Both the position numbers and the translations under genes were made by a program. A stretch of 40,579 bases of DNA, taken from Bacteroidota bacterium. GTDB lineage: Bacteria; Bacteroidota; Bacteroidia; Bacteroidales; F082. This document shows, piece after piece, positions 1-40,579 of the stretch. The stretch lies in assembly GCA_024280235.1 (NCBI GenBank), contig JAJRQN010000180.1, positions 1 through 40,579 on the forward strand. Direction: 5' to 3'. The notes under the pieces were generated by a model. It was given only the letters and a program-made list of their open reading frames with translations, ran no database searches and was not told where the DNA came from. Numbering within the stretch: position 1 is the first letter of the stretch; the number at the start of each line of letters is the position of its first letter.

Positions 1-77
1 ATTGATTTTGATGATTTCTTAAACATATACAATTACATTAATAATGCGTTGCTAAGATAAGTAAATTATTTTTAGCA

Positions 78-908
78 TCAAACAAATATATTACTTGTTT
101 TCAGATGTTTATGAACGTATTTACTTTTCGGAGTGGACTCATTAATTAAATCACAAGTGGCAGTTAAAACTTCCTCTATTTGAAATTCGTTATCTATCGG
201 TTTGTAATTTGTCCCTGAAATACCTATTCGTCTTTTACGAATATTTCTGTCAACGGCAAGTTCTTTTGTCAGAATACTATGAATATCTTCAATTTTTGAG
301 ATTGTCAATGGAAATAAATAATCCGGATTTTCAACAATAAAATCAATAGCATCTTTATGATTAAGCAACATTACTGCTTCTTCTTTCGATTTTCCCGATG
401 CCGTTTCTTTTTCCTTTAATAGTAGTTCTGTTTCAAGTAGCGAATAGGTATTTCCTTCAATTTGTGATGATTTCCAACTTAAATCAATCGCAAGGCGTCC
501 TAACTCTTTTTTGTATTCAAATTCACTTAATTCCGAAATGTTTTTTTTGTAAATTTCCTGAAGTGAATTTAGATAATTAATTTCTTGTTCTGTGAATAAG
601 TCCGTTTGAGATAAAACTTCTGTGATAATAGAAAAATTAAAATCTTCATTAATTACTCTTTCATCAATCTCTTTTTCATAATATTTTTCAATATCAATCG
701 GCTCAAATAATTTATAAACAGGCGAAAGATTATATCGTGTTGATTTTCCTTTTCCTGTTTTAATAATTAATTTTTCTTGTATTAACTTTGATAATATCCT
801 TTTTACAGTTGCAAGACTTTTTTGCTCTCCAATCCCTTCAAAAATTTCCTTTGAAGAACTGTTAGGGTTTTGTTTTATAAATTCTATTATCAACTTTCTT
901 TCTTCCAT
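78..908 (-). pseudogene. Fic-family protein with N-terminal winged helix, truncated before the catalytic Fic motif
   Basis: The first ~65 residues look like a winged helix-turn-helix. The middle carries the Fic N-terminal region with a class II-like inhibitory helix (S-S-Q-I-E-G-N near residue 148) and the helix L-L-N-H-K-D-A. Fic enzymes transfer AMP or another nucleotide to protein hydroxyls and need the loop HPFx(D/E)GN(G/K)R. Here the frame stops about 20 residues after the conserved N-E-F-Q-I-E-E-V segment, before any such loop. Downstream, in the same frame but beyond several stops, positions 42-59 read Y-L-S-N-A-L-L, which resembles the helix after the Fic loop, so part of the gene may have been deleted or scrambled. 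The intact inhibitory half with a lost catalytic half suggests decay. A role as a DNA-binding remnant remains possible. Confidence 0.6.
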
Positions 909-917
909 TTCTTTTTA

Positions 918-992
918 TTTAGCTCACAAAGATAGCATTTTTAGCTCAAACTAATGTCGTTTTTGAGCTGTATTTTTCTTTTTAATGAGCTA
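918..992. promoter_or_regulatory. Four copies of an AGCTCA motif around the Fic promoter, probable operator
   Basis: TTTAGCTCA occurs at 918-926 and again at 940-948, exactly 22 bp apart and flanking the -7 box. Inverted copies lie at 961-969 (TTTTGAGCT) and 986-992 (TGAGCTA). The 943-969 pair forms an inverted repeat. The spacing of about two helical turns and the winged-helix domain of the adjacent gene suggest autoregulation. This is inference from repeat geometry only. Confidence 0.5.
927..934 (-). promoter_or_regulatory. Bacteroidota -7 promoter box for the Fic gene
   Basis: The minus strand reads TATCTTTG, a match to TAnnTTTG, 18 bases upstream of the ATG. No TTG is found at the usual -33 spacing; the operator-like repeats occupy that region. 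Confidence 0.5.
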
Positions 993-1007
993 CAACATCC
1001 TACATCC

Positions 1008-1061
1008 TCACATCCAAACATCTCACATCCAAACATCCCAACATCCTCACATCCAAACATC
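1008..1061. repeat. Short direct repeats, three copies of TCACATCCAAACATC
   Basis: Perfect 15-bp copies lie at 1008-1022, 1023-1037 and 1047-1061, with partial units (ACATCC, CATCCCAACATCC) around them. The array ends immediately before the prfA stop codon. It is a low-complexity intergenic array with no coding sense. Copy number may vary between strains. Confidence 0.75.
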
Positions 1062-2135
1062 CTAAAGTTCTTCTTTCAGCCGTTCGGCATTCTCCGCCAT
1101 TTGCAATTTGTCAATCAACTCTTGTATATCGCCATCGATAATCGGTTGCAGATTGTAGAGTGTCAGACCGATACGATGATCAGTAACACGCCCCTGCGGC
1201 CAGTTGTAAGTTCTGATTTTTGCAGAACGGTCACCGGTGGAGACCATCGTCTTCCGCTTGGACGACATCTCATCCAGGTATTTGTTGTATTCCTTTTCAT
1301 AAAGTCTGGTACGCAATACTTTCATAGCTTTAGCCAGATTTTTAATCTGTGATTTCTCATCCTGACAGGTAACCACAATACCAGAAGGAATATGCGTAAG
1401 TCGGATAGCAGAGTAAGTAGTATTCACCGACTGGCCACCCGGACCCGAAGAGCAGTAAGTATCTTTGCGGATATCTTTATCATGCAGTTCCACATCAAAT
1501 TCATCCGCTTCCGGAAGCACCACCACCGATGCCGCCGAAGTATGAATTCGTCCCTGTGTTTCTGTTTTCGGTACACGTTGCACACGATGCACACCCGATT
1601 CAAATTTCAAAGTACCATATGCACCATCCCCCATCACATTACACACAATGGCTTTAAAACCGCCGGCAGTCCCCTCGTTCAATTCCACAACATCCATTTT
1701 CCAACCCTTGCTCTCACAATATTTCTGATACATTCGAAACAGGTCGCCTGCAAAAATAGAAGCCTCGTCGCCACCCGTTCCAGCCCTGATTTCCATGACG
1801 GCATTTTTACTGTCCTGCGGGTCTTTCGGAATTAGTAACAACCGTATCTGTTCTTCCATCTCTTTCAGTTTTGGCTGAAGCTCTTCCAGCTCCTCCTTGG
1901 CCATTTCCCGAAACTCAGGATCGTGTTCACTGGCCAGAATCTCTTTGGCGTTCTCTATGTTTGCCAGCAGGTTTTTATATGTTTTATAAGCATTTACAAC
2001 AGGCTCAAGTTCTTTATAATCCTTGTTCAGTTTCACAAAATGCTTCATATCCGCCATGGCAGACGGGTCGCTCATTTGCTCGGCAATCTCCTCCCAACGA
2101 TTTTTAATAGCCTCCAGCTTCTCTAAAATTTCCAC
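1062..2135 (-). CDS. prfA: Peptide chain release factor 1
   Basis: This 357-residue protein matches the full length of RF1, which terminates translation at UAA and UAG on the ribosome. It has the catalytic G-G-Q loop in [10 protein letters not shown] (about residue 230), the tripeptide P-K-T in R-V-P-K-T-E-T that corresponds to the RF1 stop-codon reader PxT, and the conserved [16 protein letters not shown] stretch. The start is GTG at 2133-2135: no in-frame ATG lies upstream, and the N-terminus E-I-L-E-K-L-E-A-I aligns with family starts. A TAnnTTTG box ends about 20 bases upstream. It is divergent from typA. The protein is intact and unremarkable. Confidence 0.97.
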
Positions 2136-2154
2136 AGTTTTTCTCTTTTGCCGG

Positions 2155-2162
2155 CAAAGATA
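2155..2162 (-). promoter_or_regulatory. Bacteroidota -7 promoter box for prfA
   Basis: The minus strand reads TATCTTTG, a perfect TAnnTTTG, 19 bases before the GTG start. A TTTG lies upstream, but its spacing is not the usual 19-21 nt. Confidence 0.55.
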
Positions 2163-2233
2163 CTAAACTGAACGCAAACTGTCCTGTCAAAAATAAAGAA
2201 GCCGGTAGTCCACATATGAAGAATATATTTTTG

Positions 2234-2360
2234 GGCAGCGGCCGGGCTATCCGCTATAGTCCTGTCGGCAAAAGGGGTATTCCGCAAAGTCGGACAAGGA
2301 GCTTCCACAGGTCGCTCTTGCCCGCCTGCTCCATATCCCCTTTCGCCGGCAGGCGCTGCC
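2234..2360. ncRNA. Long GC-rich foldback element between prfA and typA, candidate structured RNA or repeat
   Basis: An outer stem pairs GGCAGCG (2234-2240) with CGCTGCC (2354-2360). A ~20-bp inner stem pairs CCTGTCGGCAAAAGGGGTAT (2261-2280) with 2333-2353, with only a few mismatches or wobbles. Inside it, CAAGGAGC and GCTCTTG form a third stem. The element is far more GC-rich than its surroundings, and CTATCC occurs on each side (2247-2252, 2365-2370). Short open frames crossing it have no protein-like character. It could be a 5' leader element of typA, a leader of prfA, an independent small RNA, or a dispersed intergenic repeat. The strand is not decided because the fold is symmetric. Confidence 0.55.
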
Positions 2361-2458
2361 GCTTCTATCCCTGCTGCAATGGAATCACAATCAAATGACC
2401 ATCTCCCAACCATTTTTTCCTACTATCCAAACCATGTAATCCGTCTTAATATTAAGTG

Positions 2459-2466
2459 TACCTTTG
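2459..2466 (+). promoter_or_regulatory. Bacteroidota -7 promoter box for typA
   Basis: TACCTTTG matches TAnnTTTG, 29 bases upstream of the ATG. No convincing TTG lies at the -33 position. If used, the typA transcript would start after the foldback element, which argues against that element being a typA leader. Confidence 0.5.
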
Positions 2467-2495
2467 CACCCCAAATTTAACACCCGCAAATACAG

Positions 2496-4298
2496 ATGAA
2501 AGAGATAAAAAACATTGCTATCATTGCACACGTTGACCACGGCAAGACCACGCTGGTTGACAGACTTTTATATCAGGTAAAACTTTTCCGCGACAACCAA
2601 AATATGGGAGACCTCATCCTTGACAGTAACGATTTGGAACGGGAAAGAGGCATCACCATCCTTTCAAAAAATGTCTCCGTACGCTATAAAGGAGTAAAGA
2701 TTAATATTATCGACACACCCGGTCACTCCGATTTCGGTGGCGAAGTAGAACGCGTACTGAATATGGCCGATGGCGTTTTACTCGTTGTGGATGCCTTTGA
2801 AGGCCCCATGCCGCAGACCCGTTTTGTGCTGCAAAAAGCCATTGATTTAAAGCTGATTCCCATTGTGGTTATCAACAAAGTGGACAAACCCAACTGTCGC
2901 CCTGAAGAAGTTCAGGAGGCCGTTTTTGATCTCATGTTCAACCTTGGTGCTAACGAAGACCAACTGGATTTTCCCACGGTTTACGGCTCCTCAAAACAGG
3001 GCTGGATGGGCCCCGACTGGCAGCATCCCACCACTGACGTATCTTATCTGTTAGACCAAATTTTGGAACATATTCCTTCGGCAAAATATATTGAAGGTAC
3101 ACCACAAATGCAGATTACATCACTGGATTATTCTTCGTATGTAGGACGTATTGCCGTTGGCCGGCTGTTACGCGGAAAGCTAAAAGCTGACATGAATGTT
3201 TCGCTTGTGAAACGAGATGGAAGCATAAAGAAGTCAAGAATCAAAGAGCTTTACCGTTTTGAAGGTTTGGGAAAAGAAAAATATAAAGAAGAGGTTTATG
3301 CCGGAGACATCATCGCCCTTATGGGCATTGATGACTTTGAGATTGGCGATACGGTAGCCGACTTTGAAAATCCCGAAGGACTGCCTCCCATCAACATTGA
3401 TGAACCTACCATGAGTATGTTGTTTACCATCAACAACTCACCTTTTTTCGGTAAAGAAGGGAAATACGTTACCTCACGCCACCTGCGCGACCGTCTTTTT
3501 CACGAAACAGAAAAAAACCTGGCCTTACGTGTAGAAGAAACTGACTCGGCAGATGCTTATCTGGTTTTTGGCAGGGGCATCCTGCATCTTTCTATTCTGA
3601 TAGAAACCATGCGCCGCGAAGGTTACGAATTCCAGCTGGGACAACCAAAAGTAATTATTAAAACGATAGACGGTGTTAAACACGAACCGATGGAAAGCCT
3701 TACGGTTTTAGTGCCGGAAGATTTCTCAGGACGCGTTATCGATATGGTTACACAACGAAAGGGCGAATTTGAAAATATGGAGCCTAAGAACGACCGCATG
3801 ATGCTGGAGTTTAGCATTCCCTCACGGGGAATTATCGGCTTGCGCAATGCTATCCTCACATCAACCGAAGGCGAAGCCATTATCGCCCATCGTTTTAAAG
3901 CTTTCGAGCCATGGAAAGGAGAGTTTCAGACCCGTAATAATGCAGCACTTATCTCAATGGAAACAGGTACTGCCGTTGCTTATGCTATTTGGAAACTCGT
4001 GGACAGAGGCCGTTTTTACATTTCTCCCAACGACGAAGTGTATGCCGGACAGGTTATTGGCGAAAGCTCCCGCGACAAAGACATCGTAATAAATATTAAT
4101 AAAGGGAAGAAACTCACCAATATGCGCGCATCCGGCTCCGACAATAAAGTACTGATTCCTCCATCCATAAAATTTTCTCTTGAAGAGTATATGGAAATTA
4201 TCCGCAAAGATGAGTATCTCGAAGTAACCCCGCGCTCGCTACGGCTGCGTAAAATTATCCTCGATGAAACCAAACGAAAACGGGCAAATAAAGTTTAA
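2496..4298 (+). CDS. typA: Ribosome-associated GTPase TypA/BipA
   Basis: This 600-residue translational GTPase is full length. G1 is A-H-V-D-H-G-K-T-T (residues ~10-18), G2 R-E-R-G-I-T-I, G3 D-T-P-G-H-S-D-F, G4 N-K-V-D-K-P and G5 G-S-S-K-Q-G-W. EF-G-like domains III and V and the TypA-specific C-terminal region follow. TypA binds the ribosome and assists 50S assembly and translation under stress or low temperature. It is transcribed divergently from prfA from its own -7 box. No irregularities were seen. Confidence 0.97.
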
Positions 4299-4307
4299 TT
4301 TTTGTCA

Positions 4308-4978
4308 ATGAAAATGTTAGCATTCCTAACACAAAAAAGCAAATTTATGCTTTCCGATTTTTTCGGAAACCGTGCTTTTGGCCTAATATTACTACTATTG
4401 GTTCTCGCTTTTGGCTCCTGTAATATCTTCAATCAAACACGTGAATATGAGCGTTTTATACATTGCCGGTTTTCTGTCAAAGAGACAAAAGTGCTTTCCG
4501 TTGCAGGGATTGATGTTTCGCATTTAAATAAATATTCAGACCTGGATTTTGGACAACTGATTACATTGGGAATACAATTGGTCAAAGGCGATTTGCCTTC
4601 CATCATGCAAATTACTGTCGAAGGACATAACTCTTCAACAGAAATAGCAGCCATATCAGGTATGGACTGGCTATTACTGATGAAATCGGATACGCTGGCA
4701 AGGGAACCATAAACCGAAATATTAGCATCCCGTCCGGTAAAACCGTAAACTTTCCGGTAAAAGTAGATTTTAATCTCACCCGACTGATAAAATCGGGATC
4801 GCTGGAGCAAATTATGAAAGTTACGCTGGAAAACAACAGCAAAGAGGAGTTTGAAAAACTAAAACTTGTCTTCAAGATCAGGCCATGGTATCACTCCGGA
4901 AAAAAGGTTAAGAAAGCTCCGTTTTACATCAATATACACCCGCAATTTGAACAGGTGAACTTTTCGAAAAAATATTAA
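4308..4978 (+). pseudogene. LEA14-like lipoprotein, interrupted by a single frameshift
   Basis: The first frame (from ATG 4308, or ATG 4350) opens with a hydrophobic segment and the lipobox-like A-F-G-S-C, then an LEA14/water-stress-type beta domain, and stops at 4712. The second half continues in another frame as G-T-I-N-R-N-I-S-I-P-S-G-K-T to the stop at 4976-4978. Restoring one G in the GGG run at 4702-4704 joins the two as D-T-L-A-R-G-T-I-N-R-N. The domain type is usual in envelope lipoproteins of Bacteroidota; its function is unknown. It lies 9 bases after typA. The frameshift may be real or a sequencing error. Confidence 0.65.
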
Positions 4979-5004
4979 ATGGCGCAAGCATCCGCTTATG
5001 CCCA
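4979..5004. repeat. REP-like palindrome, copy 1
   Basis: GGCGCAAGCATCCGCTTATG folds through GCAAGC/GCTT with a short loop. It is a near copy of the element at 8046-8069. It sits exactly between two converging genes (stop at 4978 on plus, stop at 5026 on minus), a typical place for a bidirectional terminator or REP unit. Confidence 0.6.
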
Positions 5005-5025
5005 CGAATCAACGCTAACACTCCG

Positions 5026-6063
5026 TTACCGGAAAATAAATCCCTCTTTCAATGGATCTTCCGGGTCAAACCAAAATTCATTTTTACCGGTGAACCAGGC
5101 CGAGCCGCTAACTTTCGGGACAACGGCATCATACGGCCCAAAGGTGGTTACTTCGGCAATTTCCACGTCCATGGTCGTGTCAAGAATACTTTCGATGGTG
5201 AAAATATCGCCGGGTTTCATTTCCCCTTTGGCATAATGCAGGGCTGCGCGGGCGCTGACACCCGAACCGGTAGCCGAACGATCCACCTCACCATCAGCAA
5301 AAATACAGACGTTGCGGCTGTGATGTCCGGAATGCTTCGCCTTCCCCGTGAAAATGGTACCGTACAAAAAACTCAAGTCCTCCTCAAAGGGATGTTTTAT
5401 CTCAAATTTTTCCATAACGGCAAGCTTTATTCGTCGCCCTGCATCAATCAGCCGGTCATATTCCGAAGCGTTCAGCTTAAAGCCAAGGGATTCCGCTTCC
5501 ACAAAAGCATAAAAAGCACCGCCGTATGAAATGTCGAATGAGACTTTCCCCAATCCAGGAACCTCAACGGATTTGTCCCGAAAAAGCACAAAAGAAGGGA
5601 CATTCCAAAAGCTACTTCGGCGTACAATGCCATCGGCATCCACTTCGGCTTCGGCCAGCAATTGGCCGGGAGGAGCATCAATCTTAAACCGGGCAATGCC
5701 ATGTTCCGGTTTTACCATCCCGGTTTCTACTGCAAATTTTGTAAGAGCAAGAGTGGCATGGCCACACATGGTGCTGTAACCTTCGTTGTGCATAAAAAAG
5801 GTACCGAAATCACTATCATTTCTTTCGGGAACAGTAATGACAGCCCCATACATATCGGCATGACCACGGGGTTCAAACATGCAGCCTGTGCGAATGTAAT
5901 CCAGGTTCTCACGAAAATAACGCCGTTTCTCCAAAATGGTTTTTCCATTTATTTCGGGTAATCCTTCCCTCAAAATACGCACCGGCTCACCACCGGTATG
6001 CATATCGATGGTGCCAATACGCAGGAAGTTTCCAGGCAGATTAAATTGCATCATGGTGTTCAT
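5026..6063 (-). CDS. Proline racemase-family protein, predicted trans-3-hydroxy-L-proline dehydratase
   Basis: This 345-residue protein belongs to the proline racemase/hydroxyproline epimerase family. The first catalytic cysteine is present in S-T-M-C-G-H-A (C100). The second position reads D-R-S-A-T-G-S-G, a threonine (T265) where racemases and epimerases have cysteine. Cys/Thr is the signature of trans-3-hydroxy-L-proline dehydratases, which remove water to give delta-1-pyrroline-2-carboxylate. The upstream neighbour is of the ornithine cyclodeaminase family, some members of which reduce exactly that product to proline. The ATG at 6061-6063 follows the neighbour's stop by one base; an in-frame TTG at 6075 is less likely. 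The family is sure; the substrate is inferred. Confidence 0.85.
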   Translation of the reverse strand: MNTMMQFNLPGNFLRIGTIDMHTGGEPVRILREGLPEINGKTILEKRRYFRENLDYIRTGCMFEPRGHADMYGAVITVPERNDSDFGTFFMHNEGYSTMCGHATLALTKFAVETGMVKPEHGIARFKIDAPPGQLLAEAEVDADGIVRRSSFWNVPSFVLFRDKSVEVPGLGKVSFDISYGGAFYAFVEAESLGFKLNASEYDRLIDAGRRIKLAVMEKFEIKHPFEEDLSFLYGTIFTGKAKHSGHHSRNVCIFADGEVDRSATGSGVSARAALHYAKGEMKPGDIFTIESILDTTMDVEIAEVTTFGPYDAVVPKVSGSAWFTGKNEFWFDPEDPLKEGFIFR

Positions 6064-6064
6064 T

Positions 6065-7024
6065 TTAGAATTCAACTTCGGTTCCCAGATTCTTTTCCAG
6101 TGCTTTCTCGTACACCATCCGGGCAGCCATCAAATCGAAAAGGGCCATCCCTACCGTCTTGAAAAAAGTCGTTTTGGATACATCCACCCGTTTCGTACCG
6201 TTGATAAGCCGGCCAAGCCGAAGAATTTTATCTTCCGGTATCAACTTCTTTTTCAACGGGATACGCACATCGCCACTTTCGGTTTTGGCATGATTAGTAT
6301 CAATGACAAGCGTTTCCAGATTTTTGAAAAGAGCATCGGGCAATTCCCGCATCTCAGGTTTGTAAGAACCGATGCCGATAAAATGCTTTCCTGTAAAGTC
6401 AGCGTCTTCGGGAATAACCGGTTGCAGGGATGTGGTGGCAGTGATGATGACTTCCGACTGCCGAACCAACTCTTTGGCACTTGCTGAAATGGATATTTCC
6501 ACTACCGGAAACAAAGTTTGTAATTTCAGGACAAATGATTTCAGGTCTGGATGGTATGGGTCGTACACATTGATTTCCGTTATATTACGCATGACACAGG
6601 CAAACAGAATTTGGTGAAAGCCCTGTGTTCCGGCACCAATAAGACCGAGGCGCGAAATATTCTTTGGAGTGGTGTAAACCATTCCCAGCGCACCTACCGC
6701 TGCCGTCCGGAAAGCGGTGAGCGCAGAAGCATTAATCAGAGCCAGTGGTACTCCTGTTTTTCCATCATTCAGCAACATAGCGCCGGAAATAACATCGTCC
6801 CCGGTTTTGCTATTTCCGGGGAATACAGAAACCAGTTTTGTTCCGAAATATTGGTCGTAAAAAGCCGGCATAAGCAACAAGACATTGTCCTGATACGCCA
6901 CATGCATCCTGTCGGGCATAAGGAAATTATCTTTCTCCTGTGCAAGAAAAGCTTTCTCCATCGTTAAAAAAAAGTCAAGAGGAGTGGCTGCTTGTATGAG
7001 TTGTTCTGAATTGATAATCAACAT
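6065..7024 (-). CDS. Ornithine cyclodeaminase/mu-crystallin family protein, predicted delta-1-pyrroline-2-carboxylate reductase
   Basis: The 319 residues show the family's dinucleotide-binding motif G-L-I-G-A-G-T-Q-G-F-H-Q (about residues 127-138) and the conserved A-L-T-A-F-R-T-A-A-V-G segment before it. Members deaminate ornithine to proline or reduce cyclic imines such as pyrroline-2-carboxylate with NAD(P)H. The gene is followed, stop to start within one base, by a Cys/Thr proline-racemase homologue. The pair is therefore best read as a two-step route from trans-3-hydroxy-L-proline to L-proline. Ornithine cyclodeaminase activity cannot be excluded. Confidence 0.85.
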   Translation of the reverse strand: MLIINSEQLIQAATPLDFFLTMEKAFLAQEKDNFLMPDRMHVAYQDNVLLLMPAFYDQYFGTKLVSVFPGNSKTGDDVISGAMLLNDGKTGVPLALINASALTAFRTAAVGALGMVYTTPKNISRLGLIGAGTQGFHQILFACVMRNITEINVYDPYHPDLKSFVLKLQTLFPVVEISISASAKELVRQSEVIITATTSLQPVIPEDADFTGKHFIGIGSYKPEMRELPDALFKNLETLVIDTNHAKTESGDVRIPLKKKLIPEDKILRLGRLINGTKRVDVSKTTFFKTVGMALFDLMAARMVYEKALEKNLGTEVEF

Positions 7025-7078
7025 ATTAATATTGGATTAAATGATTCATTCCCAAACCCGGATAAAATTTGGAGGAAA

Positions 7079-7086
7079 CAAAGTTA
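7079..7086 (-). promoter_or_regulatory. Bacteroidota -7 box upstream of the hydroxyproline gene pair
   Basis: The minus strand reads TAACTTTG, matching TAnnTTTG, about 55 bases before the ATG of the reductase gene. There is no clear -33 TTG. It would make the two-gene unit independent of the upstream kinase and citrate lyase genes. Confidence 0.4.
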
Positions 7087-7122
7087 TTAAAATAATCATG
7101 TTGGTGAAAAAGAGAAAACATT

Positions 7123-8025
7123 TTAGATATTTATCTTTTCCACTCTTTCGAGAAGCTCCCTTACTCTTTTTTCCTGCCGGGCATAAGGTTTAAATATCAA
7201 ATGATAACGCAAATGCCAGGAAGCCATACCCAAAGCCGTCCACCGGATATAATACCGAAGCAGCTCTTTTTCAATATCTTCCATAGGCCTGATATTGTTA
7301 TAGGCTGTTAAAAAATATTTCAGCAGATCCTCATCAAGCCGGTTATCCTTAAAGCAAAAACCGTTGATGCACATGGCTATATCAAACAGGAATGTGTCAA
7401 TACAAAACTCCTCAAAGTCGATGATGGCTTTTAGTTTGTTACCCACAAAGAGCGTATTATCAGGAAAGACATCACCGTGAATCAACCCGGTGGGAAGTTT
7501 CCGGTTCAGATAAGGCTTGACATGCTCCCACTGTTCTTCAAATTGCGCAAAAATATCCGGTATGGGATGCGTTGCATGCGGAAATTCCCGAATGAGCGAC
7601 TCCGCACCTTCCGGTCTGATAATATTTTGTTTTTCAGGTATTTGCTCTATTCCGGTTGTATGCAACATGGCCAGTACAGCCGCCACTTCAGATACGGTTT
7701 CCGGGATTAAGACCGGAATTTCACCTTCCATAAATTCGTAAATCGAAACCGGCAGTCCGTCTGCCTTTCGTATCGTAAGACCCGTTTTGTCTGCAATGGG
7801 ATAAGCAGCAGGAAAATGATTTTGTTTCAAAACAGCAAGCATCCGGTGCTCCTTTTCAACATCCTCCGGCGATAACAACCGGCATATCCTGAACAGAAAA
7901 GCTCCCTTTTCGGTAATAATTTTATAATTCTCATTAGCAAAACCATGTTTTAAAGCCGCAAATGATTCCAAATCACCTAACGGATAAGCTGTCAAAACAG
8001 ATTTTATCAATGCTTCCGGGTTCAT
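7123..8025 (-). CDS. Aminoglycoside phosphotransferase-fold kinase, homoserine kinase type II-like
   Basis: The 300 residues have the APH/choline-kinase fold. The catalytic loop is L-I-H-G-D-V-F-P-D-N (about residues 182-191), the metal-binding motif is I-I-D-F-E-E, and F-L-F-D-I-A-M-C-I-N follows. The H-x-D-x-F-P-D-N pattern and the tail resemble ThrB2-type homoserine kinases more than antibiotic kinases. It phosphorylates a small hydroxylated or amino substrate with ATP. It lies 52 bases after citF in the same direction, with a REP-like palindrome in the gap. No other threonine biosynthesis genes are nearby, so the substrate is open. Confidence 0.7.
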   Translation of the reverse strand: MNPEALIKSVLTAYPLGDLESFAALKHGFANENYKIITEKGAFLFRICRLLSPEDVEKEHRMLAVLKQNHFPAAYPIADKTGLTIRKADGLPVSIYEFMEGEIPVLIPETVSEVAAVLAMLHTTGIEQIPEKQNIIRPEGAESLIREFPHATHPIPDIFAQFEEQWEHVKPYLNRKLPTGLIHGDVFPDNTLFVGNKLKAIIDFEEFCIDTFLFDIAMCINGFCFKDNRLDEDLLKYFLTAYNNIRPMEDIEKELLRYYIRWTALGMASWHLRYHLIFKPYARQEKRVRELLERVEKINI

Positions 8026-8045
8026 GTTGAAAAATTAAAACTAAA

Positions 8046-8069
8046 ATGGCGCAAGCGTCCGCTTGTACC
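8046..8069. repeat. REP-like palindrome, copy 2
   Basis: GGCGCAAGCGTCCGCTTG contains the perfect dyad CAAGCG-TC-CGCTTG and is nearly identical to the copy at 4979-5004. It lies between citF and the kinase gene. Confidence 0.6.
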
Positions 8070-8077
8070 TTAATCTT

Positions 8078-9643
8078 CTAATCCACAATCACTTTCCTAA
8101 CCGAATCCAGTACTGTACCATCCACCCATTTAATGACTGCTACAATTTCATCACTCAACTTTGGTTTATCCGGTACGCCACAAATAGCTTCTGCCTCTTT
8201 TTTCAACTCCAGAATAGTTTTTATTGGCAATCCGCTGTCTTTGGCTTTTTCAACAAGGTCTTTGCGCAGGGGATTGATGGCGATACCGCGTTCGCTAACA
8301 ATCACATCAATCATCTCGCCCGGAGCACAAAGGGTTGTAACTTCATCACGAATCACAGGAATTCGGTCGCGAAACAAGGGAATGGGTAAAATTGTTGTCT
8401 TCCCGAAAAGGGTATTTTGCCAACCGCCAATCCCGTGGAGCAGATAGCCATCGGAATGAGAAACCACGTTGGCATTGAAATTGACATCTACTTCGGTGGC
8501 TCCAAGTACCACCACATCCACCATAGAAGCAAAATTGCCTTTTCCATGATAGTTGTAAGAGGTAAAAGGGGAAGTCCAAACGTGGTTCGGATTTTCGCGC
8601 ATGGAGCGGACACCTTCGAGGTCAAATGTTTGGCCATCGAGAATGTATTCCACCAACCCTTCTTCCAGCATTTCCACCGGATATTTGTTGCTTCCGGCAC
8701 GGATAAAACGTGCTTTCCACCTGTTTTTCCGCAAGATATCGCCAAAATAATTCCCAATAGAAAGAGCTGTTCCACCGGCTCCCGCCTGATATGAAAAGCC
8801 ATCGTAAATCAATCCGGTAGCTTCACAAAATCGGGCTGTCATTTCTGCAATAAGCAATCTATCCGGACTTTTCGTGATCTTGGTGGTTCCCGAAATAATC
8901 TTTTCAGCAATTCCCACCTGATCCACTTTTACCACATAATCCACATAATTCCCCTGGATTTGCCACGGAACAGCCGGAAAAGGCACAAGGTTATCTGTAA
9001 CCACAATCACCTTATCGGCATATTGCGAGTCGGCGAGAGCAAAGCCCAGCAGGCCACAGGCTGCATCGCCGTTTACGCCGTTGGCATTACCAAACGGATC
9101 AGCCGTTGGAGCAGCAATAACAGCTATATCAATTTGCACTTCTCCATCCTGCACTGCCTGATAGCGCCCGCCGTGAGAACGCAGAATGCCGAGTCCCTGC
9201 ATTTTTCCTTCGGAACAAAATTTCCCGAGAGCACCGTTCATGCTACCTTCGATACGTTGGATGGTGCCATCTTCAAGATAAGGAATCAGGTGTTCGTGAC
9301 ACGGGAAACTGGCCGATGGAAACCATCGCAGGTTTTTTATTCCCAGCTCATGGGCTATATCAAAAACTTCATTAGCAACAAGGTCGCCGTTACGAAAATG
9401 ATGATGGGTCGAAATGGTCATACCATCGCGTAATCCGGCTTTGACAAGGGCTTCTTTCAGGCTGGGAACCAACTTATTGCCGGCTTCAGGATAATCGGCA
9501 CAGCTGACAATACGGGGAGCATATTTTCTTCCGGTTGGTTTGTATTTTCCTATCCCCATAAAAGGAATATGTTCTTCCCCGTTGATGATAGTTGGCACCT
9601 TGCGCCCGGCGGCGTTTTTTACTATGTTGTCGTATTTTTTCAT
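8078..9643 (-). CDS. citF: Citrate lyase alpha subunit (citrate:acetyl-ACP transferase)
   Basis: The 521-residue length and sequence fit CitF throughout, for example I-P-F-M-G-I-G-K-Y-K-P, the S-H-G-G-R segment, the long conserved core around Q-A-G-A-G-G-T-A-L-S, and the C-terminal S-E-R-G-I-A-I-N-P-L-R. CitF swaps acetyl for citryl on the acyl carrier domain; the citryl thioester is then cleaved by CitE to oxaloacetate. It follows the CitD-CitE fusion gene by 10 bases and is presumably co-transcribed with it. No citC, citX, citG or citrate transporter gene is present in the window. Confidence 0.93.
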   Translation of the reverse strand: MKKYDNIVKNAAGRKVPTIINGEEHIPFMGIGKYKPTGRKYAPRIVSCADYPEAGNKLVPSLKEALVKAGLRDGMTISTHHHFRNGDLVANEVFDIAHELGIKNLRWFPSASFPCHEHLIPYLEDGTIQRIEGSMNGALGKFCSEGKMQGLGILRSHGGRYQAVQDGEVQIDIAVIAAPTADPFGNANGVNGDAACGLLGFALADSQYADKVIVVTDNLVPFPAVPWQIQGNYVDYVVKVDQVGIAEKIISGTTKITKSPDRLLIAEMTARFCEATGLIYDGFSYQAGAGGTALSIGNYFGDILRKNRWKARFIRAGSNKYPVEMLEEGLVEYILDGQTFDLEGVRSMRENPNHVWTSPFTSYNYHGKGNFASMVDVVVLGATEVDVNFNANVVSHSDGYLLHGIGGWQNTLFGKTTILPIPLFRDRIPVIRDEVTTLCAPGEMIDVIVSERGIAINPLRKDLVEKAKDSGLPIKTILELKKEAEAICGVPDKPKLSDEIVAVIKWVDGTVLDSVRKVIVD

Positions 9644-9653
9644 CTTGTCCTGA

Positions 9654-10886
9654 TTAATTTTGGTTGTTGGTACTTTTTTCAGAGGAATCCCAATTCTTAT
9701 CCAATTTCTTCATTTCCACTGCCAATTCAATAGTTGTAATAGCACGTTTCACCACGGGCGGATCAATCATTTTGGAACCGAGAGAGACCACACCCAATCC
9801 TTTGTTTTCGGCTTCGCGGAAAGCAAGAAAAATGTTTTTGGCTTTATCTATTTCGGCGGCATCCGGAGCAAAATTCTCATGAACTACACTAATTTGACGC
9901 GGGTGGATACAGCCCATACCATCAAAGCCGAGTGCTTTGGAACGTTTTACATTTTCGGCCAGCGCTTCCATATCCGACACATCGGAAAAAACAGAATCAA
10001 TGGGTTGGATTCCGGCAGCACGGGCGGCATTCACCACCATCGAGCGGGCAAAAAACGATTCGGTTCCTTCATTTGTCCGACGGGTTCCGAGGTCGGCTGT
10101 GTAATCTTCCAAGCCTATGGCCACAGACGCTATTTGCGGGTCAGCCGTAGCAATGGTGTAAGCATTCATCACCCCTTTGGCACTTTCAATAATAGGCATA
10201 AACCACACGGGATGATTCATTTTATGTTGCTGCAAAAATTGTTTCGTTCTTTCTACTACTCGTTGTACATCCCCTGCTTCTTCACATTTTGGGATTAAAA
10301 TCATGTTGACAAAATGTGGAATGACAAATTCCAGGTCTTCCAGCCCGTGCTCACCCTGATTGATACGCACCATGCGCTCAGCGCCATAGAAACGCAAATT
10401 TCGCAGGGCATTCCGTACCAAAAAACGAGCTTCTGTTTTTTTGGACAATGCCACGGCATCTTCCAAATCCAGTATCAGGCCGTTGGGTTTATGAACGCCG
10501 GCATTGAGCATGAGTTTGGGCGAATTTCCCGGAAGATATAATCGTGAAAAGCGGAAGTCATCCTTTTTTGTGGTAGTAGTATTTTCTTCCAACTGTGGCA
10601 ACAGAAATTCTTTGTTGGTTTGAATTATCTGATTTATGGCAGCCTCAAGACGTGCAGCCAGCACAAAATCCACAGCGCCGGCATCTTCGATGACAACCTG
10701 CGCATTTTCTATTTCAAAAAAACGCAGCACTTTTTCCGTGAGTTCGTGGATTTGTCGTCCGAAAAGTGCTTTAACTTTACTTTTCAGATCAATATGTATG
10801 CCGCCGCTTTGTGCCGGAGAAACTGCTACCCAAACATCCGAGCGGATTCCGGGGCCTTTGTTACCGGCTGTTCCTGTTTTGTCCAT
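9654..10886 (-). CDS. citE: Citrate lyase acyl-carrier/beta subunit fusion (CitD-CitE)
   Basis: Residues 1-95 resemble CitD: T-A-G-N-K-G-P-G-I-R-S-D-V-W-V places a serine (S16) where the phosphoribosyl-dephospho-CoA arm is attached, followed by K-A-L-F-G-R-Q-I and D-A-G-A-V-D-F-V-L-A-A-R-L-E-A. After a polar linker (residues ~96-110, with a Thr run) comes a full CitE TIM barrel with R-L-Y-L-P-G-N-S, L-I-L-D-L-E-D-A-V, M-V-R-I-N, G-L-E-D-Y-T-A-D-L and C-I-H-P-R-Q. Most citrate lyases encode these as separate 10- and 30-kDa proteins. The ATG at 10886 is preferred over the upstream TTG. It is the first gene of the citrate lyase unit, with a well-formed promoter. Confidence 0.9.
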   Translation of the reverse strand: MDKTGTAGNKGPGIRSDVWVAVSPAQSGGIHIDLKSKVKALFGRQIHELTEKVLRFFEIENAQVVIEDAGAVDFVLAARLEAAINQIIQTNKEFLLPQLEENTTTTKKDDFRFSRLYLPGNSPKLMLNAGVHKPNGLILDLEDAVALSKKTEARFLVRNALRNLRFYGAERMVRINQGEHGLEDLEFVIPHFVNMILIPKCEEAGDVQRVVERTKQFLQQHKMNHPVWFMPIIESAKGVMNAYTIATADPQIASVAIGLEDYTADLGTRRTNEGTESFFARSMVVNAARAAGIQPIDSVFSDVSDMEALAENVKRSKALGFDGMGCIHPRQISVVHENFAPDAAEIDKAKNIFLAFREAENKGLGVVSLGSKMIDPPVVKRAITTIELAVEMKKLDKNWDSSEKSTNNQN

Positions 10887-10906
10887 TATCAAGAGTTTTT
10901 AAAGTA

Positions 10907-10938
10907 CAAAGGTACATTCTGTTTTCAAATAGCCACAA
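10907..10938 (-). promoter_or_regulatory. Bacteroidota promoter of the citrate lyase genes
   Basis: The -7 box TACCTTTG (10907-10914, minus) has a TTG (10936-10938) 21 nt upstream, the expected -33/-7 arrangement. It lies about 20 bases before the ATG. The rest of the 10887-11386 gap holds no gene that I can support. Confidence 0.65.
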
Positions 10939-11254
10939 GACGAGACAGATATTTTTAAAAAAGGTATTTTATCCGCATCAGCAGAAGGGGAGAAAGCAAG
11001 AAGTGTCCAAAGTAAAAAACGACTGAAAAAGGGAAATAATTTATTGTCCGGTAATAATCTTTCATAAAGTAACATATGGAAGTTGTTTAAAGATAAATCG
11101 TGAAACTACGAGAAACATCTTGAATTCATTGGACTTCAGCTATTTTTTATTTTATGGCTATGGAATATAAATCGGGATTCGCCACTAAAGCCAGTCAGTT
11201 CTTTTCGAAAATCCTATTTAATTTTAAACAGCTTTATGAAAAACAAAATATTTC

Positions 11255-11285
11255 TTGCCAATTTTACTAAAATCAATTATTTTTG
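11255..11285 (+). promoter_or_regulatory. Bacteroidota promoter of the PAS kinase genes
   Basis: TTG at 11255-11257 and TATTTTTG at 11278-11285 are separated by 20 nt, the usual spacing. This leaves a leader of about 95 nt before the ATG at 11387. The leader has no clear structure. Confidence 0.55.
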
Positions 11286-11386
11286 GGGGAATGAATATAA
11301 ATTGTTGGCTATTCGTTAATCAGCTTATTAAAAATTTATAGCTACCGGAGCCATCATCTCAGTTACAGTTGTATCAAACTCATAAT

Positions 11387-14300
11387 ATGAATCATAACAA
11401 ATGCAGCAACAGAAGAGTCGTACATTCAGGAAAAGAGAATACCTCAGACAAGTCATCCACCATTTCCCAAAAAGATTACAAAACACTGTATGAACAGGAA
11501 GCAGCCAGAAACAGATACTTCTATTTCTCCCTGTTTCAGAATCAAAAAGAAATTATGATTATGGTGGATCCTTACACCGGGAAAATTGTCGATGCAAACA
11601 AAACGGCTGTTCATTTTTATGGGTATCCGCACAATAAATTTACCCAAATGTATGTGTATCAACTAAATAAAGTACTCCCCAAGGAAAAGGTAAAAGATAA
11701 CCTTCAGAAAGTTGCAGCAGGTAAACACAGCCACTTCCACACCAGACACAGCTTGTCAAACAACAAAATCAGAGATGTGGAGATATATAGCAGACACATT
11801 ATCTATGAAAACAAAGAAGTTATCATTGCGACTATTTATGATATTACGGAAAAAACAAAAATACAGAAAGCATTAGAAGATAGTGAGTTAAAATTCAGAA
11901 AGGCTTTCAGAATCTCTCCCGATTCTATCAATATTAACCGGATGGATGATGGAATGTATGTTGAGATAAACGACGGTTTTACAGCCATTACAGGTTATAC
12001 CAAGGAAGAAGTCATAGGAAAGACATCTTATGAAATTGACATCTGGGTTAGCAAAGCGAAAAGGGCAGAATTGGGTGAAATACTAAAAGAAAAAGGAGTT
12101 ATTCAAAATTTTTCGACACTGTTTAGAAAGAAAAACGGAAAGATTATTCACGGACTAATGTCTGCCAACATTATTGACATAAAGGGGGTTCCTCATATTT
12201 TATCCGTAACACGAGATATAGAGGAATTTCTAGAGACACAGGAAGCACTGAAACAGAGTGAGCTGAAGTTAAGGGAAGTTTTTAGAACTTCGCCTGATAC
12301 CATCACCATAAGTCGGTTCAAAGATGGCAGATATGTAGAAGTTAACGAGAGCTTTACAGCAAACACAGGTTATTCTCAAGAAGAGGCCATAGGAAAAACC
12401 CCTTTTGAACTGGGCCTCTGGTTTGACAATAAAGAACGATTAGCATTGGTAAAGACCTTAAAAGAACAAGGTTTTGTCCAAAATATGACCGTGCGATTTA
12501 AAATAAAAAATGGCAATATTATTCATGGCCTGTTGTCTGCCAATATTTTTAACATCGAAGGGGAACCTCATATTTTATTTGTAACCCGAAATATAGAAGA
12601 TGATATTAGAACACGTATCGCGCTAAGTCAAAGCGAATTAAAATTCAAAAGAATCTTTACCATTTCGCCTGATGCCATTGCCATCACAAATCTAAATACC
12701 GGATTATATCTCGAAGTAAATGATGCTTTTTTGTCCATAACGGGTTATAAACATGACGAAATTGTGGGTAAGACCGCTCAGGAACTTAATATCTGGATAG
12801 ATTATAAGCAGCGGAACAGCCTGCTCAAAGAACTAAAAAAGAAGGGGTTCACAAAAAATTTCCCTATCAACCTGAGGATGAAAAATGGAGATATCGTTCA
12901 CGGTCTTGTTTCAACAAACATTATTGAGATTGACGGAGAACCACATATGATTTCCATATCCCGAAACATAGAGGACTATCTGCAGGCAATAGAAGCCTAC
13001 CATCGTTCGGAGCAACGCTACAAGACATTGTTTCAACTGTTGCCTGCCGGCATTATCCTCATAGATGAGGCGGGAACTATTCTGGATGCCAATCCCACCT
13101 ATTGCAAGAACATTGGCTACTCAACACATGAAATTACCGGAAAAAAAATATGGGAAGTGGTAAATAGTCTAAACGAATCCCAAAAAGACATCATAAATTA
13201 TATTCCAACAATCCCAAAAAATAAAGTGGTAGAAAAAGAAGTAGTCAATGTCCGTAAAAATGGCGAACTCCTCTATCTACGTCTTTATGAAACACGTATT
13301 CTTCTTGAAAACAGCAAGCTGGCCATTCTTTCCATATCTATTGACGTTACACGTGAGAAACATATCCGAGAAGAACTGGTAAAAAACGCAGAACGCCTGA
13401 AAGAGGCACAGGATATTGGCAGGCTGGGAAGCTGGGAACTGGATTGGCAAACTAAAGAACTTTACTGGTCTGACGGAATCTACCATCTTCTGGAGTTGGA
13501 TTTATCACAAAGTCCGAATTACAGTCTTTTCCAACATCGCATTCATCCGGAAGATATAACCATGGCACGCAAAGTATTAAAAGAGTCCATAAAATCAGGG
13601 AAATCTTTTAAACACATTCATCGTTTGTTGCTGGAAAACAATAAAATAAAATGGGTCATCGAAAGAGGGAAAAGTTTCTATGACGAAAAGGGGAAACTTA
13701 TCAGGACACACGGTACCATTCAGGACATAACCCGTTTGAAAGAGGCAGAAGATAAGCTGAGAGAATTAAACGAATTGCTTGAGAAGAAAGTGCATGACCG
13801 TACAGCAAGATTAAAGAAGAAGCAGCAGGACTTATCTAAATTACTAAGTGACATGCGGATAGTTCAGAAGGAATTGCAACACTCAAACTTCGCTTTAAAA
13901 AACCTGAACCACGAACTGGAAGCCTTTTCATATTCTGTATCCCACGATTTGAAAGCTCCCCTGCGTGCCATCAGAGGGTTTACCTCCATCATTAAAGAAG
14001 ATTATTTTTCTGTTTTTGACGAAAACGGCAAGATTTTAATTGACGACATCCTCGGCGAAACAGAAAGCATGTCAAACATCATTGAAGCCCTTTTACAACT
14101 TTCACGTACAGGAAGTAAAAATCTGAACTTTGTTGAATTCGACTTAAAACCTCTGGCACAATCTATCTTTTCCGAGCAACAAAAAGAATTCGACATGCCC
14201 CATGCTCTTTTGAAAATCTATAATCTCCCTCCGGTTTTTGCCGACTATACTTTAATAAAACAGTTAATGGCGAACCTGCTCTCCAACGCCTTAAAATACT

Positions 14301-14590
14301 CCTCACATCATCCACAACCTCTTGTAGAAATAGGTAGTAAGGAAAGTAACGAGACGAAAGAAACTGTTTTTTATGTAAAGGACAACGGGGTTGGTTTTGA
14401 CGAGCAAGTCTCCGGAAAAATGTTTGAAGCCTTCCATCGGCTGCATTCCAGAAAAGATTTCACAGGAACAGGTATCGGCCTCGCCATTGCCAAACGTATT
14501 GTCTCACGACACAAAGGTAAAATATGGGCAACAAGCAAGCAGGGAGGAGGTACCACCCTGTTTTTCACACTTTCAAAAACCGGTAAATAA
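11387..14590 (+). CDS. Six-PAS sensor histidine kinase
   Basis: This soluble 1067-residue kinase has six consecutive PAS domains: about residues 45-160, three closely similar ones at ~163-285, 286-408 and 409-533, one at ~536-660 and a PAS_3-type at ~675-785. A coiled coil (~790-840), HisKA with H853 in S-H-D-L-K-A-P-L-R, and HATPase with N-L-L-S-N-A-L-K-Y, D-N-G-V-G-F-D and G-T-G-I-G-L-A-I follow. The S-V-S-H-D-L-K-A-P form of the H-box and final R-L-H-S-R resemble phytochrome-type and light or redox kinases. No membrane segment or signal peptide is present, so it should sense in the cytoplasm. A response-regulator protein follows after 8 bases and is its likely partner. The ATG at 11387 is preferred over the TTG at 11369. 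Confidence 0.92.
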   Translation: MNHNKCSNRRVVHSGKENTSDKSSTISQKDYKTLYEQEAARNRYFYFSLFQNQKEIMIMVDPYTGKIVDANKTAVHFYGYPHNKFTQMYVYQLNKVLPKEKVKDNLQKVAAGKHSHFHTRHSLSNNKIRDVEIYSRHIIYENKEVIIATIYDITEKTKIQKALEDSELKFRKAFRISPDSININRMDDGMYVEINDGFTAITGYTKEEVIGKTSYEIDIWVSKAKRAELGEILKEKGVIQNFSTLFRKKNGKIIHGLMSANIIDIKGVPHILSVTRDIEEFLETQEALKQSELKLREVFRTSPDTITISRFKDGRYVEVNESFTANTGYSQEEAIGKTPFELGLWFDNKERLALVKTLKEQGFVQNMTVRFKIKNGNIIHGLLSANIFNIEGEPHILFVTRNIEDDIRTRIALSQSELKFKRIFTISPDAIAITNLNTGLYLEVNDAFLSITGYKHDEIVGKTAQELNIWIDYKQRNSLLKELKKKGFTKNFPINLRMKNGDIVHGLVSTNIIEIDGEPHMISISRNIEDYLQAIEAYHRSEQRYKTLFQLLPAGIILIDEAGTILDANPTYCKNIGYSTHEITGKKIWEVVNSLNESQKDIINYIPTIPKNKVVEKEVVNVRKNGELLYLRLYETRILLENSKLAILSISIDVTREKHIREELVKNAERLKEAQDIGRLGSWELDWQTKELYWSDGIYHLLELDLSQSPNYSLFQHRIHPEDITMARKVLKESIKSGKSFKHIHRLLLENNKIKWVIERGKSFYDEKGKLIRTHGTIQDITRLKEAEDKLRELNELLEKKVHDRTARLKKKQQDLSKLLSDMRIVQKELQHSNFALKNLNHELEAFSYSVSHDLKAPLRAIRGFTSIIKEDYFSVFDENGKILIDDILGETESMSNIIEALLQLSRTGSKNLNFVEFDLKPLAQSIFSEQQKEFDMPHALLKIYNLPPVFADYTLIKQLMANLLSNALKYSSHHPQPLVEIGSKESNETKETVFYVKDNGVGFDEQVSGKMFEAFHRLHSRKDFTGTGIGLAIAKRIVSRHKGKIWATSKQGGGTTLFFTLSKTGK

Positions 14591-14598
14591 AAACAGCT

Positions 14599-16257
14599 AT
14601 GAAAGATTCACTTAAAATATTACTACTGGAAGACAACGCCGCCGACGCAAAACTGTTAAAAAGAGCATTATCAAAAAGCTTTGGCAATTTTGTTCTTACA
14701 GTCATCGAAACAAAAGAAGAATATTTGGCCGAACTAAAGAAACCCTTTGACATCGTCATTTCCGATTATGTCCTGCCATCCTTTGACGGGATGGAAGCAT
14801 TGCAAATCAGAAACAAACAAAAACCATTTCTGCCCTTTATTATAACCACAGGATCCACCAACGAAGCCACTGCCGTAAATTGTATGAAAGCGGGGGCCAA
14901 CGACTATGTTATAAAAGAGCACATCACCCGAATCGGAGAGGCAGTTAAGTCCGCTATTGCCCAGAAAAAGATAGAATACGAAAAACAAATTGCTGACCTT
15001 ACCGTCCAGCATTTGAATCGTATCCTAAAAGCCATCAGGAACATAAACCAGCTCATTACCCGCGAGAAAGACAAACAAAAACTGATTCAACAAGCCTGCG
15101 AAATGTTTACACACGAGCATAGCTATGTCTGTGCATGGATATCTCTGTACGACAAAAATGGAAAACTGGGAACGATTAATGCTTTTTCAGGAATAGACCA
15201 AAAGCACTTTACACCTCTGATCAAAAATCTACGCAAAAACAAGTTTCCACCTTGCGTTATCCAGGCAACCAAAACGAATGATGTTGTCGGTATTCCTCAC
15301 AATGAAATTAGCAGCGGGGAGTGTCCGTTAGGCAGGATTTACCCCTCAAATTTCGGATTAACAAAAGCCCTGGTGTATCAGAAAAAACGTTTTGGAATTA
15401 TTACCGTCAGGCTACCTGTCAACATAACTATAAATAAAGAAGAAACAGATTTATTCAGAGAAGTAACAGGAGACATCTCCTATGCCCTGCACAACATCGA
15501 AATAGAAAAAGAGAAACAGGAAACAACACAACGGCAAAAGGTTCTGTTAGATATTGCAAAAGCAGCTGTTATAGAGGAAAAACTGGAAAATTTCATTGCA
15601 AAAGTCTTTGGAATTATCGAACAGATTGTAGAATATGAGCATGCCTATCTGGCACTTTATGATGCCGAAAAACATCAATATTATTTTCCTTTTCAGCGAT
15701 ACAAAGACGGGGAAATCTATCCCGATACCATGTCCGACTCCAAAAAAGGTTTAATTGAGTATATCCGCCGCAGGAAGAAACTGTTGGTTTTAACAAAAAG
15801 TCAGGTTCAAAAGCTGGAGCAAAAAGGAGAAATAGAAAAAATAGGGCCTTATGCTGCTGCATGGATGGGAATTCCACTGATAAGCAAAGGTAACTTTATC
15901 GGCGTTATGGCTCTCCAGCATTTCAGCAATCCTCATGCCTTTACGGTAAAAGACGAAGAACTGCTTAACTTTATCTCAACCCAGCTGGCCCTTTTTATTG
16001 AGCGAAAAGAAGCGCTTGCCCAATTAAAAGCCAGCAACGAACGATACAAGACGGTCATGCAGCAAGCCGGCGATGCTATTTTCCTCATTGATATGGAAGG
16101 TAATATTCTGGATGCCAATGATACTGCCATAAGAAATCTTGGATATACGCTGAAAGAGCTGAAAACCAAAAAAGCTTCCGATTTTGATCCTTTTTTTATC
16201 TCGGAAAAACACAAAGAAAGAATATTGGATAAATTTGTCCCGGAACGAGTAGTATAA
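14599..16257 (+). CDS. N-terminal piece: REC-GAF-GAF with half a PAS domain
   Basis: Residues 1-125 form a receiver with acidic pair E11-D12, phosphoacceptor D56 (I-V-I-S-D-Y-V-L-P) and the conserved T-G and K near I-K-E-H. Two GAF-like domains follow (about 150-300 and 310-470; the second has G-I-P-L-I-S-K-G-N-F-I-G-V-M-A-L-Q). A PAS domain begins near 480 and is cut by TAA at residue 553. The gene starts 8 bases after the six-PAS kinase, whose phosphate it could receive. If translated alone, the REC-GAF-GAF part could still fold. Confidence 0.7.
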   Translation: MKDSLKILLLEDNAADAKLLKRALSKSFGNFVLTVIETKEEYLAELKKPFDIVISDYVLPSFDGMEALQIRNKQKPFLPFIITTGSTNEATAVNCMKAGANDYVIKEHITRIGEAVKSAIAQKKIEYEKQIADLTVQHLNRILKAIRNINQLITREKDKQKLIQQACEMFTHEHSYVCAWISLYDKNGKLGTINAFSGIDQKHFTPLIKNLRKNKFPPCVIQATKTNDVVGIPHNEISSGECPLGRIYPSNFGLTKALVYQKKRFGIITVRLPVNITINKEETDLFREVTGDISYALHNIEIEKEKQETTQRQKVLLDIAKAAVIEEKLENFIAKVFGIIEQIVEYEHAYLALYDAEKHQYYFPFQRYKDGEIYPDTMSDSKKGLIEYIRRRKKLLVLTKSQVQKLEQKGEIEKIGPYAAAWMGIPLISKGNFIGVMALQHFSNPHAFTVKDEELLNFISTQLALFIERKEALAQLKASNERYKTVMQQAGDAIFLIDMEGNILDANDTAIRNLGYTLKELKTKKASDFDPFFISEKHKERILDKFVPERVV

Positions 16258-16299
16258 TTTACTTCGGTTCACCGCAGAAGAGATGGTTCAGAGTTTCCG

Positions 16300-17586
16300 G
16301 TGGAAATAAGAACAAGCAAGGTGGAAATCGGTGGAAAAAATTATATACTGGGTATTGCCCGCGACATAAGTGAACGTAAAAAGTCCGAAGAAAAAATCAG
16401 GCAGCTTTCGCTCGGAGTCGAGCAAAGCCCTGCTTCCATTGTTATCACCGACCTTGAAGGAGCAATCGAATATGCAAACAAAAAGTTCACGGAGGTAAGT
16501 GGCTACACTATGGAAGAGGCTTTGGGAATGAATCCGCGTATATTAAAATCAGGAAAAATGCCTGATAGTTTATACGAAGAACTTTGGAAAACCATTACTT
16601 CCGGACAGGAGTGGCATGGTGAGATGATTAACAGACGAAAAGACCAAAGCCTTTATTGGGAATTAGTCAACATCTCCCCTGTAAAAAACGAAAAAGGTGA
16701 GACAACCCATTATATTGCTGTAAAAGAGGACATCACTAAGCGCAAAGAGATGGAAACCGAGTTGAGAAAAGCCAAGCAACAAGCAGAAGAAAGCAACAGA
16801 TTAAAGAGTGAGTTCCTTTCCAACATGTCGCACGAAATTCGCACGCCCATGAATGGAATCATTGGATTTACCTCTCTACTCGATGACAATGACCTAAGTC
16901 TTGAATCAAGAAAAAACTATGTACAAATTATCCAAAACAGTACGCACCAATTATTACATATCATTGACGAAATTCTTGAGGTTTCGAAGCTCCAAACCCA
17001 CCAGCTGAAAAAGATTGATAAAAAGATGAATATCAACGAAATGTTGATGCAATGCTTTTCGGAGTTTGATGACGTTGCAAAAAATAAAGGGGTTTCTTTA
17101 CATCTGAAAAAAGGGCTGTCTGATGAGGATGCCAATGTTTTTATGGATGGAGAAAAAATGCATAAAATCATGGAGAATCTGATAGAAAATGCACTAAAGT
17201 TTACTCAGCAAGGTTACGTAGAACTAGGGTATATACTAAAAGGAATGACACTGGAATTTTTCGTTAAAGACTCTGGTATAGGTATCTACCCCGAAGCAAA
17301 GGAACTCATTTTTGAACAGTTCTCGCAGGAAGACACACGACTTTCAAGAGTGGCTGAAGGACTAGGCCTTGGTCTCTCTATTGTAAAAGGCAATGTGGAA
17401 CTTCTCGATGGAAAAATTCGCCTTGAATCAAAAAAAGGAAAAGGTTCCACTTTCTTTGTTGAAATTCCTTACAAGCCTGTTAATCCAAAAATTAGTTCAA
17501 TATTAAAGATATCTACAAAACCATTGTCGCCGGAAATCACAGTACTGGTAACAGAAGACGAAGAGGTCAATTACCAATACCTTTAA
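16300..17586 (+). CDS. Middle piece: PAS remainder, PAS, histidine kinase core, start of a receiver
   Basis: Coding sense resumes right after the stop at 16257. The only initiator near it is GTG 16300, without an obvious ribosome site. Motifs in order: the end of a PAS/PAC (G-I-A-R-D-I-S-E-R-K), a complete PAS with PAC (I-A-V-K-E-D-I-T-K-R-K), HisKA with the phospho-histidine in N-M-S-H-E-I-R-T-P-M-N-G (codon 16831), and HATPase motifs M-E-N-L-I-E-N-A-L-K-F, D-S-G-I-G-I and E-G-L-G-L-G-L-S-I. It ends ten residues into a receiver (V-T-E-D-E-E-V-N-Y). All kinase residues are intact. Confidence 0.65.
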   Translation: MEIRTSKVEIGGKNYILGIARDISERKKSEEKIRQLSLGVEQSPASIVITDLEGAIEYANKKFTEVSGYTMEEALGMNPRILKSGKMPDSLYEELWKTITSGQEWHGEMINRRKDQSLYWELVNISPVKNEKGETTHYIAVKEDITKRKEMETELRKAKQQAEESNRLKSEFLSNMSHEIRTPMNGIIGFTSLLDDNDLSLESRKNYVQIIQNSTHQLLHIIDEILEVSKLQTHQLKKIDKKMNINEMLMQCFSEFDDVAKNKGVSLHLKKGLSDEDANVFMDGEKMHKIMENLIENALKFTQQGYVELGYILKGMTLEFFVKDSGIGIYPEAKELIFEQFSQEDTRLSRVAEGLGLGLSIVKGNVELLDGKIRLESKKGKGSTFFVEIPYKPVNPKISSILKISTKPLSPEITVLVTEDEEVNYQYL

Positions 17587-17613
17587 ATTTTACTGAAAAA
17601 GTATAGTACCAAT

Positions 17614-17907
17614 ATGAAAATCCTGCATGCCATCAATGGGAAAGAGGCCGTGGAGCTTTGCACACATCACCCGGAGATTAATCTCATACTCATGGATATT
17701 AAAATGCCGAAAATGAGCGGATTAGAAGCGACAATGTTAATAAAAAAACAACATCCGGAGTTTATTGTTGTAGCACAAACGGCTTATACAGCTTTGGAAA
17801 ACCAGGAAGAAGCCCAAAAAGCAGGTTGTGTGGCATTTCTGCGAAAGCCCACCCGCAAAATTGATCTTTTTAAAGTTCTGGATAAGTACCTGAAAAAAGC
17901 CAAATAG
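17614..17907 (+). CDS. C-terminal piece: receiver domain without its first strand
   Basis: The 97 residues hold the phosphoacceptor aspartate (L-M-D-I-K-M-P, codon 17695), the T-A-Y switch and the F-L-R-K-P lysine. The first strand and acidic pair are upstream of the stop at 17584, in the same frame. On its own it would be an incomplete receiver. An ATG at 17614 gives this frame a possible internal start. Confidence 0.6.
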   Translation: MKILHAINGKEAVELCTHHPEINLILMDIKMPKMSGLEATMLIKKQHPEFIVVAQTAYTALENQEEAQKAGCVAFLRKPTRKIDLFKVLDKYLKKAK

Positions 17908-17967
17908 AATCAGGGGTTAATGATGAGTTAGTATCCATTAATGGTACACCAATCAAACTGATGAGAC

Positions 17968-18031
17968 TGGTCAGTTAAGATTTTAATCATATCTCCGGTT
18001 CTTTTCCCTACCCCAAAATCATAACTGACCA
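17968..18031. terminator. Inverted repeat between convergent genes
   Basis: TGGTCAGTTA (17968-17977) is perfectly complementary to TAACTGACCA (18022-18031) with a 44-nt spacer. It lies between the 3' ends of the hybrid kinase (plus) and the zinc-ribbon gene (minus). The large loop makes it a weak terminator candidate. Confidence 0.35.
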
Positions 18032-18046
18032 TAATAATCTTAAAAA

Positions 18047-18457
18047 TCAGTGTGCTATCTCTGTGGAATGTCCCGTCCTTTCCTGATCGGAAAGCGAAAG
18101 AAAATGATTAAAACATCCAAACCGGGAGCAAATCTTCACCATCCCGCCGGAGGTCAGTCCCATCTTTACCATAGGTGCTCCGCACACCTGACAGGACTCT
18201 TCCGTAAGCAACTCTTCGTGGCAATGCGGACAGCAAAAGCAAACGATTTCCCCCTCAGCGACGAGCATATCTTTCTGATGTTCAAAGCATTCGTATGCAG
18301 CGCAAAGATGAACCATACCCTTTTCCCCCTCTTCAGAGCGAATGTTTAAACGAACACTTGGAAGTCCCTTGATTTCCACTTCATCATCCATAAGCGATTT
18401 ATGGCATAATGGACAAATCACATCGAGAATAACCTGCTTTTTCATTTTACCTGACAT
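18047..18457 (-). CDS. Cysteine-rich zinc-ribbon-like protein of unknown function
   Basis: The 136 residues carry several metal-ligand pairs: C-P-L-C-H near the start, C-A-A-Y-E-C-F-E-H, C-C-P-H-C-H, C-Q-V-C-G, and C-S-R-F-G-C-F-N-H near the end. The first and second halves look like a duplicated ribbon (C-x2-C followed by C-x4-C-x2-H). I do not recognise a named family. Metal binding, probably zinc, is inferred from the cysteines. It has no signal peptide. It stands alone between the kinase genes and hemG. ATG 18445 is a possible alternative start. Confidence 0.7.
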   Translation of the reverse strand: MSGKMKKQVILDVICPLCHKSLMDDEVEIKGLPSVRLNIRSEEGEKGMVHLCAAYECFEHQKDMLVAEGEIVCFCCPHCHEELLTEESCQVCGAPMVKMGLTSGGMVKICSRFGCFNHFLSLSDQERTGHSTEIAH

Positions 18458-18754
18458 ATTAATCTTTTGAATTTAGGTACTGCTAAATTAATACCATTTT
18501 TCTCTGAATCAGAGGGGTTCGTATAATATGAAAAGAGTATAAATAGTGGCTGTTAGAAAACGTCAATCTCTTTCCAGCTTCAAATCGGAAAAAGCTGTTG
18601 AGCTTATCTTTCAAATCAGTCATTTAAGTAAAACCCTCATTTTCAGATAGCGTTTGCCTCGCCCCTGACAACTTCTGACAATCACCTTCTAAAACAGAGA
18701 GCTTTCTTGCTGACATTAAATAAACTATTCAGTTTTTTCGCTGGAAGTACTTTA
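18458..18754. other. Intergenic stretch without a supported gene
   Basis: It is AT-rich. The only structure seen is the palindrome CTCTGAATCAGAG near 18503-18515. The 12-mer TCTCTGAATCAG in it recurs on the minus strand inside the neighbouring MITE-like element. Confidence 0.4.
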
Positions 18755-18914
18755 AGGGCTTGTTACGAAATAACTACTCCGTTTATACTCATTCTTTTGC
18801 CCGCCAACTTTGTTAAAAAGCCTCGCCGTAGCTTTGCTATGCCTGCATTTTTTGCCTCGTTATCGAACAAAATAATTTCGCCTGATTCAGAGAACTTATT
18901 TCGTAATAAGCCCT
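18755..18914. mobile_element. MITE-like element with 19-bp terminal inverted repeats
   Basis: AGGGCTTGTTACGAAATAA at 18755-18773 and its inverse at 18896-18914 (one mismatch) bound a 160-bp unit with no transposase. The interior has GCCTCG twice and an AT-rich body. The short open frame across it on either strand is not protein-like. The right end runs into the hemG stop codon (18913-18915). Small size, long terminal repeats and no coding capacity fit a non-autonomous transposable element. A target duplication is not evident. Confidence 0.6.
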
Positions 18915-20271
18915 AAGCCTCCTTTATAATACGTTCTGCCATGAGGCGGGCTTGCTTTATTCTGTCGGCAATACCAATACCATCGCGAATACTTCCTCCA
19001 AGATACAGCCCATTGTGTTGCAACTCAATAGCAGCTATGGCGCTGTATCGCGCTTCCGAGTCAGCGCCATACTGTGCAATGGCGTGTTGGTGTGTGGAAT
19101 ATTGAAACAGGTCGGGGTCATTGTTTTTAATCCCCATGGTGATTTCCAGTTCATTTTTTATCAACTGAAAAAGCGCATCTTCTCCCAAATCCGTTAGCTC
19201 TGCCTTGCGCATACCACCCACAAAAGTCGTCAGGAGTGCGCCACCTTTTGGCGCCCGGTCTTTAAACAAACTCGACATAAACAAAACCCCCAGCAGATTC
19301 CGGTTTTCTTTAAAAGGAATCAGCCCGCCAAAAGCATCCAACGGAATCCCGTTCCATTTTTTAAACCCGATGGCAACCTCGGTAACTTTGGCATATTTCA
19401 GGCGGGAAACAGGCTCCCACATCCGATTCTCCACAAAAGGAAACAGCTTAGGCAGTTCGCCGGCGATGATGGTACTGACCACCTGATAAAAATCCTCCTG
19501 TTTTTCCTTATAATACACCTGAAAACCTTGCGCGGATTTTTTCACTGACAAACCGGAGCACTCCAGTTCAATATTTTCCTTTCCCACTATTTCGGATAAA
19601 GTTTCCGTAAGTCGTTGCAGACCACCTTCGATGGAGAAAATATCACGTGAAACTTTTTTTTCAGAAGGCTCTTTTTTCTCCCGTTTCTTTTTGATGGCAC
19701 CGCCGATAAAACTGCCATAATTCTGTTCGAGCTGGTACAGTTTGGGAAGAGCATATTTGGGCACTATGTAAGCAGGATCACCGGCATAAATTCCAAGAAT
19801 AAACGGATCGATGGCATAATCCAGGAAACTCTGTCCCATTCTGCGAATAACAAGGTGAGAAAGTGTTTCGTTGGGATCCGTACCTTTTTTCCTGAAAGGT
19901 TCTCCGAGCAGTCGTAACTTGTCCTTCATGCTAAAAAGCGGCGTAGTGATGCCGCCGGCAATACCGGAAGGCAGCGAATGCCACATGCCCCCTTTCCAGA
20001 TAAGTCGTTTAGCCGAAGATGCATCCGCAATCTCCGGCTTACAACGACTTCCCAAATCTTCAAAAAACTCAACCGTCTCCACATTGGCCAGAACGCCGCT
20101 ATTAGGACCTCTTTCGTAAACAAATCCATTTTCCTGTCGTGTTTCAATGACGCCGCCAATGTGTCCGGACTTTTCAAATATCCGAAAAGGAATATCTGCT
20201 TTTTTCAGGTAATACGCCGTAACCAATCCGGTAATTCCTGCGCCGATAATAGCTATTTTTTTCTGCTTCAT
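18913..20271 (-). CDS. hemG: Protoporphyrinogen/coproporphyrinogen oxidase, FAD-dependent
   Basis: The 452-residue flavoprotein opens with the FAD-binding motif I-I-G-A-G-I-T-G-L-V-T-A-Y-Y-L. It has the family's E-R-G-P-N-S and F-I-L-G-I-Y-A-G-D-P segments and ends with L-Y-L-G-G-S-I-R-D-G-I-G-I-A-D, the second FAD region. It oxidises the porphyrinogen ring in haem biosynthesis at the membrane surface. Haem supply fits the respiratory genes nearby. The stop codon TAG lies in the terminal repeat of the MITE-like element, but the protein end looks complete. It is a single gene with its own promoter. Confidence 0.92.
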   Translation of the reverse strand: MKQKKIAIIGAGITGLVTAYYLKKADIPFRIFEKSGHIGGVIETRQENGFVYERGPNSGVLANVETVEFFEDLGSRCKPEIADASSAKRLIWKGGMWHSLPSGIAGGITTPLFSMKDKLRLLGEPFRKKGTDPNETLSHLVIRRMGQSFLDYAIDPFILGIYAGDPAYIVPKYALPKLYQLEQNYGSFIGGAIKKKREKKEPSEKKVSRDIFSIEGGLQRLTETLSEIVGKENIELECSGLSVKKSAQGFQVYYKEKQEDFYQVVSTIIAGELPKLFPFVENRMWEPVSRLKYAKVTEVAIGFKKWNGIPLDAFGGLIPFKENRNLLGVLFMSSLFKDRAPKGGALLTTFVGGMRKAELTDLGEDALFQLIKNELEITMGIKNNDPDLFQYSTHQHAIAQYGADSEARYSAIAAIELQHNGLYLGGSIRDGIGIADRIKQARLMAERIIKEA

Positions 20272-20312
20272 GCTCTGTTTTCTTTGGCCTTTTTCACAAA
20301 AATGCGAAAAAG

Positions 20313-20344
20313 CAAAAGTACAAAAACAGGCATGTTATTAGCAA
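20313..20344 (-). promoter_or_regulatory. Bacteroidota promoter of hemG
   Basis: The -7 box TACTTTTG (20313-20320, minus) has a TTG (20342-20344) 21 nt upstream, the same spacing as the citrate lyase promoter. The leader is about 35-40 nt. Confidence 0.55.
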
Positions 20345-20354
20345 TTATAAAAGA

Positions 20355-21395
20355 TTATTGCCTGACCACTTTCAGGTGTCCTGTGATATTCCCTGATTTT
20401 TTATTTTTAAATACAATGAAATAAAGTCCGGAAGGCAAGTCATTGACCATCATCTGTTTCGATGTAGTTGATTTCAACAACACGCCCTGCATGGAATAAA
20501 GATATTTAATATCTTGTTCGGAACCGGAAAAATGAAGAACAGAAACCACAGGATTGGGATAGACAACAAAAGTTCTCTGTCCGTGAGGAATGACTCCCGA
20601 AATAGTAGAATCGCCCCATATAAGTTGCGCATATTCAGGATGGTCAATGAAGGGATTACGGTTATGCTGATAGGAATATATCACATCATTACGGTGGCGT
20701 TCAAAACCGTCCACAGGATCTTCCTAATTCCACTTTAACAACGTATGTAACATAGCAAATAATGGCTTTTTCGACCTTTTATCTTCCGGTAGATAATTGA
20801 TAATTTGTAAATCAGGCTCTCCATTCTCGCCCTCATAACGTGTAGCCATATAAAATATCATTCGTGCCGCATCACCCATAACTTCTTTACGAGGTTGCCA
20901 CACCCAACGGGTATCACTTTTGTAGCTCCCGGTAGCCACGCCATTGTCATAGACCATAACCGAGCAGGTATCGAACCACCGGTTGTTGCGTGTGCTGTTT
21001 ACCGAAATATCGGCAGGACGAAGATTGTTCACATCCGTTCCGGCCGGAGGTTGTGTCCCAAAGTCTCCTCTTGATTTTGCCCACACATGTTCACGCGACC
21101 ATCCTTTTCCGCTGTTATATTCCTGAGCAGCATTCACGGAACGTCCTGTGTAAAACAAAATAACATTGTCAGGATTGGTTGTATCCTGATCGGTTTTTTT
21201 TAAAATATCCCAAACGTCTGTACTGCCGGTGCTGGTGTAAGGATAGGATTTTTGCCCTTTTATAATATTGTATAAAGCAGCTTTCAGCGCTTTCCCCTTT
21301 AATCCGGCAGCAGCATCGTAGTAACCATCAGGAACTTGAGCAACAAGAACAAATCCGAGAAAAAAAAACCAGACAGAAAGCAGGAAACGTTTCAT
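20355..21395 (-). pseudogene. Secreted endonuclease I with type IX sorting domain, interrupted by an in-frame TAG
   Basis: From ATG 21395 the protein has a signal peptide, the endonuclease I/Vvn core with the active-site block W-S-R-E-H-V-W-A-K-S-R-G and N-N-L-R-P-A-D, then TAG at 20724-20726. The same frame goes on as E-D-P-V-D-G-F-E-R-H-R-N-D-V-I-Y, the normal end of this nuclease. A type IX secretion C-terminal domain follows (V-Y-P-N-P-V near the start, D-L-P-S-G-L-Y-F-I near the end). Family members are extracellular, non-specific DNases/RNases that feed on nucleic acids. If the stop is read as stop, the product loses its last helix region and its export signal for the outer membrane. 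Confidence 0.75.
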
Positions 21396-21414
21396 GAGCA
21401 GAAAATTTTAGCGC

Positions 21415-21422
21415 CAAAAATA
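21415..21422 (-). promoter_or_regulatory. Bacteroidota -7 box for the endonuclease gene
   Basis: The minus strand reads TATTTTTG about 20 bases before the ATG. The box is intact although the gene is interrupted. Confidence 0.45.
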
Positions 21423-21521
21423 GGCTATTTTTCAAATACGGTCATTCTCTCCTCCACCCTGTTAAAAATTTTGTTGCAAAAAATATAAAATAATAAAAGA
21501 CCTTTTACTCTTTTATTAAAA

Positions 21522-21537
21522 TATTTTTGTATTTTTG
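21522..21537 (+). promoter_or_regulatory. Two tandem -7 boxes upstream of the DUF2249 operon
   Basis: TATTTTTG occurs twice back to back (21522-21529 and 21530-21537), both matching TAnnTTTG, 25-40 bases before the ATG at 21562. Either or both could be used. No -33 TTG is at the standard distance. Confidence 0.45.
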
Positions 21538-21561
21538 CATCATATTTCAAAGCAACCAGGC

Positions 21562-22377
21562 ATGATAATAACGGCAAAAACAAAGATTTCAAAAATCATA
21601 AAACTGGATAAGAAGGTCATTGATGTAATTGCTTCCATCAACAGGCATTTCAGGAAACTAAAGAATCCGATTTTATGCAAAATGCTGGCATCACGTGTAA
21701 GCGTGGCTGATGCTGCCAAAATCGGTGGTATCAGTACAGAAGCTTTTTTGAAAAAACTTCAGGAAAATGGTTATCAGGTTCAATTCGGGGAAAAAGAAAA
21801 TGATGAGAATACACAAGATCAGAATAACAATTCAAACAAAAATAAAATGAATAAAACAAATATTATAACATTAGACGTTCGGCCTGTTCTTGCAGGAGGT
21901 GTGGATCCTTTTGACGAAATTATGAAAGCGCTCAAAGAGATGGACGATAGTCAGACATTATTGATTATCAACACCTTTGAACCCATCCCTATTCTAAATA
22001 TTCTCAAAAAAAGAGGCTATGCATTTGAAACCGAACGGCCCGAAACCGGTATAGTTCATACCTATCTGCACAAAACCGATGCAGGTCCTGCATCGGGAAA
22101 AGTAATGAAGATAACAGATGATAAAGCCGATGATTTTGACATGGTAGAGAACCGGTTTAGCGGAAAGTTGAGAGAAGTTGATGTACGAAACCTCGAAATG
22201 CCCATGCCTATGGTAACTGTTCTTGAGGAGCTGGAAAAGCTCTCAGAGGGCGAAGCACTGTATGTTCACCACAAACGATTACCGCAATATTTGTTACCCG
22301 AACTGGAAAACCGCAACTTTAAGTTGGTACAAAAACCTGTGGACGAAAATAATCTGAAACTGATAATTTACAAATAA
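21562..22377 (+). CDS. DUF1858-DUF2249-DUF2249 protein
   Basis: In this 271-residue cytoplasmic protein, residues 1-70 are DUF1858-like (the I-x-K-I-I-K-L-D-K-K-V-I-D-V-I pattern and V-A-D-A-A-K-I-G-G-I). An Asn/Lys-rich linker follows, then two DUF2249 domains, each starting with the typical L-D-V-R or V-D-V-R (about 100-170 and 205-271). DUF2249 proteins are repeatedly found with nitrite, nitric-oxide and hybrid-cluster functions; their biochemistry is not settled. The first gene of a four-gene plus-strand set, it overlaps the next gene by one base (TAATG). ATG 21562 is preferred to TTG 21535 because the promoter boxes end at 21537. Confidence 0.8.
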   Translation: MIITAKTKISKIIKLDKKVIDVIASINRHFRKLKNPILCKMLASRVSVADAAKIGGISTEAFLKKLQENGYQVQFGEKENDENTQDQNNNSNKNKMNKTNIITLDVRPVLAGGVDPFDEIMKALKEMDDSQTLLIINTFEPIPILNILKKRGYAFETERPETGIVHTYLHKTDAGPASGKVMKITDDKADDFDMVENRFSGKLREVDVRNLEMPMPMVTVLEELEKLSEGEALYVHHKRLPQYLLPELENRNFKLVQKPVDENNLKLIIYK

Positions 22378-23687
22378 TGCAAGCAGGATTAAGTACAAAA
22401 AATGCTCCTTCGCCTTCGGTAGTTTTACCGCATTTTGTTTTTGCAGCGTTAATGTTTCTTTCAGCAGCTGTGGTTTTACTGGTGGCAGCTCCCCAGATGG
22501 TACTTCCTTATCATCTTAATCCGCACATGCTTACCCTGACACATCTGATGGTGCTGGGTTTTATTACCACAATCATTTTTGGCTCTCTATACCAACTGAT
22601 TCCGGTCGTAATGGAAGTAAAACTGTACAGCGAGCTTATGGCCAAGATTACCTTTTGGTTTTTCGGTTTGGGGCTGCTCATTTTGGTTTATCATTTTTGG
22701 GAAGCTGGTTTTGGCCCAAAGCAAAATTGGCTTTGGTTTGAAATATCAGGTACACTTATTCTGACCGCGGTAATACTTTTTGCCATCAACACGCTTAAAA
22801 GTGCCTTTCGCTCTGACCGGATGGATATGGGTAATATCTTTGTGGTAACAGGTATCGTTTACCTCGTCCTGACAGTTTCACTAGCCATATTAATGATTAT
22901 CAATTTTGCCCATCCTTATATCCATGTCAGCGTACTTGATTTGCTCAAAATGCATCTGACACTTGGCCTTACAGGCTGGTTTTTATTTCTCGTCATCGGT
23001 GTTTCAAGCAAGCTTATGCCCATGTTTCTTATCATCCACAAGCTGCCGGATTACCTTTTAAAATATGCTTACTTCCTGCTGAATACAGGAATTATTGCAC
23101 TGGCGACGATTTATTATTTTTATCCGAAACCATGGGCTATTATGGTGGCATCGCTGCTGATTTTGGTTGGAATATTCATGTTTTTAAAATTTAATTATTA
23201 CGCTTTTAAACATCGCTTTCGCAAAAATCTGGATACAGGGATGAAACTTTCCAAGGCAGCCTTTTTAATATTAGGATTTACTGTTGTGCTGGGAGTTGTA
23301 TCTGTCATCAGTCCGGATTTTCTGAGCGCATACCAACTGCACATTGACATTGCTTTTATTATGAGTATAATTTTCGGATTTCTGACAGCACTGATTCTCG
23401 GACAGACATACAAAACACTCCCATTTATAGTGTGGCTACAGAAATATTCATCCAAAGTAGGAAAACAAAAGATTCCGCTGCCTCAGGAGATATACTCTGA
23501 CCGTATTGCCAAATGGCACATGAAAACCTATTATATAGCCTTCGGCTTTCTTATTGTCGGAGAACTGGCCAGTCAGATATGGCTTATCCGATCGGCAGCA
23601 GCCATGTTTATCATTACTGCCGTTCTTTACAATTACAATGTTTTTAAAATAGTGTTTCACAAAGAAAAAATTATAGAAAATGAGTAA
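22377..23687 (+). CDS. Polytopic membrane protein related to haem-copper oxidase subunit I / NnrS
   Basis: The 436 residues form about 12 membrane helices. Histidines sit in places typical of the group: P-H-F near the N-terminus (H19), H-M-L-T-L-T-H-L-M-V-L-G-F in the second helix (H50, H56), then K-M-H-L-T-L-G-L-T-G-W and L-H-I-D-I-A-F. The helix pattern H-L-M-V-L-G-F-I-T-T-I-I-F-G-S-L-Y-Q-L-I-P is seen in proteins annotated as cytochrome-oxidase-I-like or NnrS-like in anaerobes. These are thought to act in nitric-oxide or other respiratory metabolism; catalysis is not shown. It is translationally coupled to its neighbours by 1- and 8-base overlaps. Confidence 0.7.
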   Translation: MQAGLSTKNAPSPSVVLPHFVFAALMFLSAAVVLLVAAPQMVLPYHLNPHMLTLTHLMVLGFITTIIFGSLYQLIPVVMEVKLYSELMAKITFWFFGLGLLILVYHFWEAGFGPKQNWLWFEISGTLILTAVILFAINTLKSAFRSDRMDMGNIFVVTGIVYLVLTVSLAILMIINFAHPYIHVSVLDLLKMHLTLGLTGWFLFLVIGVSSKLMPMFLIIHKLPDYLLKYAYFLLNTGIIALATIYYFYPKPWAIMVASLLILVGIFMFLKFNYYAFKHRFRKNLDTGMKLSKAAFLILGFTVVLGVVSVISPDFLSAYQLHIDIAFIMSIIFGFLTALILGQTYKTLPFIVWLQKYSSKVGKQKIPLPQEIYSDRIAKWHMKTYYIAFGFLIVGELASQIWLIRSAAAMFIITAVLYNYNVFKIVFHKEKIIENE

Positions 23688-24006
23688 CATTCACAACCTT
23701 ACAGAGAAGGAAAAAGAAATAGCCCTGATATTGAAAACTGTTATTGACCCGGAAGTTGCCCTTAACATTTTTGACCTTGGGTTAATCTATGAAATACATT
23801 ACAATGAGGAAGAAAAAAGCATCAAAGTGGTCATGACACTCTCCACGCGGGGATGTCCGTTGGGCGACACCATCATGCAAAATGTGGAAGTGGTGCTGGA
23901 AGCAAATTATCCGGGCCATAAGATTGATATAGAGCTGGTATGGGAACCCGTATGGTCGCCGGAGATGTTAACCGAAGAGGGGCGTCAGGCCATTGAAGGA
24001 CTTTAA
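23680..24006 (+). CDS. DUF59/MIP18-family iron-sulfur assembly factor
   Basis: The 108 residues match the DUF59 (SufT/PaaD/MIP18) fold: V-I-D-P-E-V near residue 21, I-F-D-L-G-L-I-Y, and T-L-S-T-R-G-C-P-L-G-D with the single conserved cysteine C59. W-E-P-V-W-S-P-E-M-L near the end is the usual tail. Family members help mature Fe-S proteins. Overlap with the membrane protein gene and proximity to a cysteine-bearing Rrf2 regulator suggest cluster repair or delivery under redox or nitric-oxide stress. Confidence 0.85.
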   Translation: MSNIHNLTEKEKEIALILKTVIDPEVALNIFDLGLIYEIHYNEEEKSIKVVMTLSTRGCPLGDTIMQNVEVVLEANYPGHKIDIELVWEPVWSPEMLTEEGRQAIEGL

Positions 24007-24023
24007 ATTATTTAAGAAAAACG

Positions 24024-24058
24024 GTTGTTTTACAATCTGAAACAAATTGTGAAACAAC
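24024..24058. promoter_or_regulatory. 13-bp inverted repeat in front of the Rrf2 regulator, candidate operator
   Basis: GTTGTTTTACAAT (24024-24036) and ATTGTGAAACAAC (24046-24058) are inverted repeats with one mismatch and a 9-bp spacer, ending 16 bases before the regulator's ATG. No T-run follows, so an operator fits better than an intrinsic terminator. A regulator that controls its own gene and the operon before it is one reading. Confidence 0.5.
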
Positions 24059-24074
24059 ACTTTATCAAACTAAT

Positions 24075-24536
24075 ATGATGTTTTTTACAAAACCCACGGA
24101 ATACGCCATCAGAGCCATGGTCTATTTATCTATTCATGCCTCATCAGAGAATAAGCTGGGGATAAAACAAATTGCAGCCGATTTGGGATTTCCCGAACAC
24201 TATCTCGGAAAGGTTTTGCAGGATTTAGCAAAAAAACAAATTATCAAATCATCCAAAGGGCCACATGGCGGCTTTTATCTCGATGAAGCCGGCACAGACA
24301 TATCGCTGCTCTCATTGATAGATGCCATTGAAGGGTTACAGTTTTTCAACACCTGCGGATTGGGGCTACACGAATGCAACGAAGAAAAGCCCTGCCCTAT
24401 TCACAAAGAATACCAGATTGTAAAAGGAAATTTTTACAAAATTCTATCCGAAAAAACTATTCGCAGCATGCGCGATGACATTGAAAATGAGATTGCTTTT
24501 ATGGATTTTTATTCCCATCCTGCGGAAGCAAAATAA
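24075..24536 (+). CDS. Rrf2-family regulator with three cysteines (IscR/NsrR type)
   Basis: The 153 residues begin with the Rrf2 winged helix (T-E-Y-A-I-R-A-M-V-Y-L, then I-A-A-D-L-G-F-P-E-H-Y-L-G-K-V-L-Q-D-L). G-P-H-G-G-F follows, and a cluster loop with cysteines C94, C101 and C107 (C-x6-C-x5-C), close to the C-x5-C-x5-C of NsrR and IscR. Such proteins bind an Fe-S cluster and sense nitric oxide, redox state or cluster supply. The dyad just upstream may be its operator. The gene follows the DUF59 gene by 68 bases on the same strand. Which signal it senses cannot be told from sequence. Confidence 0.85.
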   Translation: MMFFTKPTEYAIRAMVYLSIHASSENKLGIKQIAADLGFPEHYLGKVLQDLAKKQIIKSSKGPHGGFYLDEAGTDISLLSLIDAIEGLQFFNTCGLGLHECNEEKPCPIHKEYQIVKGNFYKILSEKTIRSMRDDIENEIAFMDFYSHPAEAK

Positions 24537-24655
24537 AACATTATTTTTCTGGTTCAACTCATATATTTTAGAGAAGTACTGAATTGAAGCGCAGGAAATC
24601 AGAAGACGGAAGTTGCAAGACGTTAATTTAAGGTGCTGTTGAACTTTTGTGCTTT

Positions 24656-24989
24656 CTATTCAATTATTTCAAGACAACCGAAATCTTCTGTCAAAAATAT
24701 TTCAATTAGTTCCTGTTTATTTCGTAAAAGTTTTTCGATGTTTTTTGTTGTCGTATTTCCTGTTCTTAACCAGATTACTTTAGGGGGGAACCCTTTTATT
24801 ATGTTTAAGTCGCAGAAATCAGAATCAAAAGTTACTATTGCATAACCGTTTTCTTTTAGCGTACTCAAAGATTTCAAAGTCAGTAGCGTTTTCAAGTCCT
24901 AATTCTCTGACTTGTTTCGATTCCGGAAAAAGGTCGATAATTCGTCTAATTAGTCGAAAAGAAAGGTTCTGGTCAAAAAGCAATTTCAT
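24656..24989 (-). pseudogene. DUF5615 PIN-like toxin, frameshifted
   Basis: The start, M-K-L-L-F-D-Q-N-L-S-F-R-L, is the typical DUF5615 beginning with the acidic D-Q-N. The frame breaks after E-I-F-E-Y-A-K. A second frame continues with E-N-G-Y-A-I-V-T-F-D-S-D-F and the L-R-T-G-N motif to the end. Removing one base from the TTTT run at 24854-24857 (AAAA on the coding strand) restores one frame of about 110 residues. The ATG overlaps the stop of the DUF433 gene (ATGA), the usual layout of this toxin-antitoxin-like pair. Confidence 0.7.
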
Positions 24990-25210
24990 GAGGCATATAA
25001 TTGTCCCTGTTCTTTTTTCGCTGCAAATGATAAGCACGCATTTATCTGTTCTTCCGTTAATTCAGAGTAGTCACGAATAATTTCTTTCCGCGTCATCCCA
25101 TTCGACAACCAGGACAATACATCGTAAACAGAAATTCTGGTTCCTTTGATTATAGGTTTCCCAAATCTTTTTTCGGGATTTATCTCAATATATTTATTGA
25201 ATCGTAACAT
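24986..25210 (-). CDS. DUF433 protein, antitoxin-like partner of DUF5615
   Basis: The 74 residues show the DUF433 pattern: Y-I-E-I-N-P-E-K-R-F-G-K-P-I-I-K-G-T-R-I-S-V-Y-D-V-L followed by the helix-turn-helix region with W-L-S-N-G-M. It is intact and ends on the start of the broken DUF5615 gene. The -7 box TATCTTTG overlaps the upstream ATG at 25228, so translation more likely starts at the ATG at 25210. Confidence 0.85.
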   Translation of the reverse strand: MLRFNKYIEINPEKRFGKPIIKGTRISVYDVLSWLSNGMTRKEIIRDYSELTEEQINACLSFAAKKEQGQLYAS

Positions 25211-25215
25211 GGTTA

Positions 25216-25223
25216 CAAAGATA
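25216..25223 (-). promoter_or_regulatory. Bacteroidota -7 box of the DUF433/DUF5615 pair, probably leaderless
   Basis: The minus strand reads TATCTTTG. Transcription would begin about six bases further on, at or next to the ATG at 25210, giving a leaderless messenger. Confidence 0.5.
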
Positions 25224-25295
25224 ATCATTTATCTCATTACCTAAAGCGGCAGAAAGTCTGAAGTCCGAAGCCAGGAGACGGAAGAATAGTAAAGT

Positions 25296-25898
25296 CTATT
25301 TCCGTATGGCCTTCAGGTCAAAAGAAACACCGATACTGTCGCTGACGATAAAACTCTTGTCGCTAACAGCCTCATGTTGCGAATAGCTCGTAACTCCCCA
25401 CCGCAGGCGGTCGATGTAGAATTTTCCCGATTTTATTTCCAGCGTTTCTCCCTTCCGGATAATCTTTGCATGGAAAGTGATACAGACAGCTACTCCCATC
25501 AACTCCAAATCGCCCGTAACCTGAAATACATGATTGCCCAATGATTTGGCATTGTCAAGCAGAAACCGGGAATAAGGATATTTTTTTGTATTAAAAAAAA
25601 CGTCTGAACGCAGGATATTTTGTAAAGTCTCCCGCATCAAATCATACGTAATATCCTGATCGAACACGCTATCCATCTGAAAAAGAATATCGGCAGCAAC
25701 AAGTTTATCGTCAGTCATTTTCACACAACCCTCTTTCAGGTATATGTAACCGTGATGGATATTGCACGACCAGAAAAGCCGGCTCAGCGCAGTGTCGATC
25801 CTGTACTCTACGGTATCACCTTTTGCCGGCCCGGATGCAAAAAGCGAACCTGCCAACAGGATAGAAAGAGACAAATACAGGGTGAGTTTTTTTATCAT
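25296..25898 (-). CDS. YceI-like exported protein
   Basis: The 200 residues start with a signal peptide (about residues 1-27). A YceI-like beta barrel follows: S-R-L-F-W-S-C-N-I-H-H-G replaces the usual start, then F-D-Q-D-I, D-V-F-F-N-T-K-K-Y-P-Y-S-R-F and V-T-G-D-L-E-L-M-G-V. YceI proteins are periplasmic carriers of isoprenoid or amphiphilic ligands and often accompany respiratory or copper genes. Here it is the last gene of the long minus-strand run, 12 bases after the pentapeptide lipoprotein gene. Its specific ligand is unknown. Confidence 0.8.
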   Translation of the reverse strand: MIKKLTLYLSLSILLAGSLFASGPAKGDTVEYRIDTALSRLFWSCNIHHGYIYLKEGCVKMTDDKLVAADILFQMDSVFDQDITYDLMRETLQNILRSDVFFNTKKYPYSRFLLDNAKSLGNHVFQVTGDLELMGVAVCITFHAKIIRKGETLEIKSGKFYIDRLRWGVTSYSQHEAVSDKSFIVSDSIGVSFDLKAIRK

Positions 25899-25910
25899 AA
25901 CCTGTGCATT

Positions 25911-26852
25911 CTATTTATTTTTGCGTTCGGCAATCACACCGGTAATTTGTCCGTTTTTCAATAATTTTTGAAGTTCCGGAGGAATATTCTTCGCATTTGT
26001 AAAACGGGTGTTACGCATTTCGGCACCAAAAAAACTACATCCTTCCAAATCGGCACCGGTAAAATCAGTCTCCTGCAAATGCGCACCGCCTAAGTTTACA
26101 TTTCTGAGAACAGCCTGTTTAAAGCTGGCTCCTTCTAATCCGGCACCGGTAAAATCAGAATCAGTAAGATTGCAATAATCAAATTTGGAGTTGGACAGTA
26201 CGCCACGAATAAACCGTGTATGCACAGCCACCGAATGACTAAAATCGGCATGGGTAAACTCCACATCTTTCATCAAAGCATTGGTAAAATCACAATACTT
26301 CAACGAAGCCCTGTGTCCGGTCATACCGAACATATTAGCCCCTTGGAAATCGGAACTATCCAATCGGGAATCGGTAACATGGTCATGGAAAAGCTTGGCC
26401 TGACTGAAATTGCAACGGTAAAACAGTGAACGGTCGAAAAGTGTCCACCGGATATCCGCAGCGCGGAAGTCGGAATAGCTGAAATTTGTTTCACTGCATT
26501 TGGCAGAACGCATGCTGGCGCCTCTAAAGTCGCCATTCACCACATGAACGCCATTCCAGTAAACATTGTCAAGCATCGCCTTCCGGAAATCATCGCCATT
26601 TTGCGGAACAGGTTTAATACCCTTTGGCCGCACTTTACCATCAGGTAATAATGTTTTTTTGTTGACAATGCTGTCAATTTCATGCGGACTTAAAAAATTA
26701 GCCACCTTTTTAAAGGAAGAAGCATCCGGAGTTTTCAGTGTCTCAGACAAAGAATTCGCTTTGGTTTTGGTTTCCTTTTTGGCAGAATAATTACAAGCCA
26801 CAAATCCCGTGAGCAGAATAAATACTGTCGCTATTTGAAAAGTCAGTTTCAT
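25911..26852 (-). CDS. Pentapeptide-repeat lipoprotein
   Basis: The 313 residues begin with a lipoprotein signal (cysteine C20 in G-F-V-A-C), then ~65 polar residues. A long run of pentapeptide repeats, A(D/N)FxG-like, occupies about residues 85-290: G-D-F-R-G-A-S, S-D-F-R-A-A-D, S-D-F-Q-G-A-N, S-D-F-T-G-A-G, T-D-F-T-G-A-D-L-E-G. Such repeats form a right-handed quadrilateral beta-helix. The gene directly follows nosY (16 bases), where canonical clusters hold other nos genes. It may be a structural partner of the NosFY transporter. Confidence 0.85.
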   Translation of the reverse strand: MKLTFQIATVFILLTGFVACNYSAKKETKTKANSLSETLKTPDASSFKKVANFLSPHEIDSIVNKKTLLPDGKVRPKGIKPVPQNGDDFRKAMLDNVYWNGVHVVNGDFRGASMRSAKCSETNFSYSDFRAADIRWTLFDRSLFYRCNFSQAKLFHDHVTDSRLDSSDFQGANMFGMTGHRASLKYCDFTNALMKDVEFTHADFSHSVAVHTRFIRGVLSNSKFDYCNLTDSDFTGAGLEGASFKQAVLRNVNLGGAHLQETDFTGADLEGCSFFGAEMRNTRFTNAKNIPPELQKLLKNGQITGVIAERKNK

Positions 26853-26868
26853 ATTTTAAAAGTAAGGT

Positions 26869-27699
26869 TTAAATAATATCTTTCCGGTTAAACCGGCGGT
26901 TGCCCAACCATCCAAATAAAAAGCCGAGCAAAGCAGGATAAACCACAGAGAAAACTATAAAAACACCCCGGCTCACAGTATCCAGCACAAAGTAAGCTGC
27001 CGGCCCCATGACTGTCAGCTTGGGATCAAAAAGTACCAATACGCCAACACGGAAAACCTGCAAAGGATTGAGCATTCCCAGACCAATCACAAGGCTCGGA
27101 TTCATACGGAATTTAAGCATCATACCCATCAGCAACAAATCTATAAAAGCCACCAGCAACAGCCATAACACAAAAGCCGAGCTTACTGCCATTTCCTGCG
27201 AACGGGCATAAACCGAGATAAACATACCAATCCCGAGAAAACAGAACACCATGGCGGCAAGCAAAAAGCTGTACAAAGCAAACATGTCCCAGGGAATATC
27301 AAGGCTGGTAATAGTTCCCCAAATTACAGCGGCAAACAATGAGACAAACAACGGGATATAAATCACAATAAATTTGGCAATAAATTTCCCCCAGTAAAAA
27401 TTACTCAGCGACACCGGCAGCGAAAGCATGTACTCCATCACATTACTCTCTTTATCGCCCACAATGGAGCGCACCACCGTTATGAGCACGTAAATGGGAA
27501 TAATAACCATACAAACCTGCATAAAGGTAACCATCAGACGCCCCAATCCCACAAAGCCAATAATTTGAGTTTCGGTGATTCCCGAAACAAACATAAAAGC
27601 TACAAAACCGCCAAACAGGATACTGTATATCCAAAATCCTTTACTCCGGAGACTTTGGTTCAAATCCAAAACCAAAATCGACTTAAATCCTTTTGACAT
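26869..27699 (-). CDS. nosY: ABC transporter permease, NosY family
   Basis: The 276 residues have six membrane helices of the ABC-2/NosY type. V-R-S-I-V-G-D-K-E-S-N-V-M-E-Y-M-L-S-L-P-V-S follows the second helix, the usual coupling region, and an R-x-F-N-R-K-D end is present. With NosF it forms an ATP-driven envelope complex that in denitrifiers works with NosD in maturing the copper centre of N2O reductase. ATG 27699 is preferred; an upstream ATG at 27741 adds a short basic extension. The gene is part of the nosF-nosL-nosY run. Confidence 0.85.
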   Translation of the reverse strand: MSKGFKSILVLDLNQSLRSKGFWIYSILFGGFVAFMFVSGITETQIIGFVGLGRLMVTFMQVCMVIIPIYVLITVVRSIVGDKESNVMEYMLSLPVSLSNFYWGKFIAKFIVIYIPLFVSLFAAVIWGTITSLDIPWDMFALYSFLLAAMVFCFLGIGMFISVYARSQEMAVSSAFVLWLLLVAFIDLLLMGMMLKFRMNPSLVIGLGMLNPLQVFRVGVLVLFDPKLTVMGPAAYFVLDTVSRGVFIVFSVVYPALLGFLFGWLGNRRFNRKDII

Positions 27700-27773
27700 A
27701 ATCCTTCTCCTCTGTTTCTTTGGGATTAACCCAAAAAGCATTCTATATATTTAAACCAATAATTACCAAAAAA

Positions 27774-28271
27774 CTATTTTTTATTCTTTTTCATCCCCTT
27801 ACCCATCATTTTGTGCTTTTTGAGAAACTCCTCACGCATGGTTTTTCCTTCGTCAATACGTTTAAGCATCTGTTCATAAGTAAAGGTGGAATCGCCGGGC
27901 TGTGCCACGGCACTGTAGCCGTAACCCATAGGCGTGTGTTTTCCAAAAGTATAATAGGCTTTTGTTGCATCGAGCCATTTGTCTTTGTGCTGGCTGTCGC
28001 CTACCCAAATCTGTACTTTTTTTCCATCCACAAATTTTTTCCATTCGGGTCCTTTCATGTACTCATTTAAACATCCGATATCATCGAACCAAAGTACATC
28101 GCCATACGAATTAATAGCCTGTACTGCATACTGTTGATCGGCAATTCCCATTAAACACTGGGCACAAATATCACGATCGTAATTTACTTTCCGCGGGGAG
28201 TAATCAGGTGCGTGCGAACAAGAAACCAGCAGCATTAAAATAACCACCGGAATAAAAAGTAACTTTTTCAT
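27774..28271 (-). CDS. nosL: NosL copper-binding lipoprotein
   Basis: The 165 residues carry a lipoprotein signal (C18 after L-M-L-L-V-S) and the NosL metal site C-A-Q-C-L-M-G-I near residue 36. The conserved D-V-L-W-F-D-D-I-G-C-L and a Lys/Met-rich tail complete it. NosL binds Cu(I) and delivers it to N2O reductase, whose gene is not in this window. It lies 12 bases after nosF and 74 before nosY. Confidence 0.92.
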   Translation of the reverse strand: MKKLLFIPVVILMLLVSCSHAPDYSPRKVNYDRDICAQCLMGIADQQYAVQAINSYGDVLWFDDIGCLNEYMKGPEWKKFVDGKKVQIWVGDSQHKDKWLDATKAYYTFGKHTPMGYGYSAVAQPGDSTFTYEQMLKRIDEGKTMREEFLKKHKMMGKGMKKNKK

Positions 28272-28283
28272 AACTCACTATTT

Positions 28284-28970
28284 TTAAACGTTCATATTTT
28301 CTACCGGATACAATATCTTATCCAAAACAATTTGTCCGAAATCCATTTCTACCACACGGTTTACCAGTCCTTCTATTTCTGTCATACGGTGGCTGCTTAA
28401 AACAAGCAACGCTTCTTTGTTGTATTTACCGAGATAATCGAAAAATATTTCACGGGCTGCCGGGTCGAGATTGGCCGAAGGCTCATCCATAAGCAGTACG
28501 GTTGGTTTCTTCCCAAGAGCAAATGCCACGAGCAGCTTTTGTTTCATTCCACCGGAAAGTGCCACAAATGGTTTATTGTAACTATCCTTAATCTGCAGAC
28601 CAAGTTTCTCGGCAATATCCACATACTCTTCCTCGGGCACATTGCTCAAATCGGAAAAAAAGCGCAGCAGCTCTTTTACCGTAATTTTAAGCGGTGGCGG
28701 AATTTGCGGCACAAATCCCACCTCTTTTAAAATATCCACCCGTTGCTGACGGGGGTCTTTATCCAGCACTTTCAGTTGACCATCAAAAATATACTGCCCC
28801 AGAATACAGCGTATTAATGTGGTTTTGCCTGCGCCGTTCTGACCTACAAGAGCAATTCTGTCACCTTCGTTAAAGTCAACGGAAAGTTGTTTTAACACTT
28901 CCACTTTACCAAACGATTTCGATAACTTGATTGCCCTAATGACCGGTGTATTTTTTTTTATTTCTGTCAT
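28284..28970 (-). CDS. nosF: ABC transporter ATP-binding protein, NosF family
   Basis: The 228 residues carry Walker A G-Q-N-G-A-G-K-T-T, the signature L-S-G-G-M-K-Q-K, Walker B V-L-L-M-D-E-P-S-A-N-L-D and the switch histidine in L-S-S-H-R. It resembles NosF, the partner of NosY. The ATG at 28970 overlaps the NapH-type gene's stop (ATGA), which favours this start over the one at 28985. All ATPase residues are intact. Confidence 0.9.
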   Translation of the reverse strand: MTEIKKNTPVIRAIKLSKSFGKVEVLKQLSVDFNEGDRIALVGQNGAGKTTLIRCILGQYIFDGQLKVLDKDPRQQRVDILKEVGFVPQIPPPLKITVKELLRFFSDLSNVPEEEYVDIAEKLGLQIKDSYNKPFVALSGGMKQKLLVAFALGKKPTVLLMDEPSANLDPAAREIFFDYLGKYNKEALLVLSSHRMTEIEGLVNRVVEMDFGQIVLDKILYPVENMNV

Positions 28971-29899
28971 AAAATCTTGTCCCATCCTTTAACTGTATAA
29001 CTTAACGCATGTCCGGGGCAAACATCGATACAAAGTCCACACCGGGTACAGTCGGCACCCACATCGTGCCGTTTGCTGGTGGCTTTGCCTCGTTCGACAA
29101 ACCAGAGTTCATGCGGAACAAGGCACACATTCTGACAATCTAGACAATGGGCACATTTGTCCAGTTCGAATTTAACACCAAAAGGCGATAACTGCCCCAC
29201 CATACTGTAGGTAGCACCAATTGGACATACATAACGGCACCAGAAACGTTTGCTGTGAACAATTTCAAATGTAATCAGCAATAAAATCCACAAAAGGATC
29301 AGCCCCGGACCATATATCATTGCCCGCGAAATAATCCCCACCGGATTCAGGTCTTCAAACACAAGGTTTTGTGTAAAAAATGCCAGCAGCAGAAAACCTA
29401 CCCAAAAAACATAACGCAGATAACGGTTGTACGTATGTTCTTTGATTTTTTTCTTTTTCACAAGATAATTGTGCAATCTCTCACCCCATTCGGCCAAAAA
29501 ATGATATGGGCATATCCACGAGCAAAAGGTTCTTCCACCCATCAAAAAATAAAAAATGAATATGGTTCCGTCGCCAATTACAAAATTCATGGTCAGATGC
29601 ACCCAATGGCCCGTATAGAATGAAATAACCAATTGTTGTAATGTATTAAAAGGATCCATCAGGTAAAATCCGATCAGACGCGATCCGCTCAGGGAACCCT
29701 CAAGCATGGAAAGATCGAGCATAAACGACAGGATAAAAAGTCCGTTAATTCCTATGAGGACTGCCCAGCGGATGGTACGCCATTTGTGTCGTCCGCCGTA
29801 TTTTTCACGCCAGGCTTTAAAGCTCATACCTGCTTTTACATACGGCATTTCTTCTTTGGTCTTAGCCGGTATAGGCGTAGTATTCTTCTTTCCAAACAT
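28967..29899 (-). CDS. Polyferredoxin membrane protein, NapH/NosH type
   Basis: The 310 residues have four to five membrane helices and the NapH-type C-S-W-I-C-P-Y and C-R-Y-V-C-P-I-G motifs at helix ends. Two [4Fe-4S] ferredoxin motifs sit near the C-terminus (C-A-H-C-L-D-C-Q-N-V-C and C-T-R-C-G-L-C-I-D-V-C-P). Such proteins pass quinol electrons towards periplasmic reductases. It follows the NapG-type gene by one base and overlaps nosF by four, so the three are coupled. Confidence 0.88.
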   Translation of the reverse strand: MFGKKNTTPIPAKTKEEMPYVKAGMSFKAWREKYGGRHKWRTIRWAVLIGINGLFILSFMLDLSMLEGSLSGSRLIGFYLMDPFNTLQQLVISFYTGHWVHLTMNFVIGDGTIFIFYFLMGGRTFCSWICPYHFLAEWGERLHNYLVKKKKIKEHTYNRYLRYVFWVGFLLLAFFTQNLVFEDLNPVGIISRAMIYGPGLILLWILLLITFEIVHSKRFWCRYVCPIGATYSMVGQLSPFGVKFELDKCAHCLDCQNVCLVPHELWFVERGKATSKRHDVGADCTRCGLCIDVCPGHALSYTVKGWDKIL

Positions 29900-29900
29900 A

Positions 29901-30731
29901 TCACGAAGCAGTTAAAGGTTCAACAATAATGCTGGGTTCCTCCGTCGGACAAACCATCACACAAACACCACAGCCCACGCAACCATCGAGTACTTTGGGT
30001 TTGTAACCAACAGTTCCATCGGCACGGGTATGTTTATCCAAAACAATAGCCTCTTCGCCCATTGGACACTCTTTCACACAGATATCACATATTTTTTCAT
30101 CGTAATGTTTATCGCGCAAGGGAGTGGCTTTGGGTGAGTTTCCATACGGAGAGCGGTTAATCCCCTTAAAGTCGTTACCCCGAGGAGTTCCTTTAAACCC
30201 CTTGCCCAAAACCGCAAGACAGGTTTTATCGTTTACTTTGGCAACTCCCATCTTTACCTGCCTTTTCATGGCTTTTATTTGTACCGGAAAAGGATTGTAG
30301 TTGGCATCGATTTTATGCGTTTTATCATAGGCCTCAATAGCCTTTTCCCCGGCATTTTTAAAAGGAACAAAATACAAAGCTGCTGTAGGACAGGTTTCCA
30401 CACATTGGATAGAGTCACACGACAAGTCACAGGCTTGTTCACGGGCATCAATGTAAGGCGTTCCATAAGCCAGCCCATCTTTAATGCCTGCAAACTTTAT
30501 AGCTTTTACCGGGCAAATCTGAATACAAAGACCGCATTTTATACAGGCATATATAAAAGTAGTCTCTTCAATAGCTCCGGGAGGTCTTAAAAAATTTTGA
30601 TTTATCCGCTTTTCAGTGGTCACTTTTTGAAGGTAGCCCACCCCGGCCCCTACGGCTGCTAAAGCCCCAACAGCAATAGCGCTGGACTTCAGAAACTGAC
30701 GCCTATTGAGTCCGTCGGCTTGTCTTTTCAT
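29901..30731 (-). CDS. Periplasmic ferredoxin-type protein, NapG/NosG type, Tat-exported
   Basis: The 276 residues begin with a Tat signal (N-R-R-Q-F-L-K-S-S followed by an alanine-rich segment). Four [4Fe-4S] motifs follow: C-I-K-C-G-L-C-I-Q-I-C-P, C-D-L-S-C-D-S-I-Q-C-V-E-T-C-P, C-D-I-C-V-K-E-C-P and C-V-G-C-G-V-C-V-M-V-C-P. NapG-type proteins with NapH relay electrons from quinol. It is the first gene of the nos-like block and has a possible own promoter 52 bases upstream. Confidence 0.9.
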   Translation of the reverse strand: MKRQADGLNRRQFLKSSAIAVGALAAVGAGVGYLQKVTTEKRINQNFLRPPGAIEETTFIYACIKCGLCIQICPVKAIKFAGIKDGLAYGTPYIDAREQACDLSCDSIQCVETCPTAALYFVPFKNAGEKAIEAYDKTHKIDANYNPFPVQIKAMKRQVKMGVAKVNDKTCLAVLGKGFKGTPRGNDFKGINRSPYGNSPKATPLRDKHYDEKICDICVKECPMGEEAIVLDKHTRADGTVGYKPKVLDGCVGCGVCVMVCPTEEPSIIVEPLTAS

Positions 30732-30782
30732 ATCGACATCCTTTTAAAGTTTAAGTAAAATATTTGTACTAATAATATGCAC

Positions 30783-30790
30783 CAAATATA
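30783..30790 (-). promoter_or_regulatory. Possible internal promoter in front of the NapG-type gene
   Basis: The minus strand reads TATATTTG (TAnnTTTG) in the 73-bp gap between the activator and NapG-type genes. This is the widest gap in the run apart from those after the receptors and before nosY. No -33 TTG is found. It may let the nos-like block be expressed separately. Confidence 0.4.
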
Positions 30791-30804
30791 CATATTCTAA
30801 CTTC

Positions 30805-31608
30805 TTAAACACTTACTCTAATAAATTTTTTTAAGGCTATATGAGCAGAACCAATCGCTGTTGTGAATTGAGGATGCGGATGGATATGGATCTTACGCAT
30901 CAATTCATTTTCCAGTGCTTCAACCATTCCCTTGTTTAATGCCGTACCACCGTCAAACAACACATCATCTTCTATACGGCCACGTGCAGCCAGCCGGCTA
31001 ATACGCCGGGCAATCGAATAATGGATTCCTGAAACAATCTCATTCACATGATGACCTGCAGCGAGTAATGAAATAATTTCTGATTCGGCGAAAACGGCAC
31101 AGGTACTGTTTACAGGAAGCGGAGAATCCTTGGCTTCAAAATGGAGGCTTCCCATATCTATAATATCCACCTCCAGGTTTCTGGCAGCAATATCCAAAAA
31201 CCTTCCGGTACCGGCAGCACATTTATCATTCATGACAAAGTTCTTAATATCTCCATTTTCATCCAACAGGATTACTTTCGTATCCTGTCCTCCCACATTG
31301 ATGATGGTACGAATCTTTACCCCATCCTGTTGGAAAGCTCTTGCGCCTACAGCATTGGCCGTAAGCTCATTGACATTTTCATCACTGTCTTTAAACAGCT
31401 TTCGTCCGTAACCTGTTGAAACCGTATAAGCAATATCTTCCTTTTTGATGTTATTCCTGAACAATAACAAATCAAGGGCATCTACTGCATTCTGATTAAA
31501 CCGGCTTCCGGTGGGAGAAGCCCCCTTGGCAACCAATTCTTTCTCTTCGTTTATTATGGCAATTTTTATGGTTGTCGATCCAATATCTATTCCTACAAAA
31601 TACTTCAT
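30805..31608 (-). CDS. BadF/BcrAD-family ATPase, activator of a 2-hydroxyacyl-CoA-dehydratase-like protein
   Basis: The 267 residues have the ASKHA fold with G-I-D-I-G-S-T-T (7-13), N-V-G-G-Q-D-T-K and F-D-G-G-T-A-L-N-K. The cluster cysteines are C130 (N-D-K-C-A-A-G-T-G-R) and C170 (S-T-C-A-V-F-A-E-S-E), one from each monomer pair holding a shared [4Fe-4S] cluster. The activator uses ATP hydrolysis to push one electron at very low potential into its partner. The partner gene lies 13 bases upstream. No CoA transferase, acyl-CoA dehydrogenase or second dehydratase subunit is present, which points away from amino-acid fermentation. Confidence 0.9.
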   Translation of the reverse strand: MKYFVGIDIGSTTIKIAIINEEKELVAKGASPTGSRFNQNAVDALDLLLFRNNIKKEDIAYTVSTGYGRKLFKDSDENVNELTANAVGARAFQQDGVKIRTIINVGGQDTKVILLDENGDIKNFVMNDKCAAGTGRFLDIAARNLEVDIIDMGSLHFEAKDSPLPVNSTCAVFAESEIISLLAAGHHVNEIVSGIHYSIARRISRLAARGRIEDDVLFDGGTALNKGMVEALENELMRKIHIHPHPQFTTAIGSAHIALKKFIRVSV

Positions 31609-31621
31609 CTCTCTGCTCGGC

Positions 31622-32893
31622 TTATTTTTTATTTTTTAATGAATCCAGAAAAGCTTCCAGGCGGGTGGTGAGCTGGCCAAAATCGTCGGGGTTATAATCA
31701 GACTCGATAAACAGCGTAGAAATTCCCATGCTCTCCACAAAATTCCCAACCATTCTCGATTCCATGTCATACAACTGGCAACCGGAAAAGGTCTGATAAA
31801 TCACACCATCCACGGAAAAATCTTCAATCCCTTTGGCGATTTTCCTTTTCCTGTCGTTATTAGGTGTAAAATTGGGACAGGTACTGGGTTTCAGGTATCT
31901 GTCAGCAACAGCAGGAATCATGTCGTACAAAAACCACTCATCAACGGCTACCGTATCCCAGATCATACGACTGGTGGAACAAAACTCCTCATAAACCACC
32001 AGTCCTCCCAGCTCTTCTATCAAAACGGGGAGCTTCATATTGGGGAAAATACTGGGCGAACCCGTAAGCAAGATCCGGGGGGAATGCGGCTTGCCGACAT
32101 AAATTTTTTGTTCGATCCTTTTTTCAAGCTCATCGTTTAGTTCCGAAACCTTTTGTGTCCAGCGCTCAATATCATCGAAGAAATAGGCGTTGGTCACCAA
32201 AATGGCATCCTTACCATAAATCACAGGAGCCGTTTTTCGCAATTGATTAAACCGGCGATATTCGGCCTGGGCTTTGGCCACCATTTTGATTGCCCGTTTC
32301 AAACTTCTGCGGGTAATTTTATTTCCGGTAACCGATTCCAGTTTTTTCACAAACCTTTTTATCACCCTGTGCCAATAGCGTCGGGCTTCTTCGGTATCTT
32401 TTGTGGGAGGAACTTCCAGCAGATAAAGTGGTTTGGACAACTCCTCTCCCATTTCACCCATTTTTTTCTTCTGGTCACAGGTAGCAGGATTGACAATCAG
32501 CACCGGATCAATATTGCCGGGCAGAATATCAAGATAAATAGCGCCAAGAGTCGATTTCACCAGGGGACACGTCTTGGCCGGAAGAAATTCCGTACCTATT
32601 TGGTCCATGGCATAAGCACCGGCACAGATCCTGACAGGAACAGCTCCCACCGCATAGATCAACTCCAAAGGAACATGAATACACATGGAAGCAACAACTT
32701 TCTTTCCTTTAAAAGAGCTGTCATCGCCACTAAGAAAGTGTTCGTAACGGTCGTAAAAATATTGCATACTCTTGGGATTATCCGGAAATTTATCCACAAT
32801 CTCCGCAAGATTCTTTTTTATCTCCATGGAGTAATGAATACTCCCGGTTTTCCTCATTCGTTCAAAACGATCCTTGCTAACGCTATGCTGCAT
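31622..32893 (-). CDS. Stand-alone HgdB/HgdA-family protein, candidate double-cubane cluster reductase
   Basis: The 423 residues belong to the 2-hydroxyglutaryl-CoA dehydratase D family. Cysteines at 71, 90, 109 (P-A-K-T-C-P), 139 (N-P-A-T-C-D), 305, 339 (P-S-T-C-P) and 372 (F-S-G-C-Q) include the likely cluster ligands. True dehydratases need two different subunits and a CoA transferase; here there is only one such gene beside its activator. This matches the homodimeric double-cubane [8Fe-9S] proteins (relatives of E. coli YjiM/YjiL), which reduce small molecules with ATP. The substrate is unknown. It is two bases downstream of a polyferredoxin gene, a plausible electron source. Confidence 0.82.
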   Translation of the reverse strand: MQHSVSKDRFERMRKTGSIHYSMEIKKNLAEIVDKFPDNPKSMQYFYDRYEHFLSGDDSSFKGKKVVASMCIHVPLELIYAVGAVPVRICAGAYAMDQIGTEFLPAKTCPLVKSTLGAIYLDILPGNIDPVLIVNPATCDQKKKMGEMGEELSKPLYLLEVPPTKDTEEARRYWHRVIKRFVKKLESVTGNKITRRSLKRAIKMVAKAQAEYRRFNQLRKTAPVIYGKDAILVTNAYFFDDIERWTQKVSELNDELEKRIEQKIYVGKPHSPRILLTGSPSIFPNMKLPVLIEELGGLVVYEEFCSTSRMIWDTVAVDEWFLYDMIPAVADRYLKPSTCPNFTPNNDRKRKIAKGIEDFSVDGVIYQTFSGCQLYDMESRMVGNFVESMGISTLFIESDYNPDDFGQLTTRLEAFLDSLKNKK

Positions 32894-32895
32894 AC

Positions 32896-33921
32896 TTATT
32901 TCTTTGAGTTTAATGGAGGCAACTCCTTGGAATCGCCATCCGGATTATAACGCTTAAAAAAGCCCTCTTCGGTAGAGCTAAATATCTTAAAATTAAATAC
33001 TTTAACATCAAGACAACCTTCTTCGGGACAAGCTTCCACACATTTAAAACACATCATACAGTTGTCAGTAACCACATTTACACTGGTGATGTCTTCGGCT
33101 ATGGAGAGAATTCCCATATCACATACCCGCGAACAGTTTCCGCAACGGGTACATTTATCACCCACCTTGGTCAGGCGCAAAATACCTATCCTGGAAAACA
33201 AATACTGCAAAGCACTCATGGGACAAAAGAAACAAAAGAAACGTTTTTTTACAAAAGATCCCACAAAAAACAAGGCCAACACAAGGATAGCCAGCGATGA
33301 CATGACTATGGTGGTGGTATTGGTAAAATTAATAAACATCTGCGACGTATCCCCCGAAAAGAGCGGCAGAATAATCCTGGCCGGACATATCTGGCAAAAC
33401 GGAGACATCATGTTGTGCGACACTTTGGGCAAACCAAAGAAAGAATTGGCTATGGCCAAAGGAATCAAAAAGAGCAATACCAACAATACATATTTTATCC
33501 AGCTTAATCTCTTAAAACTCCTTTCATCATAATTACTGAAACGAATCCCCAGACGATTTCTTAATTTGGTAATCCAATCCTGTATCGTCCCCAACGGACA
33601 CATAAATCCGCACCAGGCTTTATTAAAAAGGACAAAAAACAATACAAACGACCCAAGAGAAGTCAGAAACCCCAAACCACGCCAGCTAAACAAAGAAGAA
33701 AACGGGGTATGCATCTGATGCTGTACAGATATAAGGAAACAGGTTCCCGGACTGCCCGGATTATACGGACAGGCAAATGTCGGCAGATTTTGCCCGATAT
33801 GTATCAAAAAATAACTACCGTAAACAAATAGGATAAAAGTCAGAATCTGTACCCAGAACCTAAACCGGGAAACATTCGCATTATTTATCCATTTTCTGAT
33901 ATTATTCATCTTCGTTTTCAT
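32896..33921 (-). CDS. Second polyferredoxin membrane protein (NapH-like)
   Basis: About 340 residues carry several membrane helices and the helix-end motifs C-G-F-M-C-P-L-G and C-F-F-C-P-M-S-A-L. A membrane-embedded F-C-Q-I-C-P-A-R and the ferredoxin motifs C-T-R-C-G-N-C-S-R-V-C and C-M-M-C-F-K-C-V-E-A-C-P follow. It is distinct from the one at 28967 and is coupled to the HgdB-like gene (2-base gap), so it may be its membrane electron donor. It overlaps the previous gene by 20 bases from ATG 33921, or 8 from ATG 33909; the choice of start is open. Confidence 0.85.
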   Translation of the reverse strand: MKTKMNNIRKWINNANVSRFRFWVQILTFILFVYGSYFLIHIGQNLPTFACPYNPGSPGTCFLISVQHQMHTPFSSLFSWRGLGFLTSLGSFVLFFVLFNKAWCGFMCPLGTIQDWITKLRNRLGIRFSNYDERSFKRLSWIKYVLLVLLFLIPLAIANSFFGLPKVSHNMMSPFCQICPARIILPLFSGDTSQMFINFTNTTTIVMSSLAILVLALFFVGSFVKKRFFCFFCPMSALQYLFSRIGILRLTKVGDKCTRCGNCSRVCDMGILSIAEDITSVNVVTDNCMMCFKCVEACPEEGCLDVKVFNFKIFSSTEEGFFKRYNPDGDSKELPPLNSKK

Positions 33922-34918
33922 CAAAAATATATTCTTTATAAGGTTTTTTTCTTCTCTCCCGGAAAATGGCTATCCCGGCAACAATAACAATCAACGAAAC
34001 TACAAAAACTATTAAGGACCAAACCAATGACGTATACATGGTTCTGGACGGAAAATAACCATCGGAAAGGGAAGTGGAATAATGGACATACCGGTAATCC
34101 TGTCCCTGAAATTTTCCGGATTTGTCAGTAGTAAATTCCGAATAAATCAGGTAATAATAAATTTTCCTGCGGTTCATCTCACTCCAATGGGTAAAATAAT
34201 CCTGAATGAACTGAAATTCAGCCTTGCCCGTTTTATCTGTACTTTCTTTTTTACTCCAGCCTTTTTCTGTACAAAGAGTAACAGGTATGCCCGGCACAGG
34301 TTTACCATTCAGCATAGGCTTATACGTAAACCGGTCGCCCGAAGCAATGAAAAAGTGAAAATCCTCATTCAGGTGTCGTTCTCTCACAATTTCAAAAGTA
34401 ATAACCTCAGGATATATTTTGGGTTTTACCTCTTTTCTCACATTCTTATGTCCGTTACGGCAACTGTGGCTAAGCAGTTCCGCCTTGGCGACATCAACAT
34501 ATAAGGTATCGCCCGACACCCTTTTCATCACGAGATAAACATTGTAATAACCTTCCTCATTATCAGGGTATTCCACAACACTTTTACCTTTGATATTAAT
34601 TACTTTCGACCTCACTTTTTTCTTGTGGGGCGAAAAAACAAAAGTACGGTAACCGGCTGTATCGGAAAGGAAAAGGTACCGGGCATGTTCTACGGAAGCC
34701 CCCTCACGAACCCATTGAATAACTTTAATTGCCCCTCTTTCACCCCTCTTTCTTTTTGTAGTACAAAGCCGATGCATCCCATACGAAGAAACTGATTTTT
34801 TCAGATGGGCAGGCGGCACATTAGACAGCCATACAGGTTTATCGGATGCCCTCATATCTGCGGAGGCAAGTAAAATGGCTAAAAAGAAATACCAAAAGAG
34901 CCGGGTGGAATTCTTCAT
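33902..34918 (-). CDS. DUF4198-like periplasmic domain protein with C-terminal membrane anchor
   Basis: The 338 residues have a signal peptide (1-24), a large periplasmic part, one membrane helix (about 295-320) and a short acidic tail. The segment F-T-Y-K-P-M-L-N-G-K-P-V-P-G-I-P-V-T-L and the following D-K-T-G-K-A-E-F resemble the DUF4198/NikM-type beta domain seen with metal uptake systems and TonB receptors. Its place between a TonB receptor and a polyferredoxin fits an envelope metal-handling role. The assignment is moderate and rests on this domain pattern. Confidence 0.6.
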   Translation of the reverse strand: MKNSTRLFWYFFLAILLASADMRASDKPVWLSNVPPAHLKKSVSSYGMHRLCTTKRKRGERGAIKVIQWVREGASVEHARYLFLSDTAGYRTFVFSPHKKKVRSKVINIKGKSVVEYPDNEEGYYNVYLVMKRVSGDTLYVDVAKAELLSHSCRNGHKNVRKEVKPKIYPEVITFEIVRERHLNEDFHFFIASGDRFTYKPMLNGKPVPGIPVTLCTEKGWSKKESTDKTGKAEFQFIQDYFTHWSEMNRRKIYYYLIYSEFTTDKSGKFQGQDYRYVHYSTSLSDGYFPSRTMYTSLVWSLIVFVVSLIVIVAGIAIFRERRKKPYKEYIFDENEDE

Positions 34919-35013
34919 TGTCTTATAAATTAATCGTTAAGCCTAAAAATTATCAGATGCAAACCCCTTGTGCAACCAGGCACAAAAGGTTTACCCTTGA
35001 ATAACATTTCCTG

Positions 35014-37284
35014 TTAAAAGTGATAGCCTACAGTAAATACCACATTGATGGGCCAACCCGGTGAATAATACTGATACCATGTGTACTGGTGTGTATGATA
35101 ATTGTAAGATTTGTTGGCATAAGCCCAGGTAGCGTAGTTAACATCAAAAACGTTATTTACAGCAAGAGAAGCCGTAAGCCGCTTTATTTTGTACATAATT
35201 TTGGCATTTACCATAGAGTATCCCGGATACATAACATGCTCATAATTATCCATGTAGTATTCACCCATAAACTGGTAATTTATTGTCAGGCTCAAGCCAA
35301 AATCAAAGGAATAGGTTGCCCCGGCCGATACCATGTTATGCGGTGTTTTTCGCAGTTGGTTTCCAACCAACGTGCTATCCGGATTATCAATAAATGTTGC
35401 ATTGAGATAAGAATAAGCAAGAAAAACATTAAAGTTTTTCTTCAACTGATAGTTCAACGACAACTCAACGCCGTCATGGCGGGTATTTCCAATATTAATA
35501 TAGGTAGCCGGATAACCGTCGGAAACAATCTGATCAGTAAAATCCATACGGAAAACAGAAAGCTGATAATGCAAAGCATTTTTTAAGAAGCTACCTCTGA
35601 CACCCAACTCGTAGTTTGTCAGGTATTCCGGTTTCAGGTCAGGATTGGGAATTACCCAGGTACTTGTAAACAACTGGGAAATCTGGGGAGGATTAAATCC
35701 TCTGGATATATTTCCGAAAACGGTGAGGTTTTCCATCGGATTATAAGCAAATCCGAATTTCGGGCTAAAGTTTGTCAGGCTTGAATTGGCAGTAGTATTA
35801 TCATCTCCCGTATGAAAATTATCCTGCCAGTCGTAACCAATGTAATCGTACCGTAAACCTAAAGACAAATCAAGCCGTTCCTGAAACAGGCTCACCCGGT
35901 CTTCGGCATACACGCCCACCATATCGTAGGTACTTTTTCCGGCATCTGTCAGCTCGCCCACGACGCCAGTTTCCCCATCTCGTGCATAAGTATGGTTATC
36001 GTCGGTTTGGCGGTCGGCACTCATCCCGACAACCATCGAATTTTTTATACCGGAAAACCTGGAGACCAGTTTATAACGCACTTCTCCACCGTACATCCTT
36101 ACATTGTCTTTTCCCCATTTGGTATCAAGGTAATGTCCTGTTGTGTTTCTGCCACTGTAATAAGTGTTTACAAACAAATCGCTGTTCGTGCCAAACTGCT
36201 TATCATAGTGCAGGTTAAAACGATAGATTTCATTCGTCCAGCCGGTAAAATTTCGTGTAGCTTCACGTGAACGTTGTACAAACTGAAGACTATCAAGGGG
36301 GCCTCCGCTTTGGGAAGTGTCTTTGGTATAATCTCCGGTAAACTGGAATTTACCAGCTTTCCCCAGATCTTCAATAAGCTTGATACCGGCACGTCCTGAT
36401 GTATATTCGGTACGGTCCTGGTAGCCATCGGTATGGTAATATCCACCTTTCATAAGGTAACGGAATTTACCCTTTCCGCCATTAACATTACCACTAAACT
36501 TTTGATAGTTATATGAGCCGTATGCACCCGAGAAATCGCCATGAAAGCCCTCCTTCGGACTTTTTTCAATAATATTGATAACTCCCGTAATGCCATTGGG
36601 ACCGTACAAAGCAGAAACAGGCCCTTTTAGCACTTCAATTTTTTCGGCATGGTCCATATCCACCCCTTCAAACAGGGTTCTTCCGGAAGCCTCTGTGATC
36701 GGTACACCATCAACCAACACCAAAATACCACGGGTAATATAAGTATGTAAACCCACTCCCCTGAAACTAATCACATTCGCCTCACCATGACGACGGTCTT
36801 CGGTAAATACGCCAGGAATCGACAACATGGCTTCTCCGACATTTCTTCTTTCAGTAGTCAGGTCCAACGACTTTTTACTAATAACATACACCGGAGAACT
36901 CACCGTTCTGACCGTTTGAGGAATTTTGGTTGCCGAGATTTCCACTTCGTTAAAAGTAATGGAAGTCATTTCCATTTTGATATTTAAAGTGGTAGTCTCT
37001 CCGGCCTTCACCTGTACATCTTCAATGTGTTTCGGGGTATAACCTAAAAGCCTGGCTTCTACAGTATAATTGCCAGCCGGAACATTTTTAAGGACAAAAT
37101 TACCCTGGCTATCACTCACACCACCAGTTTTTAAATGATGGATATAAACTTCTACATGCTGAAGCGGTTTTCCTGTTTTCTGATCTTTTACGGTTCCGCT
37201 AATTATTCCTGCATTTTGCGCTATTATACCATTCGATACAAAAAGGAACAATCCTGCAATCATAATTTTATAAAATACCTTCAT
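35014..37284 (-). CDS. TonB-dependent receptor with N-terminal carboxypeptidase-regulatory-like domain
   Basis: The 756 residues have a signal peptide, a carboxypeptidase-regulatory-like domain (about 28-110), a plug (about 120-240, with V-L-V-D-G-V-P-I and V-L-K-G-P-V-S-A-L-Y-G-P) and a barrel ending in an aromatic residue (G-Y-H-F). A loop near the end is rich in His and Tyr (Y-N-Y-H-T-H-Q-Y-T-W-Y-Q-Y-Y). The substrate class is not evident: no SusD partner follows, so glycan import is unlikely. It leads the run of metal and redox genes 95 bases downstream. Confidence 0.9.
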   Translation of the reverse strand: MKVFYKIMIAGLFLFVSNGIIAQNAGIISGTVKDQKTGKPLQHVEVYIHHLKTGGVSDSQGNFVLKNVPAGNYTVEARLLGYTPKHIEDVQVKAGETTTLNIKMEMTSITFNEVEISATKIPQTVRTVSSPVYVISKKSLDLTTERRNVGEAMLSIPGVFTEDRRHGEANVISFRGVGLHTYITRGILVLVDGVPITEASGRTLFEGVDMDHAEKIEVLKGPVSALYGPNGITGVINIIEKSPKEGFHGDFSGAYGSYNYQKFSGNVNGGKGKFRYLMKGGYYHTDGYQDRTEYTSGRAGIKLIEDLGKAGKFQFTGDYTKDTSQSGGPLDSLQFVQRSREATRNFTGWTNEIYRFNLHYDKQFGTNSDLFVNTYYSGRNTTGHYLDTKWGKDNVRMYGGEVRYKLVSRFSGIKNSMVVGMSADRQTDDNHTYARDGETGVVGELTDAGKSTYDMVGVYAEDRVSLFQERLDLSLGLRYDYIGYDWQDNFHTGDDNTTANSSLTNFSPKFGFAYNPMENLTVFGNISRGFNPPQISQLFTSTWVIPNPDLKPEYLTNYELGVRGSFLKNALHYQLSVFRMDFTDQIVSDGYPATYINIGNTRHDGVELSLNYQLKKNFNVFLAYSYLNATFIDNPDSTLVGNQLRKTPHNMVSAGATYSFDFGLSLTINYQFMGEYYMDNYEHVMYPGYSMVNAKIMYKIKRLTASLAVNNVFDVNYATWAYANKSYNYHTHQYTWYQYYSPGWPINVVFTVGYHF

Positions 37285-37361
37285 AGATGTTAATTTTAAA
37301 ACTGTTTAAAGCTACCTGAAAATGGTTTTCTGAAAATAACAAGCCTTTGTTGAGAAGCCTC

Positions 37362-37378
37362 TCCACCTCGCAGGTGGA
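37362..37378. promoter_or_regulatory. Perfect hairpin between two TonB receptor genes
   Basis: TCCACCTCGCAGGTGGA has a 7-bp stem and 3-nt loop. It lies in the 167-bp gap between the stop of the copper receptor and the start of the second receptor, both on minus. No T-run follows, so an operator or RNA processing site is as likely as a terminator. Confidence 0.4.
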
Positions 37379-37451
37379 AGAAATAAATGATTGTCATTTT
37401 CAAAAGAACCCAACCACCGTAAGCATTAAACATGCGTTATTAATGAATTAT

Positions 37452-39530
37452 TTAAAATAAAAACTTTACTCCAACATTGAAACTGACTCCCGGCTCGTAG
37501 TACAAGCTGGAAATGTCCATGTTTTTGTAGGGTCTGCTTAAATGCTCTACGTAATTTTTGTTGAAAATGTTGGTTACCGACGCCCGGACTTCCATAAATT
37601 TAGCTACATGATAGTTGAAATACCAGTCAAATACGGTATAACCCGGCGTAGAGGATTCATTAAAGGTTTCGGAAACCCTGTTCTGTGCCGAGGCCATTCG
37701 CACATTCAAACGGGTATTGAGTTTATCTGTTTTGTAAATCAGACTTGTTACGGCAGCAAAGGGAGGTATTTCAGGCAACGGCTCATCCCAGGTTTTGTTT
37801 TGGGCATAGGTGTACGAAGCAGACACATCGTATATGAAATGTTTGGCAAACCGCCAGGTAATCCCCGCTTCAAAACCCGTTTTAAAAGCGTTGTCGATAT
37901 TGGTAAATCTTTTGGTATATTTGGGTAATTTACACGGCATAAATTTCCGCGGAATGGTTGTATCCACCCGGGCAGTAATATAATCCTGCAAAAAGGAGAC
38001 AAACACATCGCCAAAAACATGCACTTGCTTCCACTGCTTTTCAAACCGTAAATCGGTCTGGTAATTGATTTCGGGTTTCAGGTTGGGGTTTCCCACATAT
38101 TCGTAGGCATCCATTCCCACGCTCAAATGGTTTATGAAGAGCTCTCCTAAATCGGGGGTTCGCACGGCACGTGCGGTGGAAAGCTGTAACAATAAACCAT
38201 GTGAGGGGCGCCAGGAAAGGCTGGTGGTCATTTCAGGAACAAACCGGCTATCGGGTTTAATATTGTTCTTGTACAAGTTGGCAAAATCAGTTTCAGGATC
38301 GTTTATGGCATATGAAACCTGGTCGAGCCGCAATCCTACCAGCCAGTCCACATGAGTCCCCAATGAAAATTTATTCTCTAAAAACAATCCAAAATCATTC
38401 TTTTGCGAATCCTGCCACACCTTATCATAAAACGTTTTAGGTTTGGGCAGTACCACGCCCGTACAGCTATTTACATATACAACTCTTTCGCGGGAGCCAT
38501 CTTTACCCACATGCAGGAAATCAACTCCGGCATACAGGATGTTTCTTGCTCCGGTACTGATTCCCAGTTCCATACGTCCTCCGAAAGTACGCGCTTCCAC
38601 GGGGGTCTTTGAATGAGTGGCTTTATAACTTGGACGTCTTTTGTTTGTCATTAAATGGCTAACATAGGCTCCGTAAACTTTTACTTTTAAAGAAAAGAGA
38701 GATTCCGAAAGATTTTTAATACCATAATCGACCGACAGGATGCTGCTGTTGTCTTCGTCGGCATCCATGGGGAGTCCGGCATAGAGGACATCACGGGCAA
38801 AGCTTTGCCGCCAGGTAGCCTGAATCCGTTGTTTTTGGGTAAGATTAATCCCCAGTCTCGTGGTATATCCGCTACGCTTAAAAGAAGAGGCAATGGTTTC
38901 ACCCGAACCGCTTTTGTAGTTCCCATAATTTTTGTATCCGGCATTCACCGAAAAATCATATTTCTTTTTCACAATTTGCGCAAACAAATCGGTATAAAAA
39001 TTGTTTCCGTTGGTTTGATACCCTCCATCTACCGAACCTGAAAACACTTTTCCCCGGTAAACAGGACGCTTGCTCACCACATTGACCACGCCGCCAAAAA
39101 CAGGCCCAAAGCGCACACTATAAGGCCCGTAAATTACTTCCACTCTTTCAATATCTTCGACAGAGATTTGTGAAATAGCAGGGTCCATACGATTTGGACA
39201 GGCATTACTACTGTGAACACCTCCGTCAAACTGAACATTGAGCTGTTCGTATTTGAATCCGCGCAATACGGGTTCCATGCCGTAATTTCCTTTTTTTAAC
39301 ACCCCGAAACCGGGCTGGTTGATAAAAATCTCCCCCCCATCGTGGATATTTTGTAATTCTAATATTTTTCCGTTAATGTCTTTACGGTTTATCTCTTTGG
39401 CTTTGTTTCCCGTAATCAGAATTTCTTCCAGGTTAAGCGTATCGGAAGGCGATAGTGCCATTTGTGCTCCGGCAGTAAAAACTACCAAAAACATAATGAC
39501 AGTTAATAAAATATTTTTAAAATGTATCAT
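37452..39530 (-). CDS. TonB-dependent copper receptor, OprC/NosA type
   Basis: The 692 residues have a signal peptide (1-22), plug and 22-strand barrel. The plug carries N-A-C-P-N-R-M-D-P: C111 and M115 form the CxxxM copper site of OprC/NosA. The barrel part has S-H-L-M (H292, M294), the HxM second half of that site. Such receptors import copper across the outer membrane and supply N2O reductase in denitrifiers. This fits NosL and NosF/NosY further along the strand. The start at ATG 39530 is followed by a good signal peptide. Confidence 0.88.
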   Translation of the reverse strand: MIHFKNILLTVIMFLVVFTAGAQMALSPSDTLNLEEILITGNKAKEINRKDINGKILELQNIHDGGEIFINQPGFGVLKKGNYGMEPVLRGFKYEQLNVQFDGGVHSSNACPNRMDPAISQISVEDIERVEVIYGPYSVRFGPVFGGVVNVVSKRPVYRGKVFSGSVDGGYQTNGNNFYTDLFAQIVKKKYDFSVNAGYKNYGNYKSGSGETIASSFKRSGYTTRLGINLTQKQRIQATWRQSFARDVLYAGLPMDADEDNSSILSVDYGIKNLSESLFSLKVKVYGAYVSHLMTNKRRPSYKATHSKTPVEARTFGGRMELGISTGARNILYAGVDFLHVGKDGSRERVVYVNSCTGVVLPKPKTFYDKVWQDSQKNDFGLFLENKFSLGTHVDWLVGLRLDQVSYAINDPETDFANLYKNNIKPDSRFVPEMTTSLSWRPSHGLLLQLSTARAVRTPDLGELFINHLSVGMDAYEYVGNPNLKPEINYQTDLRFEKQWKQVHVFGDVFVSFLQDYITARVDTTIPRKFMPCKLPKYTKRFTNIDNAFKTGFEAGITWRFAKHFIYDVSASYTYAQNKTWDEPLPEIPPFAAVTSLIYKTDKLNTRLNVRMASAQNRVSETFNESSTPGYTVFDWYFNYHVAKFMEVRASVTNIFNKNYVEHLSRPYKNMDISSLYYEPGVSFNVGVKFLF

Positions 39531-39540
39531 CTTTTTTTTA

Positions 39541-40028
39541 GTTATTTACAACTTTTTAAAAAATCACACCAACTGCTGTTTTATTCTACGGAGACTGCCT
39601 ATTGGTGCAAGGGCATTAAAACAGGGAAAACAGCATGAAGGTTAAAAAAACCTGTTTATGAAAACACCTGTTGCTCAGGCAAGCACACCTGCAAACAACA
39701 CACTACCCAGCAAAGCTTACAATCGTTTTTATCAAACGGTTTTACAGGAAAATGTGTCATCCGCAGGAATGCTATTTGCGTTTCATTCTTATACAATCAG
39801 AAAAACCATTTCCATTTACCAACCCAAACAATTCATGATGTCAAAGGTCAGGAGTTTACAGCAGAAAAAATACGACATCAAAAAAACTCCTATCACCGTA
39901 AAAATACAACAGCATGATTAAAGCATCTGATGGAAACCGGCATAACAGAAATTATGCAACATCATGCATAGGCAAACTCCGGGATCCGGGTAAAATTTGA
40001 GAGAAAAGAATGAAAGCAAATTGCCGGA
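39541..40028. other. Intergenic region of about 490 bp between minus-strand genes
   Basis: I find no supported gene. An 87-codon frame on the plus strand has no family features and runs against the direction of both flanking genes. The region presumably contains the promoter of the copper receptor, but no clear TAnnTTTG was found on the minus strand. Confidence 0.4.
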
Positions 40029-40433
40029 TTAAACCCGGTTAGGAGGCGGGATAAGGACTTTTAAATAACGCACAAGGGGTGTTTCGCAGTAAATACGAAA
40101 ATGTAAAGGAACACCCGATGTATGCAGAGCCAAATGAAAATTTCCGGAGACTATATACACCAGGTTATTGATTTCGTTGTTGGTGGAAGGGGGCGGGTTT
40201 TGATTCTTTTTGTCGGTATTGTTTTTATCGCCCGCGCTTTTCAACAAAGCGCTCAGATAGGCCATATCACCGGTTTTGGTATGATCGCCGTTAAAATACT
40301 TTTTTTGTTGGGTGTGCGAAGCATACTCATTTCCCGTTGAAAACAAATAATAATGCATAATGGGATAAGCCGGCAGTATTAAAAATGCCAGATATAAAAG
40401 CAAAAACGATATGGAAATCAGTTTCCGTACCAT
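40029..40433 (-). CDS. Small exported or membrane-anchored protein of unknown function
   Basis: The 134 residues begin with a hydrophobic helix (about 5-25), continue as a polar, Asn- and Lys-rich linker, and end with L-I-P-P-P-N-R-V. I recognise no domain. A small protein of this shape just upstream of a copper TonB receptor could be a periplasmic accessory, but this rests on position only. It has a -7 box only five bases upstream of the ATG. Confidence 0.55.
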   Translation of the reverse strand: MVRKLISISFLLLYLAFLILPAYPIMHYYLFSTGNEYASHTQQKKYFNGDHTKTGDMAYLSALLKSAGDKNNTDKKNQNPPPSTNNEINNLVYIVSGNFHLALHTSGVPLHFRIYCETPLVRYLKVLIPPPNRV

Positions 40434-40438
40434 ATAAA

Positions 40439-40446
40439 CAAAAGTA
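40439..40446 (-). promoter_or_regulatory. Bacteroidota -7 box almost at the start codon
   Basis: The minus strand reads TACTTTTG, ending five bases before the ATG at 40433. Transcription would start at or just inside the codon, so the message would be leaderless. Confidence 0.4.
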
Positions 40447-40486
40447 TAAAAAATGTAAACATATTCATATAAATACAGCTAAATTT

Positions 40487-40579
40487 TTAACGTACCGGTG
40501 TAAAAGTATCATTTTTAGGCCAACGAAAGATGGGCTTTTTATCTTTCAAAACAAATTTGGGTTTGGAAAAGGGAGCCAG
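40487..40579 (-). CDS. C-terminal end of a gene that enters from the right edge
   Basis: The last 30 codons before TAA at 40487-40489 read protein-like: L-A-P-F-S-K-P-K-F-V, then K-K-P-I-F-R-W-P-K-N-D-T-F-T-P-V-R. No family is recognisable. It lies upstream of the small exported protein in the same direction. The stretch between them (40447-40486) is short and AT-rich. Confidence 0.5.
   Translation of the reverse strand: MAPFSKPKFVLKDKKPIFRWPKNDTFTPVR

Follow-up and report, generated by a model that had tools for sequence, protein, structure and literature searches.

Extent and Gene Content of the Operon

The window analyzed here is a complete contig (C196) of 40,579 nt from a Bacteroidota genome, and a block of twelve ORFs on its minus strand (25296-37284) raises the question of what a reductase of the double-cubane type is doing among nos genes that seem to lack nosZ. 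The preliminary description took the block for one unit in which an HgdB-like protein and its activator were joined to a nosZ-less nos cassette, and which could reduce a small nitrogen compound or mature an unusual metalloenzyme. All twelve ORFs were confirmed in the order that it gave (Table 1), and the spacing, expected to be mostly 0-20 base gaps or overlaps, is indeed tight: 8 of the 11 junctions are overlaps or gaps of at most 16 bases and the remaining three are 95, 73, and 32 bases. Family matches were obtained for YceI, pentapeptide repeat, ABC-2 permease, NosL, ABC ATPase, NapH, activator, double-cubane protein, and TonB receptor, and the second half is a nos cassette as described; the NapG-like protein, the polyferredoxin, and the DUF4198-like protein scored below their cut-offs, the last of these being backed by its fold. 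A scan of promoters and terminators gave counts within one standard deviation of shuffled sequences (39 vs. 36.5 ± 5.3; 20 vs. 16.1 ± 4.3).

The block is neither a whole unit nor nosZ-less. Two other contigs of this genome, C151 and C170, begin with exactly the 141 bases that end the window; both finish with a further shared stretch of 141 bases, which opens contig C35, also of this genome. Along these three contigs the same strand continues with nosD, genes for a NosB-like protein and a cytochrome c, and two nosZ paralogues (nosZ-B and nosZ-A), with the start of nosZ-A located on C35. The block thus looks nosZ-less because the contig ends inside the operon; where the contigs of relatives reach far enough, nosZ likewise adjoins the nos half. 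The twelve genes are the tail (3' part) of a larger operon for respiration of the greenhouse gas N2O, with the order nosZ-A, nosZ-B, cytochrome c, NosB-like, nosD, 134-aa ORF, copper-type TonB receptor (TonB2), a five-gene module, nosG, nosH, nosF, nosL, nosY, pentapeptide, and yceI. The module (TonB1, DUF4198-like, polyferredoxin, double-cubane protein, activator) sits between TonB2 and nosG, and the same gene order is found in genome G401 (loci L011 and L092). Comparison with relatives assigns TonB2 and the 134-aa ORF to the nos operon.

Table 1. Features of the window that belong to the N2O-respiration operon
Feature	Position	Strand	Evidence and remarks
Contig overlap	40439..40579		141-base exact match; operon continues onto C151/C170
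134-aa ORF of nos operon	40029..40433	-	Without a Pfam match; in L092, L136, and L139 a weak counterpart lies between NosD and TonB2
TonB2, copper-type TonB receptor	37452..39530	-	Best NCBIfam TIGR01778 (TonB-copper), 232 bits, below cut-off 472
TonB1, siderophore-type receptor that opens the module	35014..37284	-	TIGR01783, 224.7 bits, cut-off 223.5
DUF4198-like membrane-anchored periplasmic protein	33902..34918	-	PF10670, 18.8 bits, below gathering cut-off 34; metal-carrier fold
NapH-like membrane polyferredoxin of module	32896..33924	-	Below family cut-off; TTG start
Double-cubane cluster reductase	31622..32893	-	NF040772, 354.6 bits, curated cut-off 350
ATP-driven activator of double-cubane protein	30805..31608	-	TIGR00241, 232 bits, cut-off 125
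NosG, NapG-type ferredoxin, TAT signal	29901..30731	-	NapG-like, below cut-off
NosH, NapH-type	28967..29899	-	TIGR02163, 247 bits, cut-off 213
NosF ABC ATPase	28284..28985	-	ABC ATPase family match
NosL copper chaperone	27774..28271	-	24.1 bits, cut-off 24
NosY	26869..27741	-	ABC-2 permease family match
Pentapeptide-repeat lipoprotein	25911..26852	-	Family match; conserved in split-nos operons
YceI-like, last gene of operon	25296..25898	-	YceI family match

The operon resembles the Campylobacterota (Wolinella-type) clade II nos cluster in its cytochrome-c NosZ, NosB-like protein, NosD, NosG, NosH, NosF, NosL, and NosY. When compared with the published Wolinella-type gene order, as excerpted from PMC6279868 (nosZ, B, D, G, C1, C2, H, F, Y, L), Z, a B-like gene, D, G, H, F, Y, and L are present here, and C1 and C2 were not recognized, without a profile search. 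TonB2, the pentapeptide protein, YceI, and the inserted module are extra. In that cluster, according to the same excerpt and to our alignment, a single NosZ has both copper sites, whereas here there are two proteins with one site each.

Two NosZ Paralogues with Complementary Copper Sites

NosZ-A retains the CuA ligands and has lost the CuZ histidines, while NosZ-B retains all seven CuZ histidines and has lost the CuA cysteines. This complementary loss was observed in 15 A/B pairs from 14 genomes, with open frames and invariant retained ligands. Among the other NosZ rows, 61 out of 61 that were fully evaluated carry both CuZ and CuA on one polypeptide (the comparison alignment held 65 rows; fragment L070 and rows L142, L143, and L166 were left out). 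Both centers on a single polypeptide, the arrangement required of a clade II N2O reductase, are thus found in neither member of the pair. Against the model for that enzyme (TIGR04246, cut-off 625), NosZ-B scored 672.7 bits, and NosZ-A scored 343 bits for a queried stretch that lacks its N-terminus. Identity to the intact Campylobacterota NosZ is 34.6% in the propeller and 68.8% in the cupredoxin domain for NosZ-A, and 58.0% and 28.2%, respectively, for NosZ-B (G489 and G506 omitted); in each protein the drop falls mainly on the domain that has lost its metal site, and the retained domains are slow-evolving. In a tree built by a quick method, with an outgroup that was not clean, a long-branch warning, and G489_A and two pieces of G506_B omitted, A and B each form one side of a branch (SH-aLRT 100) and the Campylobacterota NosZ are the nearest relatives of both. 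An AlphaFold model of NosZ-A was poor (pLDDT 55.5) and was discarded. No description of a split NosZ appeared among the papers listed in the literature searches.

On balance we favor the reading that NosZ-A and NosZ-B constitute an obligate two-subunit N2O reductase in which a duplication was followed by complementary losses, so that each subunit keeps one center only, CuA in one and CuZ in the other. Each dimer would have just one productive contact between CuA and CuZ, and in some lineages the enzyme would be coupled to an ATP-driven double-cubane metal-acquisition module. The two proteins would descend from a duplicated cytochrome-c NosZ and would act as a heteromer. Electrons would pass from the cytochrome c domains to the CuA of subunit A and then cross the interface to the CuZ of subunit B, the site of N2O reduction, and copper and sulfur would be supplied by NosD, NosF, NosY, NosL, and TonB2. 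In four genomes a cytochrome c is fused to NosZ-B, which is in keeping with this reading. In ordinary NosZ the CuA-to-CuZ contact runs between subunits; with CuA placed on A and CuZ on B, that contact would therefore become compulsory. The earlier suggestion of a small nitrogen compound as substrate of the entire unit found no support, and the idea that it matures an unusual metalloenzyme came close, but the unusual enzyme is the split NosZ encoded upstream. It counts against our overall reading that NosZ-A retains an entire propeller that has no known use and that TonB2 falls below the copper-receptor cut-off.

A different division of labor is conceivable, in which NosZ-B by itself is the N2O reductase, its own heme feeding CuZ directly, while NosZ-A would be no subunit and would carry electrons or handle copper instead. 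This would fit the TIGR04246 score of NosZ-B and the C-terminal cytochrome c that it carries. We consider it unlikely, however: A was found with B in 14 out of 14 genomes, adjacent on one contig in 12 of them, while in G506 and G701 the genes are fragmented or lie at the ends of contigs in a way compatible with adjacency, and NosZ-A, by sequence, keeps the NosZ fold together with an invariant CuA motif while the losses in the two proteins are complementary. NosZ-B without A was also sought among three long-frame Bacteroidota NosZ (G135, G388, and G329), all of which have CuA. It is very improbable that both members of the pair are decaying and non-functional and that another enzyme reduces N2O. 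One genome (G440) does encode an intact canonical NosZ alongside the pair, but the open frames and invariant ligands across the 15 pairs and the slow evolution of the retained domains speak against decay, as does the genome of the window, where the pair, in two alleles, accounts for all nos_propeller matches.

A Five-Gene Module within the nos Operon

The NCBIfam cut-off and the cysteine conservation identify the HgdB-like/activator pair as a predicted double-cubane reductase, in agreement with the preliminary description. The HgdB-like protein is homologous to the double-cubane cluster protein of Carboxydothermus hydrogenoformans (6eno/7yyl) across residues 59-420, where the cysteines of the two align, and here an activator gene lies alongside. 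Six of the seven conserved cysteines are present in 42 out of 42 sequences and C372 in 41 out of 42; the cluster ligands are among the aligned cysteines. The biological function of double-cubane proteins is described as unknown in the part of PMC11971306 consulted.

The five-gene module is conserved across phyla with its gene order kept. In the loci surveyed (limit 1500 bases, with the polyferredoxin of L049 just outside), the constant neighbors of the double-cubane protein are the polyferredoxin, the DUF4198-like protein, and a TonB receptor. The DUF4198-like protein has the fold of periplasmic metal carriers (Foldseek probability 1.00 to 9mhl, 9mhm, and 9gcb, which are Zcp and DUF4198 proteins), and this fold supports its label. 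In contrast to those proteins it misses the Pfam cut-off and has a C-terminal membrane anchor, no N-terminal His, and its own H-x-C-x3-H motif (HSCRNGH in this protein), which occurs in 16 out of 20 family members; a search of the family profile against PDB sequences gave nothing significant (best E 0.28). DUF4198 genes frequently adjoin TonB receptors, according to an extract of PMC12537917. The Campylobacterota counterpart in L037 is a Fer4_5-NosL-DUF4198 fusion. CrtA with PepSY_TM, a TonB copper receptor and a membrane reductase, likewise places outer-membrane metal-chelate uptake beside an inner-membrane redox protein (PMC12914433, in the portion available), but its reductase is of an unrelated family, whereas the protein found here is a cytoplasmic ATP-driven double-cubane protein.

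The two halves were found to be linked recurrently in a neighborhood survey of relatives, as the preliminary description had expected. It had also named conservation of the halves only separately, with nosZ always beside the nos half elsewhere, as a result that would speak against it, and this is largely the case since the module occurs alone across phyla and split-nos operons occur without it. In 14 of the 46 module carriers, many of them MAGs of unstated completeness, no nos_propeller match was present, and we rejected the notion that the module is exclusive to N2O reducers. Within the order, none of the 7 further genomes with a split-nos operon has the module (0/34 genomes overall; the window's own genome lies outside this set and was found separately by the same query, and an empty result with no positive in the set is weak), and a requirement of the module for split NosZ was rejected as well. 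The module and N2O reduction are therefore separable.

The metal-carrier fold and the NosL fusion suggest reductive metal acquisition, and we tentatively regard the module as a guest with that role, at somewhat less than even confidence. It would import a metal chelate via TonB1, the metal would bind on the DUF4198-like protein, and the polyferredoxin, activator, and double-cubane protein would use ATP to drive a reduction at low potential, releasing the metal or holding it in the reduced state. The location within the nos operon agrees with a role in providing copper in the absence of oxygen. Neither the TonB receptor nor the metal-carrier fold points to a particular metal. Instead of a metal chelate, the module may reduce a small molecule imported by TonB1, such as a nitrogen compound, a cyanide complex, or an acetylene-like inhibitor; acetylene, azide, and hydrazine are in vitro substrates of double-cubane proteins (PMC11971306, in part) and acetylene inhibits NosZ (excerpt of PMC13274427). 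Against this stand the metal-carrier fold of the DUF4198-like neighbor and the NosL fusion in L037, and small gases of this kind need no TonB receptor for uptake; we find this reading doubtful. We give about the same low credence to a chance neighborhood, in which the module and the nos operon would be functionally unrelated. Such an association would account for the split-nos operons that occur without the module and for the rarity of nos genes near it, which were seen in only 3 of the 23 loci with long flanks (L011, L014, and L037; a fourth, L020, with one NapG/NapH match, was not counted as nos), but 5 of the 12 Bacteroidota carriers have the module adjoining or inside a split-nos operon, in four arrangements.

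Implications

NosZ is described as the sole known enzyme for the conversion of N2O to N2 (PMC13122619, in the section consulted). If the split-enzyme proposal is true, the pair would be a natural enzyme with its copper centers on separate proteins, in which electron transfer between subunits could be examined separately from the way each center is assembled. Since NosZ-B passes the standard model without CuA, gene counts in surveys would record it as an ordinary NosZ. The conserved metal-linked neighborhood provides a concrete, testable hypothesis for the function of the double-cubane proteins.

Contig Junctions and the nos Operon

The nos cassette of the window (all of contig C196) was described preliminarily as lacking nosZ. 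This is not the case, since a nosZ pair lies on adjoining contigs of the same draft genome (275 contigs), reached via shared 141-base ends. C151 and C170 both begin with the exact 141 bases that end C196, and the last 141 bases common to these two form the start of C35; thus two alternative alleles, whose DNA is about 80% identical, link C196 to C35. Alleles with the same exact 141-base flanks could be strain variants, allele replacement or duplication. Each allele reads, on the minus strand, nosZ-A, nosZ-B, cytochrome c, a 261/262-aa membrane protein and NosD (PF05048, 124.6 bits in C151), and the start of nosZ-A lies on C35. The 261-aa protein has a 32% homologue after NosZ in a Campylobacterota cluster, at the expected place of NosB. 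The same gene order is found in genome G401 (loci L011 and L092), where nosZ lies on a contig of 168,857 bases.

Features located in the window and in other records
Feature	Record	Position	Strand	Remark
DUF1858/DUF2249, 436-aa membrane and SufT-like proteins	window	21535-24006	+	after nos operon end
Rrf2-family regulator	window	24075-24536	+	near operon end; 91.5 bits, cut-off 30
Double-cubane protein	window	31622-32893	-	module
TonB1	window	35014-37284	-	module
TonB2	window	37452-39530	-	copper-type receptor
134-aa ORF	window	40029-40433	-	
Alternative complex III-like genes	L057 (C35)	1682-9590	-	upstream of nosZ-A; from reading of ORFs only
NosZ-A with C-terminal extension	L138	3-2246		
DUF4198-like counterpart, Campylobacterota	L037	6321-9023		fused to Fer4_5 domains
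DUF4198-like counterpart, Campylobacterota	L043	6579-8906		fused to Fer4_5 domains

Complementary Copper Sites in NosZ-A and NosZ-B

Ligands were compared in 15 pairs from 14 genomes, the window's genome contributing two alleles. Its NosZ-B aligns seven CuZ positions with histidines of solved NosZ and its NosZ-A aligns with the solved CuA motif; in solved NosZ these residues are the metal ligands. NosZ-B keeps all seven CuZ histidines in 15/15 pairs (the G506 protein, in two pieces, included) and in all 15 the two cysteines of CuA, its methionine and the second of its histidines are gone. At the first CuA histidine a Tyr is aligned, but a His stands one residue earlier. NosZ-A keeps the CuA residues in 15/15 (in G489 only the C-terminal part is seen). 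Of the seven CuZ histidines, 12 of 14 NosZ-A have none and the other two (G401, G636) have one. Both copper sites are kept in all 61 fully evaluated rows of 65 other NosZ. NosZ of another Bacteroidota family (L140, L141, L144), about 40% identical to NosZ-A, also keeps both sites and is a possible outgroup for the duplication.

In these alignments, ligand loss accompanies domain-wide divergence. Against Campylobacterota NosZ, the propeller of NosZ-A is 34.6% identical and its cupredoxin domain 68.8%; the corresponding values for NosZ-B are 58.0% and 28.2%. The cupredoxin domain of NosZ-A (89.5%, 13 rows) is about as conserved as that of 12 intact Campylobacterota NosZ (89.3%). The propeller is the less conserved domain in 78/78 row pairs of NosZ-A, and the cupredoxin domain in 77/78 of NosZ-B. 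In a tree made by a quick method, with long-branch warnings, each paralogue forms one side of a branch (SH-aLRT 100), and both cluster with cytochrome-c NosZ, apart from ordinary Bacteroidota NosZ. NosZ-A occurs in 8 of 295 genomes of the order, with ordinary NosZ alone in 11 more; in the 395-genome phylum sample it is found in the window's genome only.

In ordinary NosZ, the CuZ of one subunit is faced by the CuA of the other. Beside the observed gene order, complementary ligands and domain-wise constraint, we infer that NosZ-A and NosZ-B would form a heteromer in which electrons would pass from cytochrome c to CuA of NosZ-A and then to CuZ of NosZ-B. A second cytochrome c (second CxxCH) fused to NosZ-B in four genomes (G397, G440, G489, G636) suggests that the small cytochrome c is the electron partner. 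After its CuA domain, NosZ-A carries a conserved extension of about 110 residues, predicted to be helical in an overall poor model, in the place where NosZ-B has cytochrome c. We found no split N2O reductase in the open-licence papers searched.

The Double-Cubane Module

All twelve ORFs of the preliminary description are present in the claimed order, and its double-cubane label was borne out by the NCBIfam model (354.6 bits, cut-off 350). Residues 59-420 of this protein align with a solved double-cubane protein, and its seven cysteines are each kept in at least 41 of 42 sequences, counting only frames over 350 aa. Four operons (L134, L135, L136, L139) run from NosD through TonB2 to NosG without the module, and in three (L090, L093, L094) NosG directly follows NosD; by gene order, therefore, the window and L011 carry the module as an insertion that separates TonB2 from NosG. 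The 134-aa ORF is also present in L136 and L139.

The module comprises TonB1, the DUF4198-like protein, a polyferredoxin, the double-cubane protein and its activator, all of them known families. Records titled Bacteroidota, Calditrichota, Gamma- and Betaproteobacteria, Campylobacterota and Desulfobulbaceae carry it on its own. Of the loci that could be tested for each gene, 41/42 have the polyferredoxin, 38/38 the DUF4198-like gene, 39/39 the activator and 30/31 an upstream TonB receptor. A split-type nos operon adjoins it in 5 of 12 Bacteroidota carriers, in four arrangements: the window, L011, L014, L047 and G440, the last counted from TonB1 and the DUF4198-like gene only, at a contig end (L094). 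Of the 12 Bacteroidota genomes with the module, 11 have NosZ (10 of 11 others plus the window's own) vs 129 of 395 in the phylum sample, a comparison of two different queries made without control for phylogeny. One of these 395 genomes, the window's own, has a double-cubane relative at E <= 1e-60.

The module could serve reduction of a small molecule, which we consider somewhat less likely, or reductive metal acquisition, which we tentatively favour because of four observations. The DUF4198-like protein gave a good model (pLDDT 87.2), which matched, in structure search, the Zn, Cu and Co forms of the periplasmic metal carrier Zcp and a DUF4198 protein that binds Ni. In Campylobacterota, its counterparts are fusions with Fer4_5 domains; the one in L037 includes NosL as well (58 bits, cut-off 24), whereas the one in L043 does not. 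H-x-C-x3-H is found in 16 of 20 aligned members, counted by eye. Copper-chelate receptors adjoin membrane reductases in known systems (PMC12914433). At L037 and L043, the module repeatedly has DsbD_2 and RND transporter genes as neighbours.

Flanking Genes and Nitrite Reduction

The DUF1858/DUF2249, membrane and SufT-like protein genes lie divergently beside nosZ-A in G506 (L133), and an Rrf2-family relative is near TonB2 in L014. For cytochrome c552, the window's genome gave a single weak match that exceeds the cut-off. Since this draft gave no match to cytochrome cd1 nitrite reductase and nothing over cut-off for Cu nitrite reductase (only the NosZ-A cupredoxin domain, below it), the organism, as far as its draft sequence indicates, may be a non-denitrifying N2O reducer.
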